A program made the position numbers and the translations under genes. Positions 1 to 64,000 of a DNA stretch of 64,000 nucleotides are shown one piece after another; within the stretch, counting starts at the first letter, position 1, and each line of letters starts with the position of its first letter. Source of the stretch: an uncultured Desulfobacter sp. (GTDB lineage Bacteria > Desulfobacterota > Desulfobacteria > Desulfobacterales > Desulfobacteraceae); the NCBI RefSeq assembly GCF_963665355.1, contig NZ_OY762229.1:5270001-5334000 (forward strand). The letters are read 5' to 3'. The notes under the pieces were generated by a model that saw only the letters and a list, made by a program, of their open reading frames with translations, was not told the origin of the DNA and ran no database searches.

Positions 1-1877
1 AGCAGATGGTCAACTCAGGTCGCCAGGCAGAGATGATGAAAACCATCTTGGACAAATATAAGGCCCTTGAGGAAAAAAGCCGATTTGTTTTGTGTGAGGG
101 CACTGATTTCGCAACAGGCTCCGAGGCCTTTGAATTTGATATAAATGCCGAAATTATCGCAGACCTGGGGTGCCCTGCCCTGGTGGTCTCAAATGGCTAT
201 GCAAAGGCTGCCGAACAGGTAATAAGCTCGTGCAGGCTTGTTGTGGAAAGCCTATGTCACAAGGGCGTAGATGTCCTGGCCGTGATGGTTAACCGGGTGG
301 CGCCCGACTCTTTGGACAGCCTGAAAATCGCTTTGGATCAGGCAATTGACCGACCCGAAGTCCTGGTTTATACCATTCCCGAAACCCAAGCGTTGAACCG
401 CCCTTCGTTCCGGGACCTGATTCCGGCCGTGGATGCCCAGGTCCTGTATGGTCAGCAGGCCCTGGAAAATCAGTTTGCAGAATGTGTCATCGCGGCCATG
501 CTGGCCCCCAATTTTCTGGAACATGTAAAAAAAGACTGCCTGGTGATCACTGCCGGGGATCGATCCAGCATTGTGATCACCTGTATAGCCTCCCGGCTTT
601 CCATGGCCTATCCCGATATTGCAGGCATCCTGATCACCGGAAGCATTCCCATTCCCGACTCCATCATTCGACTCATCCAGGGATGGAAGGACCTGCCGGT
701 CCCCATTCTCCAGACCCCCATGGATACCCATGCGGCGCTCAGGGCTGTTGACCATATCCACGGCAGGATTTCTCCCAAAGATCCCCAACGCATTGCCCTG
801 GCTCTAGGTATTTTTGAGGCCAATGTGGATGCAGGTCCTTTAAGGCAGCGTCTGGCAGCCAGGAAGTCGGTACGCATCACGCCGCAGATGTTTGAATACA
901 GCCTGATTGAGAAGGCCAAAAAAGATCGCCAGCATATTGTGCTGCCCGAAGGAAACAGTGACAGAATTCTTAAAGCGGCGGATATTCTTCTGCGGCGTTC
1001 ATTCTGCGATATTACCATTTTAGGCAAGTCTGACGCCGTTGAGCGCAGGGCCAAAGAACTGGGGCTCAACCTGTCCCAGGCCCGGATTATCCAGCCCGAC
1101 GCCAGTCCCTGGCTGGAGGATTATGCCCGGACCTATTTTGAATTGCGCAAACACAAGGGCGTGACCCTGGACTTGGCCAGGGACACCATGACAGACCCTT
1201 CGTATTTCGGCACCATGATGGTACAGAAAGGCAATGCCCACGGCATGGTGTCAGGCTCGGTGAACACCACGGCCCACACCATTCTTCCGGCATTCCAGAT
1301 TATCAAAACCCTGCCCGGCGCAACCATCGTCTCCTCTGTGTTCCTCATGTGCCTGAAAGACAGGGTACTGGTCTTTGGCGACTGCGCCGTCAACCCCAAC
1401 CCCACAGCATCCCAGCTGGCCGAAATTGCGGTGACGTCAGCCCAAACCGCATCCATTTTCGGCATTGAACCCCGTGTGGCCATGCTCTCCTATTCCACGG
1501 GATCTTCAGGAACGGGCGCTGATGTGGACAAGGTGATCCAGGCCACGGCAATGGCCCGGGAAAAGGCCCCGCACCTTCCCATTGAAGGCCCCATCCAATA
1601 TGATGCCGCCATTGACCCGTCCGTGGCCATGACCAAACTGCCCGATTCCCAGGTGGCCGGCCGGGCCACCGTATTTATTTTTCCGGATCTGAACACCGGG
1701 AACAACACCTATAAGGCTGTCCAGCGGGCCTCGGAAAAGGCTGTGGCCATCGGTCCCGTGCTCCAGGGACTGAAGCGGCCCATTAATGATTTAAGCAGGG
1801 GATGTACAGTGCCAGACATCATAAACACAGTGGCGATAACAGCCATCCAGGCCCAGGCCGTAAAAGCGCAAATTTAA
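1..1877 (+). CDS. pta: Phosphate acetyltransferase (5'-truncated by window edge)
   Basis: Interconverts acetyl-CoA and acetyl phosphate in the cytoplasm. The reading frame is already open at base 1, and the first Met (base 6) aligns internally in long-form Pta such as the 714-residue E. coli enzyme. Roughly 90 N-terminal residues, including the P-loop-like start, therefore lie upstream of the window. Visible parts, numbered from the Met at base 6, are the rest of the N-terminal domain, a DRTGG-type middle domain (about 140-245) and the catalytic PTA/PTB domain (about 295-620). The catalytic domain carries the conserved SYSTGSSGTGADV stretch near 494 and NDLSRG near 593. Its partner acetate kinase is not in view. 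The convergent radical SAM gene ends five bases after its stop. Identity is very sure; the true start is unseen. Confidence 0.96.
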   Translation, partial: QMVNSGRQAEMMKTILDKYKALEEKSRFVLCEGTDFATGSEAFEFDINAEIIADLGCPALVVSNGYAKAAEQVISSCRLVVESLCHKGVDVLAVMVNRVAPDSLDSLKIALDQAIDRPEVLVYTIPETQALNRPSFRDLIPAVDAQVLYGQQALENQFAECVIAAMLAPNFLEHVKKDCLVITAGDRSSIVITCIASRLSMAYPDIAGILITGSIPIPDSIIRLIQGWKDLPVPILQTPMDTHAALRAVDHIHGRISPKDPQRIALALGIFEANVDAGPLRQRLAARKSVRITPQMFEYSLIEKAKKDRQHIVLPEGNSDRILKAADILLRRSFCDITILGKSDAVERRAKELGLNLSQARIIQPDASPWLEDYARTYFELRKHKGVTLDLARDTMTDPSYFGTMMVQKGNAHGMVSGSVNTTAHTILPAFQIIKTLPGATIVSSVFLMCLKDRVLVFGDCAVNPNPTASQLAEIAVTSAQTASIFGIEPRVAMLSYSTGSSGTGADVDKVIQATAMAREKAPHLPIEGPIQYDAAIDPSVAMTKLPDSQVAGRATVFIFPDLNTGNNTYKAVQRASEKAVAIGPVLQGLKRPINDLSRGCTVPDIINTVAITAIQAQAVKAQI

Positions 1878-1882
1878 GAAAA

Positions 1883-2899
1883 TCATAAAAGGCCGTGTAA
1901 GATACGGTAATCCTGTGTCTGGTTGTACTGCTCAATGGCATCGACCAGATGCTCTTCTCCTGCACGCAGAAAGGACCCGCCGGGCACCGCAAGCCCTTCA
2001 TCGGACAGGCCGATAAAGATGGAAATGGGTTTTCCGGCGGCATGGAGGGCCGCAGCAATGACATCCTTTAAAAACGGAGGGCTGTACGTCCCGTTCAGGA
2101 ACGCGGTTTCAATGGCCGTACCTGTTGCCACATAGGTTGGATTCAGGTGCATATTGATTGTGGCATCATACCCGGCCGATATTTGAGACAGGTAGTCAAT
2201 GGCGTTTTTGATATCAAGGACAGCCTCTTCATCGGCCATGCCAGGCACCGGTTTTTGCATAAAATAGCATTTGAGAAGGTAATTATAAGGGGCGATTCTT
2301 TTTACCAGTGTTTCAAAAACAGTTAAAGACAAGCCCTTGTCAAATACGTCGTTTCGGATATGTTCGTCAAAGGCCTCAAACCCGATGGCGATTTCAAGAG
2401 CCGTGGGTGTATCCCCTTCGGCAAGGGCGCGGGCAATAAACTCCAGCTCTTCGGGCTCCACATATTCGGGACGGGTTTCCATGGAAAGGACCGCAAGGTT
2501 GGGCATGTTCTGGTTGAGACGTGCAATCAGATACATCAGCCCAGTGGAGGAAAATGTATCCTGGTCCAGAATGGATCCGTTGTTGCTTATGATCACTTTT
2601 TTTATCTCTTCGCGTTTGGAAAAGACCTTTGGGTCCGCCATCAGCGTGTCAATCTGGGCCATGATGAAATTATAGGGCACATGGGTTGAAGAGACTTGGG
2701 AGGGCAGATTGCAGCCAAGACAGCGGGACCACCGGCACGCCTGGGTGTAAAACACCACAAAAAGAATCAGCCCTTCCGTGGCGTTCTGAAACCACATTTG
2801 TGCGGGCAGCGTTTCATCATGGTTGTCATTGAATGAATAGGTTTTTCCGGCTTTCCTGGACCCACTTAGAATCTGATGGGTCACTTTATTGTCTGGCAT
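1883..2899 (-). CDS. Radical SAM protein, last gene of the ABC/TelA/OmpA operon
   Basis: Predicted [4Fe-4S]/S-adenosylmethionine radical enzyme of about 338 residues. The cluster motif is CRWSRCLGC (C55, C60, C63), that is CX4CX2C rather than the classical CX3CX2C. This spacing and the surrounding sequence recall the RaSEA/TIGR01210-like branch, but the substrate cannot be read from the sequence. The frame extends five codons further to 2914. I prefer the ATG at 2899 because AGGAG lies seven bases before it. It follows the ATPase gene by less than 20 bases and is co-oriented with the whole operon, so it may act on the imported compound or on a tRNA. Family sure, function unknown. Confidence 0.8.
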   Translation of the reverse strand: MPDNKVTHQILSGSRKAGKTYSFNDNHDETLPAQMWFQNATEGLILFVVFYTQACRWSRCLGCNLPSQVSSTHVPYNFIMAQIDTLMADPKVFSKREEIKKVIISNNGSILDQDTFSSTGLMYLIARLNQNMPNLAVLSMETRPEYVEPEELEFIARALAEGDTPTALEIAIGFEAFDEHIRNDVFDKGLSLTVFETLVKRIAPYNYLLKCYFMQKPVPGMADEEAVLDIKNAIDYLSQISAGYDATINMHLNPTYVATGTAIETAFLNGTYSPPFLKDVIAAALHAAGKPISIFIGLSDEGLAVPGGSFLRAGEEHLVDAIEQYNQTQDYRILHGLL

Positions 2900-2917
2900 G
2901 ATGCGCTCCTGCATTTG

Positions 2918-3826
2918 TTAATTTGAATGACTTTCCGGTGAATACTCTTCTTTTCGAAGGGTTCTAAATGAATTGGGGTGTCTTAGGTCAAAGTCTTTGG
3001 CATGCTGGCGGTACTCCGGGTCAAATCCCTGGTGCCTGACCATCTGAATGAGCTCGCCGAACTGTGCTTCTTTTTTGACGCAGGTGGGGTTGGCATGCCT
3101 TGACAGTTCAAAGTCGCAAACCAGTTTTGCCCCCCGTGACGGATCGTCTTGGCCCCGGTCATCGGTGTAGTACTGGGAGAGCACCAGAAGCCTTGTGCCT
3201 AAGAATGCCGCCTCCTCCAGATCGTGGGTGACAAAAAATATGGTCATTCCCAGTTCCTCCCACAGTTCAAGGAGAAACATCTGCATGCTCTCCCGGGTAC
3301 CCGGATCAAGGGCGCCAAACGGTTCATCCATGAGAAGAATCCGGGGTTTCATGATTAAAGACTGGGCAATGGCAACCCGCTGACGCATTCCGCCGGACAG
3401 TTCATGGGGGTATTTGTTCAGGTGATCCTTAAGCCGGACCTTTTCAAGATAAAAAACCGCCTCATCCGTCAGGATTTTCTTTCTTTTCCGCCGCTCAAAG
3501 AATCCCAGGCTTAAATTGGACCCGGCCATGACATTTTCAATGACCGTAAGATGGGGAAACAAAGAGTATTTCTGATAGACAATGCCCCTGGTCTTATCCG
3601 GAAAGCCCGGGAATTTGCCGTCAATCAGCAGGGTGCCGGCCGAAGGAAATTCCTGCCCGAGAATCAGCCGCAGCAAGGTGGATTTGCCGCATCCGCTGGG
3701 ACCGACCAGGGTGATCAGTTCTTTTGGTGTCACAGCCAGGTCGATATCGTCCAGTATGGTTTTTCTGCCGTATCTTTTATAAATGTTTTCAAGATATAAG
3801 AGGCTGTTTTTCTGCAATTGAGTCAT
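2918..3826 (-). CDS. ABC transporter ATP-binding protein, NitT/TauT type
   Basis: Cytoplasmic ATPase of an importer of the nitrate/sulfonate/taurine class, 302 residues. Walker A GPSGCGKST is at 42-50, the signature LSGGMRQR near 144 and Walker B ILLMDEPFGALD near 165, followed by the switch His in VTHDLEEA; all catalytic motifs are intact. The C-terminal 60 residues extend past the usual SsuB/TauB end and are charged. AAGGATG precedes the ATG. It sits directly downstream of the permease and substrate-binding protein genes and completes one importer. The substrate is inferred only from the binding protein, which resembles the urea-carboxylase-associated family. Confidence 0.93.
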   Translation of the reverse strand: MTQLQKNSLLYLENIYKRYGRKTILDDIDLAVTPKELITLVGPSGCGKSTLLRLILGQEFPSAGTLLIDGKFPGFPDKTRGIVYQKYSLFPHLTVIENVMAGSNLSLGFFERRKRKKILTDEAVFYLEKVRLKDHLNKYPHELSGGMRQRVAIAQSLIMKPRILLMDEPFGALDPGTRESMQMFLLELWEELGMTIFFVTHDLEEAAFLGTRLLVLSQYYTDDRGQDDPSRGAKLVCDFELSRHANPTCVKKEAQFGELIQMVRHQGFDPEYRQHAKDFDLRHPNSFRTLRKEEYSPESHSN

Positions 3827-3849
3827 GGGGCATCCTTAAATCTGCAATC

Positions 3850-4731
3850 TTATTCTCTGGCCACAAGATACCACCCATACCTGTAACGGACAATGGATTT
3901 AAGCCCCCAGTCGATGAGAAGACCGATCAGAACGATCCAAAGAACATAGGGGATGATCATATCCATGGCCAGATAGCGCCTGACCAGGAAAACCCGGTAT
4001 CCCAGGCCGGAGGTGGCGGCAATGGCTTCGGATGCGATCAGAAAAAGCCAGGCAGGCCCCATGTTGATCCGGATGGTATCTATGAGTTTGGGCATGATCT
4101 GGGGCACAATGACCCTGAAGGCAACGGCCGGCTGGGATGCCCCCAGTGTCAGCGACTTTATTATCTGCTCTTCGGGTATTCTGCTCACAGCAAGATAGAT
4201 GTCTCGGGAAATCATGGGAAAGGTGCCGATAAATATCAAGATCACCTTGGCCAGTTCATCCACGCCAAAGACAACGAAAAGAATCGGCAGAACAGCCAGA
4301 GGAGGGATAATCGACACAAATGTGGTAAAGGGTAACAGCAGCTTTCTGATACCCGGCAACAGTCCCAGATGAAGCCCTAAAAACAGGCCGCACAGGGCCG
4401 ATGCCGACAACCCGATACCGATTCGTTTTAAACTTACCGCCGTATCGGTCCACAATTGATACTCACCGGTTCTTTTATTTTGCTCAAACGCCGCCCGTTT
4501 CATTGCCGTTGCCATTTGGGTGATGGAGGGAAGGATTTTATCGGACGGATTTTTTTTGTGCCGTATATCTGAAGAGAGCATATAAATACAGATCAGAAAA
4601 ATAAAAGGAATCAGGACAAGGAACCAGGAAAGCGGCACCGAAGGTTTGGCATGCAACCCTAAAAACTGGGGAATTCTTGCTATGGCAATCGTTTTATCGT
4701 TTGTCGTTGCCTTCTTGCTATCCATGGGCAT
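3850..4731 (-). CDS. ABC transporter permease, NitT/TauT type
   Basis: Inner-membrane permease of the BPD_transp_1 family, about 291-293 residues. Five or six hydrophobic segments are visible. The cytoplasmic EAA coupling loop lies in the second half (EEQIIKSLTLGASQP followed by VIVPQIMP), where it contacts the ATPase. The N-terminal 30 residues are a polar cytoplasmic leader. The frame starts at 4731, but AGGA sits seven bases before a second in-frame ATG at 4725 (MDSKKA) and almost on top of the first, so 4725 is the likelier start. It is spaced tightly between the binding protein and ATPase genes. Confidence 0.92.
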   Translation of the reverse strand: MPMDSKKATTNDKTIAIARIPQFLGLHAKPSVPLSWFLVLIPFIFLICIYMLSSDIRHKKNPSDKILPSITQMATAMKRAAFEQNKRTGEYQLWTDTAVSLKRIGIGLSASALCGLFLGLHLGLLPGIRKLLLPFTTFVSIIPPLAVLPILFVVFGVDELAKVILIFIGTFPMISRDIYLAVSRIPEEQIIKSLTLGASQPAVAFRVIVPQIMPKLIDTIRINMGPAWLFLIASEAIAATSGLGYRVFLVRRYLAMDMIIPYVLWIVLIGLLIDWGLKSIVRYRYGWYLVARE

Positions 4732-4734
4732 TTC

Positions 4735-5793
4735 CTAAAGCTTGTTTTCTGCGGCCATTTGCATAAATGAGGCATCAAAACGCAGTTTGATGTTGTTGCT
4801 CTCCCCGAGCACCGAGCCGTCGGGAAACACCATACCCACCAGATCTTTGTCCGGCGCACCGTTTCCGTACAGCCCATGGTCAAAACTGAAGGTTCTGACA
4901 TACTCCATGGTTTCCTTGAGCTTATCGCCTTTGGCAAATGCCACCGCATCCTGGGCAGAATAATACATATGGGTGGTTTTCAGCTGGGCTTTAAATTCGG
5001 CCAGGGTGCCGCCGGCGGCTTTTGCCATGGCATCGACGGCGTCCTTTCCCTCCTTGGTGTGGCTTGACATCACCTGCATGGCCTCAAACCAAGCACCGGT
5101 CAGGGCTTTTTTTAAATTCTCCGGAGCATCGCTTTGCACAACAAGGCAATCAATGATTTCACCGGGAATCCGGGAAGAATCAAACACCAGTTCGGCATCC
5201 TTGACATTCCTGACCTGCATGAGCGGAGGATTCCATGTGCAGACCGCGGCTTTGGAATCTTTTTCGGATTCCGTGATAAAAAGGCCTGCGATGTCTGCAT
5301 CACTGGTGTTCACAACGGTCAAATCCCGCTCCGTCATCTGGTTCATGTCCAGGGCCCGGGTCAACAGGTAGTGGGATACGGAAAGCTCCACAAGCCTGAC
5401 TTTTCGTCCTTTCATATCTTTTACGCTGGTGCCGTTTTTCAAAACAATGCCGTCATTGCCGTTGGAGAAATCACCGATAATCAGGACCGTAGAATCCACA
5501 CCCCCAACGCCGGGGATGGTCAATGCGTCCATATTGGTCATGGCACATCCGTCAAACTGCCCGGCGGTGTACATATTGATGCTTTCAATGTAATCGTTGA
5601 TGAGCACAATGTCGATTTTTTCAATGCCGTATTTTTTTGCCCATTTGTCCGCAATCCCCGACTCCTGGATAAAGGCCCAGGGTTCCCAGCCGGTATAGTG
5701 GGACCAGGCGATTTTATAGGTATTTTGGGCAAAAGCGGCAGTACTCATGCCGAAAATCAGAAGACATGCAAAGATAAAGAGTTGCTTTTTCAT
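4735..5793 (-). CDS. Periplasmic substrate-binding protein, urea-carboxylase-associated ABC type
   Basis: Secreted binding protein of 352 residues with a clear signal peptide (KKQLFIFACLLIFGM, cleavage near AFA-QN). The sequence closely matches what I know of the family named for its position near urea carboxylase genes (TIGR03427-like). Matching features are YTAGQFDGCAMTNMDALT, the NTSDADI segment and the C-terminal KLRFDASFMQMA ending. In that family the substrate is presumed to be urea or a related small amide, unproven here, and no urea carboxylase or allophanate hydrolase gene lies nearby. AAGGAG precedes the ATG. The permease and ATPase genes follow, and the TelA gene comes before it. 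Confidence 0.9.
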   Translation of the reverse strand: MKKQLFIFACLLIFGMSTAAFAQNTYKIAWSHYTGWEPWAFIQESGIADKWAKKYGIEKIDIVLINDYIESINMYTAGQFDGCAMTNMDALTIPGVGGVDSTVLIIGDFSNGNDGIVLKNGTSVKDMKGRKVRLVELSVSHYLLTRALDMNQMTERDLTVVNTSDADIAGLFITESEKDSKAAVCTWNPPLMQVRNVKDAELVFDSSRIPGEIIDCLVVQSDAPENLKKALTGAWFEAMQVMSSHTKEGKDAVDAMAKAAGGTLAEFKAQLKTTHMYYSAQDAVAFAKGDKLKETMEYVRTFSFDHGLYGNGAPDKDLVGMVFPDGSVLGESNNIKLRFDASFMQMAAENKL

Positions 5794-5804
5794 GTTTGAT
5801 CTCC

Positions 5805-7037
5805 TTATTTATCAAATTCCAAATAATCCACATCCAGGGAAATACTGGGAGCGGCCTTGTTTCCCTGTTCCATTTTTTGAATCAGATCGTCGGCTTCACC
5901 GCTCATACGCTCCATCTCCAGAATATTATTTGCCATCTGGGGAAGGGCTTCCTGCCTGAATTTTGAAATATCGGAAAGAGCGGCCTGGATATCGGAAAAG
6001 GCCTGTTTCAACGTATTGATATCCAGCTTGCTGCTTGCCGCATCTTTGTGTATGGCAGCCCCCTGGGTCTTCAGCTTGGCTGCGGTATCGGCAATAAGTT
6101 TGTTGGTGGTTTTGTTGATGGCGGAAATCTTATTCAGGACGATTTTCTGATTGGCAAGGGCCATGGCCACAACAACAGCTACGTTCAAGGCATTTGCCGT
6201 GACGTTTGTGGCCCGGGACACGCCGCGGATCAATTCCTTATTGTTGCGGATAATCAGTTCAATGGATAGAACGGCCTGCTGGGCCACGGCAAGCTGCTGC
6301 TGCAAATCCATAATCCGCTGGCGGATGGGAAACAGCAGTTCATCCTGAATAAACTGATATTTGGCGTCGTCCGATGGAATATCCCGTTCCAGGGCATAGC
6401 TCAGCTTGTGATCTATCAAAAGCCCCAGTTCAATGGCTTTTTTAAGCTTTTCCGTCAGCATCCTCATGTGTTTCTGGTCTTCGGTCAGGGTGATGTTGTC
6501 CCGTTTCAGCATGTCCGCGCCCTGCTCCAGGGACCTGAAAATCGCATCAAGCACGGTCTGGGAAGATTCAAACTGAAGAAAATATCGTTTCAACGGTGTG
6601 CCCATGCCCGGAATAAACCCCAGGGTTCTGGCAAACCAGCCCGGCTCAAAATCGAAACGGGCAGGATCAAGTTCTTCGACCTTCACATTCAATTCAACCA
6701 GGGCGTTGGCCACGTCACCGCCATCTTCTCCTTTGGCCATGAGTTTTCTTATGGGCTCCTTGAGCATGGCACTTCTAAGGGCAGCCTGTTTCTGGGTCTG
6801 GGCACCCAGATTTTCAACGGCAGCGATATTCTGGTTTTTAAGGTCAAGCTGGGTCGGATCTTCGGGATTCAGGGAGAGTACTTTTTGCAAAAACTGGTCT
6901 GCCATTTTTTCAAGGACCGGATCTGTTTTTTCAGGAAGGGAAACCGCTCCCGGATCAACCAGGCCCAAATCGTTTTGAACATCTGTTACGGCGGCAGTCT
7001 GCAGCTGAGCGCTTTCCGCCTGCGGGGTTAATGTCAT
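5805..7037 (-). CDS. telA: TelA-family protein (toxic anion resistance family)
   Basis: Cytoplasmic, largely helical protein of 410 residues matching the TelA/PF05816 pattern. Signs are the FIPGMGTPLKRYF segment near residue 145, long amphipathic helices, and the asparagine/alanine-rich NVTANALNVAVVVAMALANQK stretch near 275-295. TelA was named for tellurite resistance, but its biochemical role is unsettled; comparative genomics places it with Ter-type membrane stress systems that also use VWA proteins. A strong AGGAGG precedes the ATG. It lies between a membrane coiled-coil gene and the ABC transporter genes, an unusual association that suggests a regulatory or scaffold role for the transporter. 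Confidence 0.85.
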   Translation of the reverse strand: MTLTPQAESAQLQTAAVTDVQNDLGLVDPGAVSLPEKTDPVLEKMADQFLQKVLSLNPEDPTQLDLKNQNIAAVENLGAQTQKQAALRSAMLKEPIRKLMAKGEDGGDVANALVELNVKVEELDPARFDFEPGWFARTLGFIPGMGTPLKRYFLQFESSQTVLDAIFRSLEQGADMLKRDNITLTEDQKHMRMLTEKLKKAIELGLLIDHKLSYALERDIPSDDAKYQFIQDELLFPIRQRIMDLQQQLAVAQQAVLSIELIIRNNKELIRGVSRATNVTANALNVAVVVAMALANQKIVLNKISAINKTTNKLIADTAAKLKTQGAAIHKDAASSKLDINTLKQAFSDIQAALSDISKFRQEALPQMANNILEMERMSGEADDLIQKMEQGNKAAPSISLDVDYLEFDK

Positions 7038-7051
7038 GGGGGTCCTCCTTT

Positions 7052-7894
7052 TTATTTATTATATATGGGGGCTTGTCTGGCCAGTTCCTGCAATTGCGCC
7101 ATCGCAGACTCAAGATCGGTTTCGCCAAACGCAGATCCGGTTTTAAGCGATGAGACGGCAAATGTGGTTTCTTCCATTTTCGTCATGGCTTCCTCGTTTT
7201 TAGCAAGCAGATCATTGGCCAGCCCGATCTGTTCTTCCCAAAGAGACAGCCGTTTTTGAAGCGCTTCTATTTCTGTCAGGTCCGCTGCTTTCTTTTCAGT
7301 TTTTTCAGAAAGTTCATCAAGCTTTTGCCTGATGTATGACAAATCTATGCTGCTCAAGCTTTTAAGGGTTGCCGCAACCTGGCGCAGGTTATCCAGGGTT
7401 CCCAGGTACACTTGTTCTGCAGAGCCCAGAAACCGTGCAAAGGTCATTTCATTTGTGCTGAATTTTTCTTCCAGAAGATCCCTGACATTCTGGTATTTTA
7501 CTTTGATTTTACTAAATTGCTGAACGCCCTGAAGCGCCATGTCCCGGGCGCCCTCAACCGTTGAAAGGGCATTTAAGTCTTTTTCAAGGTTTTGCAGCAC
7601 CTCTTTTTCATGGGCCTTAAGCCTTTTATTCAGTTCATTGATGTATTGACCGGCAATGGCTTTATTTCTGAAAAAAATATTGATAACGGCATTGGCCAAA
7701 GAAAAGAAAACCGTTCCAGCCCCGAGAACACTTAAAAACGGCATGCCGAATAAAAATCCGGCAATTCCTGCAGGGATGCCGACAGCAGGGGGATAGAGCG
7801 TGAGCCAATGGGTCAAGCCGGTCTTAAATACCGCTTGATCAATGGCCTGTTTTGAATAGTCGTCTATTTGGGGTGGATTGTTTTGTTTTTGCAT
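7052..7894 (-). CDS. Membrane-anchored coiled-coil protein next to TelA
   Basis: I do not recognise a named family. The 280-residue protein has a short polar N-terminus, a hydrophobic hairpin at about 27-75 (two segments around GIPAGIAGFLFGMPFL and TVFFSLANAVINIFF), then about 200 residues of heptad-rich helix to the end. The expected topology is both ends in the cytoplasm with the coiled coil beside TelA. Only 14 bases separate its stop from the TelA start, so the pair is probably cotranslated, and the similar helical character suggests a physical partner. A loose comparison is XpaC-type proteins, which often neighbour telA elsewhere, but I cannot see convincing identity. Confidence 0.7.
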   Translation of the reverse strand: MQKQNNPPQIDDYSKQAIDQAVFKTGLTHWLTLYPPAVGIPAGIAGFLFGMPFLSVLGAGTVFFSLANAVINIFFRNKAIAGQYINELNKRLKAHEKEVLQNLEKDLNALSTVEGARDMALQGVQQFSKIKVKYQNVRDLLEEKFSTNEMTFARFLGSAEQVYLGTLDNLRQVAATLKSLSSIDLSYIRQKLDELSEKTEKKAADLTEIEALQKRLSLWEEQIGLANDLLAKNEEAMTKMEETTFAVSSLKTGSAFGETDLESAMAQLQELARQAPIYNK

Positions 7895-7912
7895 AACCCA
7901 GTACCCCCCGGC

Positions 7913-9478
7913 TTAAAAATCTTCACGCATAAGCACCAGCTCAACCCGGGGAAGACGGTATTCGTAAGATCGTTTGGATTCCCCGGCAAGTTGCGGCAAC
8001 GGGGCATCCCCGCCCATGCCCGTAACCCGAAGACGGTTCTTGTCGATACTGTATACAAGCGTCAGATATCGTTGTACAGCCCGGGCCCGGTTCAGGGACA
8101 GCTTGATGTTTTCATCCCGGTCCCCTCTGGTCCCGGTATGTCCGACAATGTTAACCCGGAAATTGGGATAGTGGCGCAAACGTTCCACAGCCTGGTCAAT
8201 CACCTGTTTTGACAGAAGGCTTAACGTATCAGCACCCTGCTGAAAAACAATGGGATCGACTTTTAAGGTGCCGACCTCTTTCAATTGATCCCATTCCCGG
8301 GCACTTAGCGCTGAAAATTTTGCCTCTAACGAGTCAATTTCAACGGGCCGACTGCCAGCCCCGGGGGAGGTAAAACCGGAGATCCCTTTTTGAAACAGCG
8401 TTTCCAGATAGGAGCTGTTGGTCAGCCGGTAAGGATCATCATCCGGAATGGGCAGTTCGTTGAAATCTTTGGCATGCTGTAGAATTTTTGCCGTGGAAGA
8501 GATCGTACTGACAAGTCCCTCATCGGCAAATGTGCCTGGTGCGGCAATGCCGAACCACTTCTCGCAGTTTTCATTAAAATTGACCCAGGTCACCCCTTTA
8601 AGCATGGATTCTATCTCATCATCCAAAAGCCCGGTTTCTGCTTTAACATGCTTTTTCAAAAGATCAGGCGACTCCTTATAGGTTTTAAGAGCTCTGAAAT
8701 AATTATTCATCACATGGAGAACCACGTCGGGATTCTTTTTTGCAAAGCTTCTGCTAACCACCAGGATATCGACAATCAACCGCTCCGTGTCTTCGGTTCC
8801 CAGCAGCTTGACAATGCCGTCATGGCGCAACGCCTTGGATACATCCGGTTCCCATAGAATCGCGATATCTGCTTTACCACTTGTCAATTTTTCCCTGGCA
8901 GCCTGGGATCCGTCCGTTTCAATGCGCAGTTTTCCCTGGGGAAGAAGTTCGGACACATTAAAGTGATCCGCAGCGGCCTTGGCCAGATGATGGCTGGGGC
9001 TGGACGGTGTAAATGCCACGTGAATACCGGTCTTTCCTTTCAGGTCAACCAGACTTTCCACTTTAGATTTATTGGCAAGTATCGCATCCCCCCCCTTTGA
9101 CTCGTCAATTACGCCGATGATAACGCCGGGGAAGTTGAGGTTATATGCATTCAGTATAAAAGAGTCCACCGTTGCCACCGCAAAATCAATATCCCCGTTC
9201 TTGAGGCGTTCCATCCGGGCGGCATAATCGGCATTGTCATCTTCGCAGACAAGTATCCACCCGCTACGTCGCATCAGTGCAATCATCTCGGGAGATCTTA
9301 AAGGGAAATACCCGATCCAGTTATCCATTGCAATGTGGATTTTTCCCTTTGTTTTTGTGGCATCACTGGTGGTTTTCTGGAACTTTTCCGTGAACACCGG
9401 CAGAAAAAACCATATCAGAAAAATAGCAGCCAGACTGATGATAAAAAGCAGCAGAGCCCCAATGATTTTCCTGTTCAA
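7913..9478 (-). CDS. Membrane-anchored substrate-binding domain fused to OmpA domain
   Basis: A 521-residue fusion. Residues 5-25 form an uncleaved-looking membrane anchor. Residues 47-330 resemble a NMT1/TauA-type periplasmic binding fold (NWIGYFPLRSPEM, then a DIDFAVATVDSF lobe and DLKGKTGIHVAF). Residues about 410-520 are an OmpA-C/MotB-like peptidoglycan-binding domain with GHTGTRGD and LSLNRARAVQRYL. The start codon is TTG, supported by AGGAGA nine bases upstream; no ATG is available there. The arrangement should hold a solute-binding domain between inner membrane and cell wall. It is a paralogue of the first gene of the operon. NCBI-style annotation calls such proteins substrate-binding/OmpA family; I know of no assigned function. 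Confidence 0.85.
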   Translation of the reverse strand: MNRKIIGALLLFIISLAAIFLIWFFLPVFTEKFQKTTSDATKTKGKIHIAMDNWIGYFPLRSPEMIALMRRSGWILVCEDDNADYAARMERLKNGDIDFAVATVDSFILNAYNLNFPGVIIGVIDESKGGDAILANKSKVESLVDLKGKTGIHVAFTPSSPSHHLAKAAADHFNVSELLPQGKLRIETDGSQAAREKLTSGKADIAILWEPDVSKALRHDGIVKLLGTEDTERLIVDILVVSRSFAKKNPDVVLHVMNNYFRALKTYKESPDLLKKHVKAETGLLDDEIESMLKGVTWVNFNENCEKWFGIAAPGTFADEGLVSTISSTAKILQHAKDFNELPIPDDDPYRLTNSSYLETLFQKGISGFTSPGAGSRPVEIDSLEAKFSALSAREWDQLKEVGTLKVDPIVFQQGADTLSLLSKQVIDQAVERLRHYPNFRVNIVGHTGTRGDRDENIKLSLNRARAVQRYLTLVYSIDKNRLRVTGMGGDAPLPQLAGESKRSYEYRLPRVELVLMREDF

Positions 9479-9508
9479 TGATATGATCTCCTGAAATTAC
9501 GCAATTTT

Positions 9509-10291
9509 TCAGTTCTGATGAAAGTCGGAAACATCAAAGGCCTCTGATTCGGCAAGGACTTCCTGCAACCCCTCTTCAAGCTGCTGGGGATTGTCTGCAG
9601 CCTTATACACGGTTCTTCCCGGAATGTTCAGGGAGTGGTCCGGACCGATACAAAAGCCGATGGTATGGATCTGTATGGGGGAATAGTCCAATATCCATGA
9701 GACAATTCTTGTGGGGTCCTCTCCGTCACTGGCTTCACCGTCGGTGACGACAACGATGGTGTACTCTCCATAGCCCAACTGCTTTTTGCCCTGGGCTTCC
9801 AGTTGAAGATATCCCTGCCGGATGGCAGAAAACAGTGGTGTCGCACCGCTGTTGAACGTTGCGTCAACTGCTGTCTTAAACTGGTCTCTATTGGCTTTTC
9901 CAAGGGGTATCCCTTCATAAATTTTGTTTTCCTGGAAAACAAGGAGTCCCAAATTGGCATCCCGGGGGACAAGATCGGCGAAATTTTTAAGCGATGTCTT
10001 TGCCACCTCCAGCTTGGGAAGCCCGTTTGAACAGTTGACTTCACCCATGGACCCGCTGCAGTCCAGGACAACATAATAGTTTTTTGCCGTCAGATCCTGC
10101 GCCACCTCAATGTGTTCATCCGATTCAACCTGTGGCCAGGCAGATTCCGTTGTCTCTTTGTTCTCATGTGCTGGCTCTAAGACGGCTGGATCTTTAGCCG
10201 TTTGTGTAGATTGTTGTGGCGGAGCCTGTTCACAGGCCACGCCTGTTACCATAGAGGCGAAGAGGTACAAAATCCCGATAAACCTTATCAT
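9509..10291 (-). CDS. VWA-domain lipoprotein with intact MIDAS
   Basis: Exported 260-residue protein. The N-terminus has a short hydrophobic stretch ending in GVAC-E (Cys20), a slightly atypical lipobox, so it is probably lipid-anchored. After a 50-residue acidic/proline linker comes a von Willebrand A domain. Its metal-ion-dependent adhesion site is complete: DCSGS near 76-80, the Thr of GATPLF near 151 and the Asp of VVTDGEASDGED near 181. MIDAS domains bind a divalent metal and protein ligands, so it may bridge the OmpA-fused binding proteins encoded on both sides. AAGGATG precedes the ATG, and both neighbouring genes are within about 30 bases. Confidence 0.87.
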   Translation of the reverse strand: MIRFIGILYLFASMVTGVACEQAPPQQSTQTAKDPAVLEPAHENKETTESAWPQVESDEHIEVAQDLTAKNYYVVLDCSGSMGEVNCSNGLPKLEVAKTSLKNFADLVPRDANLGLLVFQENKIYEGIPLGKANRDQFKTAVDATFNSGATPLFSAIRQGYLQLEAQGKKQLGYGEYTIVVVTDGEASDGEDPTRIVSWILDYSPIQIHTIGFCIGPDHSLNIPGRTVYKAADNPQQLEEGLQEVLAESEAFDVSDFHQN

Positions 10292-10308
10292 GACATCATC
10301 CTTATTTT

Positions 10309-12039
10309 TTATAATGGTTTAAATACGGATGTTTCCGCTTCGACCTGGATGATCCTGAACTCCACACGCATGTTATTCCGCCACTCCTGCTCGGTCCTGG
10401 GCGCGCACGGATCACTGCCGCAAATTCCGCTTTTCGGTTTTAGGATGCCGTGCCCCACCACTGCGAACTGGGTTTCATCGAGAATGATCCCCTTTGTCGT
10501 TGCATAGTCTATGACGCTGGCCCTGACGGCATTGGCCCGTGACAGGCTCAGATTTTTTGCCGATTGCTTGATGTTTCTCAGAACAATTTCAGATTGGCCC
10601 TGTTTTTTTGCCTTGAGATAGCCCAGGGGATCCGAGTGGCCCTCTATGGTAATAATTGCGCCGCCATAGGTCGCGGCAAGTTCTATGACTTTGTTGAAGG
10701 CATCCATATACATATCAGCATTGAACTGGTTCTGATTAGGCTGAAAATAGACCTCAAAGGAAAACAGCTCCCCTTCCTTCAGGGTGCCTTGCTGCTGTTT
10801 GCGCTGCACCACGGCGGCCACCTGGCCTGTATCAAATTTGGGAACAATCACGCCGGAGGTATCGGTAAGCCCTTTTTTAAATTCATTGTAGTCAAACCGG
10901 GCATGGTCAATGGAAACCCTTTTGGACAGAAGTCCGATGTTTACAAAGGCATCCTGAATCTGCGTTGTCAGGGTTGCCATATTCCTGGGATAGTTGGGAT
11001 CGCCAAAAAATTTCACGTTTCCGGGATATCCCGCATACTCACAGTCCGCATAAAGGGCCTGGGCATCGTCAACAGCTTCGGGGCTGTCTAAAAGAATCAG
11101 GGCAGCCCCTTTCATCATGTTTTTAAATTCACCCATCCGCGACTCTTTTTCTTTGTAGAGTTGCTGAAGTTGCTCTGCTGCCATCATAAGGCCGTGAACA
11201 AACTTTGTAACCTCTTCTCTATTTGACTTCATGTAATCGGAGCGGACCGCGTAGACATCACTGATAATACGGTTTGCCGTTTTGGTGGAGAGCAGAATTC
11301 TGGCGCCCCTGACCGATCCTTCGGACCCGGTTCCCACGTTGCCGTTGGAGGTGAGGACAAGGCCGTCGGGAATGATCATCATGGCGGCATCAACGTCCTG
11401 CTGATAAAACGCCTCCAGGGGGGTATTGTCCGAACCTGTCAGATCCTTTACCCATTTGATGTGAATATCGTTTAAAGACAGACCCGCATCCGCGATGATT
11501 TTAGACAGATAATAGACATGGGGCCCGTAGGCCTGCAGGGCAATGGTTTTTCCTTTCAGGTCGGCAGCAGTTTTAATCCCCTGTTTGACCACAACGCAAT
11601 CACCACCCGTGGACCAGGTATGCTGGTAAATAATTATTGGTTTTGTCCTGGGGTCCCGGGATAACACATCAGCCGCCATATTGATCATGCCGTAGGTTCC
11701 GCGAAGATACGGTGTGCCCCCCCGCATATAGGCTTCCACCTGGTTCTTGAAATCATCCTGCCTGACAAGTTCCAGGTGTAATCCTTTTTGATCGAAAATG
11801 CTGTTCCGGGACGTCTGGGCCGTGTTCCCATTTGCCAGAATAGTGGCCAGATCACCGCCCCAGGTAATCAGCGGGACCTGGACTACGCCGGTATTTATAA
11901 CAGGACCTACCGTTGTCTGAATGACTGTCGTTAATGGCGGTGCCTGGGTATACTGGACAGCTTGGGCAAGGGTGCCAATACTTAACCATAGAAATACAAA
12001 TAGAATCCACATCGCAATACGTGACATGTCTTTTTTCAT
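10309..12039 (-). CDS. Secreted substrate-binding domain fused to OmpA domain, first gene of operon
   Basis: A 576-residue exported fusion. The frame opens at 12090, but the signal peptide (MKKDMSRIAMWILFVFLW) begins at the ATG at 12039, preceded by AGAGGAAG. Residues roughly 30-390 form a TauA/phosphate-binding-like periplasmic fold (TWSTGGDCVVVKQG, DLKGKTIALQAYG). Residues about 430-570 are an OmpA-type peptidoglycan-binding domain with TIEGHSDPLGY and LSLSRANAVRASVI, plus a small Cys pair (GICGSDPC). Unlike its paralogue at 7913 it carries a cleavable-looking signal, so it is probably free in the periplasm and held by peptidoglycan. It is the promoter-proximal gene of the nine-gene operon, with its 5' UTR starting near 12105. 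Confidence 0.86.
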   Translation of the reverse strand: MKKDMSRIAMWILFVFLWLSIGTLAQAVQYTQAPPLTTVIQTTVGPVINTGVVQVPLITWGGDLATILANGNTAQTSRNSIFDQKGLHLELVRQDDFKNQVEAYMRGGTPYLRGTYGMINMAADVLSRDPRTKPIIIYQHTWSTGGDCVVVKQGIKTAADLKGKTIALQAYGPHVYYLSKIIADAGLSLNDIHIKWVKDLTGSDNTPLEAFYQQDVDAAMMIIPDGLVLTSNGNVGTGSEGSVRGARILLSTKTANRIISDVYAVRSDYMKSNREEVTKFVHGLMMAAEQLQQLYKEKESRMGEFKNMMKGAALILLDSPEAVDDAQALYADCEYAGYPGNVKFFGDPNYPRNMATLTTQIQDAFVNIGLLSKRVSIDHARFDYNEFKKGLTDTSGVIVPKFDTGQVAAVVQRKQQQGTLKEGELFSFEVYFQPNQNQFNADMYMDAFNKVIELAATYGGAIITIEGHSDPLGYLKAKKQGQSEIVLRNIKQSAKNLSLSRANAVRASVIDYATTKGIILDETQFAVVGHGILKPKSGICGSDPCAPRTEQEWRNNMRVEFRIIQVEAETSVFKPL

Positions 12040-12111
12040 AGTATCTTCCTCTGGATTGGAGTGGTGGCGGACAGCCCACCTGACGGGCATCTTTGTATCA
12101 TTCGCCCCAAA

Positions 12112-12140
12112 ACTATAACGACATAAGAGTATTATGTCAA
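12112..12140 (-). promoter_or_regulatory. Near-consensus sigma-70 promoter with palindromic operator candidate
   Basis: Read on the minus strand: -35 TTGACA (12140-12135), a 17-base spacer, then -10 TATAGT (12117-12112). This predicts a start near 12105 and a leader of about 65 bases before the ATG at 12039. The spacer contains a perfect 7-base inverted repeat, GACATAA-5-TTATGTC (12120-12138), where a repressor or dimeric activator could bind. It is the only convincing promoter seen for the operon running down to 1883. Confidence 0.75.
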
Positions 12141-12416
12141 ACTTTTCAATTAGACGCTAAGGACCTACCAAGACTGAGATCTCAATGGATGCCATTATTG
12201 AATCCAAAAGCGTTGGTGAACGGGAGTTGGCAGCATTTCATTTATGAATTTTTCAGTACCTACTAATTAATCAGGATGGTGGTTCAACTGCTGACCGTCA
12301 ATATCAGTATCACTCAAGAAGGAATACTGGCAAAAGATGACGGGACTGATTTTACGGGCGCTATAAATTAACCAACCCAATTCGGCAATTCAGACGGTTT
12401 TGGGCAGACTGCATAC
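12141..12416. other. Intergenic stretch without recognised gene
   Basis: Together with the promoter at 12112-12140 this separates the glycan cassette from the OmpA/TelA operon. Only a 31-codon open frame (12276-12371, plus strand) is present; it lacks a well-spaced ribosome-binding site and is not called. No strong terminator is visible for the gene ending at 12417. Confidence 0.6.
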
Positions 12417-13964
12417 TCAATCCGGTAACATAGGAGCCTGCTTCCTGGATAGTAACAGCTCCTGCCAATTTTTTACCCCCTTATAATTAACATGCCCGGT
12501 TCGGCCGTCATAAGCCATCACATAAAAGGATATATCTTTTTTACCAATATTTTCAGAACTCAAATACGTCAGCAGATTCTTTGAATTAAATAGAATACGA
12601 TTTATATATCCGGGACCGTAGGTAAAGACATGATACCCAGGGCCGGCATTTTCCACTAAAACAGCAACACCTTTCTTAGGACAGGGCATTGAAGAAATAT
12701 CCCGGATACTGTTTCTGTCTTTCATACTTAAATTTATCCAGTAACTTTTCCGGCGATCCGGACCAGGGGTAAATGTCAACCCATAGGCACATATCATAAT
12801 AATACTGCCGAAAAAGAACAAACGCGCAGTGGTCCGCTTTCCAGGCAGGATAATTTTATCCAGCATACAGGACATCAGAAAAGAAATAAACACAGACGGG
12901 ATATACAGATACAACCGGTGTTGCATATTGGCCATAGGTAAAACAGGTGCCAGGGAAATACCCGTACAGATGAGCAAGCAAAGCAAGACCGGTTTTTTCC
13001 TAAAAAAAAAATACAATGAACAAATCAGAACTAAGAAAAAAAGAATAACAATCAGGATAGAAGCCGTATCATACCCGCGGAAAACAAAATGAGAATTCAG
13101 GAAATTATAATATATGGATACGTACTTTAGAAACGACGCCCCGATAACCAAAGGATGAAAGGAATAGTAATACGGAGCATTAATATCAGTGGTCACGTTA
13201 GGCATCGCCCATTTCAGTTTCATGATATACCCGAAATAGGCTACCATTATTACGCAGGCAGTCAGGCAGAACACAGAGGGTCTAAATTTTGTAATATCTG
13301 CATATCTTTTTTGAGGATCAGATTTTATTTGAAGGAACATTTCGTAAAAAATAAAAATAACAGGCAGTACAATTGTCATTTCCTTGGTACGTAATGCCAG
13401 ATAATAAAAAATAATGCACAAGATCGAATGAAACACCCTGAAATTTTCTTTTGCCTTGTCGTGAATATCTATAAATAAGTTAATAGCAAGTAGATAAAAT
13501 GTGGCACCCACAAGATCAAATATAGCTGCAACCCACTGAACTGCCATGGTACTGTTGGGCCACATACCAAAAAGCAGGGAAGTGGACAGCGCGAGGGGAT
13601 AATTGTTTTTATCCCAGAATGATTGGGCCAGTTTTTTAGCCAGGGAAAAAACGATTAACGAATTAAAAAAATGCAGAAGAAGAAGTGAGGAATGGAAACA
13701 CACTGACTTAAAGCCGAACAAATTGAATAGGATTTTAATAAAGATAGCCCCCACAGGCCGGTCATTGTATACCTGTTTAGGCAGGAAATTGAAAATGTCA
13801 CGGACATTATTGAATTTTGCCACCCAAATCCAGAAATAATCATCCATGACAAAGCCGTTTCGAAAAGTAACCACCCAATAATGGCTAACAAACATAGCGA
13901 TACCGATAATAATAAAACAGATTATCTCTTTTCTGAGATCAGTTCTACCACACATGTTGCTCAA
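12417..13964 (-). CDS. Polytopic membrane glycosyltransferase-like protein (GT-C type), GtrC-like
   Basis: Inner-membrane protein of 515 residues with about ten or eleven hydrophobic segments and a C-terminal periplasmic tail of about 110 residues. The first periplasmic loop begins FVMDDYFW, an acidic pair typical of GT-C transferases that use polyprenyl-phosphate sugars. In position and design it fits the strain-specific GtrC slot of O-antigen modification cassettes, moving the sugar delivered by GtrA/GtrB onto a surface polymer; this is inference. The start is TTG (13964) with AGGAGG nine bases upstream; the next ATG is codon 4. Base composition is clearly AT-rich compared with the operon beyond 12.1 kb. 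Confidence 0.65.
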   Translation of the reverse strand: MSNMCGRTDLRKEIICFIIIGIAMFVSHYWVVTFRNGFVMDDYFWIWVAKFNNVRDIFNFLPKQVYNDRPVGAIFIKILFNLFGFKSVCFHSSLLLLHFFNSLIVFSLAKKLAQSFWDKNNYPLALSTSLLFGMWPNSTMAVQWVAAIFDLVGATFYLLAINLFIDIHDKAKENFRVFHSILCIIFYYLALRTKEMTIVLPVIFIFYEMFLQIKSDPQKRYADITKFRPSVFCLTACVIMVAYFGYIMKLKWAMPNVTTDINAPYYYSFHPLVIGASFLKYVSIYYNFLNSHFVFRGYDTASILIVILFFLVLICSLYFFFRKKPVLLCLLICTGISLAPVLPMANMQHRLYLYIPSVFISFLMSCMLDKIILPGKRTTARLFFFGSIIMICAYGLTFTPGPDRRKSYWINLSMKDRNSIRDISSMPCPKKGVAVLVENAGPGYHVFTYGPGYINRILFNSKNLLTYLSSENIGKKDISFYVMAYDGRTGHVNYKGVKNWQELLLSRKQAPMLPD

Positions 13965-13984
13965 CTTATCCTGCCCTCCTGAGG

Positions 13985-15145
13985 CTATCTGTCGGGAAGT
14001 ATTTGGTCTTTGCCCCTTTCATTAAAAATTGCTCTTGATCCCAGGAACAAATACGCGATGTTGTCGTTTTTCCGGATAAAATAATCTATCAGCACAGAAA
14101 ATCCGATGCCGAAAACGGTTTTATAGAACCAGATATCATGATTTTGCGCCACTAATTTCCGGACTTGATCACTGCTTCCATTGCCGGTCAGGTACAACAT
14201 TAAATAAAACAGGCGAAGCCCAATAAAATGAAAAAAAAGAATAGAAAGAGTTTTTGTCCCCAAATAGGATAAAAGGCCATTCAGAATTTTAATTTTTCCC
14301 AGGCAAACCGATACGAACCAGCTAAGATATATGCCGGCCAACGCGGCTATAAAATTGGTGCCGGGTGTATCAAAATATCGGGTAGGCCAGTTCATAGGTA
14401 TCCAGTTGATCCTACCGAAGAAATATATCAGGAATGCGGAAATGGGGAGAGCATAAGCATGGTTGATGTGAAGAAAAAAAACCTGGTGTTTATGGAACAA
14501 GAATCCAAGAATAAAGTAAATCAATGCATGGAGTGCTAAATCCGTCATGTAAGGATAATAAATTTTATGGGAATGCAAATAAAAGCAGAATATATAAACC
14601 GGGATGCATGCCAACAAAGTTATCCAGTCTTTAACATGGCATTTTTCTGCAAACCGTAACACCACAAAACCCATAACATTCGAAGAAAATAATACAACAA
14701 GGAACCATGTTGCGCCGCCTATATCCTGCGAAGAGGCATATTTAAAGAAGCGTCCCATCTTTAGTCCCAATTGGGAAAGCGTCATCACATCTTTATAAAA
14801 TACCGCTTCCAAGTCCAGACAATGCAGCATGTAGCGAAGCAGAAAAAAAGCGATATTAATGCAAAAATAAGGGATTATCAGAGATTGAAATTTTTTCCAT
14901 ATAAATTTCGGGAAGGATTTCTGATGGAAATTCGCCGTATAACCGGACAGAAAAAAAAAAGCTGGTATGTGGAACAGGTAAATCTCTGCATTGTAGGGGG
15001 TGGAGACATGTCCGGCAACAACCAAAAAAATTAATACAAACCGATTGATATCCACCCATGTAATTCGTTGAAGCACCGGCATCTGCTCCTGGTTCCACTT
15101 CATTCCAGCACGTTTTTCATTTTTTTTGTCAGGCATCTTGATCAT
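13985..15145 (-). CDS. Acyltransferase family 3 membrane protein (glycan O-acyltransferase)
   Basis: Integral membrane protein of about 386 residues with ten or so hydrophobic helices and the acyltransferase-3 N-terminal signature ITWVDINRFVLIFLVVAGH, whose His is the presumed catalytic residue. The HIPAFFFLSGY segment is also typical of the family. Such enzymes transfer acetyl or other short acyl groups to sugars of LPS, exopolysaccharide or Nod factors. The start overlaps the end of the GtrA gene; both 15145 and 15136 (MPDKKNE, overlapping the GtrA stop) are possible. Position between gtrA and the GT-C gene implies joint modification of the same polymer. Confidence 0.85.
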   Translation of the reverse strand: MIKMPDKKNEKRAGMKWNQEQMPVLQRITWVDINRFVLIFLVVAGHVSTPYNAEIYLFHIPAFFFLSGYTANFHQKSFPKFIWKKFQSLIIPYFCINIAFFLLRYMLHCLDLEAVFYKDVMTLSQLGLKMGRFFKYASSQDIGGATWFLVVLFSSNVMGFVVLRFAEKCHVKDWITLLACIPVYIFCFYLHSHKIYYPYMTDLALHALIYFILGFLFHKHQVFFLHINHAYALPISAFLIYFFGRINWIPMNWPTRYFDTPGTNFIAALAGIYLSWFVSVCLGKIKILNGLLSYLGTKTLSILFFHFIGLRLFYLMLYLTGNGSSDQVRKLVAQNHDIWFYKTVFGIGFSVLIDYFIRKNDNIAYLFLGSRAIFNERGKDQILPDR

Positions 15146-15524
15146 TAAAAGTCCAAATTTTATGCACCATGAATGTTATCAACGGTAGTACAAAGGCGGT
15201 ACACATCACTTTCAAATATATATCAAAAGGGGTAAGTGCACTGGAAATACAAATAGCCACCATAAGTGATGCCACCTGAACCAATAAATATTTTAATGAT
15301 TTTAAAAAGGAAACCCTGCTTTGGAAAACCCATTTTGACTGGGCATAATATGAAACATGAAAAGCGATAAAGAAACCTACCAGATTTGACAAGAAAAGTG
15401 ACGGTCGGATGAAACGGATAAAGGCAGACGCCACGAGGATATGGATGCTGGTACAAAAAAGTCCCACCAACCCGTAGCGGAAAAGCTTAAACTGAAATAA
15501 ACGGGTCCCGATACAGGAAAGCAT
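15129..15524 (-). CDS. gtrA: GtrA-family flippase
   Basis: Small membrane protein of about 131 residues with four transmembrane segments, matching GtrA/PF04138 (FKLFRYGLVGLF near the start, then FHVSYYAQSKWVF). GtrA proteins are thought to flip polyprenyl-phosphate-linked sugars across the inner membrane. The open frame runs back to 15665, but that extension overlaps the glycosyltransferase gene. The ATG at 15524 lies four bases after the GtrB stop with AAGGAG ten bases upstream, so it is chosen. It forms a translationally close pair with GtrB. Confidence 0.88.
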   Translation of the reverse strand: MLSCIGTRLFQFKLFRYGLVGLFCTSIHILVASAFIRFIRPSLFLSNLVGFFIAFHVSYYAQSKWVFQSRVSFLKSLKYLLVQVASLMVAICISSALTPFDIYLKVMCTAFVLPLITFMVHKIWTFNDQDA

Positions 15525-15528
15525 AAAA

Positions 15529-16491
15529 TCAATACTCCTTATCCACGATATATTTAGGCCGTTGTTTGGTTTCAAGATAAATCCGTCCAAGGTATTCGCC
15601 CAGAACACCGATACCAATAAGCTGGACCCCACCAAGAAACAATACGGAGGTAAGCAGGGATGCATAACCTGGAAGATCCACGCCCAGAACCAATGTTCTT
15701 AACACGATATATGCACCGTAACCCAATGAAAAAACGGAAATAGACACCCCGGCATAAAGCCATATTCTGAGAGGTACCGTGCTGAAGCCGGTAATCCCGT
15801 CCAGGGCAAAATTCCACAATCCCCATCCGTGGAAACTTGTTTTCCCGGCAACTCTCTTTTTTCGTGTATATTCCACGACACAAGTCTTAAACCCGACCCA
15901 GGCAAAAATGCCCTTCATGAATCGCTGATTTTCCGGAAGTTGCCTGATGGCATTTACTACTTTTCTGGTGATGAGGCGATAGTCGCCTACATCCTCAGGA
16001 ATCTGGGGATTAGCGATTTTGTTATGAAAAATATAATATAACCGGGCGGTCACACGTTTGAGCAGACGGTCAGCAGAGCGGTCTCCCCTTTTGGCTATCA
16101 CCACATCAAATCCTTCCTTCCATTTTTCAATAAACTGTAGAATCAGTTCAGGGGGGTCCTGAAGGTCAGCATCAATTGGAACAATAATTTCTCCTTCTGC
16201 ATAATCCAGTCCTGCCGTCAGCGCAGCCTCTTTCCCGAAATTACGTGAAAAATCAATAATACGCAGACAAGGGTATTGTTTTTTAGATTGAATTAGTTTT
16301 TTTAGGGTCTTGTCTTTGCTTCCGTCATTAATGCAGATAATTTCAAAGGAAATAGTAAGACGATTGAGAACCAAATGAAGCTCTTCCATGAAATAATCAA
16401 TTACTTCCTCTTCGTTAAAGAAAGGACAAACAATTGATAATACAGGAGTTTTTTCCGACATAAGAGATTTCACTTTCAGGTTTACCCCCAT
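15529..16491 (-). CDS. gtrB: GtrB-like polyprenyl-phosphate glycosyltransferase (GT2)
   Basis: About 310-320 residues. The N-terminal GT-A domain begins LSIVCPFFNEEEVIDYF, with the metal-binding DAD in VPIDADLQDPPE near 113 and a conserved FSRNFGKEAAL. Two C-terminal membrane segments (around 230-255 and 268-290) are followed by the GEYLGRIYLE motif typical of GtrB/ArnC/DPM1-type enzymes. It charges undecaprenyl phosphate with a sugar on the cytoplasmic face. The start is uncertain: ATG 16491, an internal GTG, or ATG 16461, none with a strong ribosome-binding site. It is first in the cassette, behind a probable promoter near 16543-16572. Confidence 0.9.
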   Translation of the reverse strand: MGVNLKVKSLMSEKTPVLSIVCPFFNEEEVIDYFMEELHLVLNRLTISFEIICINDGSKDKTLKKLIQSKKQYPCLRIIDFSRNFGKEAALTAGLDYAEGEIIVPIDADLQDPPELILQFIEKWKEGFDVVIAKRGDRSADRLLKRVTARLYYIFHNKIANPQIPEDVGDYRLITRKVVNAIRQLPENQRFMKGIFAWVGFKTCVVEYTRKKRVAGKTSFHGWGLWNFALDGITGFSTVPLRIWLYAGVSISVFSLGYGAYIVLRTLVLGVDLPGYASLLTSVLFLGGVQLIGIGVLGEYLGRIYLETKQRPKYIVDKEY

Positions 16492-16542
16492 GATACAGCA
16501 TATTTACTTTATCATATATGGCTATACATGCCATTTGTAAAG

Positions 16543-16572
16543 CTGATAGAATAGAAGTCCAATTTATGTCAA
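16543..16572 (-). promoter_or_regulatory. Probable promoter of the glycan-modification cassette
   Basis: Minus strand: TTGACA (16572-16567), an 18-base spacer and TATCAG (16548-16543). The -35 is perfect and the -10 matches four of six. It lies between the transposase remnant and gtrB, so the promoter could be native or derived from the element's flank. Confidence 0.45.
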
Positions 16573-16598
16573 CCGAAAAATGATGACAGCGTAAAAAC

Positions 16599-17537
16599 TC
16601 AAGCAACCAATTGTAGGTTCCCGGCATCCCAACCTGGTATAGCGGATATACTTTGACATATGCCGGGATGATTTGTGAAAAAGTTCAATCTTCGCTCTTT
16701 GACAGCCTTAAAAATGAACAAAATACGTCCAGTTGATGAAAAATTAGTGCCCGTACCCTTTGCCCGGGCACGCATTACCCTCGCCGCTCTCAATAGATTC
16801 AGGCCAGCGGCCTTCATTGTGGCAAAGCATCGAACAGCCTTTCGGCCTCTAACCCTTAGTTTTTTGACCCCGGTCAGTTTATCAAACTCGCTCATGGTCG
16901 CCTCAACTCCAGCTCGCCACCGATAGGTTTCGATAAACTCGTCTGTCTGCTCCTGAGCCCGTCGGCAGGCCAGACGTTGCTGTTTAGGATTGTAGCGAAC
17001 GTAAGCACTTTTGACCCCAAGCTTCGACGGTGTCAATGGTAATCCGACCCAGCCGGCGCATGTTGGAACGGGTGTGAACCGAGTCTATACGCTGGTTCTC
17101 AGTATTGACCTTGAACAGATCAGCCAGTTTGTCTGTGAGTCGATCGAAAAGAATACAGTCAAGCCCCAACTCGGCGATGTGATTGCGCATGCTCCAAATC
17201 GTTTTTCACAGATGTATTTGGCAGAATCACTTTCCTCGGTAATGTTCAGGGCGTAGTGCCACTGGATATTGTAAGCAAGCTGATCTGCGGCATCCTGATC
17301 AGTCAAATCCTGCATTTGCTGAAGGAGCAATACTCCCAGTACTGTGTGCAGTTCTTTGGTTGGCCGGCCCATACCCTGACGAAAGGCGGTTTTAAACTGG
17401 GAAACGGGCAATTCCTGTAAAAGATGTTTCTGGAATAGGCCGGGCCACTCCTTGTCCAATTTCTCTCTCCTCTTGGGGCTTAGGAATGCCCAGGGATCGA
17501 AAAGTTCCATCTGTTTGTGATCTTTGATGTTGATCAT
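16599..17537 (-). pseudogene. Decayed IS transposase (frameshifted, internally deleted)
   Basis: Remnant of a DDE transposase of the IS1182/ISNCY-like kind. It begins at 17537 with an ordinary N-terminus (FLSPKRREKL, then a DUF772-like QDAADQLAYNIQWHYAL). It breaks frame after YICEKRFG near 17200 and continues in a second frame (AELGLDCILFDRLTDKL to RRLGRI). Near 17040 it jumps to the C-terminal part in a third frame (KLGVKSAYVRYNP, WRAGVEATMSEFDKLTGVKKL). The total coding capacity of about 310 codons is well below the roughly 450-500 expected, so much of the central catalytic core appears deleted. Clear terminal inverted repeats were not found. It is non-functional and marks past insertion at the island edge. 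Confidence 0.85.
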
Positions 17538-17752
17538 AACTCTTCACTATAACATTTTGCAATTATAGCTGATATCCTATAAAACTCCCTATAAAGCATC
17601 AAGAGATATGATTCAATATTTGCTATATTTTCGAACAGATAATAGAGGAATACTTTTTACGGTTTCATCAAATTTGAACAATTTCAATTTTAAAAAAAAC
17701 CTTTTGATTTTTCAAACCACTGATGGAGTCGACGAATACCGCATAACCGGTT

Positions 17753-18862
17753 TCATTGTTTTATGAACGACTCGACTGTATATCGGGCTTTTTCAATTTC
17801 CTCTTCAAGATCTTTGGAACAGATCCTTTTCAGGTCGATATCATACATCTCAAAGTATTCTTCCCGTATAGGCAGTATCTGCTCACCTTTACCGTGATAG
17901 CCATACCCTTTACAGATCAAATCTGCCAGGCAGATGATGAAACTGAGCATGCGATACTCCCTGGGTATCTCTTCGGGCGGGAAAAAATGAGGGTAATGGT
18001 GATAGTGAATGACACTGGCAATACCCCGGGGAAGTCGCCATTCCTGTGCAATATAGCCGCCGAGATCGGCATGATTGAACCCATAAAGACAATCTTCCTC
18101 AATACATGAAGAAGTGCCTTCCGGTGCATGGGCTTTTGTTTCAAACAATGGCAGATAATATTTGCCGATATCGTGGAGAAGCCCTATGGTGGCCAATTCC
18201 TGCCCGTTGTGATGAAAAATATTGTGTCCCAGATAAAAGGCGCAGGCCGAAACTACGGTGGAATGAAGCCACAGGTTGTTGTATTCCTTTTTCTGGGCTT
18301 CATCCCGGGTTTTGGGAAGGACGTCCCGCAGATTGTACTCCATAACCATGCTTCTGAAATTATGGTAGCCCATGAAAAGAATGGCTGTGCCCACAGAGGT
18401 GATTTCTGTGGGTCGATTAAAATAAGCCGAATTGACAACTTTTAAAACATTTGCAGAAAAAACAGGATCTGTGGTGACAATAGATGCTAAATCTTTATTT
18501 TTCACATGGGGGTCATCTATGAGTTTTAAAATTTTAAAAGCTGCAGATGATGGGGGTGTCAGCGTTTTCAGCTTTTGATGAATGGTGTTTAGCAGCTCAT
18601 CGCCTAAATCCTTTTTTTCTGCGGGACAAAAGCCCTCTTTTAAAACAGAGTATTCAAATTCAGGGGCCTTGTAATCATCTGTCCGCCCGGGCATGGTCAC
18701 CGGGCCGTCATCCGGGGATGTCCTTATGGGCATCGGGTCATACAGCTCTGTGACATTATCCGCGGAACGGCTTTTTTTGCTGTAGAGAAGAAAGGCAATA
18801 ACGAGCAGAACAAAACTTCCCGCCACACATAACGTCAAAACCATCTGTGTATTCCTTTTCAC
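17753..18862 (-). CDS. HDOD-domain signalling protein with N-terminal membrane anchor
   Basis: A 369-residue protein with a single transmembrane segment at about 8-28 (VLTLCVAGSFVLLVIAFLL), a polar linker to about 80, then an HDOD domain (about 85-290) containing VFSANVLKVVNSAYF and HDIGKYYL. HDOD domains resemble HD phosphohydrolases but usually lack full catalytic sets and act in signalling. Here an HD pair is present in LLHDIGKY near 230, so residual hydrolase activity is conceivable. AAAAGGAA precedes the ATG. It is monocistronic, with AT-rich gaps on both sides, and diverges from the toxin locus. Confidence 0.88.
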   Translation of the reverse strand: MKRNTQMVLTLCVAGSFVLLVIAFLLYSKKSRSADNVTELYDPMPIRTSPDDGPVTMPGRTDDYKAPEFEYSVLKEGFCPAEKKDLGDELLNTIHQKLKTLTPPSSAAFKILKLIDDPHVKNKDLASIVTTDPVFSANVLKVVNSAYFNRPTEITSVGTAILFMGYHNFRSMVMEYNLRDVLPKTRDEAQKKEYNNLWLHSTVVSACAFYLGHNIFHHNGQELATIGLLHDIGKYYLPLFETKAHAPEGTSSCIEEDCLYGFNHADLGGYIAQEWRLPRGIASVIHYHHYPHFFPPEEIPREYRMLSFIICLADLICKGYGYHGKGEQILPIREEYFEMYDIDLKRICSKDLEEEIEKARYTVESFIKQ

Positions 18863-19486
18863 GTATTGACGATTAACAATAGGCCACTTCTAATAATTGC
18901 CTTTTGGCTATGATTTCTTCGTTGCAATAAATAAAATTTTACTCCTCGAAATATTTTATTTATTCTTCCGGTTAAAATTTTATTGCGCCTTTAACTCAAA
19001 CCAAAATTCTAATCATTGGAGGTACCCAATAGCTGTAAAATTTGATTCTCTCTATACTGAATAAACCTCTTTTTTTTTCAAGTATTATCTGGTGATTCAT
19101 GGGGCATTTTTTTTTAATTGACGTCAGAACATCTCATATGCTATCGAGCCTTAACATGTTTCCATGCAATAACCACATGTAATTTTAGTTAATTCTAATG
19201 GCCCAATCAATTCTTATAGGCTCTTTAAATGATCTTTTTCGGCTGCAATTTAAATTTCGATTTTTGGGTTTCACCTGTTCGGGGACATAGAATCTTTCCT
19301 AAGCTTGCTCCCTTTCTTGATTATTTCATGCAACCAACAATTCATGACCTAAACATTAAACAGGATAATCTGAAATTTATACGCTTCACATCAGGTGAAG
19401 ATTAGCTGTCCACACATTTTATTCCAAATGGCTTGATCTGAATGTTAAATCAAATCGTCCGTTAGTCATGTTAGGAGAAGACGATA
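18863..19486. other. AT-rich intergenic region upstream of the Tc toxin locus
   Basis: 624 bases without a credible gene. It holds the divergent upstream regions of the HDOD gene and the toxin gene. Visible structures are a 12-base A/T-only inverted repeat (18926-18937 with 18953-18964, 15-base loop) and a short palindrome CTTCAC-5-GTGAAG at 19384-19400, about 90 bases before the toxin start. TTAGGAG lies just before the toxin ATG. No clear sigma-70 promoter pair was found, so control of the toxin genes is unresolved. Confidence 0.5.
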
Positions 19487-22400
19487 ATGGCAGAGGCTAA
19501 AAACTATCAGCAAGATAATCAACGCCCAAAAGAAGATACTTTTCAGACGCTCGCTCCTTCTCTCCAACTCCCAAAAGGCGGAGGAGCCATCCGGGGTATG
19601 GGTGAAAAATTCGCTGCCAATCCGGTGACAGGCACGGGTTCCATGAACGTACCCATCGCCGTTAGCCCGGGACGAGGCGGTTTTGGTCCAAAACTCTCCC
19701 TCTCCTATGACTCGGGTGCGGGTAATGGACTATTCGGATTTGGCTGGCACCTTTCCCTGCCCGCCATCTCCCGAAAAACAGACAAGGGCTTGCCCCAATA
19801 CCGCGATGCACAAGAATCGGATATTTTTCTTCTCTCCGGTGCAGAAGATCTGGTCCCTATAACTGGGCTCAATGGAACCAGTGACGGAGATTCAGACACG
19901 GTCCCCGGCTTCACTATTTTCCGTTATCGACCACGTATAGAAGGGCTTTTTGCCCGCATCGAGCGCTGGGTCAGTGACAATAAAAATGATGACGGTACCC
20001 ACTGGCGTTCCATTTCTAAGGACAACATCCTGACAATTTACGGCAGGGATGGTAATTCCAGGATTTATGACCCGGATAATCCACAAAGGATATTCACCTG
20101 GTTGATCAGTGAAACCCGGGATGACAAGGGCAATGCCATCCTTTACGAGTACAAAGCAGAAGATGAGACAGGGGTTGATCTAAGCCAGGTCCATGAGCAC
20201 AATCGAAATACTTGCAGAGCCATTAACCGGTATCTTAAACGCATTAAATACGGTAATACCACCCCTCTGCTGAATGACGACGGGAAAAGGCCGCAATCCC
20301 TCTCCAATGACCTAATCGAACAAACCCCATGGTTATTCGAAGCGGTGTTCGATTATGGTGAACACAAAAATCAAAACACCCCGATACCGGACAGCACCAA
20401 GGAGTGGCAGATACGTCCGGACCCCTTTTCCAGCTACCGGGCAGGCTTTGAGATTCGCACCTACCGGCGATGCCAAAGGGTACTGATGTTTCACCATTTT
20501 CCGGAAGACGGAGGTTATGACGGACTGGTCCGCTCCACTGATTGTACTTACTCCGATGATCAACCCCAGGAAAAATCCCCTGCCCCTGTCTATACTTTTT
20601 TAAAACAGGTAACTCAGACCGGTTATAAACTCCATGAAGACGGCAATGGTTACCATGCCAAGAGCATGCCTCCGCTCACGTTTACCTACTCCCAACCCAG
20701 AGTTCAGGACAAAGTTGAGGAGGTAACCACGGCCGGCTTGGAAAATCTGCCGGTTGGTCTTGACGGCACCACCTATCAGTGGACCGATCTGCACGGCGAA
20801 GGCCTCCCCGGCATCCTCACCGAGCAGGCCGATGCCTGGTACTACAAACGAAACGTCAGCCCCATCCCCACACAGTTGCCTGACGGCGGAGAATACGTCA
20901 CGGCACAATTTGCGCCCCTTGAAACCGTTAATCTCAAGCCCAACCTGGCACTGGCCGCAGGGGTTCAGTTCATGGACCTGGCAGGGGACGGCCTGCCGGA
21001 TCTGGTTGTCCTGGATGGCCCGGTAACCGGATTCTTTGAGCATGACGCTGAAGAGAACTGGAAGAATTTCCGTCCCTTTATCTCCCGCCTCAACCGCAGC
21101 AGCCGTGATCCCAACCTCAAATTCGTGGACCTGGACGGCGACGGTCATGCCGACGTACTCATCACAGAGGATGAGGCTCTGGTATGGCATGCATCCCTTG
21201 GAGAGGCAGGCTTTAGCCCGGCCCGGCGAACGACCCAGGCCCTGGACGAAGAAAAGGGACCACGCCTGGTCTTTGCCGATCCCGAGCAAACCATCTATCT
21301 GGCAGATCTCTCCGGTGACGGCCTCACCGATCTGGTCCGCATCCGAAATGGAGAGGTTTGCTACTGGCCCAACCTGGGGTACTGCCGTTTCGGGGCCAAG
21401 GTGACCATGGACAATGCGCCCTGGTTTGACCACCCGGATCAATTTGACCAGAAACGTCTTCGCCTGGCAGACATCGACGGCAGCGGCACCACGGATATCA
21501 TATATCTGCATAGCGATGGGGTGCATCTCTATTTCAACCAGTCCGGTAACAGTTGGTGCAGCAAACAGGACCTGCCTGTTTTCCCCCAGGTCGACAACCT
21601 CAGCGCCATTACCGTAGTGGACCTGTTGGGCAACGGAACAGCCTGTCTGGTCTGGTCCTCCCCCCTTCCCGGTCACTTTGGCAGACAGATGGGCTATGTC
21701 AACCTGATGGGGGATCAAAAACCCCACCTGCTCATCAAAACAGCCAATAACCTGGGGGCCGAAACCCGGGTGCACTACGCGCCATCCACCAAATTTTACC
21801 TGATGGATAAACAACGCGGAGTCCCATGGATCACAAAGCTGCCCTTTCCCGTGCATGTGGTGGAAAAGATGGAGACCTTTGACTGGATCAGCCGCAACCG
21901 TTTTGTAACCCGCTACGCCTATCACCACGGTTATTTTGACGGAGAGGAGCGGGAGTTCCGGGGTTTTGCCATGGTGGAACAGTGGGACGGCGAGGCCATG
22001 GCTGCCATCAGCAACAATAACGGATTGTTCACGCCGGTGAATGAGAAAGCGGAATTTTCCCTCCCGGAGGTTTATACAAAAACCTGGTTCCATACCGGCG
22101 TGCCAGGTGATCAGGGCCTTATCAGCCAGAGTCTGGCCGGGGAATATGACGGTGCGCCCCCAAAGAGCGATCCTGACTACGGAAAAAATTTCCAAACGTT
22201 CATCACTGAACAGCTGTTGCCGGACACCGTCCTTCCCCAAGATTTATCCGTTGCAGAAATCCGCGAAGCGTGCCGTTCCCTCAAAGGCTCCATGCTGCGC
22301 CAGGAGATATATGCCCTGGACGGCAGCGACAAAGAGGCACATCCCTATAGTATCATGGAACAGAATTTCACAATCTGCTCTCTTCAAGACCGGGGCACCA

Positions 22401-25400
22401 ACCGTCATGCCATATTCTTTACCCACCCCAGGGAAGCCATTACGTTTCACCACGAACGTAATCCAGATGACCCGCGGATTCAGCATGCCATGACTCTGGC
22501 GGTAGATGAGTATGGAAATATTCTGAAAGAGGCAACCATCGGCTATGGCCGCTCGATGGATGCACCCGATGAACAAAAACTCATCCATATCACCTGCACG
22601 GAAAACAGTTTCACCACTGCAATCACTGACGAGATTGGTGTTTACCGCACGCCCCTGCCCGCTGAGTCGCGCACCTATGAAATGCGCAAGGCAGAACAGG
22701 AAAAAAGTCCAAACGGGAAGTTCAGACCTTATGGCTTTGAAGAGATGCGGAGCTATGTGGCGCAGGCAGGAGCTGGTCACCACGATATTGCTTACCAGGA
22801 TATACATTTTTCCCAAGCCCAGGAAACGGACACCTACTTTCGGCGGCCCATTGAACACGTCAGGACCTTGTACCGGGATAACGAGCTGACAGGTCCTTTG
22901 CCTCTGGGAGAACTTGAATCGCTGGCGCTTCCCTATGAAAGCTATAAACTTGCCTTTACGGACGAGCTGCTGAATACCGTTTTCCAACGTCCACACCCGG
23001 GCGAGCAGGATGAGCCACTCTTGCCCGATGATCCTGCAGATGCTCTATCAATCGCAAATCCCGGCGAAGCGATCAGCGGACACGGGGGGTATGTAAAACT
23101 ATCCTTCAATGCGGACGATCAGAACCGCTGGTGGGTTCCATCCGGTCAGGTCTTTTTCTCTTCCGGAGAAAACGATACACCCCAGGCAGAGCTTGGGGCG
23201 GCCCGCCATAATTTTTTCACCCCAAGGCGTTATCTCGATCCCTTCGGACATTCCACCACGGTGACCTTTGATCCGCACTGTTTGTTGATGCAGGAAACCT
23301 GCGACGCCCTTGGGAACACTGTCCTTGCCGAGAATGACTACCGTGTTTTGCAACCCAGTGGGATGACCGACCCCAACGGCAACCGGAATGCAGTGGTCTT
23401 CGATACTTTGGGCATGGTGGCGGGTACCGCGGTGATGGGCAAGATTGATGACCAGGACCGGTCAGAAAGTGGGGACTCGCTGCTGGACTTCGTCAGTGAT
23501 CCGACGGTTGGACAGTTGACGGCCATGATGGAAGCTCCCACAGAACGGTCCGGCGAACTGTTGAAGCAGGCAACCACACGCATCGTTTACGATCTGGATA
23601 GGTTCCATAAGACCCAATCGCAATATCCCCAAGATCCTTCCCAATGGTATCCCGTATTCGCCGCCACCATCGCCCGTGAAACCCATGTGAGAGATCTTCA
23701 GGACGGACAGGAAACAGCGTTGCAGATCAGTTTCAGCTACTCCGACGGTTTCGGCCGTGAAATTCAAAAAAAGATCCAGGCCGAACCGGGGCCTCTGGAC
23801 CTGAATGATCCTAATTCTCCCCATGCGGAACCGCGCTGGGTGGGCAGCGGCTGGACCGTTTTTAACAACAAGGGAAAACCGGTCAGGCAGTATGAGCCTT
23901 TTTTCGATGATTCCCATGAGTTCAAATTCGGCAATAAGGTCGGTGTCAGCCCGATTCTGTTTTATGATCCCCTGGGGCGGATCGTTGCCACCCTGCATCC
24001 CAACCACACCTGGGAAAAGGTACGCTTCGACCCCTGGCAGCAGACCACCTGGGATGTCAACGACACCTGCGCGGTATACAATCCTCAGGCCGTTGTTCCG
24101 CACGATACCCGCACTGATCCCGATATTGGCGGGTATGTGGATGAATATTTCAAGACTCAGCCATCAGGATGGCTGAGCTGGTACGAACAGCGCATCGAAG
24201 GGGCTTTGGGAACGGCCGAGCAGACTGCCGCAAGAAAGGCTGCCCATCACGCCGACACCCCGACCACCGCCCATTTTGACAGCCTGGGCCGCCCCTTCCT
24301 CACCATCGCCCGTAACCGTGTTGTTTGTCCGGGCCATAGCCTTAATGGCAACGAGGATGAGTTGGAAACCAGGATTGAGCTGGACATTGAGGGCAACCAG
24401 CAAAGCGTAACCGATGCCAAAGGCCGGGTGGTGATGCGCTATAAGTACGACATGCTGGGCACGGTCATCCATCAGGTCAGCATGGAGGCGGGTGCGCGTT
24501 GGATGCTGAACGACGTGAGAAGCAAGCCGATCCACAGCTGGGACAGCAGAAACTTCAGCCACCGGATGACCTACGACGCCCTTCGGCGGCCACGGGAGCA
24601 CTATGTCAAAGGCGCAGAAGGGACGGAACAACTGGTGGGAAAGACCCTCTACGGGGACACCCCTGGCGCCCTGCCTGCCCCCGAACAGAGCAACCATCGG
24701 GGACAAGCCTACAAGGTCTATGACAATGCCGGTCTGGTCACCAGCGAGGCCTATGATTTCAAGGGCAACCTGCTCTCCAGCAGCATCCAGTTGCGGCAGG
24801 ACTACAAGGCAACGGCTGACTGGCCGCAGAATCCGGAAACCGAAGAGGATAAATTGGAGCAGGAGGTCTTCTGTAGTCGCAGCTGGTACGATGCCCTCAA
24901 CCGGCCGGTGCAGCTCATCGCCCCCCACAGCAACCCGCCTGGCACCAAATTCGACATCATCCGCCCCGGCTATAACGAAGCCAACCTGCTGGAGCGGGTG
25001 GATGTCTGGCCCCAGCAGAAGGAGGCCCCGGAGGACCTGCTCGATCCGGACAGCGCCCCGCTCCAGGCTGTGAGCAACATCGACTACGATGCCAAGGGGC
25101 AGCGGCAGCAGATCGCATACGGCAACGGCACCAAGACCAGCTACAGCTATGATCCGCAGTCTTATCGGCTGACCCGCCTGCTCACCACCAGGACCGCAGG
25201 CGGCAATGGGCTGATCGCCAATATCTTCAGCAGCCCGAACTGCCTCCAGGATCTGCGCTATACATACGACCCGGCCGGCAACATCAGCCGGATTGAGGAC
25301 GCCTCCCTGAAAACAACCTTTCACAGTGGCAAAATCGACCCCGCCTTCAACTACACCTACGACGCCCTCTACCGGTTGATCGAGGCCATGGGGCGGGAGC

Positions 25401-27319
25401 AGATAGGGCAATCCGCCACCCCGGTGGAAAAGTCCAACACCCGCGATTACCCCTTTGCCGGTTCCTGTCCGCAGAGCAGCAACCCGCAGGCCCTGCGGGC
25501 TTACACCGAACGCTATGTCTACGATGCGGTCGGCAATTTTATCAATTTCATTCATAAGGCGGACGCTGGCGACTGGCAGCGGGATTACCACTATGAGGCG
25601 GCGAATCTGCTGGCCGAAGAAACAGGCGTCAGCAACCGATTGACCACTACAGTGCTGCACCCCAACGGTAACCAACCGGTGGTGGAGCCCTACAGCTACG
25701 ACGCCCACGGCAATATGACCGCTATGCCCCACCTGAGTCTGATGGCATGGGATTTCCACGATCAGCTCTGCGCCTCGTCCAAGCAGGTGGTAAACAACGG
25801 CGGCACACCGGAGACCACCTGGTATGTCTATGACAGTGGCGGCCACCGGGTGCGCAAGGTGACGGAGAACTATGCCGATGCGGGCAGTGATCCGACAAAA
25901 AAAAACGAGCGCATCTATCTGGGCGGATTTGAGCTCTACCGAGAATATGCGGGGGACGGCAACGATCTCACCCTGGAGCGGGCGACCCTGCACCTGATGG
26001 ACGATAAACAACGAATCGGGCTGGTGGAGACCAAAATGGTTGATACAAACAGCAATGAAGGTTTAGGTGTGCCGCTGGTGCGCTATCAACTGGCCAATCA
26101 TCTGGGCTCGGCCAGCCTGGAGTTGGATCGGGATGGAGGCTTGATTTCTTACGAGGAGTATCACCCCTACGGCACCACCGCCTTTCAGCTGCATAAGGGA
26201 GAAGTGAGCCTGAAGCGCTATCGCTATACCGGGATGGAGCGGGATGAAGAGACCGGGTTGAATTATCATTCGGCGCGGTATTATGCGTTGTGGTCGGGGA
26301 GGTGGTGCAGTTGTGATCCGGCGGGGTTGGTGGATGGTGTGAATATATATATGTATGCCAAAAACTCTCCTTTGTTATTGATTGATCCGCTTGGGCAGCA
26401 AAGCCTTGAAGAATTAGAGAACGGACCTCCACCGGGCGGATATTCAATGTTCACCCCCTTAAATGAGGGAGCACCTGATGATATAGCATTGCCGATTGGA
26501 GAAGGGCGAGAGTTGCCTCACTATAGCCCACCCCATACTCCCTCCCCTCAATCTGACGCAAAAAGTACTTCGACTAACACCACAGATGTTATCATTAGAC
26601 CTGACAACCAAAGAAATCCGCCACATTCCTGTGATTGGATAGCTCCTGGGGAAAAAATTCCTGTATGCCACTTCTTAATAGATAACCCAACCGCAGGCAA
26701 ACTCTATGAAGCGTTTCAGGTTATAGGATCAGTTCTTCTTCTCCGCCAGGATCTGAAATCTTTAAGCGGTTCTTTCAGAAATAGGAAAGGAGAATTTCAC
26801 ACCTATAGCGAAACTGTAACAACGAAGACGCGACAAGCTCCATCTAAGCCAAAATCCGTTGAATTGTATAAATCTACACTTCGTGGGCCGACACCACCTC
26901 ATAGCGATGCCGATACGGTCTTTTTTAAAGATCGTGGGGATAGAAGAATGACAATCATGCGCCAAAGGCACAACGAGATCACGTTCGATACAGAGATTGG
27001 GCCTGGAGATATGGGCCTTGCCCACTACGTTGCTCGGAAGAGTGGAGGCAATATATATCTTGGAAGTGGAACACATGGCACTCCGGCAGGAGGAGTCAGC
27101 TGGATCATTCCTAGGTTAAGGCATCTACCGTTTTTTGAGCAAGATAGAGATCTTTTCCAAGGAACACGAAGAGGAATTATAACACGAGTGTATGATGTCC
27201 ATGAAGACGTAGAGAGGCAAAGATTCTTCAAAAAAATCGAGGATAGTAGAAACGCATTTGAAGGTCAAATAACAGTGATACGAGGATGGTGTTGGAGTAC
27301 GTACACTAAGGATTTTTGA
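19487..27319 (+). CDS. Fused TcB-TcC (SpvB/Rhs) toxin protein with C-terminal effector
   Basis: A 2610-residue single chain combining the B and C components of a Tc (ABC) toxin. It begins with a SpvB/TcaC domain (about 20-330; QLPKGGGAIRGMGEKF). A run of FG-GAP/VCBS-like beta-propeller repeats follows (about 420-720; FVDLDGDGHADVL, LADLSGDGLTDLV, LADIDGSGTTDII). The TcB middle region and YD/Rhs shell repeats extend to about 2230. The Rhs-associated core (about 2230-2303) includes YTGMERDEETGLNYHSARYY and ends DPLG near 2303, where self-cleavage is expected. The last roughly 307 residues are the enclosed effector, described separately. No signal peptide, as usual for Tc proteins. AGGAG precedes the ATG. 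In most described loci B and C are separate genes; fusion is a less common layout. Confidence 0.94.
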   Translation: MAEAKNYQQDNQRPKEDTFQTLAPSLQLPKGGGAIRGMGEKFAANPVTGTGSMNVPIAVSPGRGGFGPKLSLSYDSGAGNGLFGFGWHLSLPAISRKTDKGLPQYRDAQESDIFLLSGAEDLVPITGLNGTSDGDSDTVPGFTIFRYRPRIEGLFARIERWVSDNKNDDGTHWRSISKDNILTIYGRDGNSRIYDPDNPQRIFTWLISETRDDKGNAILYEYKAEDETGVDLSQVHEHNRNTCRAINRYLKRIKYGNTTPLLNDDGKRPQSLSNDLIEQTPWLFEAVFDYGEHKNQNTPIPDSTKEWQIRPDPFSSYRAGFEIRTYRRCQRVLMFHHFPEDGGYDGLVRSTDCTYSDDQPQEKSPAPVYTFLKQVTQTGYKLHEDGNGYHAKSMPPLTFTYSQPRVQDKVEEVTTAGLENLPVGLDGTTYQWTDLHGEGLPGILTEQADAWYYKRNVSPIPTQLPDGGEYVTAQFAPLETVNLKPNLALAAGVQFMDLAGDGLPDLVVLDGPVTGFFEHDAEENWKNFRPFISRLNRSSRDPNLKFVDLDGDGHADVLITEDEALVWHASLGEAGFSPARRTTQALDEEKGPRLVFADPEQTIYLADLSGDGLTDLVRIRNGEVCYWPNLGYCRFGAKVTMDNAPWFDHPDQFDQKRLRLADIDGSGTTDIIYLHSDGVHLYFNQSGNSWCSKQDLPVFPQVDNLSAITVVDLLGNGTACLVWSSPLPGHFGRQMGYVNLMGDQKPHLLIKTANNLGAETRVHYAPSTKFYLMDKQRGVPWITKLPFPVHVVEKMETFDWISRNRFVTRYAYHHGYFDGEEREFRGFAMVEQWDGEAMAAISNNNGLFTPVNEKAEFSLPEVYTKTWFHTGVPGDQGLISQSLAGEYDGAPPKSDPDYGKNFQTFITEQLLPDTVLPQDLSVAEIREACRSLKGSMLRQEIYALDGSDKEAHPYSIMEQNFTICSLQDRGTNRHAIFFTHPREAITFHHERNPDDPRIQHAMTLAVDEYGNILKEATIGYGRSMDAPDEQKLIHITCTENSFTTAITDEIGVYRTPLPAESRTYEMRKAEQEKSPNGKFRPYGFEEMRSYVAQAGAGHHDIAYQDIHFSQAQETDTYFRRPIEHVRTLYRDNELTGPLPLGELESLALPYESYKLAFTDELLNTVFQRPHPGEQDEPLLPDDPADALSIANPGEAISGHGGYVKLSFNADDQNRWWVPSGQVFFSSGENDTPQAELGAARHNFFTPRRYLDPFGHSTTVTFDPHCLLMQETCDALGNTVLAENDYRVLQPSGMTDPNGNRNAVVFDTLGMVAGTAVMGKIDDQDRSESGDSLLDFVSDPTVGQLTAMMEAPTERSGELLKQATTRIVYDLDRFHKTQSQYPQDPSQWYPVFAATIARETHVRDLQDGQETALQISFSYSDGFGREIQKKIQAEPGPLDLNDPNSPHAEPRWVGSGWTVFNNKGKPVRQYEPFFDDSHEFKFGNKVGVSPILFYDPLGRIVATLHPNHTWEKVRFDPWQQTTWDVNDTCAVYNPQAVVPHDTRTDPDIGGYVDEYFKTQPSGWLSWYEQRIEGALGTAEQTAARKAAHHADTPTTAHFDSLGRPFLTIARNRVVCPGHSLNGNEDELETRIELDIEGNQQSVTDAKGRVVMRYKYDMLGTVIHQVSMEAGARWMLNDVRSKPIHSWDSRNFSHRMTYDALRRPREHYVKGAEGTEQLVGKTLYGDTPGALPAPEQSNHRGQAYKVYDNAGLVTSEAYDFKGNLLSSSIQLRQDYKATADWPQNPETEEDKLEQEVFCSRSWYDALNRPVQLIAPHSNPPGTKFDIIRPGYNEANLLERVDVWPQQKEAPEDLLDPDSAPLQAVSNIDYDAKGQRQQIAYGNGTKTSYSYDPQSYRLTRLLTTRTAGGNGLIANIFSSPNCLQDLRYTYDPAGNISRIEDASLKTTFHSGKIDPAFNYTYDALYRLIEAMGREQIGQSATPVEKSNTRDYPFAGSCPQSSNPQALRAYTERYVYDAVGNFINFIHKADAGDWQRDYHYEAANLLAEETGVSNRLTTTVLHPNGNQPVVEPYSYDAHGNMTAMPHLSLMAWDFHDQLCASSKQVVNNGGTPETTWYVYDSGGHRVRKVTENYADAGSDPTKKNERIYLGGFELYREYAGDGNDLTLERATLHLMDDKQRIGLVETKMVDTNSNEGLGVPLVRYQLANHLGSASLELDRDGGLISYEEYHPYGTTAFQLHKGEVSLKRYRYTGMERDEETGLNYHSARYYALWSGRWCSCDPAGLVDGVNIYMYAKNSPLLLIDPLGQQSLEELENGPPPGGYSMFTPLNEGAPDDIALPIGEGRELPHYSPPHTPSPQSDAKSTSTNTTDVIIRPDNQRNPPHSCDWIAPGEKIPVCHFLIDNPTAGKLYEAFQVIGSVLLLRQDLKSLSGSFRNRKGEFHTYSETVTTKTRQAPSKPKSVELYKSTLRGPTPPHSDADTVFFKDRGDRRMTIMRQRHNEITFDTEIGPGDMGLAHYVARKSGGNIYLGSGTHGTPAGGVSWIIPRLRHLPFFEQDRDLFQGTRRGIITRVYDVHEDVERQRFFKKIEDSRNAFEGQITVIRGWCWSTYTKDF
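26396..27316 (+). other. C-terminal effector domain of the TcB-TcC protein (unrecognised toxin)
   Basis: About 307 residues after the Rhs core DPLG. The first 100 are a proline/serine-rich linker. One hydrophobic patch (about VIGSVLLL) is followed by a folded-looking end with GDMGLAHYVARKSGG, then GSGTHGTPAGG and, near the terminus, GWCWSTYT. The spaced His-Gly and Cys-Ser pair resembles the catalytic arrangement of clan CD (caspase/CHAT-like) cysteine peptidases, but this is a hypothesis from motif shape. Base composition drops relative to the GC-rich Rhs part just before it, which fits a swapped-in effector tip. Confidence 0.55.
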
Positions 27320-27330
27320 GCCCGTAGCCC

Positions 27331-27361
27331 GTAGGTTGGGGTGAATGCAATGAACCCCAAC
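27331..27361 (+). repeat. REP-like palindromic repeat, copy 1
   Basis: Thirty-one-base element beginning GTAGGTTGGGGTGAATGC and ending GAACCCCAAC. Eight-base arms GTTGGGGT (27335-27342) and ACCCCAAC (27354-27361) form a hairpin. It starts 12 bases after the TcB-TcC stop and could also act as a 3' end stabiliser. Confidence 0.75.
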
Positions 27362-27518
27362 ATTGAAGCACAAATCCAAACCCATAAAGAAACCGATCAA
27401 ATGCAAAAAAACATCACCAACACGCAAACACAACAAATAATCGGATGAAAAAAATATGATAACCCACCATCATTCATTAACGACTCTACACCATGAATGC
27501 ATAGAAAAAACCAAACAT

Positions 27519-27547
27519 GTTGGGGTTCGTACCTCACCACAACCTAC
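27519..27547 (-). repeat. REP-like palindromic repeat, inverted copy 2
   Basis: Inverse orientation of the element at 27331: read on the minus strand it starts GTAGGTTGTGGTGAGG and ends GAACCCCAAC. The hairpin arms differ at one base. The two copies face each other 157 bases apart between the toxin genes, the arrangement known from BIME/REPIN units. The bases between hold no credible gene. Confidence 0.72.
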
Positions 27548-27592
27548 ACATAACGGTTTATGAAGGTTTGTTAATACAAGGAGAAGCAAATC

Positions 27593-30500
27593 ATGGATAA
27601 AATCACATTTCCTCTTAAAAAAGGCGATAAAGGTGCCTGTGTAGCTAATCTTCAGGATGCTTTACGGGTCATGCTTGATCAAAAGGCAATTGTACCTGTG
27701 AACGCTCGACAACTCCTTGTTTGGAAAACCGGATTGGCATCCGAGCGATCAGAACAGACCTATGGTGCTGCCACGTCCGGGATAGTAAAAAAATTTCAGA
27801 CGGGTCATAATTTTAATCCGGACAGCATTGTGGGTAGTCAAACAGCCGAGGCCATGAACAAATTCCTGACGGAATGGGGCCTCCTTGAACAAGCCACAGA
27901 GCCGGAAACCCCGGCGTACAAGTTACAAGGATTAATTAAACAGGCGGATGGCAGTCCCGTAGTTGATATTCTGGTACGCGCCTTTGATAAGGACCTGCGC
28001 CATGAGCAACAGCTCGGTGATGCCCGCACCGACCGCCGGGGATACTACAAGATTGGCTATAGCCAGAGCCAATTCCGCCGTGCTGAAAAACAGCTTGCCG
28101 ATCTGGTGGTGAGGGTTTATGGCGCCGAAGAAAACCTACTGGCGGAATCCGGTATCATCTTCAATGCCCAGAAAGACGAAATTGTTGACTTGATCTTACA
28201 GAAAACTGAACCGGAAGCATCAGAATATGAACGCCTTATGGCTGAAATATCTCCATTGTTGGACGGCGTAAAAATAGACCAACTGACACCGGACGATATC
28301 ATTTTTCTGCGCGAAGAAACCGGGTTGGAGAGCACTCTTATCGCTGATCTGGTATCTGCCGCAAAATTGGCAGTCACCACCCGCCTGTCTGAGAGCGCCC
28401 ATTACGGTCTTATTCGTGAAGACCTCCCTGGGGAGCTTTCGGCACTTATACGTCAGGATCCGCAGGCACAACGACGAGCTCTGGTGTCTGCTGGCAAGAA
28501 TAATCGCATCCCCGAATTGTCTGAGGAGGAACAAAACAAAATCCTGGACCGCCTGAATGACCTGCTCATCGAATCACTGCTTGAGGACCCGGAAAAATCA
28601 ACACAACCAATACTTGGACGCCTGCTGGCATCCACTCTCGTGCCTTTATCACCCCGTCAGAAAAAAGCTTTTGTAAAACTCCATGTAGAAGCAGGGACAA
28701 AAAACGATTTATGGGAAAACCTAAAACAACACCCTGAATTTCAACAAGCTGGGTTGGTTGATGAGCTGAAAACAACAATTCAAATTGGCAATTTGACACA
28801 GAACCATGCCCCCCTTATCCGCAGCGTGCAAAAGATGCGACAAAAAAAAGATATAAACAAAGTTGGCGAACTGGCACGCCTGACCATTGGAGAATGGGGT
28901 AATTTGATCAAGCACTCCACAAAGGAACACGAATCGGTTGTTCCGCCAACCATAACCGGGGAAACTGATGCGGAAAAAATCGATACCTATGCACGGCAGA
29001 TCAGTGAACAATTAGAAAACCTGTTTCCGACACTCAGCATCGCCTACCGGGTAGAACAGGATGACCTGCCCGGCAAGGAAAACCTGTCAGTTTTTCTTAA
29101 GCGAAGCATTATCGACCGTGAAGGCCTCAACGCCGACATTCCCGAGTTTGACTTTGCCACCACTCACATTGATCAATACCTTGAAGCATATGCAGACATG
29201 CTTCTGGAAAAGAATATGGATCGTGATGCATTGTCCCGGCAACTCAAATCCATACAGCGCCTGTTCAGGATTACACCATCTTATGACAAACAGCGTCTCT
29301 TCCTACAAAACGGACTGCATTCCGCACAAAGCATGGTTCGCATGGGTGCAAGGCAATTTGTGAATAAATTTTCCGAACAACTTGGTGGTGAAAAAAAGGC
29401 TGTCGAGATGTATGACAAGGCTGAATTTCAAAACGCCATGGCAACGGCATTGCTGATTGGCTATAGCCCTGCATTCCACGGCGTAACACCAACGGTTGTT
29501 CCGGCCGCGCCCCAACCATCTGAAAAAGATCTTGCAACGATCCCTGACTGGCCAAGTTTGTTCGGTTCGCTTGATTTTTGCGCTTGCAAGCATTGTCAGT
29601 CGGTCTATAGCCCGGCAGCGTATCTGGTTGATGTATTACATTTCTTGAAAGCTGCATGCCCGGCTAAAACGGGCAACAAAAGCGCTAAGGATGTGTTGTT
29701 CCAACGTCGACCGGACATTGGAGAGATCGAATTATCCTGTTCCAACACCAACACACCGGTACCTTACATTGATTTGGTCAATGAAATTCTCGAACATACC
29801 GTTTCTCCAAGCAATGTTGTCCCCCAGACACATGATTCGGCCGAGGAAATCAGCGCAAATCCGGAATATCTTAATCCGGAAGCGTATAACACACTGAGAA
29901 AAGCAATTTTTCCCTGGAGTCTGCCCTTCGACCTTTGGGCCGAGGAATGCCGGGTCTTCCTTCAACAACTGGGGACTAAGCGTTACGAGATCAAGGAAGT
30001 GTTCAGTGATAAGCCTCGAAAAGAGTCTCTGATTGATGGGGGGATTGCTCGTGAGTACCTGGGGCTGAACCCTCTGGAAGGGAACATTATCACAGGATTT
30101 GATCATCTGAACCCACCAGTTCAGGTCCATCGTGCCTGGGAATATTGGGGCTATCCCAAATCGCCCGAACCCGCCGGCTGGCCAAAAAAAATACTTAACA
30201 TACCTATATTTTTGCAAAAGTCAGGCCTCAATCATGCAGAACTCCTTGAACTTCTCAATACCCGAATTGTCAATCCCGATCCGGCGCACCGGATTCTCGA
30301 CATCTCACCAAAGGACGCCTGTCAGCTCGACGAAATGACGCTGACCCCCAAAAGTGATTTTTCCGATGACAAGCTGGAGGCAAAACTGAATGTCATTCAT
30401 CGATTCATCCGCCTGCAACGCAAACTGGGGTGGACCATGCTTGAATTGGATCAGGCATTCACCACTTTCGGCATAGAAGCACCTACAAGTGTTTTTTTAG

Positions 30501-33500
30501 TACAATTATCTCATATTGAACGGCTGCGCAAATCACTAAAGCTGCCCATCGTTAATCTGCTTAGTTTTTGGAGCAACATTGATACCGTAAACTACGAAGG
30601 CAAAGAACAGCAAATACTGCCATCTTTGTATGACAAGCTCTTCCGGAATAAAACGCTATTGGGCGGTAATAAAGATTGCCTGAAAGCTTTCGCTTTGGAT
30701 TCATCGTTAACTATTTCCGCAACGATTGGGGACTATGGTTCTGTGCTTATGGCAGTATTGGGCATTGGGCAAGATGACCTCAATCTGCTTATCAATGCGC
30801 TGGGGTTAAATCCTTCCGGAGAACTCAACCTGGCAAGATTGTCAGCTCTTTATCGTAACTGCTTACTGACAAAAACTTTAAAACTTAAAATTTCTGAATT
30901 ATTCGCCCTAAAAACTCTGACAAATACGGATCCGTTCGATGTTAAGCATACAGAAAATCTTTTGCTGTTTGCAGAAACATTACAACGAATTCATGAAACA
31001 GGCTTCTCTGTCAAAGAATTGAATTATCTTTACCGGCACAATGATGACAGCACAAAACCGGTTGCCCCAGCCGCGCAGGATTTTATTAAACTATCGCAAA
31101 CACTCTTGAATGAATTCGCCCGGATTAATGAAGGAACACGAATCAATCCCGCTTCCGAGGAGCAGTTCAAAACACTGCTGGCATCCTTACTGGATGAAAA
31201 CCAACTCAACGCAGCATTCGAATTTCTCAACGGAGATGAAAGCCTGCTTGATACTGCCGACAATCGTGAGACGCTGGGTCACTATTTCGGATTTTTTCTG
31301 CCCGAAATCCCCAATTATTCAAAATTGTTAACGGGGCAGAAAGAGGACGCAATAACCTCTCTCTCCAACTTTTTGACACCTTTCCTGCGGGACCAGCAAT
31401 ACCGGACTACAGTCAAACAGACACTCAGTGAAACGCTGAATATAGATAAATTGATGACAGAGTCTTTGCTGGACAAGCATCTCCGGTCTCAAAGAGATCC
31501 GAACGCCCTTGGGCTTAGTGCGATTGATGATTTCCTGGATCTGCACAACGCAGGACTTCTTGCCAGTTACAAAGGCAAAGATTCACAGGGAAACGTCGTA
31601 ATTGTAACACAAATCGACCCTTGCCTCGACTTTGACTGGGGAAACGCAGCTCAGGCAGAAGGGATCGTGCCGGGGACCTTACAGCAGGTGGCCTGGGATG
31701 GAAAAGTGCTGGCACCGTCAAGTGAAACCTATACCTTCCATCTCGACGCCGCTGGAACTGCCGAATTGGTTATAGATGTCGGAGGCAATAATCCGATTAC
31801 GGTAACACCCCAAAGCAGCCAACCCATCAGCTTTACAGCTGGCGATATATATATCATCAAGCTCACGTACACCCCTTCTGACACCGATACACAACGAATT
31901 CAACTCAGTTGGAGCAGTCCCTCAACAGCCCAAACTGTTATTCCTCAGAGCTGTCTCTATCCTGACGACAGCTTTAGCCGTTTAACCAGAACTTACACCC
32001 TGTTATGGAAAGCGGCCCTATTGATCTCCCGCTTTACTTTAACCGTCAAAGAGGTTGACTATTTATCCCAACACGGCGCGGATTTTGCTGACTTCAACTT
32101 GAACGATCTGCCGCTGACGTCGCTCTCTTCCGGTCAGATAGATACCAAGTTTTTCAAACAATGGGAGCGTCTCTATGCCTTGAGCCGTCTTCGTGACAGT
32201 TTGCCTGTTAATGAAGCCGATCTGACGGATGTTTTCGCGCTGGCGTCCACACCGGATAAAGCGCGGGAAAAACTGGCTGAAGCAACTGGTTGGGACATGG
32301 ACAAACTCCCTGATTTGACAGAAGAAGATCTGAAAAATGAAATCCGACTATTCAAATTACATAATCAATTGATGTTCAGTTATCGGATGGGGATTGCCCT
32401 ATCGGGCCTCAAAAATTGGTGTCAGTGTCCATTGAATGATGAAGATGCGCAAAAACAGGCCCAGGCTATTAAAAATGGTTTAAAGTCCAGTTACGAAAAT
32501 ACACAATGGTTGGAAGTAGCCAAGCCGCTTAAAAACACGATTCGTGAACAGCAGCGTTCCGCCCTGGTCGCCTACCTGCTGGCAAATCCGCAGGTAATGA
32601 ATCTGACCAGTCTTAAAGACAGCGACGACCTGTACGATCAGCTTTTGATCGATGTTGAGATGGGTGCCTGCCAGATGACCTCACGCATCAAGCAGGCGAA
32701 CAGTTCCATTCAACTATTCGTTCAGCGCTGCCTCATGGGGCTGGAGTCGGATGTCTACCTCGATAAAAGCGCTGCCAATCAATGGAAATGGATGAAAAAC
32801 TACCGGGTGTGGGAAGCCAATCGCAAGGTATTTCTCTATCCGGAAAACTGGATAGAACCGGAACTGCGAGATGACAAGTCGCCGTTTTTCAAAGAAATGG
32901 AAAACGATCTTCTCCAGGCAGAGATCAATTCGGAGAATGTGGAAACGGCATTCAGGAATTATCTGGAAAAACTTGATGATGTCGCCTTGCTGGATGTGCG
33001 GGGGATGTATTGGCAGTTAGAAGATAGCGTTAACATTTTACATGTATTTGCCCGCACTATGGGTGGCGCACCTTTTACCTATTATTCCCGCCAATGGGTA
33101 AAAAGCGCATACTGGACCCCCTGGGAGAAGGTTAATGTCGATATCCAGGGTGATCATTTGGTGCCGGTTATTTATAACCGCCGTCTTCGCCTGTACTGGC
33201 CAATTTTTGAAGAGAAACCTGAGGAAAACAATGATCCGCCGAGTGATTTACCTCAAAAACTCCATTGGGAAATCAAACTGGCGTGGAGTGAATACAAGAA
33301 TGGCAAATGGTCGACCAAAAAGATATCCAACGGGTGTATTAAATCCTGTGATCGTGAAGAGTTTGACCATAGATCTAACTATACAAAAGATCAGTATTTC
33401 TTTTTGCCCCTTCATCGTCCAAATCGAGATATGCTTTCGCTTTTGTGTTTTGAAAAGCCTACGCAGGAACAATTTAAAAATATTTCTATGTCCCCTAAAT

Positions 33501-36500
33501 TATGGAACGACAACTATCCATATTATAAATTCACAGTTAAATTTATTGGTAACACCTCTGTTGGAGGATTTGATATTATTGGCTGTCATGACACCATCTC
33601 TTATTGTGATCTAATAAAATGGTTTTCAGGCCAAGAATTTTATTTTTATTGTAACGATGCGAATACAAAATTTAGTGATCTCAAAATAACAGATGATGAT
33701 TTTGAAATCACAACTGGTGTCAGGACTAATCCACTATCTGCCAGCACATGGCATACGCTTCATGAGGTAATGTGGTGGTATTATCATGCATTACCTGAAC
33801 TGCCCAAACGAAGTGTCTACATAAATGAAGCACTTGTTGAGGATTGCTCTAATAAATCCAATGATAAACTTGGTTTTAAAATTTATTATGATCTTATGTT
33901 GGCAACACCTGGGCAATTCAATTTATGCTTTCCCAATCAATATGGTTCATTGGAATTCAATATCGACGTCAAACTAAGCCAAGAATACGATCCATACAAC
34001 CCTATCACTCGGCAAATGTATCTACCTTTCTTTTATCAGGACAATACAAGAAATTTCTTTGTCACATCTGCATCTCAAATTGAATTTGATACGAAAGTGG
34101 TTAAAAAAAAATGGCACAATTTTTTTCATCCATATACTTGCCGCTTCATTAGTGAACTCAATCGCAATGGTATTGATGGTATTTTAGCGCCTCCTGATCA
34201 AGGATCTGATATGAATCGTCAATTTTGCCACAACATATTTTTTAAAGATCAATACATACCATTAAAAGCAGAAAAACCCTATCCAATAGAGTGGATTGAT
34301 TTCATGCCGGATGGTTCATATTCTCTCTACAACTGGGAACTGTTTTTCCATGCTCCCCTACTGATTGCTGACCGCTTAATGGATGAGCAGCGCTTCGAAG
34401 AGGCGCAAAAGTGGCTCCATTACATCTTCGACCCCACCATTGATGATGATCCGGTCAACATGCCGTTGTTATTTCAAAAGATTCAGAAAGTTCTGGAAGA
34501 TATTCTCGGGGTAACTGGCATTGACTATCAAACCGATACAACAGCCAGGCGTTACTGGAAAATTCAACCGTTCTTTCTCAACTGTCTGGATCAGATTTCC
34601 ATTCAGCAACTAATGATGCATATGGCCAAAGCAAAGAATTGGAATGAAAAGAACCCTGCCAGGCAACTACTTGAGACCATGGTCGAACAATGGCGTGAGG
34701 ACCCATTCAAGCCCCACTTGATTGCCCGCCTGCGTATCTCAGCCTACCAAAAAAACGTGGTAATGAAGTATCTCAATAATCTAATCGCCTGGGCGGACAA
34801 CCTGTTTCGGCGTGATACCATGGAATCTATCAACGAAGCGACCCAACTCTATATCCTGGCAGCCAAAATTCTGGGCCCCAGACCAACTGAAATTCAGTCT
34901 CGCACATCAAGGCCTGTGAAAACCTATAATGATCTGGAACCCCATCTGGACGCATTCAGTAATGCCTTGGTTGAAATTGAAAATCATCTTGTTTCACCCC
35001 TTCCTTCCATGGACAATAATCTGCCATTTTTTCAAAAAAAGAAAATGCTTCTCCCTGAGTTCCAGGACTCCGGCTGGCCATCTGTATCGGCTACCCTTTC
35101 CAACCCATCTCTTTATTTCTGCATTCCGCACAACGAGGAGATGTTGGCGTACTGGGACACCATCAGCGACAGGCTTTTCAAGGTCCGTCATTGTATGAAT
35201 ATTGAGGGTATGGTCCGGCAATTACCGCTGTTCGAGCCGCCCATCAACCCGGCGCTTCTGGTTAAAGCCGCTGCTGCCGGTCTGGATATTGGATCGGTGT
35301 TGCAGGATCTCTATGCACCAATGCCCACGTATCGTTTTCAGGTAATACTCCAGAAAGCTGTGGAATTTTGTGGAGAAGTTAAATCCTTAGGTGCCGCACT
35401 GTTATCAGCCCTTGAGAAAAAAGACGCGGAAGCCTTGAGTCTGCTGAGAACAAATAACGAAGTCGATTTGCTGAAAACTGCCACACAAATAAAAGAAAAA
35501 CAAATAGAGGAAGCGGAAGAATCAATTGCTGTGCTAATTGAATCAAAGGCCCTGGCTACAGCACGCAAACAACATTATGAAAATATTTCGACACGTCTGC
35601 CCGAAGAGAGCCATTATCTCGAAAAACAAGCTGAGTCTATAGCGTGGCAAATCCTGAGCCAAGAAGCGGCGTACCTTGGTTCAAGCGCAGCCACCCCTGT
35701 TCCAGAAATCATAACAGCAGGAAGGGCACCAAGCGCGGCTGGCGTCGATACAAAAATACTAAGCGGTGAAAAAATAGCAGCAATTGCAAATTTAGTGAGC
35801 ATGTATCTGGGATGGCTGGGCCAGATTAATAGTTTGGAAGGGACAGAGGCTTCTTACAAGGCAGGACTTACGCGTGCACAACAGGATCGTGATTTACGAA
35901 TCAAACTAGCTGCAAAAGAAATTCAGCAAATTGAAAAGCAAGAAAATGCTGCAAAAATCCGAAAGGAAATTGTTGAAAAAGAATTAGACCATCACAATGA
36001 ACAGATTGAAAAGGCCGAAGCTGTACAAACTGCCATGCAGGAGAAATTCACCAACAAGGAATTGTACAGCTGGATGAGCTCTCAAATTTCCGGCATCTAT
36101 TTCCAAAGCTATAAATTGGCATATGATCTTGCCAAACAAGCTGAAAGGGCTTTCCGTTTTGAACTTGGACTTGATGAGTCCAATTATATCCAATTTGGTT
36201 ATTGGGATAGCCGGAACAAAGGGCTGCTGGCCGCAGAGAAACTCGCTCTTGATCTCAAGCGGATTGAGACAGCCTATCTGGAAAAGAATTGCCGGGAATA
36301 CGAACTAACGAAGAATATTTCACTTGTACTGCATGATCCTATGAGCCTGATCCAGCTTAAAGAGTCCGGAGTCTGTGAAATCCTCCTGCCGGAAGAACTC
36401 TTCGATGCCGATTATCCGGGCCACTATTTCAGGCGTATAAAAAACGTTAGTCTTACTATGCCTTGCGTGGTCGGTCCATACACCGGCATCAACTGTACCT

Positions 36501-37354
36501 TGTCGCTTCTCTCAAGCCGGATACGGGCCAAAGCCACGATCACTGATAATTACAGTGAAACCCTTGAGAGTGCCGATTCCCGATTTAGGTACGATTTTGC
36601 CTCGGTAAAAAGTATTGCAACCAGCCATGGGCAAAATGACAATGGAATGTTTGACCTCAATTTCCGGGATGAACGTTACTTGCCTTTTGAAGGCGCCGGC
36701 GTCATTTCACGTTGGTGCATTGAACTTCCTGAAGAAAATAATGCTTTTAATTTGAGTACCCTCTCAGACGTGGTTTTGAGACTAAACTACACCTCTCGTG
36801 AAGGTGGTCAACGCCTACGCAAAGAGGCAAAAGAATCACTGAATCGTTTACGTCAAAAGCTCAAAAAGGTAAAAAGCAATGAAAACGATGCACAACCTGG
36901 ACTCAATCCGGCACTACAACGTCTCTTTAGTGCTCGGCATGAATTTCAAAAGGAATGGTATGCGTTTGTACAAACAAAGTCCAATGAAAAGGCCGAAATG
37001 CCCCTAAACATTACCTCAGAACATTTCCCATTCCTGTTCCGAGGCAAAAACAAAGATATCCATAAAATTAACATATTCTTAAAAGCAAAGAACGACGAAT
37101 CACTCGAGGGTATTGAATTGATAAAGTTAGAAATAGCCCCTCCGGAGGCTTTTGATTTTGAACCACTGCCATTGGTTTGGCCTTTCACAGATAATGACAA
37201 ACTACTTAAAGCCTTTAAAGAGCCACCACATCCCAATGAACCATGGGGGCTTGGCAAATGGGTTATTCGACGGGATATCGACTTGGCCGGCTTGTACAAG
37301 ACCTCAGTCGAAGATCTGCTGTTTGTGTGTACCTACACTCTAAATGAAGACTAA
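27593..37354 (+). CDS. TcA subunit of a Tc (ABC) toxin
   Basis: A 3253-residue pore-forming and delivery subunit. N-terminal additions are a peptidoglycan-binding-1-like domain (5-100; LKKGDKGACVANLQDALR) and a transthyretin/carboxypeptidase-regulatory-like beta domain (108-205). The alpha-helical TcA shell follows (CACKHCQSVYSPAAYLVDVLHF near 655). A PA14 domain sits at about 1323-1457, then neuraminidase-like and receptor-binding regions. A long coiled-coil channel is at about 2636-2822, containing the hydrophobic hairpin AAIANLVSMYLGWLGQIN. The C-terminal TcB-binding domain runs from about 2900 to the end. Residues about 1916-2236 are encoded by distinctly AT-rich DNA. AAGGAG precedes the ATG. 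Five TcA chains normally form the prepore that docks TcB-TcC; no second TcA or lysis gene is present. Confidence 0.94.
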   Translation: MDKITFPLKKGDKGACVANLQDALRVMLDQKAIVPVNARQLLVWKTGLASERSEQTYGAATSGIVKKFQTGHNFNPDSIVGSQTAEAMNKFLTEWGLLEQATEPETPAYKLQGLIKQADGSPVVDILVRAFDKDLRHEQQLGDARTDRRGYYKIGYSQSQFRRAEKQLADLVVRVYGAEENLLAESGIIFNAQKDEIVDLILQKTEPEASEYERLMAEISPLLDGVKIDQLTPDDIIFLREETGLESTLIADLVSAAKLAVTTRLSESAHYGLIREDLPGELSALIRQDPQAQRRALVSAGKNNRIPELSEEEQNKILDRLNDLLIESLLEDPEKSTQPILGRLLASTLVPLSPRQKKAFVKLHVEAGTKNDLWENLKQHPEFQQAGLVDELKTTIQIGNLTQNHAPLIRSVQKMRQKKDINKVGELARLTIGEWGNLIKHSTKEHESVVPPTITGETDAEKIDTYARQISEQLENLFPTLSIAYRVEQDDLPGKENLSVFLKRSIIDREGLNADIPEFDFATTHIDQYLEAYADMLLEKNMDRDALSRQLKSIQRLFRITPSYDKQRLFLQNGLHSAQSMVRMGARQFVNKFSEQLGGEKKAVEMYDKAEFQNAMATALLIGYSPAFHGVTPTVVPAAPQPSEKDLATIPDWPSLFGSLDFCACKHCQSVYSPAAYLVDVLHFLKAACPAKTGNKSAKDVLFQRRPDIGEIELSCSNTNTPVPYIDLVNEILEHTVSPSNVVPQTHDSAEEISANPEYLNPEAYNTLRKAIFPWSLPFDLWAEECRVFLQQLGTKRYEIKEVFSDKPRKESLIDGGIAREYLGLNPLEGNIITGFDHLNPPVQVHRAWEYWGYPKSPEPAGWPKKILNIPIFLQKSGLNHAELLELLNTRIVNPDPAHRILDISPKDACQLDEMTLTPKSDFSDDKLEAKLNVIHRFIRLQRKLGWTMLELDQAFTTFGIEAPTSVFLVQLSHIERLRKSLKLPIVNLLSFWSNIDTVNYEGKEQQILPSLYDKLFRNKTLLGGNKDCLKAFALDSSLTISATIGDYGSVLMAVLGIGQDDLNLLINALGLNPSGELNLARLSALYRNCLLTKTLKLKISELFALKTLTNTDPFDVKHTENLLLFAETLQRIHETGFSVKELNYLYRHNDDSTKPVAPAAQDFIKLSQTLLNEFARINEGTRINPASEEQFKTLLASLLDENQLNAAFEFLNGDESLLDTADNRETLGHYFGFFLPEIPNYSKLLTGQKEDAITSLSNFLTPFLRDQQYRTTVKQTLSETLNIDKLMTESLLDKHLRSQRDPNALGLSAIDDFLDLHNAGLLASYKGKDSQGNVVIVTQIDPCLDFDWGNAAQAEGIVPGTLQQVAWDGKVLAPSSETYTFHLDAAGTAELVIDVGGNNPITVTPQSSQPISFTAGDIYIIKLTYTPSDTDTQRIQLSWSSPSTAQTVIPQSCLYPDDSFSRLTRTYTLLWKAALLISRFTLTVKEVDYLSQHGADFADFNLNDLPLTSLSSGQIDTKFFKQWERLYALSRLRDSLPVNEADLTDVFALASTPDKAREKLAEATGWDMDKLPDLTEEDLKNEIRLFKLHNQLMFSYRMGIALSGLKNWCQCPLNDEDAQKQAQAIKNGLKSSYENTQWLEVAKPLKNTIREQQRSALVAYLLANPQVMNLTSLKDSDDLYDQLLIDVEMGACQMTSRIKQANSSIQLFVQRCLMGLESDVYLDKSAANQWKWMKNYRVWEANRKVFLYPENWIEPELRDDKSPFFKEMENDLLQAEINSENVETAFRNYLEKLDDVALLDVRGMYWQLEDSVNILHVFARTMGGAPFTYYSRQWVKSAYWTPWEKVNVDIQGDHLVPVIYNRRLRLYWPIFEEKPEENNDPPSDLPQKLHWEIKLAWSEYKNGKWSTKKISNGCIKSCDREEFDHRSNYTKDQYFFLPLHRPNRDMLSLLCFEKPTQEQFKNISMSPKLWNDNYPYYKFTVKFIGNTSVGGFDIIGCHDTISYCDLIKWFSGQEFYFYCNDANTKFSDLKITDDDFEITTGVRTNPLSASTWHTLHEVMWWYYHALPELPKRSVYINEALVEDCSNKSNDKLGFKIYYDLMLATPGQFNLCFPNQYGSLEFNIDVKLSQEYDPYNPITRQMYLPFFYQDNTRNFFVTSASQIEFDTKVVKKKWHNFFHPYTCRFISELNRNGIDGILAPPDQGSDMNRQFCHNIFFKDQYIPLKAEKPYPIEWIDFMPDGSYSLYNWELFFHAPLLIADRLMDEQRFEEAQKWLHYIFDPTIDDDPVNMPLLFQKIQKVLEDILGVTGIDYQTDTTARRYWKIQPFFLNCLDQISIQQLMMHMAKAKNWNEKNPARQLLETMVEQWREDPFKPHLIARLRISAYQKNVVMKYLNNLIAWADNLFRRDTMESINEATQLYILAAKILGPRPTEIQSRTSRPVKTYNDLEPHLDAFSNALVEIENHLVSPLPSMDNNLPFFQKKKMLLPEFQDSGWPSVSATLSNPSLYFCIPHNEEMLAYWDTISDRLFKVRHCMNIEGMVRQLPLFEPPINPALLVKAAAAGLDIGSVLQDLYAPMPTYRFQVILQKAVEFCGEVKSLGAALLSALEKKDAEALSLLRTNNEVDLLKTATQIKEKQIEEAEESIAVLIESKALATARKQHYENISTRLPEESHYLEKQAESIAWQILSQEAAYLGSSAATPVPEIITAGRAPSAAGVDTKILSGEKIAAIANLVSMYLGWLGQINSLEGTEASYKAGLTRAQQDRDLRIKLAAKEIQQIEKQENAAKIRKEIVEKELDHHNEQIEKAEAVQTAMQEKFTNKELYSWMSSQISGIYFQSYKLAYDLAKQAERAFRFELGLDESNYIQFGYWDSRNKGLLAAEKLALDLKRIETAYLEKNCREYELTKNISLVLHDPMSLIQLKESGVCEILLPEELFDADYPGHYFRRIKNVSLTMPCVVGPYTGINCTLSLLSSRIRAKATITDNYSETLESADSRFRYDFASVKSIATSHGQNDNGMFDLNFRDERYLPFEGAGVISRWCIELPEENNAFNLSTLSDVVLRLNYTSREGGQRLRKEAKESLNRLRQKLKKVKSNENDAQPGLNPALQRLFSARHEFQKEWYAFVQTKSNEKAEMPLNITSEHFPFLFRGKNKDIHKINIFLKAKNDESLEGIELIKLEIAPPEAFDFEPLPLVWPFTDNDKLLKAFKEPPHPNEPWGLGKWVIRRDIDLAGLYKTSVEDLLFVCTYTLNED

Positions 37355-37466
37355 TACATAAAGGCGTAAATATAATAACAGAACCGTTATAACATACCCT
37401 AACAGCAGAACCGCTGCATGGTGGGCGTTGCTTTTTACTTGTTGTGTGTGCAGAAGATAAGAAACC

Positions 37467-37516
37467 AGTTCAATCTTCTGACTACCGTTATTGATTGGCA
37501 GCCAGAAGATTGAACT
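37467..37516. terminator. Long inverted repeat between convergent tcA and fusA
   Basis: Perfect 14-base arms AGTTCAATCTTCTG (37467-37480) and CAGAAGATTGAACT (37503-37516) with a 22-base loop. It lies between the ends of two convergent genes, so it probably works as a shared terminator. There is no clean T-run on either side, so termination could be weak. Confidence 0.55.
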
Positions 37517-37534
37517 CAGATATAGAGATTTGGA

Positions 37535-39568
37535 TCACACCGCATCAAAACGTTTAAACTGCATTGTAAAGGTGCCCCGGCCCTGGGTGGCGGAACGAAG
37601 AGCTGTGGAGTAGCCGAACATCCGTGACAAGGGAACAATGGCTTTTATAACCTGAATGCCGGATTTCGGAGCAATGGATTCCACCCTTCCGCCCCTGGCA
37701 TTTAAATCTGCAATGGCATCGCCCATATTGGCGTCCGGCACAAACACCTCCACATCCATGATGGGTTCAAGCAGAGCCATCTTGGCTTTTTTAAGGGCCT
37801 CTTTTACCGCCATGGATGCACAGACTCCGAAACCGAGTTCAGAGGCCTTTCCCTCCTCATGGAACCCGTCCGCCAGAACAATCTCAACATCCACGATGGG
37901 ATAGCCTCTAAGGAACCCGCCCTCCAGGCTTTCCCGGATTCCGGTTTCAATGGTCTGGATATACTGGGGGGCAATTTTTTCCTCGGGTACAAGGGATTTG
38001 AAAGTCACCCCCGTTCCCCGGGCCAAAGGATTAAGCTCCACCGTAACGCCGGCATGATGGGATTTCCCCTGGATCTCCCGTTCAAACACAGCCTGGCCGG
38101 TTGCGGACGCCGTAATGATTTCCCGGTATACCACCTGGGGTTTGCCCACATTTACACTGGTGTTGAACTCCTTGACCATCCTTGAAATGATGATCTCAAG
38201 ATGCAGTTCTCCCATGCCCGACAAAATGGTCTGTCCGGTTTCCTCATCCTTGCTGGTTTTAAGGGTGGGATCCTCTATCAGGAATTTTGACAGCACATCA
38301 TCGAGCTTTTCCTGGTCGGCATGGGTTTTGGGCTCAATGGCTATGGAGATAACAGGCTGGGCATATTCCATTTTCTCCAAAAATACAGGATGGTCAGGAC
38401 TGCAAAGGGTATCGCCGGTGCCGGAATCCTTAAGCCCCACAATGCCGATGATGTCACCGGCCGATGCCTCATCCAGACGTTCGCGCTTGTTGGCGTGCAT
38501 TCTTAAAAGTCGGGACAGTTTTTCCTTACGGTTCAGACCAGGGTTGAACACATCCGCACCCGAAGCAATTTTTCCTGAATAGATCCGGGCAAAAGAGAGT
38601 TTGCGCCCCTCAATCATGGAGACCTTAAAAATCAGGGCCGCCAGGGGGCCGTTTTTTTCCGGTTTGAACTCAAGGATCTCACCGGTTTCAGGATGCTCGC
38701 CCTTGACCGGAGGGACGTCCTTGGGGCTTGGAAGATAATAGTCAATGGCATCCAGAAGCGGCTGAACCCCTTTGTTTCTCAGGGCAGATCCGCACAAAAC
38801 AGGCACCATGGTCCGACGGATGGTGGCAGCCCGGATCGCGGCCCGAAGCTCATCCACTGTGATCTCTTCCTCACCCAGGTATTTTTCCATGATGGTGTCA
38901 TCAAGCTCGGACACAGCTTCCAGGAGTTTGTCCCGATACTCCTCGGCCAGTTCCAGAAACTCATCTTCAATGGGCCCGGCAGTATATTCAGCGCCCAGAG
39001 TCTCATCATTCCAGGCAATCTGCTCCATGGTCAAAAGGTCAATAACACCTGCGAACCGGTCCTCCGCCCCGATGGGCACCTGGATCATCACAGGATTGGC
39101 AGCCAGCTTTTCCCGGATGGAAGCACAGGCGGCAAAAAAATCAGCACCCGTACGGTCCATTTTATTGATAAAAGCCATTCTTGGCACCTTGTACCGGTCA
39201 GCCTGGCGCCACACAGTTTCGGACTGGGGCTCCACACCGCCCACGGCGCAAAATACGCCGATGGCCCCGTCAAGAACACGCAGAGCCCGCTCCACCTCCA
39301 CGGTGAAATCCACATGGCCCGGGGTGTCAATGATCTGGATTGTAGCCCCTTTCCACTGGCAGTAGGTCACCGCCGAGGTAATAGTGATCCCCCGGTCCTG
39401 CTCATCCTGCATCCAGTCCATGGTGGCCTCGCCGTCATGAACTTCACCTATCTTATGGGATCTTCCCGTATAGTATAGAATACGTTCCGTAACCGTGGTT
39501 TTACCCGCGTCAATGTGGGCCATGATCCCGATGTTTCTAATTTTTGATATATTTTTTTGCTTGCTCAT
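37535..39568 (-). CDS. fusA: Translation elongation factor G
   Basis: Ribosomal translocase GTPase, 677 residues, slightly shorter than the 704-residue E. coli protein. G1 AHIDAGKTT (about 17-25), the effector region, DTPGHVDF and NKMDRTG are all intact; domains II to V follow and end with [13 protein letters not shown]. The gene stands alone rather than in the rpsL-rpsG-fusA-tuf cluster. It may therefore be an additional EF-G copy, possibly specialised for ribosome recycling or stress, although the sequence alone does not decide this. Its promoter is at 39613-39641. Confidence 0.95.
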
Positions 39569-39612
39569 AGGTTTCGTATCTATTTAAATTCAGCTTAATA
39601 TTCGGCATAGTG

Positions 39613-39641
39613 GTGATACAGTATTGCCATTTAGGTGTCAA
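39613..39641 (-). promoter_or_regulatory. Probable sigma-70 promoter of fusA
   Basis: Minus strand: TTGACA (39641-39636), a 17-base spacer, TATCAC (39618-39613). The -35 is perfect; the -10 matches four of six. It predicts a leader of about 40 bases before the fusA ATG. Confidence 0.5.
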
Positions 39642-39754
39642 GAAAATAGCTTGCAAAACCGCGCCCGGTTTAATAGAATTAATTTCCTTGTTGCAGGCCT
39701 GTGTGAGTCCTGCTTTAGGCAGTTGCCAACCGATCGGAGCCGTCCATATCTGTT

Positions 39755-40126
39755 ATGATTCCAGGGTTTGAGACCATAGTTGAAGAACGCATCAAAGCAG
39801 CCCAGAAACAGGGCCGGTTTGATAATCTCCAGGGCAAGGGGAAACCTTTAGTATTTGATGACAGCCCTGTACCCAATGACCTTCGCATGGCTCATAAAAT
39901 CTTGAAAAATTCAGGATTTCTGCCCCCTGAAATTGAAATTAGAAAACAGATGGACCAGGTGCGCGAACTCATGGACCATGCAGAACCGGCGTCAACGGAA
40001 AAGTCAAAACTGCACAAAAAACTAAATTACCTGATGGCCAAGCTGGATGCGGTCCGCTCAACCGGACCCGGCAGCACCCTGGTCCGGGGTCAGTACAGAA
40101 CCGCATTATTGAGAAAAATAAAATGA
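39755..40126 (+). CDS. DUF1992 (DnaJC28-type) protein
   Basis: Cytoplasmic protein of 123 residues matching the DUF1992 conserved domain: GFETIVEERIKAAQKQGRFDNLQGKGKPL near the start, then DDSPVPNDLRMAHKILKNSGFLPPEIE. The family is widespread and named after the conserved region of DnaJ homologue C28, but it has no J-domain and no proven bacterial function. Its stop overlaps the next start (ATGA), so it is translationally coupled to the SHOCT membrane protein. Confidence 0.85.
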   Translation: MIPGFETIVEERIKAAQKQGRFDNLQGKGKPLVFDDSPVPNDLRMAHKILKNSGFLPPEIEIRKQMDQVRELMDHAEPASTEKSKLHKKLNYLMAKLDAVRSTGPGSTLVRGQYRTALLRKIK

Positions 40127-40614
40127 ATATTCGCAAAAAAGATAAAGACGGATTATTTAAAAACATTTTTGTGGCCTATTTCATCCTCCTGCTCCACGTA
40201 TTTCTTCTGGCCGGCATCGGCCTTACCGTGGTGCTGTTCCAGGGAATTTATCACTATCTGCCCTGGATCATGGCCGGAATCGCCATTCTGGTGCTCTCCA
40301 TTGTCTGGGTCATTTACGCCAGAATGAAAGAGACCTCGGCCTCCCTGGGCCAGGTGCTGGGAGCCCCCCAATTTCAGGACAGGGCTGTTGAGATACGACT
40401 GCTCGGCGGCCTTGCGTCCTTTGAAATCAAAGCCAAAGAGCATCCCCGGCTGGCTAACCCCACCGGCCTTTCCCCCTATTCCGATGTTCAACTCATTGAA
40501 AGCCCGGGCGACAGGGAGGAACGCAGATTACTGGAACTTAACGGGCTTTATGACAAGGAACTGATCACCAAAGAAGAGTTCGAAAAAGCCCGCCAGGACA
40601 TCATACAGAGCTGA
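40123..40614 (+). CDS. Two-TM protein with C-terminal SHOCT domain
   Basis: A 163-residue inner-membrane protein with two closely spaced transmembrane segments (about 13-38 and 44-63). A cytoplasmic linker follows, ending in a short C-terminal SHOCT-type helix hairpin (LLELNGLYDKELITKEEFEKARQDI). SHOCT domains are thought to mediate oligomerisation. It overlaps the DUF1992 gene by four bases and is followed 30 bases later by ddl. Function unknown. Confidence 0.75.
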   Translation: MNIRKKDKDGLFKNIFVAYFILLLHVFLLAGIGLTVVLFQGIYHYLPWIMAGIAILVLSIVWVIYARMKETSASLGQVLGAPQFQDRAVEIRLLGGLASFEIKAKEHPRLANPTGLSPYSDVQLIESPGDREERRLLELNGLYDKELITKEEFEKARQDIIQS

Positions 40615-40643
40615 TCACCCAACCAATTCCAAAGGAGAGATGC

Positions 40644-41603
40644 ATGAAGAAAATCAGGCTGGCCCTGTTATCAGGCGGTGTGTCCACGGAACGGGAAGTG
40701 TCCCTAAACAGCGGGAATCAGGTATTTGCTGCCCTTGACAAGGAAAAATACGACATCAAACGGTATGATCCCAAATTTGATCTGGCAAAACTTGTAACAG
40801 ACGCACCGGATATTGATGCGGCCCTGATTATTCTTCACGGCCCCTTTGGGGAAGACGGCACGGTTCAGGGGCTATTGGACCTTTTGAACATTCCCTACCA
40901 GGGCGCCGGTGTTCTGGGATCAGCCGTTGCCATGAACAAACTGATGGCCAAAAGACTGTACCGCCAGGCAGGCATCCCCACCCCCGATTATATCAGCATT
41001 TCCACCCACACCCCTGACCCGGACCCACAACGGCTGAAAGCCATTGGTTTGCCCATCGTGGTCAAACCGGTGTGCGCCGGATCTTCGGTGGGTATGAGCA
41101 TTGTATCGGATGAAAAAGATCTGCCCGCCGCCATTGAAAATGGCTTTCAAAATGATGACACCCTGATCCTTGAACAATATATCAAGGGCACGGAACTGAC
41201 CTGCGGGGTCCTGGGCAATCAGGATCCTGAAGCCCTGCCCGTCATTGAAATCGTCCCCGGAGAGGGCCATGACTTTTTCGATTACCAGGCCAAATATGTG
41301 GCCGGTGAAACCCATGAGATATGTCCTGCCCGCATTGACGAACAAACCACCCAAAGGGTTTATCAGCTTGCCGTTGAAGCCCACAGAACACTGTTTCTGA
41401 AAGGGTACTCCAGAACGGACATGATGTTGAAAGACGGCCAGCTCTATGTTCTTGAAACCAACACCATCCCCGGCATGACAGCCACCAGCCTTTTTCCCCA
41501 GTCCGCAGCCAAGGCGGGCATTGAATTTGGCGACCTGATGGACAAACTCATTGAACTTGCCATAGAAGAGAACAAAAGAACCAATGTAAGGAGAGCCCAA
41601 TGA
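40644..41603 (+). CDS. ddl: D-alanine--D-alanine ligase
   Basis: ATP-grasp ligase of 319 residues joining two D-alanines for peptidoglycan precursor synthesis. Hallmarks are LLSGGVSTEREVSLNSG at the N-terminus, HGPFGEDGTVQGLLDLLNI near 72-90, PVCAGSSVGMSIV near 143, and LETNTIPGMTATSLFPQ near 270 with the metal-binding Glu/Asn. AAAGGAG precedes the ATG. The stop overlaps the purDE start (ATGA), linking wall and purine genes in one transcript, which is probably an organisational accident rather than a pathway. Confidence 0.95.
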   Translation: MKKIRLALLSGGVSTEREVSLNSGNQVFAALDKEKYDIKRYDPKFDLAKLVTDAPDIDAALIILHGPFGEDGTVQGLLDLLNIPYQGAGVLGSAVAMNKLMAKRLYRQAGIPTPDYISISTHTPDPDPQRLKAIGLPIVVKPVCAGSSVGMSIVSDEKDLPAAIENGFQNDDTLILEQYIKGTELTCGVLGNQDPEALPVIEIVPGEGHDFFDYQAKYVAGETHEICPARIDEQTTQRVYQLAVEAHRTLFLKGYSRTDMMLKDGQLYVLETNTIPGMTATSLFPQSAAKAGIEFGDLMDKLIELAIEENKRTNVRRAQ

Positions 41604-43363
41604 AAATCCTTGTAGTCGGCAGCGGCGGCCGGGAACACACCCTGGTCTGGAAAATCTCCCAAAGCCCTCTTGTAGATAAAATTTACTGTGCCCCGGGAAA
41701 TGCAGGCACTGCAGCCCTGGCTGAAAATGTGAAAATCAGTGCTGAGGATATTGATGCACTTTCGGCATTTGCCCTGGAAAATCACATTGATTTGACCGTC
41801 GTGGGTCCCGAAGGCCCTCTGGTGGCCGGTATAGCAGATGTTTTCCAGGAAAAAGGACTGGCCGTGTTTGGTCCGTCCGGGGCCGCAGCACAACTTGAAG
41901 GCTCCAAAGTCTTTTCCAAAAATCATATGCTCAAGTACAAAATCCCCTGTGCTGCGGGCAAATCCTTTACCGATCCCCACCGGGCCAAACTTTATGCCAA
42001 AGCCCTGGGCGCCCCCTGCGTGGTCAAGGCGGACGGGCTTGCCGCCGGCAAGGGCGTTATTGTCTGCACAAGCCTGGAAGAGGCAAACGCCGCCATTGAC
42101 GACATGCTGGAAGGCAACAAATTCGGAGATGCCGGAGCCGTGGTTGTGGTTGAGGAGTGCCTCAAAGGCGAGGAAGCCTCGTTTATTGTTCTAACTGACG
42201 GCAACACGGTTCTTGCCCTGCCCGAATCCCAGGACCACAAGAGGATATTTGATGATGACAAAGGCCCCAACACCGGGGGCATGGGTGCATATTCCCCGGC
42301 GCCTGTTCTGGATCACCTATTGCGCACCAAGGCCATGGAAGAGGTGATGATCCCTGCGGTAAAAGGCATGGCCCAGGAAGGCACACCCTTCAAAGGAGTG
42401 CTCTATGCCGGATTAATGGTGGACAAGGACAGCATCAAAGTCCTGGAGTTCAACACCCGTTTAGGGGACCCTGAAACCCAGCCCATCCTCATGCGACTGG
42501 AGAACGATCTCGTGCCTTTGATGGAGGCCTGCTGCAACGGCACCCTGCACAACCATAAAATCAAGATTGACCCAAGGGCCGCCATGTGCGTGGTCATCGC
42601 CGCCGGCGGGTACCCGGGGTCCTACGAAAAGGGCCATGAAATCACAGGACTGGACCAGGCCAACGGAGTCAGGAACACAGTGGTGTTCCATGCCGGCACG
42701 GCCATGGACAACGGCAAGGTGGTGGCATCCGGCGGCAGGGTTCTCGGGGTCACATCCCTGGGTGACACGGTGGAAGACGCCATCAATACGGCCTATGAAG
42801 CCTGTGCAAAAATTAACTTTAAGGACTGCTTCAGAAGAACGGACATTGGCGCCAAGGCACTGAAGCGCATGGCCATACCGCCCCAGGTGGGTGTGATCAT
42901 GGGTTCGGACTCTGATTTTTCAGTGATGCAGAGCGCCCTTGTCATGCTCAAAAAATTCGATATTCCCTACTATGTCACCGTGGCTTCGGCCCACAGAACG
43001 CCTGAAAAGGCTGTGCAGCTTGCGTCCCGGGCCCGGGAACAGGGCATTAAGGTGCTCATCTGCGGAGCAGGCCATGCCGCGCATCTGGCTGGCGTCATTG
43101 CCGCCCATACCACCCTGCCCGTTTTGGGAGTACCCATTGACTCCAGCGCGCTCCAAGGTATGGATGCGCTTTTGGCAACGGTGCAGATGCCCCCCGGCAT
43201 TCCGGTCTCCACCATGGCCATCGGCAAATCCGGAGCCCAGAATGCCGGGATCACAGCAGCCCAGATCATCGGGGTCTCTGATCCGGTGGTGGCGGAAAAA
43301 CTTGCGGCATTTAAAAAGGAGATGGCAGACAAGGTGGAACAAAAGGCAGCCTCATTTGCCTGA
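41600..43363 (+). CDS. purD-purE: PurD-PurE fusion: GAR synthetase plus N5-CAIR mutase
   Basis: A 587-residue bifunctional purine enzyme. Residues 1 to about 422 are phosphoribosylamine-glycine ligase: start [18 protein letters not shown]-grasp core [29 protein letters not shown]. Residues about 428-587 are Pur[55 protein letters not shown]. The PurE loop reads [10 protein letters not shown] where the class I form commonly has GAGGAAHLPG. The two activities act at steps 2 and 6 of the pathway and are usually separate genes (PurE often pairs with PurK). No purK is visible here. Confidence 0.94.
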
Positions 43364-43392
43364 TACCATTATGTTATCCTCTGATTTTCTAA

Positions 43393-44034
43393 ATGAGCCA
43401 GAATAAAATCGTCCGGGTGGATAAAACCAACCCGGATGTCGACATCATAAACCAGGCCGCCGGCATTCTTAAAACCGGCGGCCTGGTGATTTTTCCGGCA
43501 ACCTGCCTTTACGGCGTGGCGGCCAATGCCCTGTGTGGCGATGCTGTTGAAAAAGTATTCCAGCTCAAACAGCGCCCCCGAAACAACCCCATTCTGGTAC
43601 TGATAAAAAACAGAGACCAGCTTGGAAGCCTTGTGGCAGAAATACCCCGGAAAGCCTGCATACTCATGGACAAATTCTGGCCCGGCGGCCTGACCCTGGT
43701 ATTTGATGCGGCAGACGGGGTCAGCAAAAAACTTACCGCAGGGGGGCATAAACTTGGCATCCGCCTGCCCGGACATCCTGTGGCCCAAGCCCTGGTCAAC
43801 AGTGTTGATTTTCCTGTCACCGGTACCAGCGCCAACCTGTCCGGTCAACCTGGATGCACCCGGACAGAGATGCTCTCTTTGGAAATCACTGAACAAGCCG
43901 ACTTGATTCTGGACGCAGGACCGGTTAAGGGCGGGGCCGGATCAACGGTTGTCGATGTGACCTGCACACCCCCCAAAATTTTGCGCCGGGGGGCTGTTCC
44001 CTCCTCAGACATTTATGACTGCCTGCAAGAGTAA
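43393..44034 (+). CDS. tsaC: L-threonylcarbamoyladenylate synthase (Sua5/YrdC)
   Basis: A 213-residue YrdC-fold enzyme making threonylcarbamoyl-AMP for the t6A37 modification of ANN-decoding tRNAs. Typical motifs are GGLVIFPATCLYGVAANAL, FQLKQRPRNNPILVLI, LPGHPVAQAL and PVTGTSANLSGQP. Length fits the short TsaC form without the Sua5 C-terminal domain. No clear ribosome-binding site precedes the ATG; it lies 30 bases after purDE and may be coupled to it. Confidence 0.92.
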   Translation: MSQNKIVRVDKTNPDVDIINQAAGILKTGGLVIFPATCLYGVAANALCGDAVEKVFQLKQRPRNNPILVLIKNRDQLGSLVAEIPRKACILMDKFWPGGLTLVFDAADGVSKKLTAGGHKLGIRLPGHPVAQALVNSVDFPVTGTSANLSGQPGCTRTEMLSLEITEQADLILDAGPVKGGAGSTVVDVTCTPPKILRRGAVPSSDIYDCLQE

Positions 44035-44219
44035 AGCAGTGCGCCACAAATAATTTTTCTTCTTTTTGACCGGAATCTGTTGATGTGATATTAATGTTTT
44101 TTAAAATTTATTTTTTACATTGATAACAAGATTGCAATTTTAACACTTGTGCCATGGATTAATTACCGCTATGGTATAAATCAATGTACCCATAAAACCG
44201 TTTTTAAAAGGAGGATATC

Positions 44220-44426
44220 ATGGATTTAACTTATATCTGCGTGAATCATAATTGTTCCTTTCCCGGGGCAACTTCCTTTGAGATGACATTTAAAGCAGAA
44301 TCCATCATGGACGAAAAAAATGTCGCAAGCCTATTCTGCCCATTCTGCAGGCACGAACTCATGCTGCGGGCTCCGGATGAAATCCCCCAGCAGTTATCCC
44401 CAAACGGTACAATTCATCCGCATTGA
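44220..44426 (+). CDS. Small cysteine-rich (zinc-ribbon-like) protein
   Basis: 68 residues, no named family recognised. Cys7 and Cys12 (CVNHNC) and Cys40/Cys43 (CPFC) could coordinate one metal ion as a rubredoxin-like or zinc-ribbon knuckle pair. An excellent AAAAGGAGGATATC precedes the ATG, arguing for strong expression, and a terminator follows at 44450. It is probably monocistronic, since a 185-base gap separates it from tsaC. Confidence 0.7.
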   Translation: MDLTYICVNHNCSFPGATSFEMTFKAESIMDEKNVASLFCPFCRHELMLRAPDEIPQQLSPNGTIHPH

Positions 44427-44449
44427 ATCTCATCCGAACCGAATCGAAC

Positions 44450-44493
44450 CAGGCCGGGCTGAATGAAACTTACGTTGATTTCAGCCCGGCCTG
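44450..44493. terminator. Bidirectional rho-independent terminator
   Basis: Perfect 14-base arms CAGGCCGGGCTGAA (44450-44463) and TTCAGCCCGGCCTG (44480-44493), 16-base loop, GC-rich stem followed by ATATTTT on the plus strand. It separates the small Cys protein from the convergent alcohol dehydrogenase gene and can serve both. Confidence 0.88.
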
Positions 44494-44512
44494 ATATTTT
44501 ACCTGTCTGTAT

Positions 44513-45679
44513 TTAAAAGCACGCTTCCAGAATACCCAGAATTTCACCGGGGGTCAGGCTCTTATACCCGCCCTTGAGAATAACCGTGGATTCAGCAATT
44601 TGGGGAAGCATCTCCTTGGTTGCACCCAGCTCCTTCAAAGAAGTCACGATACTGCATTCATTCATGAATTTTTCCATGGCATTAATACCTTCCCGGGCAG
44701 TCTCCTCTTTGGCCTTGCCCTCCGGGGAAATGCCCCATACCTGAGTGGCAAACCGCACAAATTTATCCAATCCGTATGCATAAATATGGCGGTAGTAAGG
44801 CAGTGAGATTGCGGCAAGGCCCATGCCGTGGGCACAGTCCGTGTAAGCGCCAAGCTGGTGCTCAATCATGTGAACCTGCCAGTCCTGGGCTTTGGAGAGC
44901 CCTGTTACGGTGTTCAAGGCAAGGGTGGCATTCCACATCAGGTTGCTTCTGGATTCATAATCTTCAGGGTTATTCAGAGCTTGGCGGGTATTATCAATGG
45001 ATGATCTCATCAGGCCTTCGATAATATAGTCTGTTGTGTTGTTGTCATCGCCGCTGAAATACTGCTCCATGAGGTGGGACATGGTATCAAACACCCCGCT
45101 GACCATCTGATACGAAGGTACGGAAAAGGTGTATTCCGGGTTCAGGATGGAAAATCTGGGATAGGCCGCCACGGGAAACACTCTGCCGGCCTTTACTTTC
45201 ATCTCCTCATGGGTGATGACCGAGCCGCCGTTCATCTCGGAGCCCGTGCCCACCATGGTCAGAATGGATGCCACGGGAACCGTTTCATTGGCAAGGCTTT
45301 TATACCCCAGCCAGTATTTTTCAAAAGGATCTTCATCGCAGTATGCGGATACGGCAATGCCCTTGGCGCAGTCGATAACAGAACCTCCGCCCACAGCCAG
45401 AATCAAACTGACCTTATTGGCCTTCACAAGCCTGACACCTTCCATCAATTTGGCATAGGTGGGATTAGGCATGACACCGGAAAGTTCCACCACTTTTTTC
45501 CCGGCATCTTTGAGGATGGCAGTGACCTGGTCGTAAAGGCCCATGGACTTGATGGCATTTTTACCGTAGATCAGAAGAACGGTTTCTCCGTAATTGGTCA
45601 GTTCCCCCTTAAGCTTGTCCAAAGATTTTTTTCCAAAATATATTTTTGTGGGATTGTGGAATGTAAAATCCTTTAACAT
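44513..45679 (-). CDS. Iron-containing alcohol dehydrogenase (butanol dehydrogenase-like)
   Basis: Group III, NAD(P)-dependent dehydrogenase of 388 residues. It shows FHNPTKIYFGKKSLDKL at the start, the nucleotide-binding GGGSVIDCAKGIA near 100, and metal-ligand histidines in SHLMEQYFSG and in AHGMGLAAI. It resembles BdhA/YqhD-type enzymes that reduce aldehydes with NADPH. Substrate cannot be assigned. It is monocistronic and diverges from a metallophosphoesterase gene. A second member of the same superfamily lies at 53848. Confidence 0.93.
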   Translation of the reverse strand: MLKDFTFHNPTKIYFGKKSLDKLKGELTNYGETVLLIYGKNAIKSMGLYDQVTAILKDAGKKVVELSGVMPNPTYAKLMEGVRLVKANKVSLILAVGGGSVIDCAKGIAVSAYCDEDPFEKYWLGYKSLANETVPVASILTMVGTGSEMNGGSVITHEEMKVKAGRVFPVAAYPRFSILNPEYTFSVPSYQMVSGVFDTMSHLMEQYFSGDDNNTTDYIIEGLMRSSIDNTRQALNNPEDYESRSNLMWNATLALNTVTGLSKAQDWQVHMIEHQLGAYTDCAHGMGLAAISLPYYRHIYAYGLDKFVRFATQVWGISPEGKAKEETAREGINAMEKFMNECSIVTSLKELGATKEMLPQIAESTVILKGGYKSLTPGEILGILEACF

Positions 45680-45880
45680 ATAAAAATCCTTTTGTTATGG
45701 TTAGGTCTTATTCTTAACAATTTGCCAAACGCCCAAAAATTATGAGAAGATAACATCTATATGGGCTCATGACTATGCTTGTTTTTGCCTTTGGCTGCAA
45801 ATTAAAATCAACCTTTATTTTCTGGGTAAAATTTTATGAACGCCCAAACAACTTGTTAATTTACTTTCATTTTTAGCAAT

Positions 45881-47089
45881 ATGATTTCATTTTTAATCAC
45901 AGCGGTCCTGGTCACAGGTTGTATGTACGGTTTTTTCGGATTTCGGATAATCATGCCTCTGCCCTTGGGAGCCCAGTGGAAAACCGGGATGTGGGTGATG
46001 CTGGCGCTTTGCTTTGCGGCGCTCATCCTGTCCATGATGGCCAGACACAGCCATCCCGTCCATTGGATCACCCCGCCTCTTTTCTGGGGTGCCTATACCT
46101 GCTTTGGCTTTATCACCCTCATAGTCCCGGTTATTCTGGTCAAGGACGTCTGCATCGGGGCCTATTCTCTTGGACGAAAGCTTGCTTCCCTATTTGGAAC
46201 CCCAAACAAGGATACCGGGAAATCAAAAGCAGGACTCAATCCGGCCCGAAGAAATTTTTTGACCAACGCCGGCAATGCCGCCCTGATAGGCACAACTCTT
46301 GTTTTAACGGGATATGGCATCATCCGGGCGATTAGGGAGCCGGACGTGGTCATGATGGACGTGCCCATAAAGGACCTTCCGAATCCGTTTAATGGGTTTA
46401 CCATTCTTCAGATCAGTGATCTGCACATCAGCATGACACTGAAAGCGCAATACGTGCAAAAAGTTGTGAAGCGGGCCAGCCGGGAACAGGCAGACATGAT
46501 CGTATTTACCGGAGACATGGCCGATGGCCGTGAAAAAGATATGGGCAAAGACGCAATGTCCCTGTCAGACCTTTATGCCCCGTTTGGGAAGTATTTCGTA
46601 ACAGGAAACCACGACTATTATTCGGGAGTCTTTCCATGGCTGGACAGGATTGAACGTTTAGGTTTTACCCCCCTGATCAATGAGCACCGTATCATTGAAA
46701 AGGAAAGCGCCCGGATTGTGCTGGCCGGGATCACCGACTACCGGGCGGACAGAATAATACCCCATCATGCTTCTGATCCCGCCAAGTCTCTTCACGGCGC
46801 GCCGTTGTCCGTTCCGAGAATCATGCTCGCCCACCAGCCCAAAAGCATATTCAGCGCAGAGCCTCTGGGCGTGGACCTGATGATCTGCGGCCATACCCAC
46901 GGCGGACAGTATGTTCCCTGGAACTTTCTGGTTCCCCTGGAGCAGCCCTATGTGCACGGGCTTCACCGGCACAATGCCACCACCCAGATCTATGTAAGTC
47001 GCGGAACCGGGTACTGGGGACCGCCGCTGAGGATCGGTGCCCCGCCGGAGATCACTGTCCTCCGGCTGGTCAACAGGAAGCCGGCATAA
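45881..47089 (+). CDS. Membrane-anchored metallophosphoesterase (YkuE/YaeI type)
   Basis: A 402-residue protein with about three N-terminal hydrophobic segments, a further one near 128-148, and an outward-facing calcineurin-like domain. All metal motifs are intact: DLH in ISDLHIS near 178, GD in FTGDMADG near 211, GNHDY near 243 and GHTHGGQ near 336. YaeI/YkuE relatives act on lipid-linked substrates. No ribosome-binding site is evident at this ATG, so the exact start is uncertain. Confidence 0.88.
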   Translation: MISFLITAVLVTGCMYGFFGFRIIMPLPLGAQWKTGMWVMLALCFAALILSMMARHSHPVHWITPPLFWGAYTCFGFITLIVPVILVKDVCIGAYSLGRKLASLFGTPNKDTGKSKAGLNPARRNFLTNAGNAALIGTTLVLTGYGIIRAIREPDVVMMDVPIKDLPNPFNGFTILQISDLHISMTLKAQYVQKVVKRASREQADMIVFTGDMADGREKDMGKDAMSLSDLYAPFGKYFVTGNHDYYSGVFPWLDRIERLGFTPLINEHRIIEKESARIVLAGITDYRADRIIPHHASDPAKSLHGAPLSVPRIMLAHQPKSIFSAEPLGVDLMICGHTHGGQYVPWNFLVPLEQPYVHGLHRHNATTQIYVSRGTGYWGPPLRIGAPPEITVLRLVNRKPA

Positions 47090-47099
47090 AGGACGTGGA

Positions 47100-48011
47100 T
47101 CAGTGCAGATCTGACGGGTCAATATGCACCCGGACCTCTCTGACCTTATCCATGTTCACCCGTATGGCCTCCCTGAGAGATTCGCCGATGTCATGGGCCT
47201 TTTCCACAGTAATTTTGGGGTTCACCACCATGTCAAGATCAACCAAAAAAAAAGCACCGCTACGGCGCACCCGGATACCGTGAACGCCTCTCACCCCTTT
47301 CACGGTGAGCGCAAGCTTCTCCACTTCCCGGATTTTTTTCTCACCCGGGGATTCATCCATAATCTGCCCCACGGCATCCATGGCAATACCGTAACTCATT
47401 TTAAATATGAACAGGGCCACCACAATACCGGCCACGGGATCAAGAACAGGGTATTTTAGCCTGGCACCAATAATACCGATCAAAGCGGCAATGGAGGAAA
47501 AGGCATCTGACCTGTTATCCATGGCATTGGCAATGGTTGACGGGCTGTTGGTCTTCACCCCGGCCCTGTAAGTGAACTGATACATCAGTTCGTTGACGAC
47601 AATTGACAATATTGCCGCATATACGGCCAAATTTCCCGGAGCGTGGAGACATCCATGCCGGATTGTTGTTATGGCGGCCCTGATGATCTCAACACCGGCT
47701 GCGGCCAGCATGCCCCCCACAATGAGGGTGGAAATCACCTCTGCCCTGCCGTGGCCGTAAGGATGTTCTTTGTCTGCGGGTTTCTGGGCAATTTTCAGAC
47801 TGACATAAACAAATATGGATGCAAAAATATCCGAGGCGGAGTGCACGGCATCCGCAAGCATGGCCCCGGAGTTTGACACAATGCCTGCCCAGCCCTTTAT
47901 AACCGCCAATGCCAGATTTCCTGAAAATCCCACCAACGCCCAGTACCTGGCGGTCTGGAAATCTTTATCTAAATCTTTATCCATTGATGTTAATTTCTGG
48001 CTTTTCCCCAT
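47100..48011 (-). CDS. Cation diffusion facilitator transporter
   Basis: A 303-residue CDF/FieF-like metal-proton antiporter. Six transmembrane segments are visible, with HSASDIFAS (TM2) and DNRSDAFSSIAA (TM5) carrying Asp/His ligands, followed by a cytoplasmic domain with the KGVRGVHGIRVRRSG fold. The substrate is probably Zn2+, Fe2+ or Mn2+, and which one is undecided. AAGGAG ten bases upstream supports ATG 48011. It converges with the metallophosphoesterase gene, ten bases apart. Confidence 0.92.
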   Translation of the reverse strand: MGKSQKLTSMDKDLDKDFQTARYWALVGFSGNLALAVIKGWAGIVSNSGAMLADAVHSASDIFASIFVYVSLKIAQKPADKEHPYGHGRAEVISTLIVGGMLAAAGVEIIRAAITTIRHGCLHAPGNLAVYAAILSIVVNELMYQFTYRAGVKTNSPSTIANAMDNRSDAFSSIAALIGIIGARLKYPVLDPVAGIVVALFIFKMSYGIAMDAVGQIMDESPGEKKIREVEKLALTVKGVRGVHGIRVRRSGAFFLVDLDMVVNPKITVEKAHDIGESLREAIRVNMDKVREVRVHIDPSDLH

Positions 48012-48128
48012 TAATTTCTGGCTCCTTAAAAATTTTGCGGTTTAAAGCCCCATCGTTGCCTTTCAGCGCACGGGAACAAGCTCAGTAGTCATTGAACAGA
48101 CAATCACTTTTGACAGGATATAAAAAAA

Positions 48129-49346
48129 TTATTCCTGGCGGTACGTACTGAGGAAATCACCCATATCCTGCATGGCCTTTGTCAGCACCTTTGGTTCCGG
48201 CAACATGACTATTCTGAAATGATCCGGTTCCGGCCAGTCGAATCCACTTCCCGCCACAAGCAGAAGATGCTTGCTTTCCAGTAAATCCATCACAAATTTC
48301 TTGTCATCTGTAATATTGAATTTCTTGGCATCAAGTTTCGGAAAAAGATAAAACGCGGCCGAATTTTTAACGTATGAAATGCCCTCAATTTGATCCAGCG
48401 CTTTGATTGTGGCTTCCCGTTGTTCATAAATTCTTCCTCCGGGGGCGATCAACGCCTTTGTGCTCTCCTCATCCTCCAGTGCCGCCGGAATCACAAGCTG
48501 TGTTAATGCATTGCCGCACAAACGCATGGCAGCCAGTTTCGTAATAGACGCAATCAAACTGCCGATCTGCTGGCGCGGCCCGCTGATTGCCAGCCAGCCG
48601 CAGCGAAACCCGCATACGATGTGGGACTTGGATAACCCGTTGAAGGTCAGGACCGGCATATCAGGCGCCAGTGCCGCCGTAGAAACATGTTCGAGTCCAT
48701 CCATCACCAGTCGGTCGTAAATTTCGTCCGAACAGATAAGCAACTTGTGTTCCCGTGCAATTTGTATGATCTGCGCCATCACCTCTTGGGAATACAACGC
48801 CCCAGTAGGATTATTGGGGTTGATAATCACTATGGCGCGTGTTCTCTGTGTGATCTTTTTGCGGATATCGGCCACATCAGGATACCATTCACAAGCCTCG
48901 TCACAACGATAAAGCACTGGGGTCGCGCCTACAATATAGGCCATATTCGTCCAAAGTGAATAACTTGGAGATGGAATAAGAATCTCGTCACCGGGATTTA
49001 GAAACGTGGTCATTGCCATATTTACAACTTCACTGACACCGTTTCCAATAAATATATCATCCATGGTAAGGTTCAAAAGCCCTTTACCAACGTGATAGTC
49101 ACATATGGCGGTTCTGGCATCCGGCATACCTTTCAGGTCACAATATCCAACGGCCTTATCCACATTGTTTATTAATGCCGTGCGCACGCTGTCAGGCATT
49201 GTAAACCCGAATGTGGCTGGATTCCCCGTATTCAGTCTTAACACATCAATGCCGGCAGAAACCATTTCCATGGCTTTTTCAAAAATAGGACCGCGTATGT
49301 CTGAATGGACATTTTTCATTCTGTCTGAAGATAGTATGGAATTCAT
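48129..49346 (-). CDS. Pyridoxal-phosphate aminotransferase, class I/II (AlaA-like)
   Basis: A 405-residue fold-type I aminotransferase. It has NTGNPATFGFTMPD at the N-terminus, NPNNPTGALYS near 175, SDEIYDRLV near 208 and the PLP lysine in LTFNGLSKSHIVCGFRCGW near 238. Overall resemblance is to AlaA-type alanine/glutamate-pyruvate transaminases. AGAGG precedes the ATG. It is transcribed with ftsK upstream, only 24 bases away. Confidence 0.9.
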   Translation of the reverse strand: MNSILSSDRMKNVHSDIRGPIFEKAMEMVSAGIDVLRLNTGNPATFGFTMPDSVRTALINNVDKAVGYCDLKGMPDARTAICDYHVGKGLLNLTMDDIFIGNGVSEVVNMAMTTFLNPGDEILIPSPSYSLWTNMAYIVGATPVLYRCDEACEWYPDVADIRKKITQRTRAIVIINPNNPTGALYSQEVMAQIIQIAREHKLLICSDEIYDRLVMDGLEHVSTAALAPDMPVLTFNGLSKSHIVCGFRCGWLAISGPRQQIGSLIASITKLAAMRLCGNALTQLVIPAALEDEESTKALIAPGGRIYEQREATIKALDQIEGISYVKNSAAFYLFPKLDAKKFNITDDKKFVMDLLESKHLLLVAGSGFDWPEPDHFRIVMLPEPKVLTKAMQDMGDFLSTYRQE

Positions 49347-49370
49347 TGTTAAATGCCTCTTTATATTTTG

Positions 49371-51581
49371 TTACATACGATGGCCCAGGCCGATCACCTG
49401 GCGGGGCCGGACACCATCCGAAGGGGCGACGACACCCTGTTTTTCCATAAGGTCAATAATTCTTGCGGCCCGGTTGTAACCGATCCTCAGCGCCCGTTGC
49501 ACCCCGGATATGGAGGCCTGGCGGGTGGACATGACAAAGTCCAGGGCCTGCTGGTACTTTTCATCATATTCATCATCGTCATAGGCCACGGCCTGCATAT
49601 CGTCTTCCTGTTCCGTGGTGACATCGGCAATATATTCAGGTTTTCCCTGGGCTTTGACAAATTCGGTGATGGCACTGAGCTCCCGCTCGGACAGATAGGT
49701 GCCGTGGACCCGCTTAAGCCGGGCCGTACCCGGGGGAACAAAAAGCATATCGCCCCGGCCCAGAAGAGTTTCCGCACCATTGGCGTCAATGATGGTGCGG
49801 GAATCAGTCTTGGAAGAGACCTGGAATGAAATCCGGGTGGGAAAATTGGCCTTGATAATGCCGGTGAGCACATCCACGGAAGGCCTCTGGGTGGCCAGAA
49901 TCAGATGGATGCCCGCAGCCCGGGCCATCTGGGCGATACGGGTCAAAGAAAATTCAATATCCTTGCCCGCGGTCATCATCAGATCGGCCAGCTCGTCAAT
50001 GATCACAACAATATAAGGGAAGGGATTATGGTCTTCCTCCATGTCCGACAGATCTGTGTTTCGAACTTTTTTGTTATACTGCTCTATGTTTCGCACATGC
50101 ATTCCGGCCAGTTTCTCATACCGCTGCTCCATTTCCCGGACCACCCACTGCAGTGCAATATTGGCTTTCTGCATGTCTGTGATTACAGGTGTAATCAGGT
50201 GCGGGATGTTGTTAAACAATGAAAGTTCAATGCGTTTGGGATCAATCATAATAAACTTGACCCGGTCCGGCGTTGATTTATACAAAATACTGCAGATCAT
50301 GGCGTTGAGAGCCACGCTTTTGCCGGTTCCCGTGGCCCCGGCAATGAGCAGATGGGGCATTCTTTCAAGTCCCACCACCACGGGTTTTCCCATGATATCC
50401 TTGCCCAGGCAGATGGGCACGGGAGACTTGATTTCAGCAAAGGCGGAACTACCCGCAATATCCCTGAACGGCACAACCCCCATGCTGGGATTGGGTATCT
50501 CAATGCCGATAACATCCTTGCCCGGAATGGGGGCCACCAGACGGATACTTAAGGCACTTAAGGCCAGGGCCAGGTCATCGGCCAGCCCCACGATCTTGCT
50601 GATCTTGATCCCCGGGGCGGGCTTGTACTCAAAGGTGGTAATCACAGGACCCGGAAGAACCTCCATGATTTCGCCCTTGATGCCGAAATATCCCAGTTTC
50701 TGCTCCAGCAGTTCAGCATCCCGCCTGATAGCCTCGTGGTCCACCACGGTTTCCCGCCCCCCCTCTTCAAGGAAATCCAGGGAAGGCAGGCGGAACTTCT
50801 CATCGCCACTGTCCCGGACATTGGCCCCGGGCAAACGCCGGTCTTCGGGGGTGGCTGAAACTGGTTTCACCGGGGTTATAATCGTCACCCTGGGCGCCTG
50901 TGTTTCCAACGGTTTTGACTGGGCATCCCTGGTCTTTTTCAGGGTGTCAAGGACCTGTGTGACCAAAGGCCCGGGGCAGTCCTTGGCCTGCACTTTTTTT
51001 TCATCGGATTCATTCTGATCATGGTCCAGCCGGGGGATATCACTTAAATCGGCAAGGGGCAAAGAGGGGTCTTCGGATTCCATTTCAAGGGCCAGGCCCA
51101 GGATTTCATCATCTTCACATTCGCAGTCAGGCAGCCTTTCTTCATCGAATTTTAAGGATGTTGACTCATCTATAAAAGTCTCTTCAACAGAAGGCTCTTC
51201 AACACGGTTGATGGTGGAGGATTGGGTATTTCGTTCCTCATGGGCGGCAACTAGTTCATCATACCTGTTTTGAAGCTTGACATACATGTCTGCCAGGTTC
51301 AGATTGGCCAGCAGCAGCTTGACATATGGGTTGGCCTTATTCGGCCCGCCAATGATTTTGTCTGCTTTCTCCATTTCACCGGTCATCACCATTGCAATGC
51401 GCTGGGCATCACGCGACCCGGTCTCCCCACTGATCTGAAATTTATACTCTCCGCATTCGGTTTTCAGACACAAAAGATTATTATCTAAGCTGTAATTCTT
51501 ATTTTCCACGCTGAATAGTACTTTCCTAAAAACACGAGTTTTTCGTTCAGGCACGACGGATTGGCACCGACCGGTCCGCAA
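49371..51581 (-). CDS. ftsK: Soluble FtsK/SpoIIIE translocase with ZapA-like N-terminus
   Basis: DNA-translocating ATPase of 711-736 residues. The motor has Walker A GATGTGKS near 415, Walker B in VVIIDELADLM, and a C-terminal gamma winged helix (SISGVQRALRIGYNRAARII) that reads KOPS-type sites. The four N-terminal membrane helices of standard FtsK are absent. Instead residues about 25-115 resemble ZapA (YKFQISGETGSRDAQRIA, then LLLANLNLADMYVKLQNRY), the FtsZ-binding fold, followed by an acidic linker. The frame opens with TTG at 51581; a GTG at 51509 (VENKNYS) is a plausible alternative. A membrane-free, possibly FtsZ-recruited translocase is unusual. Confidence 0.88.
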   Translation of the reverse strand: MRTGRCQSVVPERKTRVFRKVLFSVENKNYSLDNNLLCLKTECGEYKFQISGETGSRDAQRIAMVMTGEMEKADKIIGGPNKANPYVKLLLANLNLADMYVKLQNRYDELVAAHEERNTQSSTINRVEEPSVEETFIDESTSLKFDEERLPDCECEDDEILGLALEMESEDPSLPLADLSDIPRLDHDQNESDEKKVQAKDCPGPLVTQVLDTLKKTRDAQSKPLETQAPRVTIITPVKPVSATPEDRRLPGANVRDSGDEKFRLPSLDFLEEGGRETVVDHEAIRRDAELLEQKLGYFGIKGEIMEVLPGPVITTFEYKPAPGIKISKIVGLADDLALALSALSIRLVAPIPGKDVIGIEIPNPSMGVVPFRDIAGSSAFAEIKSPVPICLGKDIMGKPVVVGLERMPHLLIAGATGTGKSVALNAMICSILYKSTPDRVKFIMIDPKRIELSLFNNIPHLITPVITDMQKANIALQWVVREMEQRYEKLAGMHVRNIEQYNKKVRNTDLSDMEEDHNPFPYIVVIIDELADLMMTAGKDIEFSLTRIAQMARAAGIHLILATQRPSVDVLTGIIKANFPTRISFQVSSKTDSRTIIDANGAETLLGRGDMLFVPPGTARLKRVHGTYLSERELSAITEFVKAQGKPEYIADVTTEQEDDMQAVAYDDDEYDEKYQQALDFVMSTRQASISGVQRALRIGYNRAARIIDLMEKQGVVAPSDGVRPRQVIGLGHRM

Positions 51582-51788
51582 TGGAAATTCAACCCGTTGC
51601 CATTAATTTTTATTAAAACAGACCATATAGGACCGCTGAGGTTATATCACAACCCAGGCCGGGATTCCAGACAGTTCAAAAAACCAGCCACGGTACATGG
51701 TGATAATATGTTTTGAAAGCCACTGGACAATATGCCTGTTTTGTCGCAAACTTTGCACTTTGGTAAAAAAAATACAAAGGAGCTTTAC

Positions 51789-51992
51789 ATGGAATGTAAA
51801 AAAGAAAAAAACCTAAACCAGTGCAACTGCAGCTACGAGCCCTGCTCCAGAAAAGGTGTCTGCTGCGAGTGTATTGCCTACCATTTAAAAATGAGGCAGC
51901 TTCCCGGATGCTGTTTTCCCGATGACAGGGAAAAAACCTGGGACAGATCCTTTGAGCATTTTGCCAAACTGGTTGACAAAGGCCTGGTCTGA
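51789..51992 (+). CDS. DUF6485-type cysteine-rich small protein
   Basis: 67 residues with nine cysteines (3, 12, 14, 19, 25, 26, 28, 41, 42), including [17 protein letters not shown] and LPGCCFP. It matches the DUF6485 pattern I know from anaerobes, and a metal or Fe-S binding role is likely. The open frame begins earlier at 51732, but AAAGGAG sits just before the ATG at 51789. It lies alone between ftsK and the histidine kinase. Function unknown. Confidence 0.82.
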
Positions 51993-52057
51993 TCCCCCCT
52001 CCCCCCCAGCCCGACATGACAATTTAAACGAAGGCCTTGAACCCGGTCAAGCGCTTA

Positions 52058-53725
52058 TCAATCCGGCTGCTTATCCAGCAATTCCCGGATGGTGGCTGAA
52101 AGGTTTGACAAATTGGCAGGCTTTGGTATGTATTTTTTTATGCCTGCCCTCAATGCATCGGCCTTTGAAAAATGTTCGTTGTAACCGGAACACATGATAA
52201 TGGGAATGTCTGCTCTTATTTTCAGTGCGGCCAGGGCAAACTTATCTCCTGCCATCCTGGGCATGGTCATGTCTGTGATGATGAGATCAAATTGATCAGG
52301 TGCTGTTTGAAACATTTGCAGTGCAGACGCCCCATTATCATAGATTGATACACGGTATCCCTTGGCGGTTAAAAAGGCTTCCAACGCTTCTAAAATTGAT
52401 GTTTCATCGTCTACTATCATCAGCCGTCCGGAAGCGGGCGTCTCTTTTTTCTGTTCCATGGCCTGCAGTGGTTCCGGCCCGGACGTCTCGTCGATAATCA
52501 CCGGCAGATAGATATGAAACGTTGTCCCGAGGCCCAGGGTTGTCTCAAATTCGATGTAACCGTTATGTTTTTTTACGATTCCGGCAACCACGGCCAACCC
52601 AAGACCGGTTCCCCGGCCCACTTTTTTGGTTGTAAAATAGGGATCAAATATTTTGTCTTTGATTCTATCGTCAATCCCCTGGCCGGTATCACTTACTGAA
52701 AGCCGAAGATACCCGTTTTCAGCGTCGTGTGCGCCCGGAACGCCATTACGTTCAGAAACTGTTTTTTCCTCCAGCGCAACGGTCAAAGTTCCCCCTTTGT
52801 CCCCCATGGCATGATACGCATTGGTGCAAAGATTCATGATCACCTGATGAAGCTGGGTCGGGTCTGCCAGAACCTTTGCTCTGGAAGTTAAATTCTGTTT
52901 TATTTCAATGGTTGAAGGAATGCTGGAACGAAGCAGATTCAAGGCTTCTTTCAAAATCAAATCCAGTTTGATGGGATGTCTGTTGATTTTACTCTGCCTG
53001 CTGAATGACAAAATCTGCTGGATTAATGAAGAGGCTCTCTGGGCGCTTTCAAAAATTTTGCGGTTATATTCTTCAACTTTCCGGGGATCGTTTTTATAGG
53101 TTTCCAGCAGTTGGGAATACCCGAACATGCCCGAAAGGATATTGTTGAAGTCATGGGCGATCCCCCCGGAAAGAGTCCCGATGGCTTCCATTTTATGGGC
53201 CTGGCGAAGCCGGTCTTTAAGCTTTAACCGTTCCTGCTCCGCCTGTTTTTTTTCAGTTATGTCAATGGTCAGAAAATAAAACCCGCTGACATTCCCGTTT
53301 GTGTCCATTTCAGGGACATAATTTACTTCATACAGCCTGTTTCCATCATTTGCCGCATTGAATAAGATTAACTCTATGGTGCCGGACCGTCCGGAAAGGG
53401 CGTCTTGGACATAGGATTCGATTTTATCGTAATTGTGTGGTCCCATGACACTTTTCATCTGCCGGCCGATGATTTGATCCCGATTCTTCCCATACGCCTT
53501 TTCAACCGCCCGGTTGACCAGCACATATCTAAGATCCGCATCCACATAAGAAATCAGGGCCGGCAGGTTGTCGATCAACAACTGTAGATTTTCTTCTCTC
53601 TCCCTTGCCCTTTCAAGCTGTTTTTTCAACAGGGGATAGTAACTTTTCCGTGTGGACTCAAGACTTAATTCCAGAAATTTCCTTCTGGCTGCCACATGGG
53701 GTTTTGTTTGCTCAGGGGTCTCCAT
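52058..53725 (-). CDS. Hybrid sensor histidine kinase (PAS-HisKA-HATPase-REC)
   Basis: A 555-residue cytoplasmic sensor with no membrane segment. A coiled N-terminus leads into a PAS domain (about 45-160; LPALISYVDADLRYVLVNRAV). The phosphoacceptor His is in GGIAHDFNNILSG near 190; the ATPase N, G1 and G2 boxes follow (NLCTNAYHAM, DTGQGIDDR, GRGTGLGLAVV). The C-terminal receiver (about 430-550) has Asp in IITDMTMPRMAG near 486. No DNA-binding partner is next door. The signal is unknown; the adjacent alcohol dehydrogenase is a possible target, by proximity only. Confidence 0.93.
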   Translation of the reverse strand: METPEQTKPHVAARRKFLELSLESTRKSYYPLLKKQLERAREREENLQLLIDNLPALISYVDADLRYVLVNRAVEKAYGKNRDQIIGRQMKSVMGPHNYDKIESYVQDALSGRSGTIELILFNAANDGNRLYEVNYVPEMDTNGNVSGFYFLTIDITEKKQAEQERLKLKDRLRQAHKMEAIGTLSGGIAHDFNNILSGMFGYSQLLETYKNDPRKVEEYNRKIFESAQRASSLIQQILSFSRQSKINRHPIKLDLILKEALNLLRSSIPSTIEIKQNLTSRAKVLADPTQLHQVIMNLCTNAYHAMGDKGGTLTVALEEKTVSERNGVPGAHDAENGYLRLSVSDTGQGIDDRIKDKIFDPYFTTKKVGRGTGLGLAVVAGIVKKHNGYIEFETTLGLGTTFHIYLPVIIDETSGPEPLQAMEQKKETPASGRLMIVDDETSILEALEAFLTAKGYRVSIYDNGASALQMFQTAPDQFDLIITDMTMPRMAGDKFALAALKIRADIPIIMCSGYNEHFSKADALRAGIKKYIPKPANLSNLSATIRELLDKQPD

Positions 53726-53847
53726 TACTGAAAATAGCCTCTTTCATACGAAAGTTCCAATGAGTTGTTCATGTATTTTTCCATGCACTTTCATGGGTTG
53801 TTCCGGGCTGAACCCGGGTGTTGACAGACCAGGCCGGCCCATAGCCG

Positions 53848-55017
53848 TTAGTCGTAAATCTGTGCATATAGTTGTTCAATATCCTGAATGCCGGCATCTT
53901 TGGGATTGGTTGCCAGGCAGGGGTCGTTAAATGCAAATTCGGATAATTGGGGAATATCTGAAGATTTAACGCCCAGATCAATCAGTCTTTGATGAATACC
54001 CAGCTTTTTTCTGAACCCGGCAATATGATTTGAAATGGCACGCCCTTTTTGTTGGGGGGAGATCCCGGCCAAATCCAGCCCCAGGGCCTCGGCCAGCCGG
54101 TCGTATTTGTGTTCACATGCCGAATAGTTAAACTCAACAACTTTTTCCAGAAGAATCGCATTACATTCGCCATGGGCCAACCCGAACATGCCGCCCAGGC
54201 TGTGGGCCATGGCATGCACAAGGCCTAGGCTGGCATTGGAAAAGGCAAGCCCGGCCATGAGGCTTGCGGTCATCATTTTATCCCGGAAAGCTATATTATC
54301 CGGCTCATTATACGTTTTGAGCAAATATTGTGAAATAATTTCAACGCAGGCAATGGCCGCAATGTCCGTTAAAGGAGACGATGCCGTTGAAACAAAGGCT
54401 TCACATGCATGACACATGGCGTCCATGCCGGTGGCCGCCGTAAGCTCCGACGGCATGGTTGTCGTCGTCACAGGGTCAATCAAGGCAATATCCGGAATCA
54501 CCATCTTGCTGATCACTGCGATCTTAACCTTTCTGGGAGTGTCCTGGATGATGGCAAACTGGGAAACATCGGCAGAGGACCCGGCTGTTGTGGGAATAAA
54601 AATTAACGGCGGCCCCGGGCTTGGGACCATGTCAACACCTTCGTAATCCAGAATATGGCCGGGGTTGCCCATCATCACCCCGATGCCTTTGGCGCAGTCC
54701 ATGGGACTTCCCCCGCCAACGGCAATGATCAGATCGCATCCTCTGTTTTTGCACAGTTCAAACCCATTCATAACCTCATGGTCTTTGGGATTTTGTGTGA
54801 TCTGATCAAAGATCGCGTATGAAATGCGGGAGTCCTTAAGACTTTTCTCCACCTGGGATGTCCATCCGGCATTCCGTACGCCCGGGTCGGTAACAATAAG
54901 CACCCTTGACGCGCCAAAATTGCTTGCATGGCGTCCGGACAGATGGATCGCCCCCTGTCCGTATACGATTTCCGGCGCCAGAAATTTTCTCAGATTCAAC
55001 AGAGGCGTGTTATTCAT
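53848..55017 (-). CDS. Iron-containing alcohol dehydrogenase (second copy)
   Basis: A 389-residue group III dehydrogenase. It shows APEIVYGQGAIHLSG at the N-terminus, GGGSPMDCAKGIGV near 100 and metal-binding histidines in HACEAFVSTA and LVHAMAHSLGG with AHGECNAILL. It is closer to the AdhB/1,3-propanediol dehydrogenase style than the copy at 44513. It lies upstream of the histidine kinase in the same direction with a 120-base gap. It probably oxidises or reduces short-chain alcohols or aldehydes. Confidence 0.93.
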   Translation of the reverse strand: MNNTPLLNLRKFLAPEIVYGQGAIHLSGRHASNFGASRVLIVTDPGVRNAGWTSQVEKSLKDSRISYAIFDQITQNPKDHEVMNGFELCKNRGCDLIIAVGGGSPMDCAKGIGVMMGNPGHILDYEGVDMVPSPGPPLIFIPTTAGSSADVSQFAIIQDTPRKVKIAVISKMVIPDIALIDPVTTTTMPSELTAATGMDAMCHACEAFVSTASSPLTDIAAIACVEIISQYLLKTYNEPDNIAFRDKMMTASLMAGLAFSNASLGLVHAMAHSLGGMFGLAHGECNAILLEKVVEFNYSACEHKYDRLAEALGLDLAGISPQQKGRAISNHIAGFRKKLGIHQRLIDLGVKSSDIPQLSEFAFNDPCLATNPKDAGIQDIEQLYAQIYD

Positions 55018-55185
55018 AAATGCTCTCTTAATTTATGGACGAATCAGAATTAGTCGTTTGATACTTATGATAAAAAATTATCGTCAACTTTTCTTTATTT
55101 GGCAATACTTTTATTTTTTAGCTATTTTATCTCAATCATACCCGACAGGTGTTATCTGTTCTTTTGATGGTATCCCACTGAATTC

Positions 55186-56001
55186 TCACGACCTGTGAGA
55201 GACATTGCCCGTATAGACGAAACCGGCCTGAACAGGATAATGGTCGGATGGAAAAAAACCGTTATGGGAATCCTGTATCACCTGTCCGGATACAGGAGAT
55301 ACACCGTTCCTGTAAAGTATCCAGTCGATGTGAAGCCCTGTTTTTTTCCCGGTAAAATCGTGGAAGGTCGTGACAGACTCCCCTTCCATGACCAGGCCAA
55401 ATCCCCGGGATTTAAAACACAAATGGGCAGGCGAACCCGGAGTGGCATTAAAATCGCCGGTGATGATCTGGGGCACTCCCCTTGGAAAATATTCAAGAAA
55501 ATCCATGACCAGACTGGCGCTTTTTTTCTGGACCTCGGATTCAAAATCAAAGTGGGTGTTGGCAACGATCAGATACCGGTTTTTCTTCTTAAACCAGCCA
55601 ATGACACATTGCCGGGGCCATCTGGAACCGGGAAGCAGGGAGGGAATGTCCGGGGTGGGGGTTAAAAAAAAGTGGCGGTGACCCAGACATTCCCAGGACG
55701 GGTCGAACAGGATCAGGGTGTTCTGCCACCATTTAACCCCTTTATTGTACCAGCCAATGAGACCGTAGCCCTTCAGTGTCCGGGCCAGAAACTCGGCCTG
55801 GAAATGATTGACCTCCTGAAAGCCCATAAAATGGCAGGGGTAGGTTTGCAGAATTTCTGCCACCAGATCCTTCCGGTGCTCCCAGTCATGGGGCCCCTCC
55901 TTGGCCAAGCCGAACTTAAGATTCAGCGTCATGACAGTAACCGGACCCGCGGCTTGGGTTTTGTCCTTTCCCGGAACAGGTATGTGGGAGATCTCAGCCA
56001 T
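55186..56001 (-). CDS. Endonuclease/exonuclease/phosphatase (EEP) family hydrolase
   Basis: A 271-residue soluble protein of the Mg2+-dependent EEP superfamily. Key motifs are VMTLNLKFG at the N-terminus, GFQEVNHFQ near 58, GDFNATPGSPA near 193 and the catalytic SDHYPVQA near 250. There is no signal peptide. Members range from nucleases to sphingomyelinases; the substrate is undecided. It starts divergently from the uptake operon at 56291. Confidence 0.87.
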   Translation of the reverse strand: MAEISHIPVPGKDKTQAAGPVTVMTLNLKFGLAKEGPHDWEHRKDLVAEILQTYPCHFMGFQEVNHFQAEFLARTLKGYGLIGWYNKGVKWWQNTLILFDPSWECLGHRHFFLTPTPDIPSLLPGSRWPRQCVIGWFKKKNRYLIVANTHFDFESEVQKKSASLVMDFLEYFPRGVPQIITGDFNATPGSPAHLCFKSRGFGLVMEGESVTTFHDFTGKKTGLHIDWILYRNGVSPVSGQVIQDSHNGFFPSDHYPVQAGFVYTGNVSHRS

Positions 56002-56219
56002 AATGACATAAAATGAGATATTCCCTCCCGCCTGTCAACACCCGATGGGCCTCCTGTCCGGGGGAATGTGTACACACCGCCGGACCGAATAATCAGAAGA
56101 TCCAATTATGTTTCAAAAACAGCAATAATCCCCGGTGCATTTCTTACATTTTTGACGCTTATACTTTACTATTGACAAAACAAGCATACAAATAGTACTC
56201 ATACGCCCATGATTGATAT

Positions 56220-56249
56220 TTTATAAACTACTTTTTTACTTTATAAACT
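56220..56249 (+). promoter_or_regulatory. Tandem 10-base direct repeat upstream of the uptake operon
   Basis: TTTATAAACT occurs at 56220-56229 and again at 56240-56249, a 20-base period or about two helical turns, 40-70 bases before the ABC ATPase start. This is a typical layout for cooperative binding of a regulator. A TTGACA at 56172-56177 upstream lacks a good -10, so the promoter is not firmly placed. Confidence 0.5.
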
Positions 56250-56290
56250 GACGACAAAGCACATATTAACCAGCAAAAAGAAAGGACGGG

Positions 56291-57088
56291 ATGACCAGGC
56301 TCCAAGTTCACCATCTGTATTTTGATTACAACACCGGCCCGGTATTAAAAGATGTCTGTATGACAGCGGAACCCGGCATGATTTCAGGCCTGCTCGGCCC
56401 CAATGCATCAGGCAAAACCACCTTGCTCAAGTGCCTGAACGGTATCTTCCATCCCCGGTCAGGCCGGGTATGCCTGGCCGGACAATCCGTGGCCAAAATT
56501 CCCAGAAAGGATTTGGCCAAAATCATGGCCGTGGTTCCCCAGCAGACCGGGGCCATCTTTTCCTTTACCGCCAGACAGATGGTGGTTATGGCCAAAGCAT
56601 CGGGCCTGGCCATGTGGCAGCGCCCGTCAAAAACTGATTTTGCCCGGGCCGAAAAAGCCCTGGAGGATATCGGAGCGAGTGGGCTTTCCCACCGCATGTT
56701 CAATGATTTAAGCGGCGGAGAACAACAGATGGTTCTTCTTGCCCGGGCCATGTTCCAGTGCCCGGAAGTTCTTCTTCTGGATGAACCCACGGCCCATCTG
56801 GACTTTAAAAACCAGCACCTGATTCTGGATATGGTTAAAAGCGTCACCAAAGAGAGAAATCTGACAACAGTCTTGACCCTGCATGATCCCAACCTGGCAG
56901 CCCGTTACTGCGATAAGGTTGTGATGCTTAAAAAAGGAGAAGTGTGCGGTCAGGGTCCTGTCCGGGAGATGTTCCGTGAAGAGACCATTGAATCGGTGTA
57001 CGGTATAAAGGTCATAGTGACCAGTCATAACCGGAAAGACTTCCTGGTGATCCCCCGGACCAATACCGCCGGGGATATCATGTTCTGA
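56291..57088 (+). CDS. ABC transporter ATPase, iron-complex/cobamide (FecE/BtuD) type
   Basis: A 265-residue cytoplasmic ATPase. It contains Walker A GPNASGKTT near 36-44, signature LSGGEQQMV near 143, Walker B VLLLDEPTAHLD near 164 and the switch His in LTLHDPNLAARY. It belongs to the FepC/FecE/BtuD class energising import of siderophores, haem, cobamides or similar complexes. GAAAGGACGG precedes the ATG. It is the first gene of a six-gene operon. Confidence 0.93.
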   Translation: MTRLQVHHLYFDYNTGPVLKDVCMTAEPGMISGLLGPNASGKTTLLKCLNGIFHPRSGRVCLAGQSVAKIPRKDLAKIMAVVPQQTGAIFSFTARQMVVMAKASGLAMWQRPSKTDFARAEKALEDIGASGLSHRMFNDLSGGEQQMVLLARAMFQCPEVLLLDEPTAHLDFKNQHLILDMVKSVTKERNLTTVLTLHDPNLAARYCDKVVMLKKGEVCGQGPVREMFREETIESVYGIKVIVTSHNRKDFLVIPRTNTAGDIMF

Positions 57089-57103
57089 AAGGCGGAAAGC
57101 GTT

Positions 57104-58123
57104 ATGACGAAACACCGTCCTTTATATCCTGTCTGTGTGCTTTTCTTAGGATGCTCGGCACTTCTGGCCCTGTCAACGGGGAAATACCCCATGACACCTG
57201 CCACTCTGGTGCAACTGTGCCTGTCTGCTGTGGGGTGCAAGACATCCGGTGCTGACCTTGCAGGCCCGGCTCTGGTGCTGTGGTCTGTCCGCCTGCCCAG
57301 AATCCTCATGGCCGTGCTTGTGGGGGCGGGAATCTCCGTGTCCGGGGCTGTATTCCAGGGCCTGTTTAAAAATCCCCTGGTCTCCCCGGGCATCCTGGGC
57401 GTCACATCCGGCGCCAACTTTGGTGCGGCGCTGGGGCTTCTTTTTTTTGCCGGATCAGTCTGGGCCATCCAGGTGTCGGCCTTTGCCTGGGGACTTATTG
57501 CCGTAGGCCTGACCTGCCAGATCGGAAAAAGGGGAGACCGCTCCATCACTACTCTGGTCCTGGCCGGGGTCATTGTCTCAGCCCTGTTCATGGCAGGGCT
57601 TTCATACATCAAGTGCAAGGCAGACCCCATGGGCCAGCTTCCGGCCATTGTGTTCTGGACCATGGGCTCTTTCAACAGCATATCATGGGCAGACGTGGCC
57701 TGGGGCGGCGGGCTGATTGCCCCGGGCCTTGTGGCGGCACAATTCATGAGCTGGGGCCTTAATCCGCTGTCCCTGGGTGAGGAAGAGGCACTTTCCCTTG
57801 GGCTGAACGTAGCCAAACGGCGGGCGGTATACATAATGCTTGCCACCCTGATGGTCTCTGCCGCCACAGCGCCCTGCGGCACCATCGGTTGGGTGGGGCT
57901 TTTGATTCCCCACATGGCAAGAATTTTTACCGGTGCCGACCATACGCGTCTTATTCCTGTATCCGCCCTGTTTGGCGCCATTTTCATGCTGGCCATGGAC
58001 ACCCTGGCAAGAACGCTTCCCGGAGGGGAAATTCCCGTGGGTATTTTAACGTCCGTCATCGGTGCCCCCTGCTTTGGCCTGCTTTTAATCCGCAATAAAA
58101 CCTGTATCTGGAACAATCACTGA
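57104..58123 (+). CDS. FecCD-family ABC permease
   Basis: A 339-residue inner-membrane permease with about nine or ten transmembrane segments. It carries the family signatures SVRLPRILMAVLVGAGIS, GLFKNPLVSPGILGVTSGA and a GxxGFVGL-like coupling segment (GTIGWVGLLIPHMAR near 262). It functions as a homodimer with the preceding ATPase. The start follows the ATPase gene by 15 bases. Confidence 0.94.
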   Translation: MTKHRPLYPVCVLFLGCSALLALSTGKYPMTPATLVQLCLSAVGCKTSGADLAGPALVLWSVRLPRILMAVLVGAGISVSGAVFQGLFKNPLVSPGILGVTSGANFGAALGLLFFAGSVWAIQVSAFAWGLIAVGLTCQIGKRGDRSITTLVLAGVIVSALFMAGLSYIKCKADPMGQLPAIVFWTMGSFNSISWADVAWGGGLIAPGLVAAQFMSWGLNPLSLGEEEALSLGLNVAKRRAVYIMLATLMVSAATAPCGTIGWVGLLIPHMARIFTGADHTRLIPVSALFGAIFMLAMDTLARTLPGGEIPVGILTSVIGAPCFGLLLIRNKTCIWNNH

Positions 58124-58136
58124 ACGGACAATCCCC

Positions 58137-59237
58137 ATGAATCAATCCACTGAAAATAAATTATCGGTACTGCTTGCTGCAGGATTAATCGTGCTGCTCA
58201 CGATCTTTCTGACCTGGGGAGCAACGACGGCGGCAGAGGAACAAACCTTTCGGACAATCACGGATCTTTCCGGCCGGCAGGTCCGCATTCCCCGTACGCC
58301 AAAGCACATCGCCTGCCTTTTCGGCCCAAGCTATGAGAAAGTGCTGGCCTTAGGTGCCCGGGACCGGATCTCCATGGTGGCCAACGTGTCCCTGCCCTGG
58401 AATTTTGTCATCAATCCGGACCTTGCCGATATTCCGGCTTTAACCCATTACGGCTCACCCGATGTAGAGGAACTGCTGAAGCAGTCAACCGACCTGGTTA
58501 TCTATCACCCTTTTGCCAAACAGATTGAACGGCTGGAGGCGGCAGGCCTTCCCGTGGTGGTGGCCTACGACGGCAACCAGCGCATGCATACACTGGATGC
58601 ATTTTTGGAAGACTGGTATGACCAGATCCGGTTTTACGGTGAGCTCCTGGGTGGACACGCCCCGGACATTGCCGCCGATTACTGCACTTATGCCGATGCA
58701 AAAATCCGGCAGGTGACCGATAAAACGTCCAGAATGCCGGAAAAACTGCGCCCCAGGGTTTTCTGGTTCTGCGGCCAGGTCAACGGCCCCATCGGCACCC
58801 AGACCCGCCACACCACCGCAGACTGGATCGTCACCGCAGCCGGAGGCACCATGCTCACCCATGATGACCCCTCCTACTTCGTATCCATATCTACCGAGGA
58901 GCTGATTTTATGGAACCCCGACATTATCCTGGTCAGTACTTTGCCCTCGATAACACCGATCCTGTCCGATGCACGCCTGAAAGGCGTGACAGCGGTAAAA
59001 AACAAACAGGTTTACATGACCCCCCAGGGACAGTTCTACTGGAGCCATTTTTCAACTGAATCCTTTCTGTGCATTCTCCATCTGGCCACGCTGTTCCTTC
59101 CCGATCAGTTCCCGGATCTTAATTTGATCCGGGAACTGATCGACTACTACGCCCGATTTTACCATTATGATCTGACACAGGACCAGGCAGAACAGATACT
59201 GGCACATCTTCCGCCCGGACCTGAAGCCGGAAGCTAA
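58137..59237 (+). CDS. Periplasmic metal-complex-binding protein (FepB/BtuF class)
   Basis: A 366-residue secreted or tethered binding protein. The hydrophobic leader is at about 12-33. Two alpha/beta lobes follow, joined by a long helix, with ITDLSGRQVRIPRTPKHIACLF at the first strand, SPDVEELLKQSTDLVIYH and TAVKNKQVYMTP near 285. These fit class III binding proteins of the Peripla_BP_2 type. The ligand is an iron or tetrapyrrole complex by family; which one is unknown. It follows the permease gene by 13 bases. Confidence 0.88.
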   Translation: MNQSTENKLSVLLAAGLIVLLTIFLTWGATTAAEEQTFRTITDLSGRQVRIPRTPKHIACLFGPSYEKVLALGARDRISMVANVSLPWNFVINPDLADIPALTHYGSPDVEELLKQSTDLVIYHPFAKQIERLEAAGLPVVVAYDGNQRMHTLDAFLEDWYDQIRFYGELLGGHAPDIAADYCTYADAKIRQVTDKTSRMPEKLRPRVFWFCGQVNGPIGTQTRHTTADWIVTAAGGTMLTHDDPSYFVSISTEELILWNPDIILVSTLPSITPILSDARLKGVTAVKNKQVYMTPQGQFYWSHFSTESFLCILHLATLFLPDQFPDLNLIRELIDYYARFYHYDLTQDQAEQILAHLPPGPEAGS

Positions 59238-59274
59238 CTACATATAAAAAAGTGAAGAAAAGAAGAGGAGAGAG

Positions 59275-61311
59275 ATGAAATTTACGTTGCAAATCAGGAA
59301 AATGATATTCCCTGCCGCTGTACTGCTCATGTTGTCCGCCCATGTTTTTGCAGACACCACAGATGGCCAGGTCTTTAATTTAGGCGAGGTTGTGGTCTCA
59401 GGCGAAAAAACAGCCGCCACAAAGGCCACCACCGTCACCGAGGTTTCCATGGAGGAGATTGCCGCCAAAGGCGCCACCACAGCGGCCGAGGCCTTAAAGT
59501 TTCTTCCCGGCGTCTATGTCCAGTATGGGGGCAAAGGAGATGCCCATGTCAGTATCCGGGGTTTTGAACAGCGCCAGGTCAAAATTCTCATTGACGGCGT
59601 TCCGGCCCGGGAGAGTTACTTCGGGACTGTGGATCTGGCCATGCTTCCCGCAGATGCCATATCAAAAATTACCATCACCAAGGGCGCAAGCTCCGCTCTT
59701 TACGGATCCAACACCATGGGCGGTGTCATCAATATCATCACCAGAAAGGGGAGCAAACTTTCACAAACATCGGTTTCCGCCTCCTTCGGCGACTATGACA
59801 CGGCCCATTACAGTGCCAACCACGGCGGCGCCCTTGGCAATGAAGGAATCATCAACTACTGGATCGGTGCCGGTTACCAGGCCTCGGACGGCTACCGGCT
59901 CTCCGGCGATTTCAATGCCCACAACACGGACAATGGCCTTGGCACCTCGTATAACGAAGACGGCGGGGCCCGGGATTTAAGCGACTACCAGAAAAAAAAT
60001 CTGGACATGAAGATCGGATATGATCCCGGCGGCGAGTCAAGCCTCTACCTCTCCTTTGACTATGTGGATAACGACCGCGGCATCCCGACATTTTACAACC
60101 GGTACTGGGCCTATGATCACTGGAAACAGTGGCAGCTCAACCTGGCCGGCGAGCACAGAATTTCAGAACTGCTCAAGCTTAAAGCACGGCTCTACTACGT
60201 AAGCCATGAAGACGGCATTACAGATGTCAGCTGGGATGCCGACCATACCACGGGCGGAAAAAAATGGTTTGAAAAAAGTTATTACGACGACGACACCATG
60301 GGCGGTGAACTGCAGACCACCCTCAACATTGTGTCATGGAATACCCTTCGCATCGGCGTAAACTTCATGGAGGACAATCACCAGGAGGGCAACTATCTCA
60401 GTGATGACTGCTACAACGTTCTTAAGGGATGGTCCCCGGTGGGATGGGAACCCGAAGAGGAGTACACGGCCCAGACGTGGACCCTTGCCCTGGAGGACGA
60501 GATCACTCTTTTTGAAAAGCTCTCCGTGGTGCTCGGCGTCAGCTATGACGTGTTCGAGCCCACCAAAACATCTTCCCAGCCCGAACCCGGAAAGACTGAC
60601 GCCGTCAATCCCCAGATCGGGCTTGTGTATGCCCTGGACAAAGAGACCAGCCTGCACGCCTCTGTGGGCCAGAAGACCCGGTTCCCCAGCTTAAAAGAGC
60701 TCTATTCCGACCTTGTGGGCGGCAATCCCGACCTTGAACCGGAACAGACCCTGGCCTATGAAGTCGGCGCAGCCCACACATTTACCGGAGAGATCCGGAC
60801 AAATCTCGCCTTTTTCTATAATGATGTGGATGATCTGATCGACACCACCAAGATTGACGGAGAATCCGTCTATATCAATATCAACAAGGCTGTGATTTAC
60901 GGTGTTGAGGCCGGTATCGCCATTCCTGTTACCCAGGCCATGGATGTCAGCCTCAACTACACCTATATGTCCACCGAAGACAAGTCAAACAATGGCCGGG
61001 ACCTGGAAGGACGCCCCCGCCACCGGGTTAACCTGGGCCTGGGTTACCGTTTCTCCTTCGGGCTGACCGCCGATTTGAACGCCTCCTATAATTGTAAGCA
61101 GTACTGGGAAAACGCCGGCACCTATGAATGGGAAGAGCTGCCTGACTACTTTTTGCTCAACCTGAAGCTGACCCAGAAACTGCCCCGGATCGGCAAACTG
61201 GCCCCGGAAATTTTTGTGCTGGGGACCAATCTGCTGGACGAGGATTATTATGAAACCAACGGTCCCGAGCCCGGATTCAACTTCCTGGCCGGTGTGAATC
61301 TCAAGTTTTAG
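59275..61311 (+). CDS. TonB-dependent outer-membrane receptor
   Basis: A 678-residue protein with signal peptide 1-25, a TonB-box-like GEVVVSGEK near 38-46 and a plug domain (about 55-165; VSIRGFEQRQVKILIDGVP, GASSALYGSNTMGGVINIIT). A 22-strand-like barrel ends in Phe (VNLKF), the outer-membrane insertion signal. It resembles BtuB/CirA-class receptors for cobamides or catecholate-type siderophores. AGAGGAG precedes the ATG. It feeds the ABC importer encoded just upstream; TonB itself is not in view. Confidence 0.94.
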   Translation: MKFTLQIRKMIFPAAVLLMLSAHVFADTTDGQVFNLGEVVVSGEKTAATKATTVTEVSMEEIAAKGATTAAEALKFLPGVYVQYGGKGDAHVSIRGFEQRQVKILIDGVPARESYFGTVDLAMLPADAISKITITKGASSALYGSNTMGGVINIITRKGSKLSQTSVSASFGDYDTAHYSANHGGALGNEGIINYWIGAGYQASDGYRLSGDFNAHNTDNGLGTSYNEDGGARDLSDYQKKNLDMKIGYDPGGESSLYLSFDYVDNDRGIPTFYNRYWAYDHWKQWQLNLAGEHRISELLKLKARLYYVSHEDGITDVSWDADHTTGGKKWFEKSYYDDDTMGGELQTTLNIVSWNTLRIGVNFMEDNHQEGNYLSDDCYNVLKGWSPVGWEPEEEYTAQTWTLALEDEITLFEKLSVVLGVSYDVFEPTKTSSQPEPGKTDAVNPQIGLVYALDKETSLHASVGQKTRFPSLKELYSDLVGGNPDLEPEQTLAYEVGAAHTFTGEIRTNLAFFYNDVDDLIDTTKIDGESVYININKAVIYGVEAGIAIPVTQAMDVSLNYTYMSTEDKSNNGRDLEGRPRHRVNLGLGYRFSFGLTADLNASYNCKQYWENAGTYEWEELPDYFLLNLKLTQKLPRIGKLAPEIFVLGTNLLDEDYYETNGPEPGFNFLAGVNLKF

Positions 61312-61320
61312 GAATATGCC

Positions 61321-63072
61321 ATGAAATGCATGATCTGCGAACAAAAGTGTGAGATCCCGCTGCATGGAACCGGCCGGTGCAAAATGATCACGGCGGATGA
61401 TCACGGTATCCGGGAACGGTATCCCGACCGGTACCTGGCTGCCGTAGATACCGCCATCGAGTCCATGCCCATGGTGCATTATCACCCCCGGGGCACCTTT
61501 CTTCAGGTCTGCACCGTGGGATGCAACTTTGACTGCCCCGGCTGCGTGTCACAGATTCTCACCGATCATTTAAATGCCATCCAGGGGCAGTTCCAGCAAA
61601 TGTCGCCGGAAAAGATTCTGGACCGGGCACAACAGACCGGTGCCCGGGGTGTGATGTTTTGCTTCAACGAACCCACAATCTCTTTTTTTACCTTCATGCG
61701 GCTGGCCCGCATGGCAAAAGAAAGAGGTTTGACCGCAGGCTGCGCCACCAACGGGTACATGACCCGATGGGCATTGGAAAAGCTGTCTCCATTCCTTGAC
61801 TTTGTGAACATTGGGATCAAGGGGTCAGCCCCGGATGTGTGTAACGCCTGCGGGATTAAGGATGCACATCCCATTTTCAGAAACATTGAACTGCTGTATA
61901 AAAAAGGGATCCATGTGGAGATCTCGGCCGTATACCGCAAAGGCCGGGAGGATGAAGTCGAAGAGACCGCCCGGTTCATCGCCTCTTTATCCAGACAGAT
62001 TCCGTTCCAGCTCATGCGTTTCTTACCCTTCGGCAACGGGGATCCTGAAGACGAACCCACGGTGATGTCCTCAGAAGCCCTGTGCCTGCGGCTGCAGCAG
62101 CATCTTGACCACGTCTATCTTTTTAATACGCCCGGAACGTCCTTTCTTGATTCGGTCTGCCCCATGTGCGGAAGCACCATTATGGCCCGGGGCTTTTTCG
62201 GCCCCATGTGTGCCAACCTTTACCGGTACCAGCCCGGAGGCAGATGCGACTGCGGCTACCAGCTGCCCCTCCAAGGAGAGATCCACCCGGAGGAGCAGCA
62301 CCGGATTTCCGGATATTTCGGCGGATACCGCACCGTGAACGCCATGAACATGATCCGATCCATCCTGGGCATTTTAGGGGTCAAGGACAAAACTGTGGCC
62401 GATACAATCATGGCAGAGGCAGTGCGCACAGATCTCATTGACGGCTTGTACCAGCGCCTGAACCGGATTGACGACTACCTTGCCACGGTGGATGAGTTTG
62501 CCAAAAAAACGGACACCCAGAAAAGGGCTGACCAATACCGGGAATATGTTGAACTCAGGGTCCGGCGAATCCAAAAGAAAATCGCACACGTTCCAAGACC
62601 ACGGGTCTACTACTGCCTGGGCCATCCCATGATCGCCATGTTCGGCGAAAAAATGGAGTCGTGCCTGGCAATGGCCGCAGGGGCAGAACTCACCAACCTT
62701 GATCTGAACCGGGAGAAGCGGCCGGGCATTACCATTGACCATGAGGCGTTTCAACGCATGGCGCCCCAGATCATTGTGGTGGCCGATACCCTGGCCTGGC
62801 CGCCGTCGGATGTTATCGAGTGGTGCAAAAAGAATCATCTGTCCGCCCCGGCGCTGGATGACGGCAAGGTATTCGGATTACATCCCTTTCGCAGTTCCAC
62901 CAATACAGACTGGATTTTAGGGCTCATGGCCCTTGCCAATATTATTCACCCGGCCCTGTTTCAATATGACCTGAAAAAAGAGGCCGACGATTTTTACAAC
63001 ACATTTTACGGACATCCCTATGATAACGGCCGGCCGCCGGTACTTGCCTGGGAGGAGAACTCAAATGGCTGA
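61321..63072 (+). CDS. Radical SAM enzyme fused to binding-protein-like domain
   Basis: A 583-residue cytoplasmic protein without signal peptide. The N-terminus carries Cys3, Cys6, Cys10 and Cys20 in the style of PflA/AmmeMemoRadiSam enzymes. The SAM cluster motif is C68-X3-C72-X2-C75 (CNFDCPGC), with an extra Cys64. A second cysteine group (about 280-311; CPMCGS, RCDCGY) may hold an auxiliary Fe-S cluster. From about 428 onward the sequence resembles a Peripla_BP_2/BtuF-type fold (RVYYCLGHPMIAMFGEKMES, VVADTLAWPPSDVIEWC), which is out of place in the cytoplasm. It lies 9 bases after the receptor gene and just before a methyltransferase gene. Reaction unknown; it may act on the imported complex. 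Confidence 0.85.
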   Translation: MKCMICEQKCEIPLHGTGRCKMITADDHGIRERYPDRYLAAVDTAIESMPMVHYHPRGTFLQVCTVGCNFDCPGCVSQILTDHLNAIQGQFQQMSPEKILDRAQQTGARGVMFCFNEPTISFFTFMRLARMAKERGLTAGCATNGYMTRWALEKLSPFLDFVNIGIKGSAPDVCNACGIKDAHPIFRNIELLYKKGIHVEISAVYRKGREDEVEETARFIASLSRQIPFQLMRFLPFGNGDPEDEPTVMSSEALCLRLQQHLDHVYLFNTPGTSFLDSVCPMCGSTIMARGFFGPMCANLYRYQPGGRCDCGYQLPLQGEIHPEEQHRISGYFGGYRTVNAMNMIRSILGILGVKDKTVADTIMAEAVRTDLIDGLYQRLNRIDDYLATVDEFAKKTDTQKRADQYREYVELRVRRIQKKIAHVPRPRVYYCLGHPMIAMFGEKMESCLAMAAGAELTNLDLNREKRPGITIDHEAFQRMAPQIIVVADTLAWPPSDVIEWCKKNHLSAPALDDGKVFGLHPFRSSTNTDWILGLMALANIIHPALFQYDLKKEADDFYNTFYGHPYDNGRPPVLAWEENSNG

Positions 63073-63730
63073 AACAAACTGGACAAAAACCCGAAACCCG
63101 ACATTTGACAAGGAAGGGGCTCTTCGCATGGACCGAATTGCCAAGACGGCATTCAAACCCATATATCCGGTGATTGCCCAAAATGCCGTTCATGTTACTG
63201 GTAAAAGTAAAGGCCGGTGTCTGGACATGGGCACAGGTCCCGGCATGCTGGCCTTGGCAATGGCCAAAGCTGCGCCGGGAATGGCGGTGACGGCCTTTGA
63301 CTTTTCCGATGACGCCCTGAAAATTGCCAGGACGAATATCCGGGAAGCAGGTCTTGAACAACAAGTGACCACCACAGCAGGAGACGTCCATGCCATGCCC
63401 TTTGAAACCGGCGAATTTGATCTGATCGTCAGCCGGGGTTCCATGTTCTTCTGGAAGGACTTAAAGCAGGCGTTTGCTGAAATTTTAAGGGTTCTTTCCC
63501 CCGGCGGCAGGACCTACATCGGCGGTGGATTCGGAAGTCTTGACCTCAAAAGGCATGTCATAAAGGAGATGGCTAAAATAGACCCTTCCTGGGACTGCTA
63601 TGCCAAAAAAAAATCCGGAGACGACGGCATGAAACGATTTGAAAAAATGTTTGATGAATTAAACTGCAGCAGCTACCAGATCATTGATGATGATACAGGG
63701 TTCTGGATTGTGCTGTCCGCTCCGGCGTAA
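63065..63730 (+). CDS. Class I SAM-dependent methyltransferase
   Basis: A 221-residue soluble enzyme. SAM-binding motif I is LDMGTGPGMLALAM near 53-66, motif II acidic residue in AVTAFDFSDDAL near 80, and post-motif FDLIVSRGSMFFWKD near 118. The frame extends to 63020, but AGGAG sits eight bases before the ATG at 63065 (MAETNW), which overlaps the end of the radical SAM gene by eight bases, so the two are translationally coupled. The substrate is undetermined; position suggests it works with the radical SAM enzyme. Confidence 0.9.
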   Translation: MAETNWTKTRNPTFDKEGALRMDRIAKTAFKPIYPVIAQNAVHVTGKSKGRCLDMGTGPGMLALAMAKAAPGMAVTAFDFSDDALKIARTNIREAGLEQQVTTTAGDVHAMPFETGEFDLIVSRGSMFFWKDLKQAFAEILRVLSPGGRTYIGGGFGSLDLKRHVIKEMAKIDPSWDCYAKKKSGDDGMKRFEKMFDELNCSSYQIIDDDTGFWIVLSAPA

Positions 63731-63742
63731 AACCTTCGTTCC

Positions 63743-63811
63743 TGGGACCCGGGAAAAAATTCCTTAATAGTGCCCGCCTTTTCCGTAGCATTTATTTTTT
63801 CCCGGGTCCCA
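63743..63811. terminator. Perfect 17-base inverted repeat after the uptake operon
   Basis: Arms TGGGACCCGGGAAAAAA (63743-63759) and TTTTTTCCCGGGTCCCA (63795-63811) with a 35-base loop. It begins 12 bases after the methyltransferase stop and ends nine bases before the next ATG. It is likely a terminator for the operon, but because it covers the next gene's leader it could also influence that gene. Confidence 0.6.
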
Positions 63812-63819
63812 TATTCCCA

Positions 63820-64000
63820 ATGCAATCACTTTTCAATAAAAAATATTTTTCTATTCTGGTGTTCCTGATCCAGGTGTATTTTGGGGTGATCTCGTCCTGT
63901 GCCCCAGAGGCCGTACCCACCGGCGGCAGTGTGCAACCCTGGACGTTTGCAGTGGTCAGTGACACACAGGGGAACAACAAAGCACCAGAAAGCCACTCCT
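63820..64000 (+). CDS. Lipoprotein metallophosphoesterase (3'-truncated by window end)
   Basis: Only the first 60 residues are visible. A hydrophobic leader ends in VISSC, an acceptable lipobox (Cys at 26), then a Gly/Pro linker and WTFAVVSDTQGNN. That segment resembles the first strand and Asp motif of calcineurin-like phosphoesterases. No ribosome-binding site is obvious at this ATG; a large inverted repeat ends nine bases before it. Family assignment rests on one motif and is tentative. Confidence 0.6.
   Translation, partial: MQSLFNKKYFSILVFLIQVYFGVISSCAPEAVPTGGSVQPWTFAVVSDTQGNNKAPESHS

What the first reader, a model, noticed from the sequence alone, without database searches (positions are those of the whole stretch)
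1883..12140. Nine-gene operon joining TelA, a VWA lipoprotein, two wall-binding substrate-binding proteins and an ABC importer
Seen: nine co-directed, tightly spaced minus-strand genes behind one strong promoter. They encode SBP-OmpA fusion, VWA lipoprotein, second SBP-OmpA fusion, membrane coiled coil, TelA, SBP, permease, ATPase and radical SAM protein. Known: each family exists separately, TelA and VWA proteins co-occur in Ter-type stress systems, and the SBP class is named for urea carboxylase neighbourhoods. Inferred: an envelope-spanning uptake or sensing machine in which OmpA domains fix solute-binding modules to peptidoglycan, the MIDAS protein links them, and TelA with its coiled-coil partner couples the state to the importer. 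I know of no characterised system of this composition.
Basis: partly seen in the sequence, partly recalled or inferred. Interest (0 to 1): 0.82.

Follow-up and report, generated by a model that had tools for sequence, protein, structure and literature searches.

The report
Wall-anchored transporter with membrane-remodelling partners
Nine neighbouring genes encode most of an uncharacterised cell-envelope machine, found in many bacterial phyla, on plasmids and in some of the largest phages, that appears to couple a nutrient-type pump and cell-wall-binding proteins to membrane-remodelling proteins, and in which the poorly understood protein TelA sits where relatives have a protein like the membrane-repair protein PspA.

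Summary
In detail: nine co-directed genes (1883-12140, minus strand), gaps of 3 to 30 bases. The block is a conserved system. In the 80 best relatives of SBP-OmpA-1, the VWA gene follows in 75 of 75 testable loci, SBP-OmpA-2 in 64 of 65, the coiled-coil gene in 60 of 62; the ABC genes are less constant (ATPase 40 of 51). The fifth slot holds TelA (33 of 58), a PspA/ESCRT-III-like protein (17), neither (8), never both. The PspA form usually adds an AAA+ ATPase and was noted in one passage of Ravi et al. 2024 (PMC11237479), whose main text names neither TelA nor vWA. The radical SAM gene is accessory (8 of 80 loci). Complete operons also occur on a Vibrio plasmid and in a 595 kb phage; shorter versions in Bacillus phage G, Lak phages and a 735 kb phage. 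Best reading: a peptidoglycan-tethered ABC importer whose state recruits a membrane-remodelling scaffold, TelA acting as a PspA analogue. Conservation is shown; mechanism is inferred. The second OmpA domain lacks the canonical wall-binding aspartate in 66 of 67 copies, so "two wall-binding proteins" is half supported. Substrate unknown; urea not supported.

The parts
12112..12140 (-). sigma-70-like promoter TTGACA-17-TATAGT, 11 of 12
   Evidence: not tested in the cell
10309..12039 (-). SBP-OmpA-1: signal peptide (by eye), NMT1/SsuA-type solute-binding domain, OmpA-like domain with Asp and Arg kept; start re-read at 12039 (the longest ORF starts at 12090)
9509..10291 (-). VWA protein with complete MIDAS, probably membrane-anchored (lipid or helix, unsettled)
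7913..9478 (-). SBP-OmpA-2: N-terminal hydrophobic anchor (by eye), solute-binding domain, OmpA domain without the canonical Asp; start codon TTG
7052..7894 (-). membrane-hairpin coiled-coil protein (CC); in the order sample 7 of 8 strong hits lie in this operon
5805..7037 (-). TelA (PF05816), in the slot that holds a PspA-like protein in other phyla
4735..5793 (-). free periplasmic solute-binding protein, TIGR03427 over cut-off
3850..4731 (-). ABC permease, TauC/SsuC-like
2918..3826 (-). ABC ATPase with Walker A, signature, Walker B and H-loop motifs
1883..2914 (-). radical SAM protein, distant from TIGR01210 (under cut-off); accessory gene
6..1877 (+). phosphate acetyltransferase, convergent neighbour that marks the 3' border of the block

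Best explanation
The block is the TelA form of one widespread envelope machine. In the periplasm, a wall-tethered solute-binding module (SBP-OmpA-1), a membrane-anchored one (SBP-OmpA-2) and a MIDAS-bearing VWA protein sit around an ABC importer that has its own free SBP. In the membrane, the hairpin coiled-coil protein gathers a cytoplasmic scaffold next to the importer. That scaffold is a PspA/ESCRT-III-type polymer with an AAA+ ATPase in one form, and TelA in this form. When ligand, or strain between wall and membrane, changes the SBP/VWA/importer state, the scaffold is recruited or released and reshapes or seals the membrane at that site. Shown: gene set, conserved order, TelA/PspA alternation, conserved motifs, presence on plasmids and in phages. 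Inferred: membrane topology, contacts, ligand or strain sensing, and that TelA does PspA's work.
For: Conservation in 80 loci. TelA 33, PspA-like 17, both 0, neither 8 of 58. PspA-like versus true PspA by profile: 90.9%, E 1.1e-6, 208 columns; reversed control 5.8%, five column shuffles at most 0.3%. CC in both forms is one family (98.2%, E 2.8e-14). TelA or the ABC genes sit elsewhere around the block in some lineages and yet stay linked (L070, L071, L074, L075 for TelA; L058, L083, L091, L107 for ABC genes). In L081 another TelA subfamily (71.7 bits) fills the slot. The AAA+ gene follows on the same strand in 14 of 16 PspA-type loci with full flanks. MIDAS and the first OmpA pair conserved. 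A minimal phage form keeps permease, ATPase, a PspA-like coil (81.2% against PspA; reversed 3.4%, five shuffles at most 0.3%) and an SBP-OmpA, 25 of 25 loci of one scan.
Against: No sequence kinship between TelA and PspA (0.8%); the TelA model is poor (pLDDT 64.7), so no fold test was possible. Eight of 58 loci have neither protein, and in 7 of those 8 genomes, and in G433, no TelA was found anywhere, so the scaffold is not indispensable. Permease and ATPase are absent beside the operon in 12 of 54 and 11 of 51 loci, also in G093 and G038, so the importer link is not strict. Only 4 of 20 TelA-type loci with full flanks have the AAA+ gene nearby, and the window's genome gives only AAA-domain hits of 23-31% identity. 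A second CC-like gene in G019 lies outside the operon, before a 571 aa VWA-like gene. SBP-OmpA-2 lacks the wall-binding Asp. No expression, interaction or phenotype data.
Confidence: 0.45

Rival explanations
1. A nutrient or osmolyte importer whose extra solute-binding domains are held near the wall and membrane to raise capture; TelA or PspA only protects the membrane when the pump is highly active.
For: ABC genes with intact ATPase motifs in the window, three TauA/SsuA-like binding domains; some loci lack TelA and PspA but keep SBP, permease and ATPase (L055, L158).
Against: A plain importer needs no MIDAS protein, hairpin coil, AAA+ ATPase or PspA, and VWA and CC are more constant than the ABC genes here (VWA 75 of 75 against ATPase 40 of 51).
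Confidence: 0.25
2. An exclusion system of the Ter type: TelA and a VWA protein form sub-membrane structures that keep out phage DNA or toxic compounds, sensed by the binding proteins; large phages carry it against competitors.
For: TelA and TerF-vWA are placed in such systems (PMC7824862, passage); operon on Vibrio plasmids and versions in huge phages; in the genus of the window only 1 of 19 genomes has it.
Against: No Ter ligand-binding or signal genes among the ten proteins scanned; here the VWA protein reads as exported, not cytoplasmic; ABC genes are retained in most loci.
Confidence: 0.17
3. A urea or guanidine uptake system, as the SBP family name suggests.
For: SBP is 492.7 bits to TIGR03427; its ABC genes are paralogues of those beside the urea carboxylase of the same genome (ATPase 252.8, permease 143.1, SBP 173.2 bits to the operon's models).
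Against: That carboxylase cluster has its own ABC genes about 1.75 Mb away; a full urea carboxylase over cut-off is in 1 of 116 genomes of the order, the SBP family over cut-off in 7; no Rfam match at gathering score in the window.
Confidence: 0.06

Closest known systems
PspA/Snf7 operons with AAA+ ATPase, ABC ATPase, permease and PBPB-OmpA protein (Ravi et al. 2024, PMC11237479; passages of sections 17-20 and others seen, not the whole text)
   Same: ABC ATPase, permease, SBP-OmpA protein, membrane coil; the PspA-like form of the present system has the same parts
   Different: Window has TelA instead of PspA and no AAA+; has a VWA protein, two SBP-OmpA proteins and a free SBP, where the passage names one PBPB-OmpA protein. 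TelA 0, vWA 0, substrate-binding 0 occurrences in that main text. I could not compare with its example OGG56892.1 nor see its supplements
Ter systems with TelA and TerF-vWA (as summarised in PMC7824862, passage)
   Same: TelA and a VWA protein in one system
   Different: No TerB, TerC, TerD or nucleotide-signal genes; VWA reads as exported; ABC importer and SBP-OmpA proteins present
XpaC-TelA(YaaN) operon of Firmicutes (PMC12791056, passages)
   Same: TelA beside another gene product; TelA linked to nisin and tellurite tolerance
   Different: The window's coiled coil does not match XpaC's Pfam family; no ABC or SBP part named there
Urea/guanidine carboxylase ABC importer
   Same: Paralogous permease, ATPase and SBP
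   Different: Other neighbours, other place, SBP under the TIGR03427 cut-off

Membership tests
PspA-AAA-ABC-PBPB/OmpA operon (Ravi 2024) | ABC ATPase and permease with an SBP-OmpA protein | tested here: met
PspA-AAA-ABC-PBPB/OmpA operon (Ravi 2024) | PspA homologue in the operon | tested here: not met
   window has TelA; TelA vs PspA profile 0.8%. Filed as a variant, not a member
PspA-AAA-ABC-PBPB/OmpA operon (Ravi 2024) | AAA+ ATPase in the operon | tested here: not met
   none among the nine; own genome only 23-31% hits to an AAA region of a relative's AAA+ protein
PspA-AAA-ABC-PBPB/OmpA operon (Ravi 2024) | membrane coil shared with the PspA form | tested here: met
   CC vs TMcc2 98.2%, E 2.8e-14
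PspA/IM30 (for the slot protein of other phyla) | Pfam PF04012 over cut-off | tested here: not met
   4 of 18 match at E up to 0.1, best 0.0033; the one score seen is 14.4 of 33.9 bits
PspA/IM30 (for the slot protein of other phyla) | full-length profile similarity above controls | tested here: met
TelA (PF05816) | Pfam gathering score | tested here: met
   236.2 bits, cut-off 30
Ter system | TerB, TerC or TerD genes in the operon | tested here: not met
   ten proteins scanned
XpaC | Pfam PF10112 in the coiled coil | tested here: not met
   window CC matches only Oleosin and RPC3_helical at E up to 0.1; accession recalled
Urea carboxylase SBP (TIGR03427) | score over cut-off | tested here: met
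   492.7 bits, cut-off 333.9
Urea carboxylase SBP (TIGR03427) | gene beside urea carboxylase (recalled definition) | tested here: not met
RaSEA (TIGR01210) | score over cut-off | tested here: not met
   106.7 of 212.15 bits
OmpA-type wall binding, SBP-OmpA-1 | Asp and Arg of the OmpA motif (roles recalled) | tested here: met
   80 of 80 and 79 of 80
OmpA-type wall binding, SBP-OmpA-2 | Asp and Arg of the OmpA motif (roles recalled) | tested here: not met
   Asp 1 of 67, Arg 66 of 66
Lipoprotein, VWA gene | lipobox near the N-terminus | tested here: inconclusive
   loose pattern in 29 of 78, not in the window's protein, which has a cysteine after a hydrophobic stretch
ESCRT-III fold for TelA | structure match | tested here: inconclusive

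The most novel reading that the evidence does not exclude
TelA, named for toxic anion resistance, is a functional stand-in for bacterial ESCRT-III (PspA) inside a wall-anchored, ABC-importer-coupled membrane-remodelling machine; the machine moves by plasmid and has been taken up by several lineages of very large phages, where its smallest form is an importer, a PspA-like coil and one SBP-OmpA protein.
Probability: 0.33. Interest if true: 0.87.

Novelty: new variant of a known kind. Interest (0 to 1): 0.74.

Why it matters
How TelA works is not known (so stated in a passage of PMC12791056). An operon in which it alternates with a PspA-like protein gives a direct, testable hypothesis: it works on the membrane as PspA does. 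The system also links wall binding, solute transport and membrane remodelling in one conserved unit across many phyla, and its presence in phage G, Lak phages and a 735 kb phage suggests that some very large phages bring their own envelope-maintenance or exclusion machine.

Tried and rejected

Limits of the counts: one search found 219 relatives and kept the best 80, ranked by closeness to a TelA-type query, so TelA-type loci are over-represented; one search labelled ORFs with models trained on the same loci; L081's TelA was added by hand; L106 and L110 carry identical SBP-OmpA-1 proteins; denominators are loci with enough DNA held downstream; misses are named. The tally (105 of 116) counts any match, mostly lone OmpA domains; I counted only matches spanning both domains.
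Full report
WHAT IS THERE. The nine genes, their order, strand and tight spacing are as reported, and domain searches confirm each name with limits given in the observation check. The first gene probably starts at 12039. No Rfam family reaches its gathering score and no tRNA is found in the window.

IT IS A CONSERVED SYSTEM. In 116 genomes of the order, an SBP-OmpA-2 spanning both domains, whole or split by contig ends, was found in 10: eight at 60% identity or more (own genome included), two at 33-37%. Of the seven other close ones, six have operon neighbours where the contig allows; in G077 the gene stands without them on a 9,980-base contig and SBP-OmpA-1 lies at the end of another. In G093 and G038 the SBP follows TelA but no permease or ATPase was recognised behind it, although the contigs go on. 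The two distant ones have the same order but another membrane coil (259 and 261 aa) and a 277 or 275 aa coil in place of CC and TelA, and a 606 or 616 aa AAA+ gene behind the ATPase. A genome-wide scan with the SBP-OmpA-1 alignment found 219 relatives; the best 80 were read. By the names in their titles, 71 of 80 fall in 15 phyla or candidate phyla, led by Thermodesulfobacteriota 20, Pseudomonadota 18, Acidobacteriota 8 and Verrucomicrobiota 7; many are metagenome assemblies, but Desulfogranum japonicum, Rheinheimera baltica, Marinobacter sp. SS21, Vibrio fluminensis, Sulfidibacter corallicola and Acanthopleuribacter pedis are among them. Counting only loci with enough sequence: VWA 75 of 75, SBP-OmpA-2 64 of 65, CC 60 of 62, SBP 46 of 55, permease 42 of 54, ATPase 40 of 51. 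Conversely, CC models hit 10 of 116 order genomes: eight strong places in seven genomes, of which seven lie in this operon and one (G019:C142) lies before a 571 aa VWA-like gene without the rest; two weak ones are the distant operons; one (G100, E 3.9e-4) was not followed. SBPs over the TIGR03427 cut-off occur in 7 of 116: six in operon genomes, the seventh (G011) without other operon genes on its 5,482-base contig. The system is rare: 3 of 395 genomes of the phylum sample at E 1e-60 and 1 of 19 in the genus.

TELA AND PSPA-LIKE PROTEINS ALTERNATE. Of 58 loci with at least 5 kb held downstream, 33 have TelA, 17 the PspA-like protein, none both, 8 neither. The PspA-like family reaches PspA by profile comparison well above controls, although Pfam's PspA model is matched by only 4 of 18 members at E 0.1. 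On the SBP-OmpA-1 tree the label changes twice: one large TelA group, and L108 (Cyclobacteriaceae), a TelA locus nested among PspA-type ones with starred support. PspA-type groups lie on both sides of the midpoint root, which hints that PspA came first; the root is not inferred, so this is a guess. L108's VWA and SBP also group with the PspA type. In L081 the slot holds a TelA of another subfamily. In four loci (L070, L071, L074, L075) TelA lies behind the ABC genes instead. AAA+: 14 of 16 PspA-type and 4 of 20 TelA-type loci with full flanks.

EVIDENCE AGAINST NEEDING TELA. I searched ten genomes for TelA: the eight 'neither' genomes, G433 and, as a control, L108's. TelA was found in two: L108's, and L062's (G516), where it lies on another contig before SBP, permease and ATPase. 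So seven 'neither' genomes and G433 gave no TelA at E 0.001; the seven are metagenome assemblies by title, and two of them (L056, L111) also lack CC beside the anchor.

ANATOMY. The VWA MIDAS residues are kept in 77-78 of 78. A loose lipobox is in 29 of 78; the window's own protein does not fit it. SBP-OmpA-1 keeps the OmpA Asp and Arg; SBP-OmpA-2 keeps Arg but has Asp in 1 of 67, and starts with a hydrophobic anchor by eye. CC is modelled well (pLDDT 89.9) with helices at 30-49 and 52-74, hydrophobic by eye and joined by a very short turn, then further helices; cytoplasmic ends are inferred from charge (7 basic and 5 acidic residues just after the hairpin, 3 and 3 before it), which is weak evidence.

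SUBSTRATE. The SBP name 'urea' comes from the NCBIfam model. The own genome does hold a urea/guanidine carboxylase cluster at C2:3517767-3521351, the only one over cut-off in 116 genomes, and it has its own SBP, permease and ATPase, paralogous to the operon's; that SBP scores 158 bits, under the TIGR03427 cut-off. So the operon's SBP should not be read as a urea protein on its name.

PLASMIDS AND PHAGES. Six Vibrio plasmid records hold a 42-44% relative of SBP-OmpA-1 over at least 91%; one, pIFO15640, was read and carries ATPase, SBP-OmpA-1, VWA, SBP-OmpA-2, CC, TelA, SBP, permease in that order. Among 50,697 phage records, the 595 kb LR756511 holds the complete PspA-type operon, SBP-OmpA-1 through ATPase, eight genes in order, between genes with strong hits to families of phage proteins (PHROG 15577, 336.8 bits; PHROG 14336, 258.1 bits). 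Five IMG/VR contigs add relatives; L169 (contig 436 kb), L171 and L173 (same layout as each other) are complete with AAA+. Five phage-side SBP-OmpA-1 (L173 left out) form one clade, 95 starred, beside the PspA-type group of 12. Bacillus phage G has permease gp243, ATPase gp245, gp246, PspA-like gp247 and two SBP-OmpA proteins gp249 and gp250; 25 of 25 IMG/VR loci found with gp249 show permease-ATPase-gp246-gp247-SBP-OmpA, one being phage G itself and several near-copies (16 distinct gp247 sequences). Fifteen Lak records carry the SBP-OmpA and the membrane coil; the one read (MK250019) has a gp246-like gene, coil, SBP-OmpA, permease and ATPase, and the 735 kb LR756501 has the same five. Of eight large records searched with a profile, five match; the 642, 636 and 635 kb ones do not. 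The main text of Al-Shayeb 2020 (PMC7162821) has no 'transporter', 'PspA' or 'OmpA' (find); nor has PMC7824862 'OmpA', 'PspA' or 'ABC transporter' (find). A preprint on Jug phages places a terD gene next to a pspA-like gene (PMC12363816, passage). Supplements were not open to me.

PRINT. In the listings of ten searches of the paper library, some of them capped, I saw no title or abstract start that deals with the TelA form; one paper only, Ravi 2024, holds at least four of the PBPB/OmpA/PspA/AAA terms together. Most subscription papers and bioRxiv, apart from preprints kept in PMC, are not covered.

MECHANISM. The most constant parts are the exported VWA and SBP-OmpA proteins and the membrane coil; the exchangeable part is the cytoplasmic scaffold. 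That pattern suits a machine that senses outside and acts on the inner face of the membrane. PspA and Vipp1 are ESCRT-III-type membrane remodellers (PMC8281802, title and abstract start in the listing). A TelA mutant of Listeria is reported as more sensitive to nisin and tellurite (PMC12791056, passage citing Collins 2010). I therefore commit to a wall-tethered, importer-coupled membrane-remodelling device, TelA standing in for PspA, at 0.45.

Noticed in passing
window 19487-27319 (+) and 27593-37354 (+): Two giant open frames match Tc toxin complex components: SpvB/TcdB-type (373 and 126.5 bits) and TcA-type with TcB-binding domain (404.8 bits). Described only.
   Followed up: no
window 12417-16491: Lower G+C stretch (about 0.40 against about 0.50) upstream of the operon with ORFs that read, by eye, like membrane proteins, an acyltransferase and a glycosyltransferase; possibly acquired.
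   Followed up: no
L156 (G000:C2:3512000-3531000): Urea/guanidine carboxylase (over cut-off in this genome only among 116 of the order), with an allophanate-hydrolase-like gene, two associated-protein-like genes (by eye) and a dedicated ABC importer.
   Followed up: partly
L002 (G000:C2:1585080): A second TelA with other neighbours: a 198 aa protein without Pfam match and a DUF4178 protein; DUF4178 is also named in PspA operons by PMC11237479.
   Followed up: partly
L163, Sphaerotilus sulfidivorans plasmid, 4734-9450: TelA between a 380 aa exported-looking protein and a 551 aa protein with a C-terminal VWA domain; its N-terminal half reads like a solute-binding domain by eye but was not matched by Pfam. 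Maybe a shorter relative system.
   Followed up: partly
L203 (G019:C142) 1322-3896: A second CC-like gene (162.5 bits) followed by a 571 aa VWA-like gene (40.9 bits), outside the operon: perhaps a related short system.
   Followed up: partly
L164, Vibrio coralliilyticus plasmid, 9887-12932: Distant SBP-OmpA-1 (196.7 bits) followed by a VWA protein (137.2 bits) without the other genes.
   Followed up: no
L166, L167, L168, L199 (phage records): Versions of the system in Bacillus phage G, a 595 kb phage, a Lak phage and a 735 kb phage.
   Followed up: yes
L035 4182-6503 (+): 773 aa gene, convergent with the operon, that reads like an MscS-type mechanosensitive channel (by eye).
   Followed up: no
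L081: An additional SBP-permease-ATPase set lies upstream of the operon, and the slot TelA is of another subfamily.
   Followed up: partly
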